Translations under genes and position numbers: made by a program
In this document: in pieces, positions 1 through 45,855 of the stretch
Position numbering within the stretch: the first letter of the stretch is position 1
Layout of the letters: every line of letters starts with the position of its first letter
Notes under the pieces: generated by a model
What the model was told of the DNA's origin: nothing
Seen by the model: only the letters and a program-made list of their open reading frames with translations
Database searches by the model: none
Assembly (NCBI GenBank): GCA_024698125.1
Contig: JAILRQ010000046.1
Coordinates: 1 to 45,855, forward strand
Direction: 5' to 3'
Length of the DNA stretch: 45,855 nt
From: Acholeplasmatales bacterium
Lineage (GTDB): Bacteria > Bacillota_I > Bacilli_A > Acholeplasmatales > Anaeroplasmataceae

Positions 1-1761
1 AGTATATTAAATTCTAAGTAGTAGCGTAGTACACCTTTAAATTCTGCGTCTTATATAAAAAACTTTAAATTCTAGGTAGTAGATTACATCTTTAAACAAG
101 TTGTAGTACTACGTAGATTTTATAGATGTAAATAAAAAAGACTCCTTTTGTTATAATAGGTTTGTTCAGGACCTAAATAAGGAAAGGAGTTTTTATTATG
201 GACTTTGAATCCATAAAAAGATTAGGCTTAGATCATATCGGTATTGATGCCACCACATCATTTGAATCATTTGATCCAAGCACAACTAATCATACCATAT
301 TTATTCATCTTTTAAAACTAGATGAAATATCATGTCCACTTTGTGGTGTAGTTAACGACTATGTTTGTACTGGTAGTCGTTCTCAAATATTAAAGTATTC
401 TTCTGCTGTTGAGGATAATATATCTATTAAGCTTTATAGGCGAACATTTAAATGTAAATCCTGTGGTCATAACTTTAAAGAATCAAATCCATTTACTGAA
501 GCTAAGCGTTCAACTTCACTTCATAAAGATATGAAGATACTAGAAGCGTTAAAAGGACTCAATTTAAATTATACTTCTATAGCTAAAAGATTTAACGTAT
601 CAGTTACTTATGTAACTAATCTATTTGATAAGAAAGTTGATTTAAACAGATTACCATTACCTGAGGTTATGTGTGTTGATGAGGTATATTCTAAAAGATT
701 ATCTCATCATAAGTACTGCTTTATCATTTACTCTCCATATGATAGAAAGATAATAGACGTTGTTGATTCCAGGAGAATGAATAACCTTATTGATTACTTC
801 TCTAGAATACCATTAGCCGAGAAAAACAACGTTAAATACTTCTCCATGGATTTATATGATAACTATAGAGATTTAGCTAAGAAATGCTTCCCTAAAGCCA
901 TTATATGCGCCGATAGTTTTCATGTGATAAAGAACCTATCTCAGTGCTTTCACAGGATTAGAATACATATTATGAAAAAATACGGTCATTTAAAAGATAA
1001 TAATGATAACTACTATTGGCTATTTAAGAAATACTGGAAGCTTCTTACCAAGGATTCTTCCAAACTATCTTATAAGCATTTTGAAACTCGTTCTAACCAA
1101 TGGATGACTTGCCGTGAAGTCATCGATTATATGCTATCAATAGATAGTGATTTAAAGCTAGCTTATGAGTTACTACATGAATATAGAAATTTCAATGAAA
1201 AAGCTACTATTGATAATGCTTCTGAATGGTTAGATGAAATCATTCTGAAATTTCAATCTTCTCATATCCCAGAATACATTCCAGCTTGGAAGCTACTGCT
1301 CAACTGGAGAAATGAAATCATTAACTCATTCAATAGACACAATGGATACAGAATATCTAATGGTCCTATGGAAAGAGCTAATCTTGATATTAAAACTATA
1401 TTCAGATTATCATTTGGATCTAGGAACTTCCCTAGAATGAGAAATAGAATTATGTATGTAATGAATTCTGATTCACCTATTCTTTATCACCGAAAAGAAA
1501 CCACTAATAAATATCGTGGAAAGCCACGAGGCAAATATAAAAAACATATTTGATATTATAATTTTGGTCCTAACAAAAGAGGTAGTATATGGCACTTCAC
1601 CATATACTACCTCTTATTTATAGTTCTATACTACGTAGATTTTATAGCTATATACTACTTTTGGTTTATAGCTTATACCTACGTCGCTTCTTTTAAAGCT
1701 TACTACTACTTAGAATTTATAGCTTGCCAGTATGGTTCTACTACTTAGAATTTAAAGAACC
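1..1761 (+). mobile_element. ISL3-family insertion sequence, left end probably outside the window
   Basis: ISL3-type transposase at 198-1553. Right terminus reads (reverse complement) GGTTCTTTAAATTCTAAGTAGTAG, matching the GGNTCTTT start typical of ISL3 ends. Perfect 18-bp inverted repeat ttaaattctaagtagtag 7-24 / ctactacttagaatttaa 1738-1755. Confidence 0.85.
198..1553 (+). CDS. ISL3 family transposase
   Basis: N-terminal CPLCG...CKSCG zinc ribbon, HTH region, DEVYSKR / DLYDNYRDLAKKCFPKAIICADSFHVIKNL / GPMERANLDIKTIFRLSFGSRNFPRMRNRIMY motifs of ISL3 DDE transposases. Confidence 0.93.
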   Translation: MDFESIKRLGLDHIGIDATTSFESFDPSTTNHTIFIHLLKLDEISCPLCGVVNDYVCTGSRSQILKYSSAVEDNISIKLYRRTFKCKSCGHNFKESNPFTEAKRSTSLHKDMKILEALKGLNLNYTSIAKRFNVSVTYVTNLFDKKVDLNRLPLPEVMCVDEVYSKRLSHHKYCFIIYSPYDRKIIDVVDSRRMNNLIDYFSRIPLAEKNNVKYFSMDLYDNYRDLAKKCFPKAIICADSFHVIKNLSQCFHRIRIHIMKKYGHLKDNNDNYYWLFKKYWKLLTKDSSKLSYKHFETRSNQWMTCREVIDYMLSIDSDLKLAYELLHEYRNFNEKATIDNASEWLDEIILKFQSSHIPEYIPAWKLLLNWRNEIINSFNRHNGYRISNGPMERANLDIKTIFRLSFGSRNFPRMRNRIMYVMNSDSPILYHRKETTNKYRGKPRGKYKKHI

Positions 1762-1841
1762 GGATTTCCTCGAGTTTTCTTTTATCCATATTATATATTT
1801 TTTTGTTCTTAATAATAAATAGCAAACTGTAATTATCTCTT
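1762..1841. repeat. Distal copy of 80-bp direct repeat (displaced rpsI 3' end and part of its terminator; putative att site)
   Basis: Identical to 4472-4551, which contains the last two codons and stop of rpsI. Confidence 0.9.
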
Positions 1842-1895
1842 AGTAAAGTGTGGTGTGTTTAAAAATGCCTTAAATACGCCATTTTTATAGTTTCG

Positions 1896-1918
1896 TGTCA
1901 ACAACGATGTCAACAACG
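1896..1918. repeat. Tandem tgtcaacaacg repeats (putative recombinase arm-type sites)
   Basis: tgtcaacaacg at 1896-1906 and 1908-1918, about 55 bp inside the distal att-like repeat. Confidence 0.5.
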
Positions 1919-2000
1919 CTGTATCGATTTTGCAGACACTTTTGCTAGAAAAAAGCAACAAACAATAATCTATTTTATATTATGCATTATCGTTTTATAT

Positions 2001-3188
2001 CTAACTATTCAATAACCATCTTGCTATATCAATAATCTCAATTCCTTGATAATCAGAAGTTTCATTTTTTGTTCTAGCAATAATCATTTTAGGATATGAA
2101 TCATTTATTGATTTTAATGGTGCAATTTCTCTTTCAAATGTTTCTGGCCTTGATATATCATCAGATACCTGTATATATATTTTTTTACCATTTTTAATAG
2201 CAATAAAATCTATTTCTTTTGAATAAAGTTTACCTATATATACTTCATATCCTCTTCTCAAAAGTTCGATAGCAACTAAATTCTCATACAAGTGTCCAAT
2301 ATCAGAAAATCTATTTCCTAATATCGCTCTTCTAAAAGCCAAATCTGATAAATAATATTTTTTATCAGACTCTAAATACTTATTTCCTTTAATATCATAA
2401 CGCTGAATTGGATAAAATAAAAAACTTTTGCATAAATAATCTATATATGTCCCACATGTTTTGTCATTTGTTTTATATGTTGTAGATGTTAGTTTATTTG
2501 CAATATTTCGAATTGAAGTTTGATTTCCAATATTATCCATTAAAAATTCATATATCATTTTTAACAAATCTTCATTCTCAATTTTATATTTATCAATTAT
2601 ATCCTTAACTATCGTAGTCTTGACTATGCTTTCTATATATTTTAATGAATCCGAATCGATATTATATAAATAAGAACCTGACATTCCACCTTTTTTAAAA
2701 TACTCATCAAAAGATGCATCTATATTGTCACTTGGAAAATAAGATAAGTATTCTTTAAACGAAAAAGGATAAACTTTAATTTCAAAAACACGTCCTCCAA
2801 ACAAGGTTGCTAAATCACTTGATAATAAGAAAGCATTTGAACCAGTCAAATATATATCATATTTTTCTTCCTCATGTAAATTATTTATTATTGTTTCAAA
2901 ACCAATACACATTTGTATCTCGTCAATTAATAAATAATTGTTCTTCTTTGAATCATATTTAGAAGAAACATAATTATATAATTCTTCCTTGTTTAATAGC
3001 TTTTCAAATTCCTTCAAATTCAACTTAATATGAATAACATTACTATTATCATTTTGGATTGTTTCATGAAACATATCCATTAATTTAGATTTTCCAGAAC
3101 GTCTAACACCAGTTATAACCTTTATGTCCGGAACATCTTTAACATTTAATAATTGCTGTAAATATTCATCTCTATCAATAATTTTCAT
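2001..3188 (-). CDS. AAA_14/DUF4143-type ATPase
   Basis: Walker A GVRRSGKSKL, Walker B YLLIDEIQ, TGSNAFLL, FGGRVFEIKVYPFSFKEYL; C-terminal ENLVAIELLRRGYEVYIGK...EIDFIAIKNGKKIYIQV. ATG at 3188 preceded by GGAGG; the listed start at 3194 is a TTG. Confidence 0.88.
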   Translation of the reverse strand: MKIIDRDEYLQQLLNVKDVPDIKVITGVRRSGKSKLMDMFHETIQNDNSNVIHIKLNLKEFEKLLNKEELYNYVSSKYDSKKNNYLLIDEIQMCIGFETIINNLHEEEKYDIYLTGSNAFLLSSDLATLFGGRVFEIKVYPFSFKEYLSYFPSDNIDASFDEYFKKGGMSGSYLYNIDSDSLKYIESIVKTTIVKDIIDKYKIENEDLLKMIYEFLMDNIGNQTSIRNIANKLTSTTYKTNDKTCGTYIDYLCKSFLFYPIQRYDIKGNKYLESDKKYYLSDLAFRRAILGNRFSDIGHLYENLVAIELLRRGYEVYIGKLYSKEIDFIAIKNGKKIYIQVSDDISRPETFEREIAPLKSINDSYPKMIIARTKNETSDYQGIEIIDIARWLLNS

Positions 3189-3397
3189 AGTCAATCCTCC
3201 ACATCTATATTATCATATTTCGCATTTTTAAACAATATTAAAATTTGCGAAATAATTTGTTTGTTACCTAAAGTTGTATACATTTATATTTCCGTTTTAA
3301 TTTTATGTCAATTATACTAAAACTAAAACAATAAAAATGCGAACACTATGAATCATTATTTTCTTGATTAATTATAGAAAACACATCAATTTGTCAA

Positions 3398-3420
3398 AGT
3401 GGCTTAGTTAAGCCACTTAA
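3398..3420. repeat. Perfect inverted repeat AAGTGGCTTA-gt-TAAGCCACTT
   Basis: 10-bp arms with a 2-nt centre, between the ATPase and the permease gene. Confidence 0.7.
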
Positions 3421-3461
3421 AATTTTTACGGACACATTCCGGACACTAAAAATCATAATAT

Positions 3462-4085
3462 TTAATTACCAGAACTCTTATAATGCTTTAACCCTATTCT
3501 CCAGAATATATATGCTAATATATACATTGCAACTCCAACAAATGGAGCTAAATAATATACAAAGTTAGGATATACATTATCTGTTTTATTCATTAAGAAC
3601 TCTGCTGGGAAATAATTAACAAATGCAAATGGTACTATAAATATGACGAAATATTGAATAAACGATTTAAATATAGATATTGGATATGTGGCCACCTTTC
3701 TTCCATTCCAAAAAAACAATTGTTGTAAGCTTTGACTAGAATTTAAGAAATAAAAATTACATGTAGATGTAAATAAGAATATTGCTCCTTGAATTAATAC
3801 TCCTCCAAATATTATAGATATTACATATATTATATTTGTAAAATTCCATACAATTCCAACATTTGCTGCTGAAATACTAAATAATATTATACCAAGTGTT
3901 CCATGACCAATTGCCGCAATTACCATATCAACTAGAGTTGCTCCTTCAGTAACAGGAGTTTCTTTTAAATCATTGAATCCCATTAGAATTGTATGCGCAT
4001 CTAAAGCTTTAGTCTTTGTAGAAATATAATTAAAGTTGTCATTCAGATAATTGAGCAATTCAAACAATTTAAACTTTTCTTTCAT
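3462..4085 (-). CDS. ABC-2-type permease (COG3694-like), apparently N-terminally shortened and orphan
   Basis: C-terminal part YPISIFKSFIQYFVIFIVPFAFVNYFPAEFL...LAYIFWRIGLKHYKSSGN resembles the C-terminus of ABC-2 permeases; no ATP-binding partner adjacent. Confidence 0.6.
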   Translation of the reverse strand: MKEKFKLFELLNYLNDNFNYISTKTKALDAHTILMGFNDLKETPVTEGATLVDMVIAAIGHGTLGIILFSISAANVGIVWNFTNIIYVISIIFGGVLIQGAIFLFTSTCNFYFLNSSQSLQQLFFWNGRKVATYPISIFKSFIQYFVIFIVPFAFVNYFPAEFLMNKTDNVYPNFVYYLAPFVGVAMYILAYIFWRIGLKHYKSSGN

Positions 4086-4416
4086 ATCATCGTCTCCTTT
4101 TAGGGAATAAAATCTACCCTATGCAATTTATAGTTTTATAAAAAAGAAAAAACAATCATATTTAACTTTTTTTTAATATTTTCAGATTTTTTTATTAATA
4201 GAGCTTTTATTTTTTCTCCAAAGTTGTTATAAAACTAAACATGCTGCACACTTCTGCACACCTGTCACAAATAATTGTCACAATATTAAGAGTTTTAGCA
4301 GATATTTCAGGGGGTCTTAATAGTTTTGCATTTTTTTATTTGTGTTTTAGTTTTTAAAATAAATTATTGAATAGTAATATTTATTTTGGAAGCAAATGTT
4401 TTATCATTAATATTTA

Positions 4417-4441
4417 AAAAGCCCATAATCTCGGGCTTTTG
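4417..4441 (-). terminator. Intrinsic terminator (second of a tandem pair)
   Basis: aaaaagccc-ataatctc-gggctttt. Confidence 0.75.
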
Positions 4442-4448
4442 AGAACTA

Positions 4449-4486
4449 GGAAAAGAAAAAAACTCGAGGGTGGATTTCCTCGAGTT
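4449..4486 (-). terminator. rpsI intrinsic terminator
   Basis: Reverse complement AAACTCGAGG-aaatcca-CCCTCGAGTTTTTTTCTTTT. Confidence 0.88.
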
Positions 4487-4551
4487 TTCTTTTATCCATA
4501 TTATATATTTTTTTGTTCTTAATAATAAATAGCAAACTGTAATTATCTCTT
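4472..4551. repeat. Proximal copy of 80-bp direct repeat at the rpsI 3' end (putative att site)
   Basis: Identical to 1762-1841. Confidence 0.9.
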
Positions 4552-4947
4552 TGAGAATTGTGGAGCACGACGAGCCTTCTTAAGACCGTACTTCTTACGC
4601 TCCTTAGCACGTGGGTCACGTGTAACAAGACCAGCTGGCTTTAATGTAGCACGGTAGTCTGGGTTAACCTCCATTAATGCACGAGTGATTCCTAGACGGA
4701 TAGCTCCAGCTTGTCCAGTCATTCCTCCACCAAATACATTAACGATTACATCGAACTTGTTTAAGTTCTCAGTAAGCTCAAGTGGTTGAAGGGCGTCAAG
4801 TCTAGCTAGAGGGTTAGTAATATACTCCTCGAATGCTCTACCATTAACAGTAACCTTTCCTTCACCTGCTTGTAAAATAACTCTAGCAACAGAAGTCTTA
4901 CGACGTCCTGTTCCGAAATATTGAACCTTAGTATTCTTCTTAGCCAT
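4543..4947 (-). CDS. rpsI: 30S ribosomal protein S9
   Basis: [15 protein letters not shown]...[16 protein letters not shown]. Confidence 0.98.
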
Positions 4948-4964
4948 GTTTCAGTACCTCCTTA

Positions 4965-5399
4965 TTAGTCCTCTACCTTATATTCAACTGGCTTTTGAGC
5001 AGCATGTGGATGCTCAGCTCCAGCGTAAACATAAAGTTGATTTCTCATTTGATCTCCAAGCTTAGTATGAGGAAGCATTCCGTAGATTGCGTTCTCAACC
5101 ATTCTTGTAGGGAACTTAGTCATAACCTCAGTAGCAGTTAGAGTAGTTAATCCTCCATTGTATTCTGAGTGATGAATGTATAGCTTATCTTGCCACTTGT
5201 TTCCTGTTAACTTGATCTTCTCAGCGTTAATAACGATTACGTTATCTCCACAGTTAACATGAGGAGTGTAAGTAGGCTTTCCCTTTCCTCTTAATAAAGA
5301 AGCAACTTGAGTTGCAAGTCTTCCTAGTGTCTTGTTTGTAGCGTCAACTACATACCAATTCTTTTGTACAGTTTGATTATTTGCCATATAAGTTTTCAT
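4965..5399 (-). CDS. rplM: 50S ribosomal protein L13
   Basis: [25 protein letters not shown]...[13 protein letters not shown]. Confidence 0.98.
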
Positions 5400-5466
5400 A
5401 AAAAATATTTTCCTCCTTAAATTTTTTAATTAAGGGCTTTTTGTGGATTAAAAATGTACCGATAAA

Positions 5467-5495
5467 ATTATATTATAATTAAAGAATTATGTCAA
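5467..5495 (-). promoter_or_regulatory. Sigma70-type promoter for rplM-rpsI
   Basis: Minus strand TTGACA-17 bp-TATAAT. Confidence 0.8.
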
Positions 5496-5512
5496 CAATT
5501 AAATTTATAAAA

Positions 5513-5546
5513 AAGAGGGTGGCTATTCGCCATCCTCCTTAGTATT
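5513..5546 (-). terminator. Intrinsic terminator embedded in the 3' end of the signal peptidase gene
   Basis: Reverse complement GAGGATGGC-gaata-GCCACCCTC-TTTTTT; the TAG stop lies at the loop. Confidence 0.85.
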
Positions 5547-6233
5547 TTTATTTTCCTCTTCTATTTCCTTTAATAGCTCCTCACGCATCTCATCAAGAAG
5601 CTGCTTTTTAAGCTCATCATCGCTTATTTCAGTCTTACCTGATTTCTTAAGCTTTTGCTTATTCCTTACAAGATAGATATTAACACTTTCGGTTAATATT
5701 ATTAATAGGAATACAGCTATTAATAGTCCATAGATTAGATTTTTGTTTGACGCAAGCTTACCTATATTTAAGAAATTAAATGTTCTTACATATATTCCTA
5801 TAAGCATCTCTTCTGTAACTAGCTCATCATCATTTACGGTATTATTATCACCCTTTACTACAAATCCTTCATCTGTGATTTCAACTATTCTATGAACTAT
5901 ATATAGTCCTTTAGTTTCACCAGACTGTGATTTATAGATGATGATATCTCCTACCTCGCATGAATCATATGATGTTTTTTTGAAGATAATTGAATCTCCA
6001 GCCTTAATGGTTGGCTCCATACTTTCTGTTGGTACATAAGAGTATGAATATCCAAAATAGCTTACAGGCTTTTCTTCTCTTACGGCTATTACATTACATA
6101 CAAGCATATATATTATAAGTAATACGATTATTCCTGTAAGAGTCCCTACTCCAATCTTTAATCCCTTTTGCACCTTAGGTGGTAATTTGGATTTTAGCCT
6201 TTGTAGTGGTCCTTGCTTTTTAGTCTTCGTCAT
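5523..6233 (-). CDS. Signal peptidase I, SipW/ER type
   Basis: VPTESMEPTIKAGDSIIF catalytic Ser; YIVHRIVEI with His in place of the bacterial Lys; VVKGDNNTVND; N- and C-terminal TM segments. Confidence 0.88.
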   Translation of the reverse strand: MTKTKKQGPLQRLKSKLPPKVQKGLKIGVGTLTGIIVLLIIYMLVCNVIAVREEKPVSYFGYSYSYVPTESMEPTIKAGDSIIFKKTSYDSCEVGDIIIYKSQSGETKGLYIVHRIVEITDEGFVVKGDNNTVNDDELVTEEMLIGIYVRTFNFLNIGKLASNKNLIYGLLIAVFLLIILTESVNIYLVRNKQKLKKSGKTEISDDELKKQLLDEMREELLKEIEEENKNTKEDGE

Positions 6234-8880
6234 TTTCCTTTGCCTTTGCAGCTAGTGCCTTTGCACGAATTGCTTCACGTCTACGACGTAATAGCTCACG
6301 TGGATCAACCTTTTCACTAGATCCCTCTGAAGTAGGCTCTACTGGACGAGCAGTGCTACGTTGCTCTAAAGCTCTTTGCTTTAAAGCCTCACGTCTACGT
6401 CTTAGAACCTCTCTTGGATCCTCTTCTTGTGCAGGTGTAGGTGCTGGTGCAGCACTTTCCTGTGGTGCAGTACCATTAGCTTGTGCTTGACGTTGTGCAA
6501 GTAATGCACGACGACGAATAATATCCCTATTACGCTCAAACATTGCAGCAGATGCTCTTTGTGGTGCTACTACCTCTGGTTTAGACTCCTCTTCGTCGTC
6601 CTCTGCAGAAACTACATCACTTGATTGCATCATGCTCTCTTGAGCACGTTCCTTCTTACGAGCTTCGAATAAAGCCTTATTATCAAGAGGCTTTTCTTCA
6701 TCCTCATCCTCATCTACGACTCTAGCTCCAGCCTTATCAGCTAATGCCTTTTGTCTAATAGCCTCACGTCTACGACGTAATAGCTCCTTAGGTGATAATG
6801 ATTCCTCACTAGGCTCTTCATCTGCCTCATCTGATGAGAAGTCATTTAATAATTGATCTAGCTCATCATCAATTGCCTTAACCTCTGCATTCTCTTGCTC
6901 GTCCTCAGCCTCGTCCTCTGCTTCATCAGCAAGGGCGGCCTTTGCGGCTTCCTCCTTAGCACGGGCTGCAGCAGCCTTAGCCTTAATAATTTCACGTCTA
7001 CGCTTAAGGATTTCCTTAGCATCAAGGTGAGCCTTAGAAGCTTCTAGCTCCTTCTCCTGCTCCTCTACCTTTTTAGCTTCTGCCTCAGCCTTAGCCTTAG
7101 CCTCTTCTCTTTCCTTAGCCTTTGCTTCACGAGCAGCCTTTCTTTCAGCCTTAGCCTTGGCTTGCTCAGCAAGAATACGTGCTCTACGCTCCTGTAGCTT
7201 AGCCTTAGTAGCCTCTTGAGCAGCCTTCTCCTTAGCACGGGCCTCATCACGCTCAGCCTTAAGCTTTGCACGCTCTTCCTTAGCCTTAGCCTCTAGCTCC
7301 TCTTGTCTACGTCTTGCCTCTTCACGCTCAGCAGCACGCTTTGCAGCACGAGCTGCCTTCTCTTCAGCAAGCTTCTTAAGTCTAGCCTCACGAGCCTGTT
7401 GCTGACGAATCTTCTCTTCTGTAGATTGAATCTCAGCAAGTGTATCCTCGTATTCCTTCTTAGTATTATTGTAGTCAACTTCCTTAAGTCTAGTAATAGT
7501 CTCTAAAACGTCTGCTTTCTTCTTAGCACGCTCTAGCTTAACTGGAAGTGGTGGTTCCTCAAATTCATCCTCAAATGGTATTTCAAATAGAGGTGGGTAA
7601 ATTGAGTTAATTACCTCCTGCATCTCTCTAAATACTAACTCAAGAGAGTATTTCTTCTCCATACCAGAGTTTACCTTATCCTCAAGGGATTGCTGGTAGA
7701 ATTCCTGTGTCTTATTTAAGAAATACTCAGACATCTCAAATTTCTCAATATTTTGAGAATCTGGCTTGAACTTATACTCGTCATCCATCTTACTTAGATT
7801 ACGAGCATTACGATATGTATGTGACTTGAATAGGTCAGAGTTTTCTAGATCTCTTGATCCGTTATAATATAGCATTGTACCAACAGAGTTTGCAAAAATC
7901 TTATCAACTGTTGATGCCATTTCATCTGAATACTTATTCTTTTTCTCACGTACATTTACGTCGAACGCTAATTGGTTATATCTATCTAGGAAAATCCAAG
8001 TATTATAACAAATCTTGAACTCAGGGTTCTTTGTGATAATGTTAGTCTTTTGAATAGGAGGTACAACCTCTTTATAATTCTTTAAGGCTTGCATTAGCTG
8101 TGATGAACGAAGAGACTTGAACTTCTCTTGTACGTCCTTTGCCTTCTCGAAGGTATCACGAGCCATCTTAACCTCTGACTCCTGCTCAGATTCCATCTTA
8201 ACAGATAATTCAACCTTAACCTTAGTCTTATCCTCTAGCTTGAAATCATTAGTGATAACTGTACTACGTGTCTCATATGAGTCTAGGTTCTTCTTCATAA
8301 TTTGAATACGAAGTGATAAGAACTTACAAATACGGTTAATTAATGTCTTAATGAAACGGTTCTCATATATTCCAAGCTCATCCTCAGAGAATGTTGTTAA
8401 TAGCTTTGATGGAATAATGTCTCCATTTTCCTTAACCTGCTTGATAAATTGTGTATGTGAAGATAAGTGTCTAACTGTATCAGAGTTGACCTTCTTTACC
8501 TTCTCCATTGGCACAACCTCTTCCTCATAACGAATTGCCTTCTTAGGATCCTTTAGAATCTTTGAAATACTCTTAAAGCAGTCGTTTAATACAGGAATGA
8601 ATGATTTTTCAAAAATTTTAGTTTCACGAATAGTCTTTGAGTAAACTGTCTTCTTTCCACCTTGGATTTGCTTAAATAAAGCAGCTCCCATTGATGACTT
8701 AGTAACACTACCCTTTAGGCTTTCCTCGAGAATGTGGTAGAACTCTGCTACCGATGCATCGTTTTTCTCTGCCTCAGTTGGCTCTAAGACTTGTCCATCT
8801 GAGCTATTTCCATTCTCATTTACTTGTTCATCAACCTTAATAGGCTGTTCAGTCTTTTGCTCTTCTTCCACATTGCTCAC
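6220..8880 (-). CDS. Coiled-coil protein with DUF2357/McrC-partner-like N-terminal region and six-copy basic C-terminal repeat
   Basis: N-terminal half includes ENRFIKTLINRICKFLSLRI; long E/A/K/R coiled coil; repeats such as DPRELLRRRREAIRAKALAAKAK. Overlaps the signal peptidase start by 14 nt. True start may be GTG 8871 (GGGAGG 8 nt upstream). Confidence 0.6.
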   Translation of the reverse strand: MSNVEEEQKTEQPIKVDEQVNENGNSSDGQVLEPTEAEKNDASVAEFYHILEESLKGSVTKSSMGAALFKQIQGGKKTVYSKTIRETKIFEKSFIPVLNDCFKSISKILKDPKKAIRYEEEVVPMEKVKKVNSDTVRHLSSHTQFIKQVKENGDIIPSKLLTTFSEDELGIYENRFIKTLINRICKFLSLRIQIMKKNLDSYETRSTVITNDFKLEDKTKVKVELSVKMESEQESEVKMARDTFEKAKDVQEKFKSLRSSQLMQALKNYKEVVPPIQKTNIITKNPEFKICYNTWIFLDRYNQLAFDVNVREKKNKYSDEMASTVDKIFANSVGTMLYYNGSRDLENSDLFKSHTYRNARNLSKMDDEYKFKPDSQNIEKFEMSEYFLNKTQEFYQQSLEDKVNSGMEKKYSLELVFREMQEVINSIYPPLFEIPFEDEFEEPPLPVKLERAKKKADVLETITRLKEVDYNNTKKEYEDTLAEIQSTEEKIRQQQAREARLKKLAEEKAARAAKRAAEREEARRRQEELEAKAKEERAKLKAERDEARAKEKAAQEATKAKLQERRARILAEQAKAKAERKAAREAKAKEREEAKAKAEAEAKKVEEQEKELEASKAHLDAKEILKRRREIIKAKAAAARAKEEAAKAALADEAEDEAEDEQENAEVKAIDDELDQLLNDFSSDEADEEPSEESLSPKELLRRRREAIRQKALADKAGARVVDEDEDEEKPLDNKALFEARKKERAQESMMQSSDVVSAEDDEEESKPEVVAPQRASAAMFERNRDIIRRRALLAQRQAQANGTAPQESAAPAPTPAQEEDPREVLRRRREALKQRALEQRSTARPVEPTSEGSSEKVDPRELLRRRREAIRAKALAAKAKENDED

Positions 8881-8907
8881 CTCCCACTAATATCATTTTA
8901 TTTTTTA

Positions 8908-10470
8908 TTAGCTTATCTTCTTTAAATCGTTAATATAATCTTGTGATACAGCGAATGCTCTCTTACCAAATAGCTTATCTAGTAAAGCACTTAGCTGATC
9001 AAGCTCATTACGTAGGAATGAAAGGTTTAATGATTCAAACTTACGTAGGATCTTATTACATAGCATGTAATCAAGACCTTCAATTTCAGTAAATCCACAT
9101 GCGATATAGCATGGAACGAATAATCTAATCTGCTTCATAATACGGTTTCCGAATGCAATCTTGAACTTTGCTTGGATGAAATCATCAAGCTTCATAAATG
9201 ATTCCATAACTCTTGCAGAAATTGTAATGTCTCTTTGAGCTGCCTTGAATAGCTCATCAATATACTCAAATGACATTTGTACATTTTCAGTATAAGGTGC
9301 ATCAACTAGCTCAGCCTTATGGTTGATAACGATAGGTAGGGCACGGTCATAAACCTTATCTGTGATTGTAAATGTAGAGTCGTCCTTGTTGGCTGTTCCA
9401 ATGAACCAAATATTTTGATTAATTAATAACTTACCATTAATGAATAGCTTTGGATCAGTTGGATCAGAACCAGATACAACATCAATTAACCATTGAGATG
9501 GGTCTGGCATTTCCATTACTGATAGGAACTCAGCAAAATAGTACTCGATACGGGCAAGGTTCATCTCATCTAGTACGATGAAGTTAGGCTTGTCAGAGTA
9601 TCCTGCTTGATATACACACTTTAAGAAGTCTGTTTCATTAAATCTCTTTGTAAACTCATTTAAGTATCCAAGTAACTCAGCACGGTCACGCCATGAAGGC
9701 TGTACTGAAATAATTGATGCTGGCTTATTAAAGAACTTACCCATTGCGTATGGTAGGGAAGTCTTTCCTGTTCCTGAAATACCCTCTAGGATAAGAACCT
9801 TAGATGTTCCCATACCTGCAATATAACGGGCAATAACTGGCTTAGCATAGTATAGGTGTAGCTGTGATGCAGCATATCCAATGAATCTATCACATAGTCC
9901 ACTTAAATCAAGCATGTCATTAGAAGTCATAATTGTATATTCTGGATTTGATCTATAGAAATTATCAACCTGAATAAGCTTAATAAATCTACCAGTATAC
10001 TCCTCTTGCTCCTCTTCCTCAGCAGGTGCTAATTGAGGGTTGAATAGGTCATCTGGATTAACCTCAGTTTCTCCACCAGAGATTTGGCTTACACGTAGGG
10101 CAAGAATCTTATTCTTCTCATCTACAAGCTCTACTACCTTCTTGTTTAGTAATTGAACCTGATCAATAAGCTCATCCTTTTCGATTTCTCTTCCTCTAAA
10201 CTTGTTATATCTCTTACATAGAATTACGATTAATGTAATTAGTAAAACGATAAACGCAATGTTAATAAATAGAACAACAACATATGCAACCCAGTCTAGT
10301 GCATTCCATTCACTATTGTGAATAGATGCATCAGCTAAATCCTTAAAATAATTCTTAATGTCTGTTCCAAACCACTTTCCAAAGGCTTTTCCTATACTTG
10401 AAAAGAATGTACCAAAGTTTTTAAAGAATGCCTTTAAAAAGTTATAATAATATCTAGCAAATTCACTCAT
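8908..10470 (-). CDS. Membrane-anchored McrB-like AAA+ ATPase
   Basis: TM WVAYVVVLFINIAFIVLLITLIVIL; Walker A EGISGTGKTSLPYAMG; SVQPSWRDRAELLGY; Walker B NFIVLDEMNLARIEYYFAEFLS; WFIGTANKDDSTFTITDKVYDRA. ATG 10470 preceded by GGAAGGAGAG. Confidence 0.88.
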   Translation of the reverse strand: MSEFARYYYNFLKAFFKNFGTFFSSIGKAFGKWFGTDIKNYFKDLADASIHNSEWNALDWVAYVVVLFINIAFIVLLITLIVILCKRYNKFRGREIEKDELIDQVQLLNKKVVELVDEKNKILALRVSQISGGETEVNPDDLFNPQLAPAEEEEQEEYTGRFIKLIQVDNFYRSNPEYTIMTSNDMLDLSGLCDRFIGYAASQLHLYYAKPVIARYIAGMGTSKVLILEGISGTGKTSLPYAMGKFFNKPASIISVQPSWRDRAELLGYLNEFTKRFNETDFLKCVYQAGYSDKPNFIVLDEMNLARIEYYFAEFLSVMEMPDPSQWLIDVVSGSDPTDPKLFINGKLLINQNIWFIGTANKDDSTFTITDKVYDRALPIVINHKAELVDAPYTENVQMSFEYIDELFKAAQRDITISARVMESFMKLDDFIQAKFKIAFGNRIMKQIRLFVPCYIACGFTEIEGLDYMLCNKILRKFESLNLSFLRNELDQLSALLDKLFGKRAFAVSQDYINDLKKIS

Positions 10471-10509
10471 ATCTGCTCTCTCCTTCCAAGGACTCAATCA
10501 TTTTTACTT

Positions 10510-11514
10510 TTATTCTTCGTCCTTATCACTACTATCTTCTGTAGTGCTTTCTTCTTCATCGGTTTTTGTTTCTGCATTTTCCTTTGCAGCGGCCTCCTGC
10601 TCTGCTCTTAATTGAGCTAGAAGCTCTGCCTTCATTTTCTCTCTTTCTTCCTCAAGAGATTTCTTCATTTCTTCCTTTTCTGCTTCTTGATTTGCACTCA
10701 TCTTAGCAGTCTTGATATCCATGATATTCTTAATTACCATAAACATTTCAAATATTAGGAATGCTCCAGTAAATAGAACAACTATTACAAATCCCTTCTT
10801 TGGATTTGATAGCCAATTAATAAAGTTTCCAGCCCCGCTCCAGTGTCCAATATAAACAGCCTTAATATCACTTGATGATTGAACAATTTGAATAGGTCCT
10901 GATGTATATTGATAAGTATAAATGGCTAAGGCTTTCTCTGCATCAGTTAATGAATTATAATCCTCTGCAGTACCCTTATAAATATCTCCTTGTAAAACAT
11001 AAGCTGAGATGCTACCATCTGTTGCATAAACAAAATCTACGATTCTGTGGGTATTTAAAAATCCTTCAGTATTTGATGTTGGGTTTTCACTTACTGTATC
11101 CCAGAATGTTACGACATCTCCAATTTTAAGCTTTGAAGCTTTAAAGCTTGTATTTACCCAAATTAAGTCTCCTGCATCAAATGTAGGCGACATTGAGTTA
11201 GATGCTACAACCTCGTATCCTAATCCAAAAACATTCTTAACCTTTCCATTTTTAGATCCTGCGATTTGTGAAATAGAGAAAAGTAAAAGAATAAAAATAA
11301 ATGCATAGAAAATAGAATTAACAACGATGTTAGTTATATACAATGCTTTTTTCTTTTTGCTTTCTTTATCTAAAGCAGCATCCTCTCCTGATGCTGGAAC
11401 ATCTTCTTTTGTATTATTTGCAGCTACTGAAGACTCTTCGTTAGTGTCATTTGTAGCTACTGAAGCTTCTTCATTAATATCTTGGTCATTATTATTTGAA
11501 AAATCGTTATTCAT
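10510..11514 (-). CDS. Signal peptidase I, SipW/ER type (second copy)
   Basis: VVASNSMSPTFDAGDLIWV; FLNTHRIVDFVY (His); VLQGDIYKG; C-terminal TM and charged tail. ATG 11514 preceded by GAAAGGAG. Confidence 0.85.
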   Translation of the reverse strand: MNNDFSNNNDQDINEEASVATNDTNEESSVAANNTKEDVPASGEDAALDKESKKKKALYITNIVVNSIFYAFIFILLLFSISQIAGSKNGKVKNVFGLGYEVVASNSMSPTFDAGDLIWVNTSFKASKLKIGDVVTFWDTVSENPTSNTEGFLNTHRIVDFVYATDGSISAYVLQGDIYKGTAEDYNSLTDAEKALAIYTYQYTSGPIQIVQSSSDIKAVYIGHWSGAGNFINWLSNPKKGFVIVVLFTGAFLIFEMFMVIKNIMDIKTAKMSANQEAEKEEMKKSLEEEREKMKAELLAQLRAEQEAAAKENAETKTDEEESTTEDSSDKDEE

Positions 11515-11620
11515 AACAACAGCTCCTTTCTCAAAAATACCTTTATTATATTTTATCATATTTGTAATTAAAATAAAATACTCATTTATTTTATAAATGG
11601 TCGCATTATTTATTAAATAA

Positions 11621-11655
11621 CAAAAAAGCGATACTTCTATTGAAATATCGCTTAG
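11621..11655 (-). terminator. Intrinsic terminator after the TasA-like gene
   Basis: Reverse complement AAGCGATA-tttcaatagaag-TATCGCTTTTTT. Confidence 0.85.
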
Positions 11656-11676
11656 ATGTTATTCAAGCAACTAGTC

Positions 11677-12675
11677 TTATGCAGTATAATCTGAAGTCTT
11701 GAATGTTAATGTTTGAGTTAGAGTTTGAGCGAAGATTGCGTCGAAGCAGTCTGCATCATATCCCTCTAACCAATAAGTAAATGTAAATCTGTAGATTGAA
11801 TATGCTGTAGTATTAGTTACTAAAGTCTCTCCTTGGAATCCATCTGCTGAAAGAAGAGAACCATTAGATGTTACATAATTTGTATCAGCTTCATATGTTC
11901 CACCTGAGAAATCAGTTCCTAATACAGCCTCAATGTATGCATTAGCACAGTTTGAAGCAGCAAGAGATTGTCCCATATTATAAACTGTTGAAGCTGATGC
12001 TGTTCCAGTGTAAGTAGTAGTTCCAGTAGTATATCCAGCAATCATTTGAGCTCTTGTATTAGCTGTTACTTTAGCCTCGAATGCATCAACTGCTCCTGTC
12101 TTATCAGCTTGAGCCATTTCTGTACCTGCTGCAGTAGATACAGCGTTAGTTACATCAACTGTTCCACGTAATGCGTTAAGTGCAGAAATCACAGCCTTAT
12201 CTCCTGCATTGTATGAAACAGAAGTTCCAGCATAGTTATTGAATGTGAATCCCTTAGTTAAAGTATATGCTGTTGGATCAGTACTTGCTGTTGTATCTGT
12301 ATCAACAGTGATATTCTTTGCAGCTGAAGTTACCTTTACATACATAACTGCTTGCTTGTAGTTAGTACCAGCATTAACCTCATTACCAGACATATCTACT
12401 AAATCATCATCACTAGATAGTGTTCCAGCAGTTCCTTGAACATAAGTTGCAGCATTTAACTCAGTAGAGCTAAAGTCAAAATCAACTGTAGATCCCCAAG
12501 AGAAGCAGTCATCAGAGATTTGAATTGAGTCTGTTGATGATAGAACCTTGATTGTAGTTGTTGCTGTTACTGTTGCATTAGTTGTGAACCATGCAAATGT
12601 TGTTGTTCCTAGTGCTACGACAGCGAATGCCATAGATAGGATACTTAATAATAATTTTCTCGAAATTTTCTTCAT
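11677..12675 (-). CDS. Secreted TasA/camelysin-like surface protein (SipW-type signal peptide)
   Basis: MKKISRKLLLSILSMAFAVVALGTTTFAWFTTNATVT; C-terminal FTYWLEGYDADCFDAIFAQTLTQTLTF. ATG 12675 preceded by AGGAGAAAGG. Confidence 0.75.
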   Translation of the reverse strand: MKKISRKLLLSILSMAFAVVALGTTTFAWFTTNATVTATTTIKVLSSTDSIQISDDCFSWGSTVDFDFSSTELNAATYVQGTAGTLSSDDDLVDMSGNEVNAGTNYKQAVMYVKVTSAAKNITVDTDTTASTDPTAYTLTKGFTFNNYAGTSVSYNAGDKAVISALNALRGTVDVTNAVSTAAGTEMAQADKTGAVDAFEAKVTANTRAQMIAGYTTGTTTYTGTASASTVYNMGQSLAASNCANAYIEAVLGTDFSGGTYEADTNYVTSNGSLLSADGFQGETLVTNTTAYSIYRFTFTYWLEGYDADCFDAIFAQTLTQTLTFKTSDYTA

Positions 12676-12763
12676 ATTTACCTTTCTCCTTTTCGTTTTT
12701 ATTATTATATTTTCCTTGTTTTTTTCATTTTTTGACAACAAATATTCCTGTGTCCTTAACCTA

Positions 12764-12792
12764 ATTATACCACCGGTATGGTAGTAATTCAA
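12764..12792 (-). promoter_or_regulatory. Promoter with overlapping palindromic element
   Basis: Minus strand TTGAAT-17 bp-TATAAT; TACCA-TACCGG-TGGTA inverted repeat (12768-12783) in the spacer and -10 edge. Confidence 0.6.
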
Positions 12793-12810
12793 GTTTTTTT
12801 GATATACTCG

Positions 12811-14319
12811 CTATGCTTGCCATACGCTAACGAGATACCATACCTCACCTTCTACTGTTGGCTTTACAGTAGTGTTTGCGAAATCGAATAATGTATAGCT
12901 ATCTGTTACATTTCCATCAGCGTCAATGTAATTACCATTCTCATCTGCTCTAGCCCAGCCAAGGAATGAAGCTGTACTATTCTCGATGTACGCAGGTGAA
13001 TCATCCGAAATCAACATGTTGTAAACCTGATTTCTAGTCTTACTGTTATCAATAATAGCTCCTGTTGTAGGATCTGTTACAAGATATGTAAGAGTAGTTG
13101 GATCATTTTCTACAAATGTGTCGTAGTTTGTAAATGACATATCAAATGTTAGCTGTTGATCTAATACTGTATCAATACAATCAGCATCCCATCCCTCAAT
13201 CCATAGAGTTAATGTCATTTTAGCGGTACCAGTTTGACCATAATTATTATCAGCATTTAAAGAAATAATCTTTGCTGCTTCAGTCGTATCTAATCCCTTA
13301 TATGTATCTGGAACGTCAGTATAACTTATGGCATCAATCGTACTATCTGTTCCTGTTCCTGCATCAAGCTCTGCCTGACGGACTGTATTGTAGTATGTTA
13401 ATGCTGCATTCTTATTTCCGTCGTAAGCTGCTCCCGCAGTTCCTACATATGTTGTATTAGATGAAGTGCTACCACTTTCTACCATTGTTGTTGCATATGA
13501 ACCATTTCCTTTATTTAGCTCATATAGTCTTACATCAGATGTTGTCTCCGTTCCACTAGCATTTGTCGATGTAGTAGTTAATGTAAAACGAGCAGCATCT
13601 GAAATATAGGTTCTAAAACTATCCTTGAAGGATGTTGTTATATCATTGCCTTCATAATCTGTAGCAATGTCTGAACCCGCATTATAATGAATAATCTTTC
13701 CTGTAGATTGGTCATATGTATCAAATGAAGCCAAAATACTGTCTGGGAAAGTCATTGTGTCTTGACCTACAGTCTTAAATTCAGTCTTCGGAATAACAGT
13801 ACCATCCTCATATGTAATAGTTCTATTTGAGAAATATACATCCTGAGGGTTTCCTGAAACTGACATAAAATATACATCAAATCTAAAATAATATTTTGAA
13901 TTAATGCTCATTTCAGTTCCGTTAAGTGTTCTAAATACAGTTCCGTTTGTTGTAGTAACAGGCTTAAAACTCATAGAGCTCATAAAATCCTCTACATTTT
14001 CATCTGTTACATCAACATATGTACCTTCTTCTGCATCATACCACTTATCTATTTTATCAGCCTCGCTCCACACAAGCTCCCAACCATTTGCATATGCAAT
14101 CATTGAAGATGCAATTTGCTTATTTGTTAGCTTTGAAGAATAGTTTACACCATCAACTGAGATTTTTAAGTCCTCGTTAGTCTCAGCGCCTAGCTCCATA
14201 TCACTAAACCACGCATTGGTATTAAGCTTAAACCATGCGAATGTTACAGTTCCAGCCACTACAAATAGTAAAACTAGAGTTAGCAAACTAATATAAAGTT
14301 TTCTTGATAAATTAATCAT
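12811..14319 (-). CDS. Secreted TasA-like surface protein (SipW-type signal peptide), larger paralogue
   Basis: MINLSRKLYISLLTLVLLFVVAGTVTFAWFKLNTNAWFSDMELG; C-terminal LTLWIEGWDADCIDTVLDQQLTFDMSF. Confidence 0.72.
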   Translation of the reverse strand: MINLSRKLYISLLTLVLLFVVAGTVTFAWFKLNTNAWFSDMELGAETNEDLKISVDGVNYSSKLTNKQIASSMIAYANGWELVWSEADKIDKWYDAEEGTYVDVTDENVEDFMSSMSFKPVTTTNGTVFRTLNGTEMSINSKYYFRFDVYFMSVSGNPQDVYFSNRTITYEDGTVIPKTEFKTVGQDTMTFPDSILASFDTYDQSTGKIIHYNAGSDIATDYEGNDITTSFKDSFRTYISDAARFTLTTTSTNASGTETTSDVRLYELNKGNGSYATTMVESGSTSSNTTYVGTAGAAYDGNKNAALTYYNTVRQAELDAGTGTDSTIDAISYTDVPDTYKGLDTTEAAKIISLNADNNYGQTGTAKMTLTLWIEGWDADCIDTVLDQQLTFDMSFTNYDTFVENDPTTLTYLVTDPTTGAIIDNSKTRNQVYNMLISDDSPAYIENSTASFLGWARADENGNYIDADGNVTDSYTLFDFANTTVKPTVEGEVWYLVSVWQA

Positions 14320-14395
14320 TCGTTTATCAACCCCTTTAGGTTAGCTCTAAACATTTACCGACATTTTATATAAATAAAATCGTAAATACCACATA

Positions 14396-14423
14396 ATTAT
14401 ATAATATTTTGATTTTATGTCAA
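14396..14423 (-). promoter_or_regulatory. Sigma70-type promoter for the 12811-14319 gene
   Basis: Minus strand TTGACA-16 bp-TATAAT, followed by a ~75-nt leader with an ATTTAC...GTAAAT stem-loop. Confidence 0.65.
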
Positions 14424-14435
14424 TAATGTTTTTCT

Positions 14436-15272
14436 TTATACTAAGCTTTCATGATATGCTTCAAATGACATACCAATCTTAAGCTTTCCTTCAATAATTC
14501 CCATTCTTTCATTATTTTCTCCATAATATGCAACACAATCAGGATCATTTCCATCAAGCCACATAATTATAGAAATTTTATAATCCTCACCTGGATTAAA
14601 GTCTAGGAATGTAGTGTTATAGATGATATTCTCATCATCATCCTCTGAATAATCTGCATTCCAATCAACTGTATCCTTGTAAGACATATTAGCGATTGCT
14701 GCCTGGTAGGCTTCTTCATTTTCCTCGCTAGATTCTGCCTTCTTATAGATAGTACCTGTTGTATCCTTTGTAGAATATACAAGCTGTCCATCCTCTTCAG
14801 TTCCGTGAGAAATGAAGACCCAGAATCTTGCAGCTGATGCTACATCACGAGTATTTTCAGTAATCTTAAATGTGGTTTCAATATCACACGCTTCAGTTCC
14901 TGTATTACCTAAATAGAAGGTATATCCAATATAATTTCCAGCATTTGATGTATATCCACCATCATTATTTAATACAAAATATTCATTTACCTCTGGTTGA
15001 GAGATTGGCTGTGCATCTGAATACTCAGGTGCATTTAAGCTTTGATCTCCTTCACCATCAACTGATTCCTTAAGTACTATTCCCATACCACTTAATTCAT
15101 CATCAATATTAATTGTAAATCCTCCAGTACTCAAACCATAGTATGTTACAAGACCAATAGTTGTAGCAAGTAGTAAGAATAATACAATTAATGTTACTAT
15201 TAACTTTTTCCTTCTAAACAAGCTGACCATACGGTCCTTGGCAAGCTTTTCTGATAAATTACCCTTTGCCAT
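14436..15272 (-). CDS. Membrane-anchored/secreted protein related to the TasA-like paralogues
   Basis: N-terminal TM KKLIVTLIVLFLLLATTIGLVTYYG; C-terminal IIMWLDGNDPDCVAYYGENNERMGIIEGKLKIGMSFEAY. Confidence 0.65.
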   Translation of the reverse strand: MAKGNLSEKLAKDRMVSLFRRKKLIVTLIVLFLLLATTIGLVTYYGLSTGGFTINIDDELSGMGIVLKESVDGEGDQSLNAPEYSDAQPISQPEVNEYFVLNNDGGYTSNAGNYIGYTFYLGNTGTEACDIETTFKITENTRDVASAARFWVFISHGTEEDGQLVYSTKDTTGTIYKKAESSEENEEAYQAAIANMSYKDTVDWNADYSEDDDENIIYNTTFLDFNPGEDYKISIIMWLDGNDPDCVAYYGENNERMGIIEGKLKIGMSFEAYHESLV

Positions 15273-15307
15273 ACTTGGTTTTCCTCCATCATTAATTTAC
15301 AATTCAT

Positions 15308-15352
15308 AAAAAACAGTTGCAATATCGTAATAATCTACTGATACAGCAACTG
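15308..15352 (-). terminator. Intrinsic terminator, expression platform of the c-di-GMP riboswitch
   Basis: Minus strand CAGTTGCTGTATC...GATATTGCAACTG-TTTTTT; 5' arm overlaps the 3' end of the aptamer. Confidence 0.8.
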
Positions 15353-15414
15353 GCTATCCACATGGGACCCTATAGCTTTGCGTCACTAGATTACTCTAGT
15401 TTAGCCTTTTACTC
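15344..15414 (-). ncRNA. Cyclic di-GMP-I (GEMM-I) riboswitch aptamer
   Basis: Minus strand GAGTAAAAGGCTAAACTAGAGTAATCTAGTGACGCAAAGCTATAGGGTCCCATGTGGATAGCCAGTTGCTG, with GEMM signatures AAAGGC-AAAC, GACGCAAAGC, GG-TAGCCAG-TTGC. Confidence 0.9.
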
Positions 15415-15420
15415 ATAGAT

Positions 15421-15449
15421 ATTATATACGATATTAAAAATTATGTCAA
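15421..15449 (-). promoter_or_regulatory. Consensus sigma70 promoter driving the riboswitch
   Basis: Minus strand TTGACA-17 bp-TATAAT immediately upstream of the aptamer. Confidence 0.88.
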
Positions 15450-15469
15450 TTTTTTATGCTTCCAAGAAA

Positions 15470-17281
15470 TTACTCCTCGTCGTCCTCTTCTTCATCAGAT
15501 TCAGAGTCATCTTCCTCTTCATCGCTATCCTCTGAAGCAGCCTTCTTCTTAGGCTCTTCATTTGCAGGTGTAGCCTCTAATTCTTCAGCTTCTGCCTCAG
15601 GCTCTACTGCTGCGGGTGCCTCGTTTGCTTCCTCAGTATTTTCTACAGGTGTCTCAGCACCTTCTGCTGTAGCTGCTGCCACCTCTTCAGTATTTTCTGC
15701 ATCAGCAACTGGTTCCTGTGCATTAACCTCTGCTGCAAGCTCTGCATCAGCATTTTCCTCTGGCTTATTAGCCTCTTGCTCCTTAGCAGGATCAAATGTA
15801 TGCTCATCCCACTTACGAAGTCTTATGAAGTCTGCTAGCTCAGCCTCAGAAATAGGCTTTGAATAGTAGTAACCTTGTCCTAGAGTTACTCCAAGACCCT
15901 TTACATACTCTGCTTGATCAGCAGTCTCAATTCCCTCTGATACAACAACACGGTGTGCAACCTCTGCTGTTTCAATAAGCATCTTAGCGAATTTCTCCTT
16001 AATAGACTTAGCCTCTTCCTTCTCAGCAGCAAGCTTTTCTGCATCTGATGTTGTAGGTCTAGGATTATTTGGATCTGCTTCAACCTCATCAAGGAAGAAA
16101 TTACGAGAAATCTTAATCATATCAATAGGCTCTTTACTAATCTTTGTGATTGTAGAGTAGTCTAGATCAAATCCGTCTACTGCGATTGTAAATCCTGCAT
16201 CACGAAGCTTTAGTAGGTTTTGCTTAACGTTATCCATCTTCTCAAACATTGCGTATCCTGAAATCTCAAGTACGATTGAAGATGCTGCAACTGATGCCTT
16301 CTTAGCAACTAGTACTAGGTCATCAGCTAGTGTTTCATATGTTAATTGCTTTGTAGATAGGTTAAGTGTTAGGTGGAAATCATCACCAACAAGTGGTTGA
16401 ACCTCCTTAAACTTAGAGCATAATAGCTCAAGTCCCCATTTACCTACCCAATAAATGTCTCCACTCTTTTCCATGATAGACATGAACTTAGCTGGTGGTA
16501 ATACACCTTGCTCTGGGTGGTTCCAACGCATTAAGGCCTCAAATCCATATACATTATCTGTATTGAGGTTAATGATTGGTTGATAGTATAGACAGAATTC
16601 CTTATTAAGGATAGCCTTCTTAATCTCTAAGAAGAACTTGTAGTTCTCTGACTCATCAGCAGCAAGAGTTCTATAGTACATAGTGTACTTATTTCCACCC
16701 TCACGCTTAGAAATATATGTTGAAAGCTCTAGATTCTTAATAAGCTCATCAGCACTTCTTCCGCATGATGGGTACATACAAATACCTGCAGATGCCGTAA
16801 GAGAAATAGAATCTCTTGTAGATACATAAAGCTTAACTCTTACATCAGCAAGTAGCTGATCAGTTACCTTACATACCTGCTCATAAGTTAGATTATCCTT
16901 AATGAAAATCATAAACTCATCATTACTATAATTTGAAATTACAGTTCTATAAGGGAATCTTTTAACAAAACGCTGTGCAATCTCTGTTAAGAACTCCTGG
17001 CATTGCTCACGACCGAATATGTCATTCATTGAAGTGAAGTTATCAATGTCTAGATAGATTAGAGTAAACTCTCCAAATCTTCCTACCTTCTTAATATAAT
17101 TTGAAATTGCTTTATCCATTTCAGCCTTAGTGATAGTTTGCTCTGTTAAATTATCACTTTCCTCATGGAACTTTCTGTAGTTGTACTTAATTAGGAAGAA
17201 AAATAGAACTCCTAATAAAATTACTGCTAGTACTGCTATTAATGTTACCATTAATGCACTGCTTCCTGAAACTAATAGCAT
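15470..17281 (-). CDS. Membrane-anchored degenerate GGDEF-EAL protein with acidic C-terminal tail
   Basis: NYSNDEFMIFI in place of GGDEF; YGFEALMRWNHPEQG intact EAL but VDGFDLDYSTITK in place of DDFGTGYSS; tail EEDDSESDEEEDDEE. Confidence 0.85.
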   Translation of the reverse strand: MLLVSGSSALMVTLIAVLAVILLGVLFFFLIKYNYRKFHEESDNLTEQTITKAEMDKAISNYIKKVGRFGEFTLIYLDIDNFTSMNDIFGREQCQEFLTEIAQRFVKRFPYRTVISNYSNDEFMIFIKDNLTYEQVCKVTDQLLADVRVKLYVSTRDSISLTASAGICMYPSCGRSADELIKNLELSTYISKREGGNKYTMYYRTLAADESENYKFFLEIKKAILNKEFCLYYQPIINLNTDNVYGFEALMRWNHPEQGVLPPAKFMSIMEKSGDIYWVGKWGLELLCSKFKEVQPLVGDDFHLTLNLSTKQLTYETLADDLVLVAKKASVAASSIVLEISGYAMFEKMDNVKQNLLKLRDAGFTIAVDGFDLDYSTITKISKEPIDMIKISRNFFLDEVEADPNNPRPTTSDAEKLAAEKEEAKSIKEKFAKMLIETAEVAHRVVVSEGIETADQAEYVKGLGVTLGQGYYYSKPISEAELADFIRLRKWDEHTFDPAKEQEANKPEENADAELAAEVNAQEPVADAENTEEVAAATAEGAETPVENTEEANEAPAAVEPEAEAEELEATPANEEPKKKAASEDSDEEEDDSESDEEEDDEE

Positions 17282-19701
17282 TACTCCTCACCCTGCTTTC
17301 CGTTACTCTTGTTTTCGCTTGAAACCTTACCTGTCTTTAATAAGGCAAAGGCATCTTCCTTAGATAAGGCCTTACCGATATAGTATCCTTGGATAATATC
17401 TGCACCAAACTTATGGACGATATCCTTTTGAACCTTTGTTTCAACTCCCTCGCAGATTACCTTATCTCCAAGTTCCTTACCTAGAGTAATAATCTTTGAA
17501 GTTAATACCTTACTAAATCTATCTGATTCAATATGCTTTATAAACTCCTTATCAACCTTAATTGTATCAATAGGAAGCTCCTTTAGATAAAGCATAGATG
17601 AATATCCTGTACCAAAATCATCTAGGTGGATTGAAATTCCACGATTCTTTAAGATTTGAAGCTTTTCAATAACTGTACTGAAGTTTTCCATTAGGAATGT
17701 TTCAGTAACCTCTAGGGCAATTGCTCCAGGTCTTAATCCGTTTTCCTCAAACTTCTCCAAGAAGTCTGCAACGAATCCTGCTTGAACAATTTGAGCAGGA
17801 GATACGTTTACTGAAATGTGGATATCATATTGCTCCATTTCCTTAGCTGTCTTGAATACATCCGAATTGATGAAGTTACCAACATCGATAATGAATCCAT
17901 TCTTTTCAGCCATCTTGATATATACCTCTGGTGAAATTGTAGCATACTTTGGATTATTCCAACGTAGCAATGCTTCAAATCCACATACACGCTCTTGGTT
18001 AAGCTCATATTGAGGCTGATAGTACATAACGAACTCTCCACGTTGGATGGCAAGCTTTAAATCCTCCTCCATCTCACGATCCTTCATAGCACTATTCTCA
18101 AGATTTACATCATATTTACATACATTTCTTCCAGCTCCCTTAGCACGGTTAGTTGCTGTAGTAAGCTTAGAAATTAGCATATCATAATCTATTTCTGTCT
18201 CTCCATCCATATCAGAGCCTAAAACTCCAAATGCAGGACGAAGCATAATCTCATTATTATTAATTTGGATAGGAGCCTTTAAATCCTCAAGCATCTTATC
18301 ACAAATCTTTAAATCTGAAACCTCATTACAGCTTGGATCAAGTATTACGAACTCATCTCCCTTAGTATGGAAGATTTCAAATCCATCGAAATATTCATGA
18401 AGCTTTTCTGAGAAGAACTTTAACACATCATTTCCTTGGTCAAATCCAAGTAATGTATTAATATCCTTAAATCCTCTTAGGTTAACCATAATAAATAGAT
18501 AAGGGTCCTTAACGGCATTATACTTGTCCTTAACCTCTCTATATCTTCTATCAAGAACTACTCCATTATCATCACCTGTAACAAGTGACTTAGTAGACTT
18601 CTCAATTAAAATCTTATGATCAACATATTCCTTAGTAATATCCTTACCAATTAACGAATAATCAGCACCACGCTTAGCTGAATAGAACTCAAAGTAAACA
18701 TCCTCATGCTCCTTCTCGCCCTGCTCATTCATCATACCAATCCATCCAAGAACAAACTTTCTTTGCTCCTTGATTAAATCCTTTAATGGAAGGTCTGTAT
18801 CCATTAGCGTTAAATCTTCCATTGAATTAATAGGAAGTGTCTTAGTTTCAAACGCTGCCTTAAATGGTCTGTTATAGGAAATAATCTTTCCATCTACCTT
18901 ACATACAACAACGGCATTTGAACCTCTAAGAGAAATTCCTGCATCTAGTGCTTGTCCCTTATTTAGCTTCTTAAATAGGAATACAAAGTTAATAATAATT
19001 CCTAGAAGTAATAGGCCTGCACCAATCCAATACATTAGTCTAAATTGGTTAATATCCTTTGATGTGATGATATAATCAGCATCAACGAATCTCAAAAGCT
19101 TATAAGAATCGTAATCATCAACAACGATATATCCATCCTGCTCACCAGAGGTTACAGTAAGAGATGCAGTATATACCTCTCTTCCCTCCTCCTGTGTCTT
19201 GCTAACAATCTTGTTAGATAATGTTGATGAATTAGTTCTAGTTAAAATTTCAAGAAGAGATGTGACACGTGAATTGTAATCAACATTTGATCCAATAACA
19301 CTACCACTATCTACAAGAAGGATTGCGTTATCCTCATCAGCTAGGGCATCTGCCATAACTGTTTGTAATGCAACTCTTCCATACTCACTACCATTTACAT
19401 AATATACATATCCATCAGATGAAATAGCATATGTATTATCTCCAAAAATTGAAGTATCAGAAACCTCTGTATCCTCTACAGCATCACTTCCATTAACAAA
19501 AAGTGTGTTATATTCAGAAATACTTGCATCAAGTGCAGCACTAGATGCATCATAGGCACTTTCACTTTGATAATATGCATTCTTGACTGTTGCAGTGTCT
19601 ACACCAGCCTGATAAACTGCAGTGATAGCAATTAAGCACACTAAGAAAAATATTAAAATTATTACATAAACCTTTAAATCTCTTGCGCGCATTCTTATCA
19701 C
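17281..19701 (-). CDS. Membrane sensor PAS-GGDEF-EAL protein, probable c-di-GMP phosphodiesterase
   Basis: Two TM segments flanking an extracytoplasmic domain; TKGDEFVIL (degenerate GGDEF); CGFEALLRWNNP, SVNVSPAQ, LEVTETF, HLDDFGTGYSSMLYLKELPIDTIKVDKEF, VICEGVET. Confidence 0.9.
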   Translation of the reverse strand: MIRMRARDLKVYVIILIFFLVCLIAITAVYQAGVDTATVKNAYYQSESAYDASSAALDASISEYNTLFVNGSDAVEDTEVSDTSIFGDNTYAISSDGYVYYVNGSEYGRVALQTVMADALADEDNAILLVDSGSVIGSNVDYNSRVTSLLEILTRTNSSTLSNKIVSKTQEEGREVYTASLTVTSGEQDGYIVVDDYDSYKLLRFVDADYIITSKDINQFRLMYWIGAGLLLLGIIINFVFLFKKLNKGQALDAGISLRGSNAVVVCKVDGKIISYNRPFKAAFETKTLPINSMEDLTLMDTDLPLKDLIKEQRKFVLGWIGMMNEQGEKEHEDVYFEFYSAKRGADYSLIGKDITKEYVDHKILIEKSTKSLVTGDDNGVVLDRRYREVKDKYNAVKDPYLFIMVNLRGFKDINTLLGFDQGNDVLKFFSEKLHEYFDGFEIFHTKGDEFVILDPSCNEVSDLKICDKMLEDLKAPIQINNNEIMLRPAFGVLGSDMDGETEIDYDMLISKLTTATNRAKGAGRNVCKYDVNLENSAMKDREMEEDLKLAIQRGEFVMYYQPQYELNQERVCGFEALLRWNNPKYATISPEVYIKMAEKNGFIIDVGNFINSDVFKTAKEMEQYDIHISVNVSPAQIVQAGFVADFLEKFEENGLRPGAIALEVTETFLMENFSTVIEKLQILKNRGISIHLDDFGTGYSSMLYLKELPIDTIKVDKEFIKHIESDRFSKVLTSKIITLGKELGDKVICEGVETKVQKDIVHKFGADIIQGYYIGKALSKEDAFALLKTGKVSSENKSNGKQGEE

Positions 19702-19756
19702 CCACTTTAATTCATTATACCATATATCGCAAATTTATAAAATACTAAAAAAGTTC

Positions 19757-19788
19757 AAAAAGCCTTAGCCGAAGCTAAAGCTTTTAAT
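19757..19788 (-). terminator. metG intrinsic terminator (UUCG loop)
   Basis: Reverse complement AAAGCTTTAGC-ttcg-GCTAAGGCTTTTT. Confidence 0.85.
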
Positions 19789-19792
19789 ACTA

Positions 19793-21745
19793 TTATCTAA
19801 CTATATCTCCAGGATTTAGATTAGAAGTAACAAGCTCTAGATTTTCATCTTGGGCATCGCTTGCACAAAGAAGCATTCCTTGTGACTCAACACCTCTTAG
19901 CTTAACTGGCTTTAGATTTCTTACTACAACTACCTTTTTCCCTACTGTATCCTCAGGCTTATACCATTTTGCAATACCAGATACGATTTGACGTACCTCT
20001 CCTCCAATGTTTACCTTAAACACTAAAAGCTTATCTGCCTTTGGATGCTTTTCAGCTGAAATAATTTCTCCCATAACTAAATCAAGCTTATCGAAATCAT
20101 CAATAGTGATTTCAGCCTTTTGTGGAGCAGCCTCTACTGCAGGAGTGCTATCCTTTTTCTTAGCCTCCTCCTTCTTTAATACCTCTTCCATTACCTTGTT
20201 AACATCAAGACGCTGGAATAATACCTCAGTTGGAGTAACGCTATAGCTTTCCTCCTTACCAAATACTAAATCACTAAAATTAACATTTTGTGTATGAATT
20301 GCATCATATACCTTCTTAGCTGAAGCTGGAATTGCTGGCTCTAGTAATACAGAACCAATTCTTATAGCCTCAAGTAGGTTATATAATACATTCTTTAATA
20401 CACTCTTCTTAGACTCATCCTTTGCAAGAACCCAAGGAGCTGTTTCATCAATATACTTGTTAGCGGCACGAAGCATCTTCATTGCCTCCTCAAGTCCATC
20501 AGCTACCTTAAACTCATCCATTAACACATGATAATGCTTAACAGCCTCATCAATTGTAGATAGAAGTGTATGCTCTGCATTTTCCTCAGTCTCATTATAA
20601 ATAGCATCTACCTTAGAAATAGCCTCATCTCCAAAATACTTCTTGCACATTGCAATAGTACGTGATACAAGGTTTCCATATGTATTAGCTAAATCACTGT
20701 TTGTTCTCTCGCAAACAAGCTCATATGTAAGGTTACCATCTGCCGCAAATGGAATCTCATGTAGGCAGTAATATCTAACTGCATCTACTCCAAATTGCTC
20801 AACTAGATCATCAGCATAAATAACATTACCCTTACTCTTACTCATCTTATTATGGTTAGTTAAAACCCAAGGATGTCCAAATACCTGCTTAGGAAGCTCT
20901 ACACCAAGAGCCATTAAAATAATTGGCCAATAAATAGTGTGGAAGCGTAGGATATCCTTTCCAATTAGATGAACATCTGCAGGCCAATACTTCTTAAATA
21001 GTGGATCTGCATCCTTATTAACATGGTATCCAATACCTGTAATATAGTTCATTAGGGCGTCAATCCATACATATGTAACATGCTTCTTATCGAACTTTAC
21101 AGGAATACCCCATGTATAAGATGTTCTTGAAACACATAGATCTGGAAGTGGATTTGCAAGGAAGTTATTAAGCATCTCATTCTTACGAGACTCAGGCTGA
21201 ATAAACTCTGGGTTCTTCTTGATATGCTCAATAAGACGTGGCTGATATGGAGTAAGCTTTAGGAAATAAGCCTCCTCAGAAGCCTCCTCAACAGGTCCTC
21301 CACAATCAGGACACTTTCCATCAACAAGATCCTTTTCTGTAAAATATGACTCACAGGCAACACAATATAGTCCCTTATAGGCCCCCTTATAAATATCACC
21401 CTTCTTATATAGCTTCTCAAATGCGTCAGCTACCTCAGCCATATGATAATCATCAGTTGTACGAATAAACTTATCATACTCAATATTCATAAGCTTATCT
21501 GTAGCCTTGATTTCATTTGATACATGGTCTACATGCTCCTGTGGTGTAATACCTAGGGCCTCGGCCTTCTCCTGAATCTTTTGACCATGCTCATCAGTAC
21601 CAGTCATGAAGTATGTATCAAATCCATCCTTCTTCTTATATCTAACAATTGCATCAGCTAAAATAGCCTCATAAACATTTCCAATATGAGGCTTTGATGA
21701 TGTATATGCAATTGCTGTAGTTAAATAGAACTTTTTATTTTCCAT
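19793..21745 (-). CDS. metG: Methionyl-tRNA synthetase
   Basis: YLTTAIAYTSSKPHIGNVYEA; NKMSKSKGNVI; C-terminal tRNA-binding domain. Confidence 0.97.
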   Translation of the reverse strand: MENKKFYLTTAIAYTSSKPHIGNVYEAILADAIVRYKKKDGFDTYFMTGTDEHGQKIQEKAEALGITPQEHVDHVSNEIKATDKLMNIEYDKFIRTTDDYHMAEVADAFEKLYKKGDIYKGAYKGLYCVACESYFTEKDLVDGKCPDCGGPVEEASEEAYFLKLTPYQPRLIEHIKKNPEFIQPESRKNEMLNNFLANPLPDLCVSRTSYTWGIPVKFDKKHVTYVWIDALMNYITGIGYHVNKDADPLFKKYWPADVHLIGKDILRFHTIYWPIILMALGVELPKQVFGHPWVLTNHNKMSKSKGNVIYADDLVEQFGVDAVRYYCLHEIPFAADGNLTYELVCERTNSDLANTYGNLVSRTIAMCKKYFGDEAISKVDAIYNETEENAEHTLLSTIDEAVKHYHVLMDEFKVADGLEEAMKMLRAANKYIDETAPWVLAKDESKKSVLKNVLYNLLEAIRIGSVLLEPAIPASAKKVYDAIHTQNVNFSDLVFGKEESYSVTPTEVLFQRLDVNKVMEEVLKKEEAKKKDSTPAVEAAPQKAEITIDDFDKLDLVMGEIISAEKHPKADKLLVFKVNIGGEVRQIVSGIAKWYKPEDTVGKKVVVVRNLKPVKLRGVESQGMLLCASDAQDENLELVTSNLNPGDIVR

Positions 21746-21799
21746 ATAAAATCATCTCCAACATTTAAGATTATACTACAAAATAGTAATTTTTAATAA

Positions 21800-22648
21800 T
21801 TATTTATTATTCTTGTAAAGAATATATTTATCATAAAGCTCACGTCTATCAAGATTTAGAGCTAAGGCTGTTTCCTTAATCGCATCCTTATTTCTATATC
21901 CTAATGATATAAGCTCATCTATCATTTCCATAGGATCCTTTTCTGACTTTTCTTCGCTAAAGCCAGATACAAGGACTACCATCTCACCCTTTAAAAGGCT
22001 AGTATCCTTTAATATTTCAGATATATTACCACGAATAATTTCCTCAAACTTTTTTGTAAGCTCTCTTGAAATTACAATATATCTATCCCCTAAAACCTCA
22101 AGCATATCATTTAGGGTATCAATAATTCTATGAGGTGCCTCATAAAATATTAGGGTATGCGTAACATACTTATACTCATTAAGCATTTCACATCTCTTGC
22201 TCTTCTTACTATCCAAAAATCCTATAAAGGTATTAGGCATAGGTGGAAGACCAGATGATACTAATGCTGAAAGATATGCACAGGCACCAGGAATAGTAGT
22301 GACAGCTATATCATGCTCAATGCATGATACACAAATATTATATCCAGGGTCTGAGATAACAGGGTTTCCTGCATCGCTTATAATCGCAACGCTCTCACCC
22401 TTTTCTAATATCTCTATAATCTCATCATTCTTTAATTCCTTATTAAAGTCATGATATGACCTAAGAGGTGTTTTAATATCATAATGATTTAAAAGAACCA
22501 TACTATTTCTAGTATCCTCTGCGTAAATATATGATACCTTTCTTAGAGTATCAACAGCTCTATAGGTAATATCATCTAAATTACCTATTGGTGTTGCGAC
22601 TAAATATAAAATTGCTTTATCATGGTTATAGCTATAGCATCTTTTCAT
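21800..22648 (-). CDS. rsmI: 16S rRNA (cytidine(1402)-2'-O)-methyltransferase
   Basis: LYLVATPIGNLDDITYRAVDTLRKV; ISDAGNPVISDPG; IFYEAPHRI. Confidence 0.95.
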   Translation of the reverse strand: MKRCYSYNHDKAILYLVATPIGNLDDITYRAVDTLRKVSYIYAEDTRNSMVLLNHYDIKTPLRSYHDFNKELKNDEIIEILEKGESVAIISDAGNPVISDPGYNICVSCIEHDIAVTTIPGACAYLSALVSSGLPPMPNTFIGFLDSKKSKRCEMLNEYKYVTHTLIFYEAPHRIIDTLNDMLEVLGDRYIVISRELTKKFEEIIRGNISEILKDTSLLKGEMVVLVSGFSEEKSEKDPMEMIDELISLGYRNKDAIKETALALNLDRRELYDKYILYKNNK

Positions 22649-23382
22649 TTTGTCTCATCCTTTTGATTATAAACCTCTAAAGCCTCCTTGGTATGGCTTC
22701 CATCCGTATTATGGACATAAAATGGTGGCAGTGCCTTTAATCCACCTTCGCCTCTACCCTTAACAGCCTCTATTAAAACATGGTTAGCCTCCATACCTTC
22801 CTTAGGGTATAAAAACTGTATTCTTTTAGGCTCAAGCCTATTATCTCTTAAAGCCTTTAAAATATCTGTAAGCCTATCTGGTCTATGTACTAGTGCAAAC
22901 ACTCCTGCATCATTTAATAATGCGGCTGCCTCCTTACATAAATCAAAGATATTAAGCATTACCTCATGCCTTGCGATAGTCTTATAATCATTTTTATTAA
23001 TATTTGATGTTTCATTGTATTTAAAGAATGGTGGGTTACATAAAACCACATCATACTTTTTCTGGTATTTCTTAGCAAATCCTCTTATATCATCATGATA
23101 TAAGGTAATTCTATCCTCAAGGCCGTTAAGTGCAATAGACCTTCTTGCAAGGTCTAATGATCCCTCTTGAATCTCTACTGCATCTATATGCGCCTTAGTT
23201 CTTAATGTTAAATACATTGCGATAGGAGCATTACCACACCCTAAATCAATTACATTTGATATATTAGGCTTTAATGTAACGAAATGAGCAAGGCATACTG
23301 AATCAATTGAAAAATTAAATCTTTCAGGATCCTGAATAATCTTAAGATATGGATATCCTAAAAGCTCATTAATTACTTCCAT
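22645..23382 (-). CDS. tRNA1(Val) (adenine-N6)-methyltransferase-like (YabB family)
   Basis: VIDLGCGNAPIAMYL; VVLCNPPFFKY; ATG 23382 chosen over upstream alternative starts. Confidence 0.85.
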   Translation of the reverse strand: MEVINELLGYPYLKIIQDPERFNFSIDSVCLAHFVTLKPNISNVIDLGCGNAPIAMYLTLRTKAHIDAVEIQEGSLDLARRSIALNGLEDRITLYHDDIRGFAKKYQKKYDVVLCNPPFFKYNETSNINKNDYKTIARHEVMLNIFDLCKEAAALLNDAGVFALVHRPDRLTDILKALRDNRLEPKRIQFLYPKEGMEANHVLIEAVKGRGEGGLKALPPFYVHNTDGSHTKEALEVYNQKDETK

Positions 23383-24205
23383 TATTCTTTCTCTTTCTAT
23401 TCTTAGGATCGAACTTAACCTCATTCATCTTAAGGTATCCAAATCCTTCATTATCAATATATTTAACCTTTAAGTTTTGATTTATGATATCTGATGTCAT
23501 AACCTTCGCAAGACCCTTTTCTGTCTCAACAACGTCCCCTACATCAGGAGCATTTCTTCTAAGCTCTGTATATAAGTCATTTTCATAATTGATACAGCAT
23601 AAAAGCTTACCACAGTTACCACTAATCTTTGTAGGATTTAGTGATAGGCTTTGATTCTTTGCCATCTTAACAGATACATTTTGGAAATCAGTAATCCATG
23701 TCTGACAGCACACTGTAAGACCACAAGGTCCTACTCCTCCAAAATACTTAGCTCCATCTCTTGAGCCAACCTGTCTAAGCTCAATACGTGTTCTATAAAT
23801 ATCTGCTAAATCCTTAACAAGATTTCTAAAGTCAACTCTATCCTCACTCTCAAAGTAGATGATAAGCTTTGACTTATCTAGTGTATATTCACAAGATAAA
23901 ACCTTCATATCAAGCTTTTCCTTGATAACAAGCTCCTTGGTCTTTTCAATAACCTTAGGCTCCTCATCAAGATTTCTTCTATATCTTGTAATATCATCAT
24001 TAGTAGCTAATCTAATAACATCCTTAAGCTCTCCATCAACACTTTTAGGATCAAGCTCAAACATATCCCCACATATATATCCAATTTCTTGTCCACGAAC
24101 TGTATTTACAACAACCATATCACCATCAGATAGATTGAATCTTTCGCATCCAAAGAAATATCTTTTTCCAAGCTTCTTAAATTGTACCTTACAAGCCTTC
24201 ACCAA
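23369..24205 (-). CDS. ricT: PSP1-domain regulatory protein RicT/YaaT
   Basis: GVGPCGLTVCCQTWITDFQNVSVKMAKNQSLSLNPTKISGNCGKLLCCINYE. Confidence 0.93.
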   Translation of the reverse strand: MVKACKVQFKKLGKRYFFGCERFNLSDGDMVVVNTVRGQEIGYICGDMFELDPKSVDGELKDVIRLATNDDITRYRRNLDEEPKVIEKTKELVIKEKLDMKVLSCEYTLDKSKLIIYFESEDRVDFRNLVKDLADIYRTRIELRQVGSRDGAKYFGGVGPCGLTVCCQTWITDFQNVSVKMAKNQSLSLNPTKISGNCGKLLCCINYENDLYTELRRNAPDVGDVVETEKGLAKVMTSDIINQNLKVKYIDNEGFGYLKMNEVKFDPKNRKRKNNGSN

Positions 24206-24212
24206 AAATCAC

Positions 24213-25166
24213 CTACCTAAATAGTATAATTGGAAGCCTATACGCTATATTACGAGATAATACATTACTATCTATCATTTTAATACAGTCAAGTATAGAC
24301 CTTAATCTACTCTCTATTTTATCATTTTCAAACGCTTTTTTATAGCGTGAAATTAAATCCTTATAATCCTTAAATCTCATAGGACTATCATATAGCATAT
24401 CCTCAAGCAATAGGGATAGCATATTTAAAACCATTCTCATATTCCTTTGATCAGAAAGGAATGAAATATTTTCCATAACAATATTTAAGGCATCTATTTC
24501 CTTAGAGGCCTTTAAAAGAGCTACTACAATATCCTTTGATGTATTATACATATCATCCTCAAGGATTTCTAATCCCTCTTCCTTGTTATTTGTAAGCTCC
24601 TTTATCATAGAGGCATCTACATTTTCCATTCCAGCCTCTATAAGCTCCTTATAAAGGATAGCCTTATCCTTTGATTTAAACTGAACAATATTACATCTTG
24701 AAATAATTGTTGGAAGAATATTAGATACATTAGCTGTTAAAAGAATACCATGAACACCTGTAGGTGGCTCCTCAATAAACTTTAATAGCATATTAGATGT
24801 CTTTTGATTAAGCTTATCAGCATCATGAATAATAAATACTCTATCTCCCTCTACAAGAGATGTTTTACTAAACTCTCTTAATAAGGCCTCTACATCTTCC
24901 TTAACTATTTCATTCTTTCTTGGTGATATCTCAAATAGATTAATAAAATCATGATTAAAGATAGCCTTTGTTCTATCAGAATCAAATGATACCTCTCCAT
25001 CACTATTTAATAGTGCTGTAAAATATAAGGCCATAGCCTCTTTTCCAACACCCTTATCACCTGCAAAGATATAGGCGTGTGATAAGCGGTTGTTCTTAAA
25101 GCTTTGATCTAGCATCATCTTAACTTCAGGCTGTGCCATAATATAATCACTTATCACAATAATCAC
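24213..25166 (-). CDS. holB: DNA polymerase III delta' subunit
   Basis: LSHAYIFAGDKGVGKEAMA; VFIIHDADKLNQKTSNMLLKFIEEPP; ILPTIISRCNIVQF. Start uncertain. Confidence 0.9.
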   Translation of the reverse strand: MIIVISDYIMAQPEVKMMLDQSFKNNRLSHAYIFAGDKGVGKEAMALYFTALLNSDGEVSFDSDRTKAIFNHDFINLFEISPRKNEIVKEDVEALLREFSKTSLVEGDRVFIIHDADKLNQKTSNMLLKFIEEPPTGVHGILLTANVSNILPTIISRCNIVQFKSKDKAILYKELIEAGMENVDASMIKELTNNKEEGLEILEDDMYNTSKDIVVALLKASKEIDALNIVMENISFLSDQRNMRMVLNMLSLLLEDMLYDSPMRFKDYKDLISRYKKAFENDKIESRLRSILDCIKMIDSNVLSRNIAYRLPIILFR

Positions 25167-25787
25167 CTACCCTTTAATTCTTTTATCTAATACCTCTGTT
25201 ATTTCCTTAATAACAAGCTCTGGAGATTGCTCTCCATTAATACGCACAATACGATCCTTATACATATCCATAACCTCTAGATATCCATTATAAACCCTAT
25301 TGTGGAAATCTATAGACTCTAAATCAAGCCTATCCATCTTATCACGTCCGCTTAATCTCTTAAGACCAACCTCTGGTCTTACATCAAGAAAGAATGTGAT
25401 ATCTGGCATATATGAAAGGGCAAAGCTATTTGCTCTTTCAACATTCTTAATACCAACGCCTCTTGCGACACCCTGGTATACAAATGATGAATCAATATAT
25501 CTATCAAGAATAACTACTACTCCATCATTTAAGGCTGGAATAATACGCTCATGAAGAAGCTGTATGCGGGAAGCCGCATAAAGCAATGTTTCACATTCAG
25601 GAGTCATCATAGTATTTTCCTTATTTAGGATAACAGATCTAATCTCTTCTCCTATCTTAATACCACCTGGCTCACGAGAAACCATAGTTTTATATCCTCT
25701 TGATACAAAATATTCATTTATAGCGTTTATGGCAGTGGATTTTCCACTACCCTCTCCACCCTCAAGTGTGATAAATAAGCCCTTCAT
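25167..25787 (-). CDS. tmk: Thymidylate kinase
   Basis: MKGLFITLEGGEGSGKSTAINAI; SREPGGIKIGEEIR; DRYIDSSFVYQGVARG. ATG 25787 preceded by AGAGGTG. Confidence 0.96.
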   Translation of the reverse strand: MKGLFITLEGGEGSGKSTAINAINEYFVSRGYKTMVSREPGGIKIGEEIRSVILNKENTMMTPECETLLYAASRIQLLHERIIPALNDGVVVILDRYIDSSFVYQGVARGVGIKNVERANSFALSYMPDITFFLDVRPEVGLKRLSGRDKMDRLDLESIDFHNRVYNGYLEVMDMYKDRIVRINGEQSPELVIKEITEVLDKRIKG

Positions 25788-25799
25788 TTTAAGCACCTC

Positions 25800-26528
25800 T
25801 TAATAATAAACCTTAACTAAATATAATCCCTGTGGATCTGCACACATTCTTGAAATTGTAGGATCCTCTGTCATAAATACCTTATCAATAGTATCTAGGG
25901 TATCTCTTCCTCTTCCAATTTCAAGAACGATTCCCATCATTCTTCTAATTTGATATTTTAAGAATCCACTACCCTTAAATACAAATCTAAGTGTAGTACC
26001 CTCTTCTATAATATAGGCCTCATCAAGGGTTTTAACAAAATCCTTACCAGCAATATTCGAGGCACTACAAAATCCCTTAAAGCTATGTGTACCACATAAT
26101 CTTTTTAGGGCTTCCTTCATTAAATCTATATCAAGATTATAATAGAAGGCCTTATATCTTCTTTGAAAAAGATTATAATCTGCTGTTTCAACAAGATAAT
26201 GATATTCCTTTTTCTTCGCGCTAAAGCGAGCATGGAAATCAGGTGATACCATCTCTACATCAACAACCCTTATATCAAGTGGAAGGAAGCTATTTAAGGC
26301 TCTTTGCCATCCATCCTTTGATATATTCTTTTCTGTATCAAAATGCACAACCTGTCCTAAGGCATGCACACCTCTATCTGTTCTTCCTGAGGCATAGGTT
26401 TTAATATCCTTTCCACATACCTTCCTTAAAGCCAGCTCAAGCTCACTTTCTACAGTTCTTAAATCATCCTGTACCTGGTATCCCATAAAATCAAATCCAT
26501 CATATGAAATAGTTAGCTTAACTCTCAT
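25800..26528 (-). CDS. truA: tRNA pseudouridine(38-40) synthase
   Basis: MRVKLTISYDGFDFMGYQ; YASGRTDRGVHALGQVVHF; RMMGIVLEIGRG. Start overlaps the ecfT stop. Confidence 0.95.
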   Translation of the reverse strand: MRVKLTISYDGFDFMGYQVQDDLRTVESELELALRKVCGKDIKTYASGRTDRGVHALGQVVHFDTEKNISKDGWQRALNSFLPLDIRVVDVEMVSPDFHARFSAKKKEYHYLVETADYNLFQRRYKAFYYNLDIDLMKEALKRLCGTHSFKGFCSASNIAGKDFVKTLDEAYIIEEGTTLRFVFKGSGFLKYQIRRMMGIVLEIGRGRDTLDTIDKVFMTEDPTISRMCADPQGLYLVKVYY

Positions 26529-27499
26529 TAAATAACCCTCCATACAATAATTCCTACCATAGCCCCAAGGCATAGGAATAATCCCAAGTAATCCATAAAG
26601 TGTAGCTTTAGCTTATCATATCTTGTTCTTTTACTATCTAGATCATATCCTCTTGCGACCATAGCATTAGAAAGCTCCTCAGCTCTTCTAAATGATATAA
26701 CAAACATAGGTACAAGAAGGGATACTACCTGTGTAACCTTACTCTTTAAGCCACCCTCAGAGAAATCTACTCCTCTTGAGCTTTGCGCATCCATAATCTT
26801 ACGTGTTTCAGTAAGAAGGGTTGGAATAAAGCGCAATGTAAGTGATAGCATCATACTAAATATTGAAACTGGTATATGTAATAGCTTTAATGGAGATAAT
26901 ACACTAGATATTCCATTATTAATCTCCATAGTAGATGTAGTAAATGTTAAAAGGGATGTAATAGATATCATAAGTATTACACGAATAGCTACAAATCCAC
27001 CCTTAATAACACCCTCCTCATATACCTTTAATCTATATGATAGGTTAAACAATAAATCATTATCAATAAAGTATTGAACTACAAAAAGAGATGATATCAC
27101 AACAAGGAAGTATATCATTTTTAGTGGTACATACTTCTTTGTTAGAAAATAGAAGATAAGAATTCCTAGCATAATAGCAAGTGTTATAAAGCTAAAATGG
27201 AATTCTAATATTTTTAATAATGTATCCTCATTACCCTTTGTATAGCATATCTGTAATATGAAGGTAAAGATCATAAGGTATACTACAGGCTTTAATCCTG
27301 CAAGCATCTTCATAAGAGGTATACGTGTTGTAATAAACACTAGGATAAATATAGCAAGAGCGATACTTACACTTATAAGCGATGGTAGAATAAATGTTAT
27401 TACCATTAATATTACTGTAAGTATAATCTTCATTCTAGGATCCATCCTATAAATCCAAGAAGATCCTGGAATATATTGACCAATAGTTATATTATCCAT
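26528..27499 (-). CDS. ecfT: ECF transporter transmembrane protein EcfT
   Basis: Poly-TM; MDAQSSRGVDFSEGG and AMVARGYD motifs. Confidence 0.93.
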   Translation of the reverse strand: MDNITIGQYIPGSSWIYRMDPRMKIILTVILMVITFILPSLISVSIALAIFILVFITTRIPLMKMLAGLKPVVYLMIFTFILQICYTKGNEDTLLKILEFHFSFITLAIMLGILIFYFLTKKYVPLKMIYFLVVISSLFVVQYFIDNDLLFNLSYRLKVYEEGVIKGGFVAIRVILMISITSLLTFTTSTMEINNGISSVLSPLKLLHIPVSIFSMMLSLTLRFIPTLLTETRKIMDAQSSRGVDFSEGGLKSKVTQVVSLLVPMFVISFRRAEELSNAMVARGYDLDSKRTRYDKLKLHFMDYLGLFLCLGAMVGIIVWRVI

Positions 27500-28358
27500 T
27501 TACTCTCACCTCCATCAAGTAGCTTAAAAGCTCCTCCTTAGTATGAACTGTATAAGGAATATTTAAGCCAAGCCTTTGATTTAGGTGATCTATCATAGAT
27601 AGCACCTCAGGCTTTTCTAGATGATAGTCCTTATAGGAATTAGTTTTAAACAATTCCTCCTTACTTCCATCATAGACAAGCCTTGCGTCCTTCATTACGA
27701 GGGTACGTGTTGCATATTTATACATTATATTCATATCATGAGTAATCATGATGATAGTTTTATGCATCTTCTTATGGATATTATAGAATACCTCCATAAT
27801 CTCATGAGCAGTCTTAGGATCTAGTCCTCTTGTTGGCTCATCAAGAATTAAAATATCTGGATTATATGCTAAAATTCCTGCGATAGCAACCTTTCTCATT
27901 TGTCCTCCAGATAAGTTAAAGGGAGACTTCTTTAAAAGCTCTGTATCGATGTTTAATAGCTCACAAACATTTAATACACTGTCCTTTATTTCATCAGGTG
28001 TAAATCCAAAGTTCTTGGGAGCAAAGATAATGTCCTTATAAACATTCTCCTCAAATAGCTGGTATTCAGGGAATTGGAATACAAATCCAATTCTTTTTCT
28101 TATAGGCTTAAGCTTTGGATTACGATTCTTCTTTCTTGTAAACTCCTTATCAAATAATACTACCTTACCCTCAGTTGGTAATAATAGACCATTCATATGA
28201 GAAATAAGAGTTGATTTACCACTACCTGTTTTACCAATTACAGTGATAAACTCATCACACTCATTTATATCAAGATTAATATTATCAAGGGCAATTGTAA
28301 TGTCCTTTCTTTTTACGCCGCGATACTTATGACCTACTTCTTTAAATGATATTCCCAT
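27492..28358 (-). CDS. ecfA2: ECF transporter ATPase EcfA2
   Basis: GKTGSGKSTLISHMNGLLLPTEG; FQFPEYQLFEENVYKDI; NLSGGQMRKVAIAG. Confidence 0.93.
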   Translation of the reverse strand: MGISFKEVGHKYRGVKRKDITIALDNINLDINECDEFITVIGKTGSGKSTLISHMNGLLLPTEGKVVLFDKEFTRKKNRNPKLKPIRKRIGFVFQFPEYQLFEENVYKDIIFAPKNFGFTPDEIKDSVLNVCELLNIDTELLKKSPFNLSGGQMRKVAIAGILAYNPDILILDEPTRGLDPKTAHEIMEVFYNIHKKMHKTIIMITHDMNIMYKYATRTLVMKDARLVYDGSKEELFKTNSYKDYHLEKPEVLSMIDHLNQRLGLNIPYTVHTKEELLSYLMEVRVNG

Positions 28359-29140
28359 ATTGCGTCCATTAGCTCCTTATCACCATTAAGTGATGAATTA
28401 TTACACATATCATAAAAATCTAGGTCAAATGGTAGCTCTAGATTAGAGGAATCAAGCATCTTCTTATCAGCAAATACCTCCATAGGCTTACCCTCGGCAA
28501 TCTTTTTACCCTCACGAAGTACAATAACATTATCACTTAATGCGGCTAGGTTTAGGTCATGTGTTATTGTAATGATTGTTTTATGATATTTAGTCTTTAA
28601 TGTCTTAATAAGATTTACTACATCCTCTGTACCCTCTGGGTCTAGCATTGATGTAGCCTCATCAAGAATAATATATTTTTGGTTTAATGCAAGAATTCCT
28701 GCAATCGCAACTCTTTGCTTCTCTCCACCTGAAAGTGTATGAGGCTCACGCTTAAGCTTATCAAGCATTGATACCTTTTCTGCATATTCAGATACAAGCT
28801 TATGCATAGAATCGTGATCTATTTGTAGGTTTTCTAGCCCAAATGCGATATCGTGCTCTACATCTACACCAACGAATTGGTTATCTGGATTTTGAAATAC
28901 TATTCCAATATTCTTTCTAATTTCTGGAGCAGTAGCCTCAGAAAGGGTAACTCCATCAACAATTATTTCTCCCTTTTGAGCAGAAATAAGGTTTATTAAA
29001 AGCTTAGATATAGTAGACTTTCCACTACCATTATGTCCAATAATAGATACCCAAGAATCATCAGGTATGTTAAAAGAAACGCCTCTTAAAGCGATGTCTT
29101 CCTTGGTATATGCAAACTTTATATCCTTTACCTCTATCAT
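28334..29140 (-). CDS. ecfA1: ECF transporter ATPase EcfA1
   Basis: GHNGSGKSTISK; FQNPDNQFVGVDVEHDIAFGLEN; TLSGGEKQRVAIAG. Confidence 0.93.
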   Translation of the reverse strand: MIEVKDIKFAYTKEDIALRGVSFNIPDDSWVSIIGHNGSGKSTISKLLINLISAQKGEIIVDGVTLSEATAPEIRKNIGIVFQNPDNQFVGVDVEHDIAFGLENLQIDHDSMHKLVSEYAEKVSMLDKLKREPHTLSGGEKQRVAIAGILALNQKYIILDEATSMLDPEGTEDVVNLIKTLKTKYHKTIITITHDLNLAALSDNVIVLREGKKIAEGKPMEVFADKKMLDSSNLELPFDLDFYDMCNNSSLNGDKELMDAIWEYHLKK

Positions 29141-29217
29141 ACCAAAATAACTCCTTACACAATATCTCTATTATATTATATCAAAAAAGTATATTTAAAG
29201 CATTATAGAAATGAAAA

Positions 29218-29246
29218 AAAGGAAGTCGATTTGACTTCCTTATAAT
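29218..29246 (-). terminator. rplQ intrinsic terminator
   Basis: Reverse complement AAGGAAGTC-aaatc-GACTTCCTTTTTTT. Confidence 0.85.
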
Positions 29247-29250
29247 TCTA

Positions 29251-29613
29251 TTAGTCAACGAATTGGATAATTGCCATTTGAGTAGCATCTCCACGACGAA
29301 CACCAGTCTTAATAACTCTAGTGTATCCTCCGTTACGAGAAGCAAACTTAGGTGCAATTTCATCGAATAACTTTTGAATAGCTAACTTTCCGTCGCTATC
29401 CTTCTCAAAACGAACAAGCTTAGCAGCATTACGTCTAGAAGCTAATGTGTTTTGCTTTCCAAGTGTTACCATCTTGTCAGCAAGTCTCTTAAGCTCCTTA
29501 GCCTTAATAACTGTTGTCTCAATTGATCCGTTAAGAATTAAATCTGTGATAAGATCGCGTAATACAGCCTTACGAGCAGATGCATTACGGCGTAATCTTG
29601 AATAACCTGCCAT
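29251..29613 (-). CDS. rplQ: 50S ribosomal protein L17
   Basis: YSRLRRNASARKAVLRDL; TRVIKTGVRRGDATQMAII. Confidence 0.97.
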   Translation of the reverse strand: MAGYSRLRRNASARKAVLRDLITDLILNGSIETTVIKAKELKRLADKMVTLGKQNTLASRRNAAKLVRFEKDSDGKLAIQKLFDEIAPKFASRNGGYTRVIKTGVRRGDATQMAIIQFVD

Positions 29614-29642
29614 AGTTTTAGTTCCTCCTTATATTGTTAAGA

Positions 29643-30596
29643 TTAGTCTTTTCTAAATCCTAATCCCATATCCTCTAGCTTTTCTTTGATTTCCTTTAAT
29701 GACTTACGTCCTAAATTACGAACCTTCATCATATCTTCCTCAGACTTAGCAGTTAAGTCAGCAACTGTGTTAAGAGCAGCTCTCTTTAAGCAGTTGTATG
29801 AACGAACTGATAGGTCAAGGTCATCGATAGTCATCTCAAGCTTCTTATTTTGAGAGTCATCATTTGGCTCCATCATGAAGTCAGTATTAGATGCCTTCTC
29901 AGAAAGCTCAACGACTACGTTTAGATGCTCGATAAGCATCTTAGAAGCCATAGCTAAAGCCTCTTTAGCACTAATTGAACCATTTGTTGTAACCTCGATT
30001 ACAAGATCATCATGGTTAGCCTCGTTTTCAACACGAGTCTTCTCAACTGAGAAATTAACATTAACAATTGGAGTATAAATTGAATCGATAGCAATTTCTC
30101 CTACAGTTTCATTGTATTCCTTATTCTTGTTAGCAGGAACGAATCCTACTCCACGACGAACAGTAAGAACCATGTTTAATGATCCTCCCTCTGATACTGT
30201 CGCGATGTGGTGATCAGGGTTAACAATTGTTAACTCATTACCATGAATAATATCAGCAGCAGTTACCTCTCCGGCACCCTTATGGATTTCAACTTGAACA
30301 GTGAAATCAGGATCCTCAGAGTCAGTCTTTAGGATTACTCCCTTTAAGTTAAGGATGATTGTAATAACATCTTCCATAACTCCGTCAAGTGACATGAACT
30401 CATGTTGAGCTCCATCGATCTTAACGTTTACAAATGCTGTACCAGGAAGTGATGATAATAATACTCTTCTTAAAGCATTACCAAGAGTAAGTCCGAATCC
30501 TCTCTCAAGAGGAGTGATTTCAAACTTACCAGTGTTTCCATCCTCTGATAATTCAATAACGCTTGTAGCTGGTTTTTCGAATTTTAAATCTTTCAT
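29643..30596 (-). CDS. rpoA: RNA polymerase alpha subunit
   Basis: PLERGFGLTLGNALRRVLLSSLPG; C-terminal SYNCLKRAALNTVADLTAKSEEDMMKVRNLGRKSLKEI. Confidence 0.98.
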   Translation of the reverse strand: MKDLKFEKPATSVIELSEDGNTGKFEITPLERGFGLTLGNALRRVLLSSLPGTAFVNVKIDGAQHEFMSLDGVMEDVITIILNLKGVILKTDSEDPDFTVQVEIHKGAGEVTAADIIHGNELTIVNPDHHIATVSEGGSLNMVLTVRRGVGFVPANKNKEYNETVGEIAIDSIYTPIVNVNFSVEKTRVENEANHDDLVIEVTTNGSISAKEALAMASKMLIEHLNVVVELSEKASNTDFMMEPNDDSQNKKLEMTIDDLDLSVRSYNCLKRAALNTVADLTAKSEEDMMKVRNLGRKSLKEIKEKLEDMGLGFRKD

Positions 30597-30649
30597 TAAT
30601 AGGCCTCCTTAAGTTAAAATCTATCCATTATAGCTCCCACAAAGAGGAA

Positions 30650-31033
30650 TTATCCTCTTGGGCGCTTTGGTGGACGACATCCATTGTGTGGAACTGGTGT
30701 TACGTCCTTGATTGCAGTGATCTCAAGTCCTGCAACTTGTAATGAACGAATAGCAGCCTCTCTTCCAGGTCCTGGACCCTTAACAGAAACCTCTACCTTG
30801 ATTACTCCTTGATCGATTGCAGCCTTAGCAGCAGCTTCACTTGCTTGTTGTGCAGCAAATGGAGTAGACTTACGGCTTCCCTTGTATCCAAGAGCACCAG
30901 CTGATGACCAAGAAATTGCATTTCCAGCTGGATCAGTTATTGTAACGATTGTATTGTTAAAAGTTGAGTGAATATGAGCAACACCAAGTGGTGCGTTCTT
31001 CTTCACACGTCTCTTTGTTACTTTACGTGCCAT
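30650..31033 (-). CDS. rpsK: 30S ribosomal protein S11
   Basis: [31 protein letters not shown]. Confidence 0.98.
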
Positions 31034-31050
31034 TATTCTTAACCTCCTAA

Positions 31051-31422
31051 TTAAACAGCTTTCTTCTTATTTGCAACAGTGTGCTTAGGACCCTTACGAG
31101 TACGGGCATTGTTACGAGTATGTTGTCCTCTTACAGGTAGGTTTCTACGATGACGTAATCCTCTGTAAGATCCGATTTCCATTAATCTCTTGATGTTTAA
31201 TGCAACCTCTCTACGTAAATCTCCTTCTGTCTTAACCTTAGCAACCTCTGTACGGATTGCGCTTAATTGCTCCTCAGATAGATCCTTTGTACGGATGTCC
31301 TCTGATACATTAGCGTCTGCTAAGATTTGCTTTGCTGTAGCATCTCCAATACCATAAATATAAGTTAATGCTACAACGATTCTCTTATCTCTAGGAATAT
31401 CTATTCCTGCAATACGTGCCAT
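31051..31422 (-). CDS. rpsM: 30S ribosomal protein S13
   Basis: [51 protein letters not shown]. Confidence 0.98.
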
Positions 31423-31443
31423 ATAAAATCGTCCTCCTCTTAA

Positions 31444-31557
31444 TTAACCTTGTCTTTGCTTGTGCTTTGGATTCTCACAGATAACCATTACACGGCCTTT
31501 TCTCTTAATAACTTTACACTTATCACATATTGGTTTTACTGATGGTCTAACCTTCAT
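31444..31557 (-). CDS. rpmJ: 50S ribosomal protein L36 (zinc-binding form)
   Basis: Hand translation [37 protein letters not shown]; below the ORF track length cutoff. Confidence 0.97.
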
Positions 31558-31579
31558 ATTTTTACCTCCGGTGTTATAT

Positions 31580-31804
31580 TTACTTACGTCTGTAAGTTAT
31601 ACGTCCACGTGTTAAGTCATATGTAGATAATTCTACTGTGACCTTGTCCCCTGGTAAAATGCGAATGTTGTGCATGCGGATTTTACCAGAAACGTGTCCA
31701 AGGACAATATGTCCATTTTCTAATTCAACTTTAAATTGAGTATTAGGAAGTACCTCAAGTACCTTACCCTCTAGCTCAATAATGTTATCATTTTCCTTTG
31801 CCAT
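31580..31804 (-). CDS. infA: Translation initiation factor IF-1
   Basis: [52 protein letters not shown]. Confidence 0.97.
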
Positions 31805-31946
31805 AAAATGCCTCCTTCTATAGCTATCATAATAATACTGTTATTAATGCAAAACTATAATAAAAGTTTAGCATGGCAATGCTTTGAGCAGAGCCTTCAA
31901 TTCCCCTATACTACTCGAAATGAGTAGTAATCTTAGGGATTGAACT

Positions 31947-32588
31947 TTATTTTAAAACGGCCTTAATATCCTCAAATACCTTATCAAATGATTGATCACC
32001 ATTGACAGTCTTAAGGATTCCTTGCTTCTTGTAATAATCAAGAAGAGGAGCTGTTTGCTCATCATAAACCGCTAAACGATTTACTGCAGTAGCTTCAGTG
32101 TCATCTGGACGTTGTACAAGTGGTGATCCGCAGTTATCGCAGATTCCATCCTTTAAAGGCTTGTTGAACTCAACGTGGTAAGTTGCACCACAGTTCTTAC
32201 AAACTCTTCTTCCAACCATACGTCTAACAAGTACACTGTTTTCTACATTTACATCTAGAACTGCATCAAGCTTGATTCCGTTCTTAGTTAAGAACTTATC
32301 TAAAGCCTCTGCTTGTGCTAGATTACGAGGGAATCCATCAAGTAAGAATCCGTCCTTACAATCTGCCTCAGATAATCTATCCTCAACAATACCGATTGTA
32401 ACCTCGTCTGGTACTAGCTGACCCTTCTCCATGTATGACTTGGCTAAAAGTCCCATCTTAGTTCCAGCCTTCATTGCGGCTCTGAACATATCTCCTGTTG
32501 AGATATGAGGGATGTTATAATATTCCTTAATGTTTACTGCCTGAGTACCTTTACCAGCACCAGGACGTCCTGTTATTAATAGCTTCAT
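31947..32588 (-). CDS. adk: Adenylate kinase (zinc-type LID)
   Basis: [27 protein letters not shown]...[11 protein letters not shown]. Confidence 0.97.
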
Positions 32589-32599
32589 TATAATTACCT

Positions 32600-33910
32600 C
32601 TATGATAAAATTCCTTTGTATGTTTCAGTTGCTGAATCAGTTTCAAGCTGCTTTGCAGTCTCAATAGCAACACCAACTATGATTAATAGTGATGTTCCTC
32701 CAACTACAATAGTAGATTGCTCTGATGTAGAGAAGCTGAATGCCTTTGCAACAATAATTGGTACTAACGCAACGAATGTTAGGTAAGTTGCACCGATTAA
32801 TGTTACTCTAAATAAGATTTTTGATAATTGAATCTTTGTATCTTCTCCTGGTCTATATCCTGGGATATAAGCTCCTGACTTAGATAGATTATCAGCTATC
32901 TTGTCTGGATCCATTTGCATAAATGCATAGAAGAATGAGAAGAAATAAATAAATATTACATATAATAGCATTCCAATTGGTTGACGGTAATTGAATATTT
33001 GATCGAACCAATATGCTGCTGTACTACTATCTGTTTCAAGTCCCATCATTCCAACTACTGTTAGAGGGATAGATAATAGTGTAGATGCGAAGATAACAGG
33101 GATAACTCCAGCAACATTTAGCTTAACTGGAATATCTGATGATGAGTTACCTTGTCTATTTGCATATTGAATTGGAATTCTACGCTTAGCACCTTCCATA
33201 AATACTACTAATAGAATCATTGCAATGAATAATACTATAATTACTACAAATGAAAGTACTGAAGATGGAGTGATTCCATCAGTGATGTACTTACTCCATA
33301 ATAATGTAAACATTGAAGGTAGTGATGTTACAATACCGGCAGCAATGATTAATGATGAACCATTACCAACACCATGTCTTGTAATTAGGTCTGCAAGCCA
33401 CATAACGAATGCAGAACCTGCTGTGATAACTATTGCCATATAAATATAGAATAGCCAGAATAAATCCTTATCAGCTAGAACACTTGCTTCCAAGATGTTC
33501 TCTGGTCTACTACCAAGACCAAATAATAATGCTAATGCTTGAATAAATGCAACTACGACAGTTACGTATCTTGTGACACGATTAGTCTTAGTTTTTCCCT
33601 GTTCACCTTGCTCACTCCACTCTTTAAGCTTTGGAATAATAATCGCAAGCATTTGAACGATGATTTCCGCAGTGATATAAGGTGAAATACCTAATGCTAG
33701 AATAGAGAAAGAGCTTAATCCTCCACCACTAAATGTATTTAGGATGGTAAGGAAGCTATTTCCCTCTAGTAATTGCTTTACAGCAACGGTATCAATTAAT
33801 GGGATAGGCAAATAGGTACCTAATTTGAATATTAAAAGTATTAAGAATGTAAAAGTAATTTTTTTGACAATGTCAGGATTACTAAAAATTCGTTTTAACT
33901 TTTCTACCAA
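32600..33910 (-). CDS. secY: Preprotein translocase SecY
   Basis: [50 protein letters not shown]. Confidence 0.98.
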
Positions 33911-33911
33911 A

Positions 33912-34349
33912 TTAGATCACCTCAACAGTTCCGCCTGCAGCCTCAATTGCTTTAGCTGCTGATGCAGAAAACTTGTGAGCCTGAACATTTAACTTCTTAG
34001 TTAACTTTCCTTCTCCAAGAACCTTAATTCCGTTCTTAGCGTTCTTAACTAGACCAGTCTCGAAATAAGTCTCAAGAGTAATCTTTGATCCATTATCGAA
34101 CTTCTCTAAATCCATAAGATTAACAACAGCGTACTCTACACGATTAACGTTATTGAATCCTCTCTTTGGTAAACGTTGGAAGAAAGGAATTTGTCCTCCT
34201 TCGAATCCAGGTCTAACTCCTCCACCTGAACGAGAATTTTGACCCTTTTGTCCTCTACCTGAAGTCTTTCCTAGTCCACTTCCAACTCCACGTCCAAGAC
34301 GCTTCTTAGAGTGTCTAGCACCTTCTACTGGTTTTAACTCATTTAGCAT
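33912..34349 (-). CDS. rplO: 50S ribosomal protein L15
   Basis: [36 protein letters not shown]. Confidence 0.98.
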
Positions 34350-34367
34350 AAGTAAGGCACCTCCTTA

Positions 34368-34550
34368 TTACTTTTCTATTTCAACTACTTTTACTAAGTG
34401 TGCTATAGTAAGGATTTGACCCTTAATAGCTTCATTTTCCTCTTTAACTACAGATGAACCAATCTTTGTTAGTCCAAGTGCTTTAGCTGTTGCGATTTGG
34501 TTAGGCTTTCTTCCGATTAATGACTTAACTAATGTAATTTGATACTTCAT
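34368..34550 (-). CDS. rpmD: 50S ribosomal protein L30
   Basis: QITLVKSLIGRKPNQIATAKALGLTKIGSSV. Confidence 0.95.
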   Translation of the reverse strand: MKYQITLVKSLIGRKPNQIATAKALGLTKIGSSVVKEENEAIKGQILTIAHLVKVVEIEK

Positions 34551-34555
34551 ATTAA

Positions 34556-35101
34556 TTAACCTCTAATCTCAGCAACTGTCTTACCACGACGAGCTGCTAC
34601 GCTTTCTACAGTCTGAAGGTTCTTAAGACCCTCGAATGTTGCTCTAACCATATTAATCTTTGTTCTAGATCCTTGGCACTTTGATAGGATATCAGTAATA
34701 CCTGCTAACTCTAGAACGGCACGAACTGGACCTCCAGCGATAACTCCAGTTCCCTCTACAGCTGGCTTTAAGAATACTTGTCCAGATCCGTAGATTCCTG
34801 TAATTTGATGAGGAATTGTTGTATTAACAACTGGAACATTGATAATGTTCTTCTTAGCACTTTCAACGGCCTTCTTAATTGCGTCTGGTACCTCTAGTGC
34901 TTTACCAGTACCGAATCCGACTCTACCTTTTCTGTCTCCAATTACTACTAGAGCAGCAAAACGTTGGTGTCTTCCTCCCTTAACAACCTTAACAACGCGG
35001 TTGATAGTTACGACTTTCTCTTCGAATTCAGGTTGCTCTTTTTCAGCTACTACCTTAACATTTTCAGCCTTGGCAGCATTAACTGTCTTCTCTTCGCTCA
35101 T
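34556..35101 (-). CDS. rpsE: 30S ribosomal protein S5
   Basis: [45 protein letters not shown]. Confidence 0.98.
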
Positions 35102-35120
35102 TTGTTGTAGTCCTCCTTAA

Positions 35121-35483
35121 TTAGAATTCAAGTCCAGCTTCACGAGCTGCATCTGCTAATGCTTGAACGCGTCCATGATATAAATATCCTCCACGGTCAA
35201 ATACAACAGTCTTGATTTTTGCTTCCTTTGCGCGCTTAGCTACTAGTTCTCCAACCTTAGCTGCAGCTGCAACATTTGATCCATTCTTAAGACCAAGCTC
35301 CTTGTCTAGTGAAGAAGCACTACATAATGTCTTACCATTAACATCATCAATAATTTGAGCATAAATTTGCTTGTTTGAACGGAAAACATTTAAACGAGGT
35401 GCAGTAGGTGTACCGCTTACGTTCTTACGAATTCTATAATGTCTCTTTAAACGCTTAACATTCTTTGATACTTTACTAATCAT
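35121..35483 (-). CDS. rplR: 50S ribosomal protein L18
   Basis: [46 protein letters not shown]. Confidence 0.98.
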
Positions 35484-35507
35484 AATATTTCTGTGCGCTC
35501 CTTTCTA

Positions 35508-36044
35508 TTACTTCTTAGCTGTCTTTCCTTCTTTACGACGTACATGCTCATCAGTATATCTGATTCCCTTACCATGATATGGCTCTGGTCTTCTGATATC
35601 ACGAACCTCTGCCGCAAATTGACCTACAGTACGAGCATCAGCTCCTGAAATAATTAAAGTTGTACCCTTAACTACTTCAACCTTTACTCCTGCAGGAATT
35701 TCCATATTTACATCATGTGAGTATCCTGCTGATACTACAAGAGTCTTTCCGCTTAATTGTGCACGGTATCCAACTCCAATGATGTCTAATTGCTTCTTAA
35801 ATCCTTCTGATACACCCTTAACCATGTTAGCTAGGTTAGCACGGCTTGTTCCGTGAACAGCCTTGAATGTATCGTTTGGTCTCTTTAATGTAACCTCAGA
35901 ACCATTAACCTCGATAGTGATATTCTTATCGATAGCACCAGTTAACTCTCCGTTAGGTCCCTTTACAGTTACCACGTTATTGTCATCTACAGTAACAGTT
36001 ACCTTCTCAGGTAAGTTGATTACCTTATTTCCAATACGAGACAT
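35508..36044 (-). CDS. rplF: 50S ribosomal protein L6
   Basis: MSRIGNKVINLPEKV; RRPEPYHGKGIRYTDEHVRRKEGK. Confidence 0.98.
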   Translation of the reverse strand: MSRIGNKVINLPEKVTVTVDDNNVVTVKGPNGELTGAIDKNITIEVNGSEVTLKRPNDTFKAVHGTSRANLANMVKGVSEGFKKQLDIIGVGYRAQLSGKTLVVSAGYSHDVNMEIPAGVKVEVVKGTTLIISGADARTVGQFAAEVRDIRRPEPYHGKGIRYTDEHVRRKEGKTAKK

Positions 36045-36073
36045 AAATTAAAACACCTCCTGTTTTTTCTTAA

Positions 36074-36472
36074 TTACCAAATATATGCTAGAACTTCTCC
36101 ACCAAGGTTTTGCTTACGAGCTGCCTTGTCTGTCATTACACCCTTAGATGTAGAAATAACAGCAACTCCTAATCCGTTTAAAACCTTAGGTAGGTTGTCA
36201 GCCTCAACATAGACTCTTAGTCCTGGCTTGCTGACTCTCTTAAGTCCCTTGATAACTCTTTCCTTGTTATCAATATACTTTAATGTTACAGTTGTAACAC
36301 CCTTATTATCTTCAGTTACAGTCTTGTAATCTGCAATAAATCCCTCGTTCTTGAATACCTCAAGAATTGAACTCTTAATATTAGATGCAGGTACATCAAC
36401 TGTTTCATGTAACATCTTATTCGCATTTCTAATGCGAGTTAACATATCCGCAATTGGATCTGTCATAGCCAT
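36074..36472 (-). CDS. rpsH: 30S ribosomal protein S8
   Basis: [44 protein letters not shown]. Confidence 0.98.
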
Positions 36473-36511
36473 ACGATCGTTCCTCCTTCCAATAGACCGG
36501 AATATATTATA

Positions 36512-36697
36512 TTACCAGCTTGCTTTCTTAACACCAGGGATAAGTCCCTTGTATGCTAATTCACGAAAACAAACACGGCATAGCTTAAAGTCGTTAAGTA
36601 CTGCACGAGGACGTCCGCAACGCTCGCATCTTGTATACTCTCTTGCAGTGAACTTAGCTTTTCTATGATTTTTAACAACTAATGATTTCTTTGCCAT
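36512..36697 (-). CDS. rpsN: 30S ribosomal protein S14 (zinc-binding form)
   Basis: [41 protein letters not shown]. Confidence 0.98.
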
Positions 36698-36712
36698 AAT
36701 GTTCTCCTTTAA

Positions 36713-37252
36713 TTACTTTTTGTAAGGCATACCCATTAACTTTAATAGGGCACGTCCCTCTTCATCAGTCTTAGCAGTAGTAACAATTACAACATCTAGT
36801 CCACGGATCTTCTTAACTTCCTCGAAGTTGATTTCAGGGAAGATTAATTGCTCCTTAACTCCTAGAGTATAGTTACCACGACCATCAAAGGCATCAGCAG
36901 AGATTCCACGGAAATCACGTACACGTGGAAGAGCGATTGAGATAAGCTTATCTAAGAACTCATACATTCTCTCTCCTCTAAGTGTAGCCTTACATCCGAT
37001 AGGCATTCCCTCACGTAGCTTAAATGTTGCAATTGACTTCTTAGCCTTAGTAACAACTGGCTTTTGTCCAGCGATCTTAGTCATCTCAGCTACTGCATCA
37101 TCTAAAACCTTTGAATTGCTTGTTGCATCACCAACTCCCATATTTAATACGATCTTCTCAATCTTAGGGATCTCCATTGATGAATTATAGTTAAATTGCT
37201 TTTGTAATTCTGCTCTTACAGAATTTTGATATTTCTCTTGTAAACGATTCAT
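36713..37252 (-). CDS. rplE: 50S ribosomal protein L5
   Basis: [51 protein letters not shown]. Confidence 0.98.
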
Positions 37253-37282
37253 AATTTAATAGTTTACCTCCTCTCTTGAAGA

Positions 37283-37624
37283 TTACTTAAATTCATAACC
37301 AGATTGCTTTGACACTCTGATCTTCTCGCCTTTATCATTTGTCTTAATAGAAACACGGCAAGGCTTATTTGTCTTAGGATCTAATAACATAACGTTAGAT
37401 ACGGCAATTGGAGCCTCAACCTCAACGATGCTACCAGAAGCTTGTGCCTGGTTAGGCTTTACGTGCTTCTTAACGATATTAACACCCTCTACTAAAACCT
37501 TGTTAGTCTTAGGGAAAGCCTTTAATACCTTACCAGTTGTAAGAGTCTTATTACCCTTCTTATCAACTGTAAACTTATTCTTACCTGCGATTACTACTAC
37601 AGTATCTCCTGTTTTAATAAGCAT
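37283..37624 (-). CDS. rplX: 50S ribosomal protein L24
   Basis: [30 protein letters not shown]. Confidence 0.95.
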
Positions 37625-37634
37625 AGTTTACCTC

Positions 37635-38003
37635 CTATAGAACTTCTGGAGCTAGTGAAACGATCTTCATGTAATTCTTGTCACGAAGCTCTCTAGCTAC
37701 AGGTCCGAAAATACGAGTTCCCTTTGGATTTAAATCATCTGAAATAAGAACTGCTGCATTCTCGTCAAACTTAATATATGATCCGTCAGCTCTTCTAAGA
37801 CCTTGCTTAGTACGAACGATAACGGCCTTTACTACATCACCCTTCTTAACTCCACCGTTAGGTAATGCATTCTTAACAGAGCAAATAACAATGTCACCAA
37901 CATTGGCATATCTATGTAATGCTCCACCTAATACCTTAATAATTAATAACTCACGTGCTCCTGAATTATCAGCAACAGCAAGTCTAGTTTCTTGTTGTAC
38001 CAT
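37635..38003 (-). CDS. rplN: 50S ribosomal protein L14
   Basis: [27 protein letters not shown]. Confidence 0.98.
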
Positions 38004-38033
38004 TGTGAATACCTCCTTCTTTGGTAGTTAAAA

Positions 38034-38294
38034 TTAAAGAGTCTCAGTAGTCTTTAATACTGATACTAAACGGAAACGCTTGTTCTTTGATAATGGTCTA
38101 GTCTCCATAATCTTTACAGTGTCTCCAACCTTAGCTGTATTCTCTTCATCATGCGCATAAAGCTTAGTAGTTTGCTTAACACGCTTTCCGTAAATTCTAT
38201 CCTTTACGTAGTGGTCTACAGCAACAGTGATTGTCTTATCCATCTTGTCAGATACTACAACACCAGTGAATGTCTTTCTTGTATTACGCTCCAT
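38034..38294 (-). CDS. rpsQ: 30S ribosomal protein S17
   Basis: [45 protein letters not shown]. Confidence 0.97.
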
Positions 38295-38296
38295 AA

Positions 38297-38488
38297 CTAA
38301 GCCTCCTTACGCTCGCTTAGAACTGTATTCATTCTAGCGATAGTCTTTCTTACTTGGTTGATGCGAGCAGTGTTTTCGCATTGTCCAAGCTCATTTTGAA
38401 GCTTTAGGTTAAATAACTCAGCCTTAAGCTCTAAGATTTGTGCACTGATTTCCTCAGTTGATAACTTACGAATATCTGCGTTTTTCAT
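38297..38488 (-). CDS. rpmC: 50S ribosomal protein L29
   Basis: [49 protein letters not shown]. Confidence 0.96.
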
Positions 38489-38907
38489 TACTCAGCATCC
38501 TCCTTCTTAACGAACTTTGTCTTGATTGGTAGCTTATGTCCTGCAAGTCTTAATGCCTCACGAGCAGTAGCCTCGTCAACTCCACTAACCTCGAAAATTA
38601 ACATTCCCTTCTTAACTACAGCAACCCATTGCTCTGGTGATCCTTTTCCAGATCCCATACGTACTGCAAGTGGCTTCTTAGTCTTAGAAATATGAGGGAA
38701 TACCTTGATGTATACTTTTCCACCACGAGCGAAATATCTAGTGATGGCAACACGGGCAGCCTCAAGTTGGTGGTTAGTTAACCAGCATCCCTCTTGTGCT
38801 ACAAGACCGTACTCTCCGAATGCGATCTCTGTGTCTCCCTTTGGACATCCATCATAATATACTCTATGAGGACGTCTAAACTTTGTTCTCTTTGGTAACA
38901 TTAACAT
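38488..38907 (-). CDS. rplP: 50S ribosomal protein L16
   Basis: [51 protein letters not shown]. Confidence 0.98.
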
Positions 38908-38909
38908 AA

Positions 38910-39686
38910 TTACTTAGCCTCCTTATTAGAAGTCTCAGCATTAGCCTTAGGTGCCTTAGCATCCTTAGCGAAAGGCTTTCTTGGAGCACGTCTCTTATCA
39001 TTACGAGCGTTTCTCTCAGCCTTTTCTGCCTCTTGTCTCTTCTTTAGGTTAAGAACTTCTCCTCTGTAGATCCAAACCTTAACTCCTAGCTTTCCGTAAG
39101 TTGTGTTTGCCTCTTCGCAAGCATAATCAACGTCAGCACGAAGTGTTTGTAGAGGTACTTGTCCTTCGTTATATCCCTCAGAACGAGCCATTTCAGCTCC
39201 TCCAAGTCTACCAGAGATAAGAGTCTTAACTCCCTTAGCTCCAGCCTTTAAAGCTCTTTGAATTGCAAGCTTTTGTGCACGTCTGAATGATGCACGTGCC
39301 TCTAATTGCTCAGCAATTGACTTTGCTACTAATGTAGCATCTAATTCTGGTCTCTTGATCTCAACAATGTTAAGGACGATTTCCTTCTTAGTAAGATACT
39401 CAAGCTCAGATACCACTTTATTCTTTGTCTCTGCTTCCTTACCGATTACTACACCTGGCTTAGCAGTATAAAGTGAAATTTTAACACGATCCTTGTTTGT
39501 TCCCTTTTGACGCTCGATTACGACACGTGACATTGCAGCGTTCTTATAAGTCTTCTCAAGATACTTACGAATCTTAAGATCCTCTAATAATAAGTCAGCT
39601 ACATCGTTCTTTGCTGCATACCAAGATGCATCCCAGTCACGATTAATTCCAACACGTAATCCAAGTGGACTTACCTTTTGACCCAT
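38910..39686 (-). CDS. rpsC: 30S ribosomal protein S3
   Basis: [54 protein letters not shown]. Confidence 0.98.
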
Positions 39687-39702
39687 GTGATTTCCTCCTT
39701 AA

Positions 39703-40053
39703 TTAATTTCTCTCTGCAACAACTACAGTGATGTTGCAAGTTCTCTTGATGATAACGTCTCCACGTCCCTTAGCACGTGGTAACATTCTCTTCATTCTTA
39801 ATCCGTCATTTACGAATGCAGCCTTAACATATAGATTTTCCTTGTTTAATCCATTGTTATGCTCAGCATTTGCAACAGCTGAATTTAACACCTTAATTAC
39901 AGCCTCATTTGCTCCCTTGTTAGTAAGCTTTAATAAAGCAGCAGCCTCATTAACATTCTTACCACGAATCATATCGATTACAAGACGAGCCTTACGAGGA
40001 GTTACTCTTACAGTGTTAGCAGTTGCTTTAACTTCAATCTTATTTGCTTCCAT
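39703..40053 (-). CDS. rplV: 50S ribosomal protein L22
   Basis: [50 protein letters not shown]. Confidence 0.98.
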
Positions 40054-40073
40054 TATAGTTTCCTCCTCTTAAA

Positions 40074-40349
40074 TTACTTGCTTGACTTATCATCAGCAAC
40101 GTGTCCCTTGAATGTTCTAGTAGGTGCAAACTCACCAAGCTTGTGTCCTACCATATCCTCAGTAACGTATACTGGTGTATGCTCACGACCGTTATAAACA
40201 CCAAAAGTGTGTCCTACGAATGCAGGATAAATTGTTGAACGACGTGACCAAGTTTGAATTACTTTATTTTCCTTAGCTGCATTTTGAGCTTCTACCTTCT
40301 TCATAAGAGAAGCATCAACAAATGCGCCCTTCTTTATTGAACGTGACAT
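40074..40349 (-). CDS. rpsS: 30S ribosomal protein S19
   Basis: [67 protein letters not shown]. Confidence 0.98.
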
Positions 40350-40370
40350 ATATTAATTTTCCTCCTATAA

Positions 40371-41204
40371 TTACTTATCGTTTCTACGACGAACGATTAA
40401 CTTGTTAGAAGCCTTCTTATGCTTTCTAGTCTTAAGACCTAGAGCTGGCTTACCCCAAGGAGTAACTGGGTTAGCACGTCCGATAGGTGCCTTACCTTCT
40501 CCTCCTCCATGTGGGTGGTCATTAGGGTTCATAACTGATCCACGTACCTCAGGACGAAGTCCCATCTTACGTGCACGACCAGCCTTACCAATCTTTACTA
40601 GCTCGTGCTCAGCGTTTCCAACTGTTCCAATTGTAGCCTTGCAAGTTCCAAGTACCTTACGAACCTCACCAGAGCTTAAACGAACTAATACATACTTCTC
40701 CTCACGTCCTAGGATTTGAGCAGATGTACCAGCACTACGTGCTAATTGTCCACCCTTACCTGGATGTAACTCGATATTGTGAACTACTGATCCAACTGGG
40801 ATTAATGCGATAGGAAGTGCATTTCCAACCTTGATATCAGCATTCTTTCCAGAAACAATCTTTGTTCCTACTGTTAATCCTTCTGGAGCAAGAATATATC
40901 TCTTCTCTCCATCAGCATAGCTAACTAACGCGATATTTGCACTTCTGTTTGGATCGTACTCGATAGTCTTAACTGTTGCTTCGATATCATCCTTATTTCT
41001 CTTGAAATCGATAATACGATAGAATCTCTTAACTGTTCCTCCTCTATGACGAACAGTGATACGTCCAGTGTTATTACGTCCTGCGTTAACCTTAGCAGGT
41101 ACTAATAATGACTTCTCAGGAGTGCTTGTTGTAATCTCATCGAATGTTAGTACTGACATATTACGTCTACCATTAGTGATAGCCTTATACTTTCTAATAC
41201 CCAT
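40371..41204 (-). CDS. rplB: 50S ribosomal protein L2
   Basis: [51 protein letters not shown]. Confidence 0.98.
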
Positions 41205-41240
41205 GATTATTTATTCTCCTATAATTTTCTAATATTTTAA

Positions 41241-41543
41241 TTACTCAATGTTGAATGCTGCGATTGTTTGTCCCTCAGCAAGCTCTACGATGGCCTTCTT
41301 GTATGCGGCAGTCTTACCTTCATACTTTCCCATTCTCTTAGCCTTACCAGCTACATTTAATGTATTTACTGATAAAACCTTAACATTGAAGATTGCCTCT
41401 ACGGCTTCCTTGATTTCGATCTTGTTTGCCTTTGGATCAACAGCAAAAGTATACTTGTTGCTTTGCTCCTTTAAAGACATAGACTTCTCAGTAATGATAG
41501 GTCTCTTAATGATGTCATAATGTTTTGCAATTACTTGTGCCAT
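41241..41543 (-). CDS. rplW: 50S ribosomal protein L23
   Basis: [54 protein letters not shown]. Confidence 0.97.
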
Positions 41544-41544
41544 T

Positions 41545-42168
41545 TTACTTCAAAGCCTCCTCGAAATATGAAATTGCATCAGATGTCATAACTAACTTGT
41601 CATAGCATAAGATGTCGTATACAGATGAATGCTCAGCTGTATTTACAAATACTGTTTGTAAGTTTCTAGCGCTTAATGCTGTGTTAGCATCTAGCTCCTT
41701 AACTAATACTAAAGTCTTTCCATTTGCATTGATGTTGTTAAGGAATGCGATGAAATCCTTAGTCTTAATAGCATCAAACTTAATTGAGTCTACTGCTACT
41801 AACTTCTCATTTAATACCTTGTAAGATAATGCAGACTTAAGTCCTAATTGTCTTACCTTCTTATTTACCTTAACATCATACTTTCTTGGATGAGGTCCAA
41901 ATACTGTACCTCCACCACGCCATTGTGGAGCACGGATAGTTCCTTGACGAGCACGTCCAGTACCCTTTTGTCTCCATGGCTTCTTTCCACCACCTGAAAC
42001 CTCATGACGAACTAAAGTGTCATGTGTTCCTTGGCGCATTGCAGCTCTTTGAGCGTTAACTACGTCATAAATTACTTGTTGGTTAGGCTCAATTCCAAAA
42101 ATCTCTTCTGATAAAGTAATGTCTTTTACCTTCTTACCAGCTTGATTTAATAATGCGATTGTTGGCAT
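41545..42168 (-). CDS. rplD: 50S ribosomal protein L4
   Basis: [51 protein letters not shown]. Confidence 0.98.
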
Positions 42169-42188
42169 AATAAATCTCCTTTCCTATA

Positions 42189-42836
42189 TTACTTAGCAGC
42201 CTTTACAGCTGTCTTAATTTCTACAAAACCATTCTTTGGTCCTGGAACATTACCCTTGATAAGGATAAGGTTTCTTTCTGTATCAACCTTAGCAATTGTA
42301 AGGTTTTGTAATGTTACCTTGTCAACTCCCATATGTCCAGGCATTTTCTTACCCTTCATATTTCCCTTGATAGGTCCCATTGATCCAACCTCTCTATGAG
42401 AAGCAGATACTCCGTGTGTCATTCTTTGACGACGGTGGTTATAACGCTTGATTGTTCCGGCATATCCTTTACCTTTTGAAACTCCAGTAACGTCAATAAC
42501 TTCACCCTCAGCGAAGATATCACACTTTATTTCTTGACCAACACTATAAGATACTAACTCGTTTCCTCCTTGTGCTTCTGAGAAACGGAATTCTCTTATG
42601 AAGCGCTTAGGAGCAGTGTTTGCCTTGCTAGCATGTCCAGTCTCTGGCTTGTTAGCAATATTTTCACCCTTGTCGGCGAAACCAACTTGTACAGCCTCAT
42701 AACCGTCGTTCTCAACAGTCTTTTGTTGAAGAACTACGTTTGGTGTACAGTCAATAACTGTTACAGGTACTAAATTACCCGCTGCATCGAAAATTTGAGT
42801 CATGCCCAATTTTCTACCTAAGATTCCTTTGGCCAT
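42189..42836 (-). CDS. rplC: 50S ribosomal protein L3
   Basis: [42 protein letters not shown]...KKMPGHMG. Confidence 0.98.
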
Positions 42837-42885
42837 AAGTTACACCATTTACCTTTCTTTTTAATTTTTTCTTTTTTTGTTTTTG

Positions 42886-43191
42886 TTATTTCATTACAAT
42901 GTCTACACCGCTTGGCAATTCGATGTGCATTAGTGAATCGATAGTCTTTGGGTTAGGGTTGACAATATCGATTAGTCTCTTATGAGTTCTTCTTTCGAAT
43001 TGCTCACGTGAGTCCTTGTTTACATGTGGTGATCTTAAAATTGTGAAGATTTCCTTTTCTGTTGGAAGAGGAATTGGTCCATTTACAGATGCACCAGTCT
43101 TTTTTACAGTATCAACGATTTTCTTTGCTGCTAAATCTAAGATTCTGTGATCGTAAGACTTTAAACGAATTCTAAGTTTGTTTGTTGCCAT
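42886..43191 (-). CDS. rpsJ: 30S ribosomal protein S10
   Basis: [47 protein letters not shown]; start trimmed from the 43365 ORF start. Confidence 0.97.
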
Positions 43192-43362
43192 AATTAATTT
43201 TCTCCTTTCGCCTATAATCTTGTATAGACTTGCTCCGCGGAAAAACCTGACTCTACGCGCATAAGAGACAACGCTTTCTCGTGTGTCAGCAACCTTCCGT
43301 TTCACAGCCATTCCGCAATACGCGTGCATTAATATTATATTATAAAATAATATAGAATGCAA
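43192..43362 (-). promoter_or_regulatory. S10 operon promoter and structured 5' leader (~135 nt)
   Basis: Minus strand TTGCAT (43357-43362)-17 bp-TATAAT (43334-43339), then a comparatively GC-rich leader before the rpsJ RBS. Confidence 0.6.
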
Positions 43363-43381
43363 CAACTTTTTTTATTTTTTT

Positions 43382-43420
43382 ACAAAAGAAAAAGTTCTAG
43401 CTTCGAATGAAGCGAGAACT
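43382..43420 (-). terminator. Intrinsic terminator embedded in the 3' end of the GDSL gene
   Basis: Reverse complement GTTCTCGCTTC-attc-GAAGCTAGAAC-TTTTTCTTTT; TAG stop lies in the 3' arm. Confidence 0.85.
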
Positions 43421-44314
43421 ACTTGTTTTTTCTTCTTCTTTTTCTTGGTTATTGTTTTTTGGCCTATCCTCAAATTTTGGCTTCATAAGGAACTTTTTTG
43501 AGGTATAGATTACTTCAACAGCCTCTAGTGCTATAGCTATTATTCCTATAACTATTGCTAAAACTAAATTCTTTGTTTCTAAATTATTTTGATAATATTT
43601 TTCACCAAGAATATCAGCTATAGCCTTATGCCCTTCTACATTTGGATGTGGATCATAAATGGTTGTTAGGCTTTGAGAATTGATTAAAATACCCTTTTTA
43701 TTAGCCATTCCTCTATATAAATTAACAAAATGTACTTCTTTTGCGTATTTTTCGATTACGGCATTAAGCTTATGCATATACTTATCAGCAAGCTTTTCTA
43801 AAGCTGGTATATAGTTTTTTCTATATGGATTATATACATTCATCATATATATTTGCGCATGACCGCTTTTAACTATTTCCATTATCTTTTCTAAGTTCTT
43901 ATCAAGATTAACTAAATTTTCATCTATTTGTTTATTGAATTCTTCATCGTTTTCTACATTATTTAGAAATTCAATCATCTCTTCAGTTGATAAATCTAAA
44001 AACTTATTAATGAAATCTCTTAAAACATCATTTGCTCCAATACATATAGAAATTACATCATAATCATCAATATTATAATTAGGAAGTTTCTCAAGTAAGG
44101 CACTTGATTTATCACCTGTAACAGCTTCATTAGTTAGTTCAAAATCATACTTTTTCGCAAAGATACTTGCAAATGCATCTTCTTCTGGATTAGCTAATCT
44201 ATATCCAGCTGTGATGGAATCACCTAAAGCTAAATATTTCTTCTTTTCCTTTGCTTTAACACACACCAAAAAAAGCATAATTGTTAAAACAAAAATAAAT
44301 GCTTTTTTTATCAT
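43397..44314 (-). CDS. GDSL/SGNH-family hydrolase with N-terminal signal and C-terminal TM
   Basis: YLALGDSITAGYRL; ICIGANDVL; YDPHPNVEGHKAIADIL; C-terminal NLVLAIVIGIIAIALEAVEVIYTSKK. Confidence 0.9.
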   Translation of the reverse strand: MIKKAFIFVLTIMLFLVCVKAKEKKKYLALGDSITAGYRLANPEEDAFASIFAKKYDFELTNEAVTGDKSSALLEKLPNYNIDDYDVISICIGANDVLRDFINKFLDLSTEEMIEFLNNVENDEEFNKQIDENLVNLDKNLEKIMEIVKSGHAQIYMMNVYNPYRKNYIPALEKLADKYMHKLNAVIEKYAKEVHFVNLYRGMANKKGILINSQSLTTIYDPHPNVEGHKAIADILGEKYYQNNLETKNLVLAIVIGIIAIALEAVEVIYTSKKFLMKPKFEDRPKNNNQEKEEEKTSSSRFIRS

Positions 44315-44625
44315 TTCTTTAATCCTGCAATTAGCTCATTAAATTTAACATCTCTATTATGGGCAATAAGAGAAATGTTTTCTATTTCTTCATATGAATT
44401 ACAATCCACATTTGGATAATAAGAATATCCGTCTTGTAAAGATTCTTTATAAACAACATCATAATATTCTTCTTCGATAGTTCCATCATTTAAAAAAAAG
44501 CGAATTCCAAATGAAACTTTGATTACTTCTCTTGATAAATCAGGTCTAATAAAGGCGATATCATTTTTAATTATTTTTTCCTCTTTATAGCACTTTTCAA
44601 TATTGACGATTTTAGTAAAATCCAT
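44311..44625 (-). CDS. Hypothetical protein, 104 aa
   Basis: Open frame overlapping the GDSL gene start by 4 nt; same strand. Confidence 0.6.
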   Translation of the reverse strand: MDFTKIVNIEKCYKEEKIIKNDIAFIRPDLSREVIKVSFGIRFFLNDGTIEEEYYDVVYKESLQDGYSYYPNVDCNSYEEIENISLIAHNRDVKFNELIAGLKK

Positions 44626-44700
44626 ATAACCACCTCAATTTTATTATAGCAAATTTAAAAATAAAAAAAAGACATTTCAAAAATGTCTAATAATTAAAGA

Positions 44701-44776
44701 TGGTGGCGCGGGGCGGAATCGAACCACCGACACAAGGATTTTCAGTCCTTTGCTCTACCGACTGAGCTACCGAGCC
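44701..44776 (-). tRNA. tRNA-Phe (GAA)
   Basis: Cloverleaf on minus strand with anticodon GAA and encoded CCA; U4-C69 mismatch in the acceptor stem. Confidence 0.92.
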
Positions 44777-44782
44777 AATAAG

Positions 44783-44857
44783 TGGCGGTCTCAAGGGGAG
44801 TTGAACCCCTCTCTAAAGAGTGACAATCTTTTATACTAACCGATATACTATGAGACC
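44783..44857 (-). tRNA. tRNA-Asp (GTC)
   Basis: Cloverleaf, GGTCTCA/TGAGACC acceptor, anticodon GTC, GCCA end. Confidence 0.95.
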
Positions 44858-44864
44858 ATATTTT

Positions 44865-44941
44865 TGGTTGCGGAGGAAGGATTTGAACCAACGACCTCAA
44901 GGTTATGAGCCTTGCGAGCTACCAGGCTGCTCTACTCCGCG
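44865..44941 (-). tRNA. Initiator tRNA-fMet (CAT)
   Basis: CGCGGAG/CTCCGCA with unpaired 1-72, anticodon CAT; T stem GTTGG/CCTTC contains two U-U mismatches. Confidence 0.92.
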
Positions 44942-44947
44942 ATGTAG

Positions 44948-45038
44948 TGGCGGAGGAAGAGGGATTCGAACCCCCGCTAGGTCGCCCTACTGCCGGTTTT
45001 CAAGACCGGTCCCTTCAGCCAGACTTGGGTATTCCTCC
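44948..45038 (-). tRNA. tRNA-Ser (TGA)
   Basis: Long variable arm, anticodon TGA, encoded GCCA. Confidence 0.95.
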
Positions 45039-45072
45039 GTTTGGTTTTTTTCTATTAAATATATATTTATGA

Positions 45073-45149
45073 TGGTGGACCCGGTAGGACTCTAACCTAC
45101 GACCAACCTGTTATGAGCCGGTGGCTCTAACCAACTGAGCTACGGGTCC
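45073..45149 (-). tRNA. tRNA with CAT anticodon, probable tRNA-Ile2 (lysidine type)
   Basis: GGACCCG acceptor and body like Bacillus tRNA-Ile2; T loop TTAGAGT and G30-A40 mismatch are atypical. Confidence 0.85.
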
Positions 45150-45163
45150 GTTAAAATTATAAG

Positions 45164-45240
45164 TGGTAGCGGCGGAGGGTGTCGAACCCCCAACCTCCCG
45201 GGTATGAACCGGACGCTCTAGCCAATTGAGCTACCCCGCC
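45164..45240 (-). tRNA. Elongator tRNA-Met (CAT)
   Basis: GGCGGGG...CGCCGCTACCA, anticodon CAT; G6-G67 mismatch. Confidence 0.9.
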
Positions 45241-45261
45241 ATCGGTTATTTTTAAAAAAAT

Positions 45262-45337
45262 TGGTGGAGCTTAGGAGGATCGAACTCCTGACCTCCTGCG
45301 TGCAAAGCAGGCGCTCTCCCAGCTGAGCTAAAGCCCC
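45262..45337 (-). tRNA. tRNA-Ala (TGC)
   Basis: Cloverleaf, anticodon TGC, encoded CCA. Confidence 0.95.
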
Positions 45338-45371
45338 AGCAATTAAAAAATAATTATTATAAGTAGAAAAG

Positions 45372-45459
45372 TGGTACATCTGGCCGGAGTCGAACCGGCA
45401 CGGCTTCATCAGCCAAGGGATTTTAAGTCCCTCGTGTCTACCTATTTCACCACAGATGC
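45372..45459 (-). tRNA. tRNA-Leu (TAA)
   Basis: Long variable arm, anticodon TAA, encoded CCA. Confidence 0.95.
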
Positions 45460-45470
45460 ATATAATAGGA

Positions 45471-45546
45471 TGGTGACCCGCTGGAGATTCGAACTCCAGA
45501 CCCCTTGATTAAAAGTCAAGTGCTCTACCGTCTGAGCTAGCGGGTC
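45471..45546 (-). tRNA. tRNA-Lys (TTT)
   Basis: GACCCGC/GCGGGTC acceptor, anticodon TTT. Confidence 0.96.
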
Positions 45547-45555
45547 AAACTAGGA

Positions 45556-45632
<77 letters not shown>

Positions 45633-45636
45633 ATAA

Positions 45637-45712
45637 TGGTGGAGGTTAACGGGCTCGAACCGCTGACCCTCTGCTTGTAAGGCAGATGCTCTCCCAACTG
45701 AGCTAAACCTCC
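45637..45712 (-). tRNA. tRNA-Val (TAC)
   Basis: GGAGGTT/AACCTCC acceptor, anticodon TAC. Confidence 0.96.
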
Positions 45713-45722
45713 AAAAAGAGAT

Positions 45723-45832
45723 TGCCTGGCAACTTCCTACTTTCGCACCGTGGTACTATCATCAGCGTTGAAGTGCTTAACTTCTGTGTTCGGGATGGGA
45801 ACAGGTGTGTCCACTTCGCTATCGTCACCAGA
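45723..45832 (-). rRNA. rrf: 5S ribosomal RNA
   Basis: Minus strand TCTGGTGACGATAGCGAAGTGGACACACCTGTTCCCATCCCGAACACAGAAGTTAAGCACTTC...GCCAGGCA. Confidence 0.95.
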
Positions 45833-45855
45833 CTAATCTCTCAAAACTAGATACT

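Follow-up and report, generated by a model that had tools for sequence, protein, structure and literature searches.

The analysed window is a stretch of 45,855 nucleotides from an Acholeplasmatales bacterium (contig JAILRQ010000046.1), in which nine co-oriented ORFs lie on the minus strand. The gene order proposed by the initial annotation, in which two GGDEF-EAL genes are followed by a c-di-GMP riboswitch, genes for secreted proteins, a Ser/His signal peptidase, a membrane AAA+ ATPase, a DUF2357/coiled-coil protein and a further signal peptidase, was confirmed for all nine ORFs and the riboswitch. The features are as follows, in the direction of transcription.

17281..19701, minus strand: gg1, a GGDEF-EAL protein with two transmembrane (TM) segments (Pfam EAL 8.7e-62, GGDEF 5.8e-13)
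15470..17281, minus strand: gg2, a GGDEF-EAL protein with one TM segment (Pfam EAL 8.4e-52, GGDEF 6.8e-18)
15421..15449, minus strand: sigma-70-type promoter-like site TTGACA-17-TATAAT just upstream of the aptamer (12/12 match; agreement with the consensus does not by itself prove function)
15342..15416, minus strand: c-di-GMP-I riboswitch aptamer (Rfam RF01051, 58.1 bits, E 6.5e-9)
15305..15352, minus strand: intrinsic terminator with a T run, the expression platform; its 5' arm CAGTTGCTGTATC shares 11 nt with the 3' end of the aptamer
14436..15272, minus strand: secreted/membrane protein 1, 278 aa, whose N-terminal TM segment ends TYYGLSTGGF, without an A-W-F site
14396..14423, minus strand: perfect promoter-like site in the gap that separates the first two secreted genes
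12811..14319, minus strand: secreted protein 2, 502 aa, signal peptide end TFA↓WF, motif WIEGWDADC
11677..12675, minus strand: secreted protein 3, about 332 aa from ATG 12675, signal peptide end TFA↓WF, motif WLEGYDADC
11626..11653, minus strand: terminator-like hairpin after the last secreted gene and before the machinery genes
10510..11559, minus strand: signal peptidase 1, SipW type, Ser122/His171 dyad (NF046067 2.5e-14, under the cut-off)
8908..10470, minus strand: membrane-anchored McrB-like AAA+ protein with Walker A GISGTGKT, Walker B VLDEMNLAR and NKDDS
6220..8880, minus strand: DUF2357 (McrC-N-like) protein, 886 aa, with a long coiled-coil-like C-terminus (Pfam 5.5e-11)
5523..6233, minus strand: signal peptidase 2, SipW/archaeal type, Ser71/His114 dyad (TIGR02228 1.4e-23, over the cut-off)

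The gap between gg1 and gg2 is -1 nt, and the four machinery genes, from signal peptidase 1 to signal peptidase 2, are also tightly packed (gaps of 12, 27 and -14 nt). A single transcript for all nine genes was considered and found doubtful: given the internal promoter-like site and the terminator-like hairpin, the nine window genes are probably not transcribed together. Direct control by the window riboswitch may be limited to the first secreted gene.

A c-di-GMP-I riboswitch had been claimed for the locus, and the aptamer indeed scored well above the RF01051 gathering score of 35 bits; it reached 80.6 bits with a dedicated model (R1) that was built partly from the window copy itself. A terminator overlapped the aptamer in 68/76 aptamers of the set, and the overlap was present in 46/52 of an aptamer subset versus 0.7% of shuffles at equal score. 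Since the terminator overlaps the aptamer, the window riboswitch is predicted to be an ON switch at high c-di-GMP, a direction read from this overlap only. In 35/42 loci the riboswitch lay ahead of the first secreted gene; in most loci the equivalent of the secreted protein 1 gene came directly after the riboswitch, and a secreted-family gene followed 56/75 aptamers outside the window. In a genome-wide count over 21 system-bearing genomes, 43/74 RF01051 copies lay no more than 12 kb from the AAA+ gene; all of these shared its strand, and they were distributed over 19 of the 21 genomes. RF01051 of any kind occurred in only 2/9 members of the order without a main-class AAA+ gene.

In gg1, the EAL residues E, N, E, DD, K, E and Q are near-invariant among 30 homologues, and the GGDEF domain is degenerate, with a GGDEF motif that is not conserved in the same set; the protein is therefore predicted to be an active c-di-GMP phosphodiesterase. 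It had initially been described as PAS-GGDEF-EAL, of which the GGDEF and EAL domains were recovered by Pfam, whereas a PAS domain was not found in this ORF (17281-19701). The degeneracy noted earlier for gg2 was borne out, with SNDEF in place of GGDEF and DGFDLD as EAL loop 6, and the second Asp of this loop is replaced by Gly in 21 homologues and retained in 13. This protein is a candidate c-di-GMP receptor. GGDEF-EAL genes were present at the locus in 28/41 long contigs, and the conserved riboswitch and these enzymes together support the proposed c-di-GMP control of the locus.

The secreted proteins had been called TasA/camelysin-like. In favor of this description are the TFA↓WF ends, the SipW-type context, and a few relatives matching TIGR04090/TIGR04088 (3/36 shorter relatives for TIGR04088). 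The window proteins themselves had no family match in Pfam or NCBIfam, and no significant match to TasA was obtained by sequence or fold, so that the TasA-like description stays putative. For the 371-aa ORF of secreted protein 3, 12675 is the probable start, preceded by the Shine-Dalgarno-like AAAAGGAGAAAGG; the predicted structure of this protein is beta-rich (pLDDT 69) and had no significant match in the PDB. Most relatives have an A-W-[FYILV] signal-peptide end, which is of the SipW-dependent type. Secreted protein 1 is possibly an anchored subunit. Both signal peptidases gave S26/SipW-type matches in Pfam and NCBIfam, as claimed, and a Ser/His (not Ser/Lys) dyad was invariant in 129/129 signal peptidases. 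Their scores against the curated SipW equivalog (60.3 and 53.3 bits) were under the cut-off of 190, so they are of the SipW type and not SipW orthologues. Both window peptidases carry charged helical tails, that of signal peptidase 1 being cytoplasmic.

Likewise, the claim that a DUF2357 protein accompanies a McrB-like ATPase in the membrane was upheld. In a profile search of the PDB, McrB chains were the sole matches of the AAA+ protein (single-sequence searches gave no useful match), and all homologues with a length of 480 aa or more (80/80) contained N-x-D-D-S. By these profile and motif data, the protein is a McrB homologue with intact NTPase motifs and an NxD motif. Its start is likely ATG 10470, corresponding to Met10, the conserved first residue. 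One strong TM segment at approximately residues 73-93 is followed by a conserved charged, coiled-coil-like stretch, for which no FtsB/DivIC Pfam match was found. The DUF2357 domain was detected in 51/56 partners. An AlphaFold2 model of residues 36-480 of the window partner (pLDDT 85.6) has a long C-terminal helix, and Foldseek matched it to McrC (prob 0.96, E 0.02-0.09); the C-terminus of the protein is low-complexity and helix-prone. A nuclease in this 886-aa protein was considered and rejected, as no Pfam or PADLOC nuclease was found and the only nuclease in the Foldseek list was McrC itself. No conserved catalytic pattern was seen after residue 300, and no PD-(D/E)xK or other nuclease family was present among the 56 partners.

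A neighbourhood survey of 80 loci from different genomes showed that the gene order of the window recurs in Acholeplasmatales, Izemoplasmatales and Clostridia, and that the arrangement is kept in most loci, well beyond chance. In the main class, a signal peptidase gene was found upstream of the AAA+ gene in 62/65 testable loci and secreted genes in 50/57, with the DUF2357 gene downstream in 59/64 and a second signal peptidase gene downstream in 50/55; a few AAA+ copies had no adjoining DUF2357 gene. The conserved neighbourhood is a real co-inherited unit. No methylase or nuclease was found in it, and no type IV pilus machinery was seen in these operons. Both of the refuting outcomes named in the initial annotation, a pair occurring mostly apart from signal peptidases and secreted proteins or one beside methylation/restriction genes with a functional nuclease, thus failed to appear. 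The main system was present in 95/160 genomes of the order, approximately 40% being without it. An apparent spread into Omnitrophota (L017) was discarded, since the gene lengths equal those of a Tenericutes bin (L016) and the contig is probably mis-binned.

The initial annotation knew of no described system combining these parts, which proved partly wrong: Bell et al. (2024, eLife) named the combination of McrB-FtsB-like protein, McrC and signal peptidase CoCoPALM in one paragraph and deferred details to a later publication (PMC11090510). Shared features are the McrB-like domain of NxD type, a McrC-like coiled-coil partner and adjoining signal peptidase genes, and the TM segment with its coiled-coil-like stretch at the N-terminus of the ATPase may correspond to the FtsB-like fusion of that clade. 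However, c-di-GMP, riboswitches, GGDEF-EAL proteins and secreted substrates are not part of that description, nor are the tandem copies and giant-protein variants found here (PMC11090510). McrBC type IV restriction in E. coli also combines a McrB-family AAA+ protein with a DUF2357 activator, but it has NxxD instead of NxD, a McrB DNA-binding domain where the locus protein has a membrane anchor and a TM/coiled-coil-like N-terminus with no DNA-binding family found, and a PD-(D/E)xK nuclease where none was detected in the locus partner, whose context is surface proteins. The tapA-sipW-tasA locus of Bacillus and the BsaA/SipW locus of Clostridium perfringens resemble the window in that secreted proteins bearing a cleavage site of the A↓x-F type are encoded next to a Ser/His peptidase of the SipW type, and a few relatives match the cognate_SipW and BsaA models. 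These matrix loci are not known to have an AAA+/DUF2357 pair or a c-di-GMP riboswitch. Riboswitches for c-di-GMP control adhesion and pilus genes, for example in Clostridioides difficile; the coupling of c-di-GMP to surface structures is thus shared with such loci, whereas the secretion/assembly machinery differs. Literature searches returned nothing relevant joining a c-di-GMP riboswitch with SipW or on Acholeplasma filaments.

It appears reasonably probable that the locus is a c-di-GMP-switched surface locus of the CoCoPALM kind, probably of fibre or matrix nature, in which a McrBC-derived membrane motor assembles or remodels exported subunits. At high c-di-GMP, the aptamer would fold, the overlapping terminator would be blocked, and the secreted-protein genes would be transcribed, if the ON direction inferred for the switch holds in vivo. 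The subunits would exit via the Sec route, those bearing the A↓W-F site being cleaved by the two Ser/His SipW-type peptidases and secreted protein 1, without this site, possibly staying anchored as a base; fibre formation and the topology of the proteins are likewise inferred. The McrB-like ATPase is proposed to act on the export complex as a hexamer on the cytoplasmic membrane face. Stimulation would come from the McrC-like, nuclease-less DUF2357 protein, and docking would probably involve coiled coils common to the ATPase, the DUF2357 protein and the peptidase tails. Nucleotide hydrolysis would then lead to assembly, release or remodelling of the export/assembly complex in the membrane. By lowering c-di-GMP, gg1 would turn the system off, and gg2 probably acts as a c-di-GMP receptor in the membrane, giving input into the export complex.

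Other roles for the pair have to be weighed against this one. That the pair serves anti-phage defence, as a module of the CoCoNuT or McrBC type lying by chance inside a surface-protein operon, is very unlikely. Such a role would fit the homology to McrB and McrC and the PADLOC matches to the closest annotated defence families (PDC-M26A at 1.8e-36 for the window AAA+ protein; PDC-M26B and LmuC for a few DUF2357 partners of other loci). However, these are candidate families and the matches are partial: the best stretch in the AAA+ protein covers residues 213-331 only, and the window DUF2357 partner had no PDC-M26 match. Moreover, the unit lacks a nuclease or methylase, no DNA- or RNA-binding domain was found in the pair, and the pair is membrane-anchored, with a fixed position that in most loci falls inside a surface operon under riboswitch control. 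Its broad retention in the order (95/160 genomes) also argues against defence, and the further paralogous pairs that adjoin giant surface proteins favor a surface role.

The clade is reported to have an FtsB-like TM/coiled-coil fusion (PMC11090510), a cell wall is absent in many hosts, and several paralogous pairs differ in their membrane anchors. These features are consistent with a membrane-remodelling or cell-shape machine of wall-less bacteria, with the surface proteins forming an envelope layer without direct mechanical coupling, but this seems unlikely: Clostridia loci also carry the pair, its absence from approximately 40% of the order indicates that it is not essential for division, and it is tied to c-di-GMP control and SipW-type peptidases. 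The extraction of membrane proteins is common among AAA+ proteins, the pair sits between two signal peptidase genes, and the peptidase tails are charged and helix-prone like the DUF2357 partner, all of which would suit a motor that works from the cytoplasm on signal peptidases and unprocessed subunits, extracting them or controlling their quality instead of assembling them. This role is considered rather improbable, as the operon has no protease domain or protease partner and some paralogues adjoin giant anchored proteins without a signal peptidase.

With assembly or remodelling of exported subunits as the preferred role, the findings suggest that a restriction machine has been re-used for handling cell-surface proteins, which would show the repurposing of a defence enzyme for envelope biogenesis and would give the CoCoPALM clade, named but uncharacterised, a function, a signal and likely substrates. 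It would also suggest why Acholeplasma has its unusual c-di-GMP machinery, as A. laidlawii has 14 GGDEF/EAL proteins, described as missing from the mycoplasmal genomes sequenced before (PMC2408644). A broader proposal, tentative and somewhat doubtful, is that the McrBC lineage has given rise to a general c-di-GMP-gated membrane motor for surface structures, a new nucleotide-driven assembly class in which SipW-type subunits and giant anchored proteins each have their own version; if true, such a motor would depend neither on sortases nor on type IV pilus ATPases. In favor of the preferred role, a paralogous AAA+/DUF2357 pair in one locus (L159) follows a c-di-GMP-I riboswitch and is accompanied by a surface protein of 3,334 aa and by a gene at the GGDEF/EAL position, the equivalent of which in L093 matches GGDEF and EAL. 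Against it, some paralogous pairs occur without SipW-type genes, and some 12-TM forms (L090-L092, L151) have no obvious surface genes. In addition, L162-L164 and L166 combine SipW-type genes, similar substrates and a c-di-GMP riboswitch but have no AAA+ pair, indicating that the motor is dispensable for some such substrates. Tandem copies and giant-protein variants also occur among the loci.

The locus at window positions 5523-19701 (minus strand) is probably a surface-fibre or matrix locus switched by c-di-GMP, in which ligand binding would fold the riboswitch aptamer, exclude the terminator and let the secreted genes be transcribed, while a membrane motor derived from McrBC would assemble or remodel the exported subunits and the peptidase complex. 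All nine open reading frames (ORFs) of the initial annotation were recovered in place on the minus strand, and its c-di-GMP-I riboswitch was confirmed (58.1 bits against a gathering score of 35).

19793-21745: metG-like neighbour, upstream of the locus (name read from sequence)
17281-19701, minus: gg1, GGDEF-EAL protein, first in transcription order
15470-17281, minus: gg2, GGDEF-EAL protein, second in transcription order, followed by the riboswitch
15342-15416: c-di-GMP-I riboswitch
8908-10470, minus: membrane-anchored McrB-like AAA+ protein
6220-8880, minus: 886-aa DUF2357/coiled-coil partner
4543-5399: ribosomal proteins S9/L13, downstream of the locus (names read from sequence)

Behind the riboswitch come, in transcription order, genes for three secreted or membrane proteins related to one another, then those for a signal peptidase of SipW type, the AAA+ protein, the DUF2357 protein and a second signal peptidase. 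The transcript structure in the window is uncertain because a perfect promoter-like site lies between the first and second secreted genes and a terminator-like hairpin 5' of the machinery genes. The complete operon is also present in genome G005, where its genes are packed more tightly and riboswitches stand upstream of the secreted genes and behind the second peptidase gene. The flanking genes on both sides are housekeeping-like. Two ORFs adjoin the downstream ribosomal genes, one transposase-like (198-1553) and the other ATPase-like (2001-3194; both named from sequence only), and the window end (43208-45832 region) holds an S10-Clostridia ribosomal leader (43208-43313) as well as 11 densely clustered tRNA genes with a 5S rRNA.

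By scanning one genome per species, 264 relatives of the AAA+ protein were found, and the gene order of the window recurs in maps of the best 80 loci, which come from Acholeplasmatales (Acholeplasma, Anaeroplasma, Paracholeplasma), Izemoplasmatales and Clostridia. Neighbours were counted from simple ORF calls on contigs long enough to show them; among the testable loci of these 80, which are akin to one another and therefore do not give independent events, the AAA+ gene is preceded by a signal peptidase in 62/65, secreted genes in 50/57 and GGDEF-EAL genes in 28/41, and followed by the DUF2357 gene in 59/64 and a second peptidase in 50/55. The pair thus keeps the company of peptidases and secreted genes on which its proposed role had been made to depend, and, as read from gene order, the co-inherited unit is real. 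With paralogous classes included, the AAA+ profile matches 95/160 genomes of the order (E < 1e-60) and 78/391 good genomes of a phylum sample. Tandem double loci were also observed (L036/L034, L040, L037, L057), in which a first copy without adjacent DUF2357 gene but with a secreted protein about 2,300 aa long is followed by up to four tandem riboswitches and the second copy. One contig binned as Omnitrophota (L017) has gene lengths identical to those of a Tenericutes locus (L016) and is probably mis-binned.

The initial annotation knew of no described system that combines these parts. Part of the combination had been described by Bell et al. 2024 (PMC11090510), as a clade in which NxD McrB proteins carry a fused FtsB-like TM/coiled-coil domain. 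This clade was named CoCoPALM and linked to signal peptidases in one paragraph that defers details to a later paper; a literature search found the name in this sense only there and in the preprint. Judged by sequence, the locus fits the clade in its NxD motif, its signal peptidases and its McrC-like partner with coiled coil; as to FtsB homology, the AAA+ protein shows one strong TM segment (residues 73-93) with a charged stretch after it and no FtsB/DivIC Pfam match. That description contains no c-di-GMP link, riboswitch or substrates, whereas the locus has both a c-di-GMP riboswitch and secreted genes. A 2008 paper reported 14 GGDEF/EAL proteins in Acholeplasma laidlawii and described them as absent from the mycoplasmal genomes sequenced until then (PMC2408644).

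A search with model R1, built from fifteen aptamers of the window and six other loci, yielded 76 aptamers in 81 sources. The aptamer lies less than 600 bases from the first secreted gene in 35/42 loci with complete upstream sequence, and the next gene belongs to the secreted family for 56/75 aptamers outside the window; the largest tandem array holds up to four (L057). A terminator-like hairpin with a T run follows 73/76 aptamers, its 5' arm taking at least 5 bases of the aptamer 3' end in 68/76; a score of 18 was attained by 46/52 aptamers of a subset versus 0.7% of controls whose downstream DNA had been shuffled. The two folds should be mutually exclusive, so the ligand should allow transcription, and the riboswitch is predicted to be an ON switch. 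As an independent check, 21 genomes with the main AAA+ class carry 74 copies of RF01051 (the Rfam c-di-GMP-I riboswitch), 43 of them within 12 kb of a main-class gene, all on the same strand, in 19/21 genomes; 2/9 members of the order without this class have any copy. The EAL catalytic residues are kept in gg1; the second loop-6 aspartate is missing in 21 gg2 homologues and the GGDEF of gg2 is degenerate, as expected of a c-di-GMP receptor rather than an enzyme.

Both signal peptidases are of the Ser/His type (both residues invariant in 129/129), and their charged, helix-prone C-terminal tails (median 56 and 44.5 residues) could dock them onto the coiled coils of the motor. Most secreted relatives show the signal-peptide end [FY]A|W[FYILV], sharing an aromatic residue after the cleavage site with the SipW substrate TasA, as marked in PMC10269814. 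Among 36 shorter relatives, TIGR04088 matched three and BsaA (TIGR04090) one; the window proteins had no family match, and a beta-rich model of one secreted protein (modest confidence) had no significant PDB match. They are therefore called SipW-type secreted proteins rather than TasA homologues, the earlier "TasA/camelysin-like" label being supported by the signal end, the SipW-type context and these few family matches.

The AAA+ protein is highly conserved (48-65% identity to the window protein), with an invariant Walker A, near-invariant Walker B and N-x-D-D-S in 80/80; its N-terminal 130 residues comprise a TM segment and a charged, coiled-coil-like stretch. The sole PDB match of a 32-sequence profile is E. 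coli McrB (E about 2e-4). DUF2357 was detected in 51/56 partner relatives, and the partner model (pLDDT 85.6) has E. coli McrC as its only high-probability match (prob 0.96, E 0.02-0.09, weak alone), which agrees with Pfam in suggesting an McrC-like protein; conservation fades near residue 300 into variable, helix-prone sequence. Despite this ancestry a defence module is improbable: the functional nuclease that would have spoken for it was sought, and no nuclease family was found in the 56 partner relatives. An extraction or quality-control motor is unlikely. A machine for membrane remodelling or cell shape, to which the surface genes would be incidental, is unlikely too.

Other AAA+/DUF2357 pairs of the order adjoin other surface genes, favouring a surface role over defence: giant C-terminally anchored proteins with a GGDEF/EAL-type gene (L082-L084, L093), two giant repeat proteins with triple AAA+ sets (L085-L087, L095, L139), and peptidase or type-IV-pilin-like proteins with multi-TM forms (L088, L089, L094, L141-L144). 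AAA+ forms some 900 aa long, predicted to have 12-13 TM segments, adjoin a DUF2357 gene but no obvious surface gene (L090-L092, L151). The riboswitch of L159 is followed first by the gene for a 3,334-aa protein, next by that for a 427-aa membrane protein, at the place of the GGDEF/EAL-type gene, and then by the AAA+ gene; the c-di-GMP link therefore recurs with a different surface protein. Operons with two or three SipW-type peptidases, their own substrates and a riboswitch, free of the AAA+ pair (L162-L164, L166), suggest that the c-di-GMP surface regulon is wider than the main locus.

Several side observations were made. In L162, L163, L164 and L166 the riboswitches stand ahead of short secreted proteins with signal end AYW/AFW. 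Two or three AAA+ genes surround one DUF2357 gene, near giant repeat proteins with one TM, in L085, L086, L087, L095, L139, L140 and L147-L149, and the L088 pair is surrounded by several large proteins whose N-termini resemble those of type IV pilins (GFTLVELLVVIAILAILA; N_methyl Pfam match). In G005, a predicted surface protein of 5,605 aa is encoded downstream of a c-di-GMP-I riboswitch (L160, 1313-18130, minus strand). The sole other such riboswitch of the window genome (L167, G000:C72:1240-1318, 54 bits) precedes genes read from sequence as aconitase, citrate synthase and isocitrate dehydrogenase.
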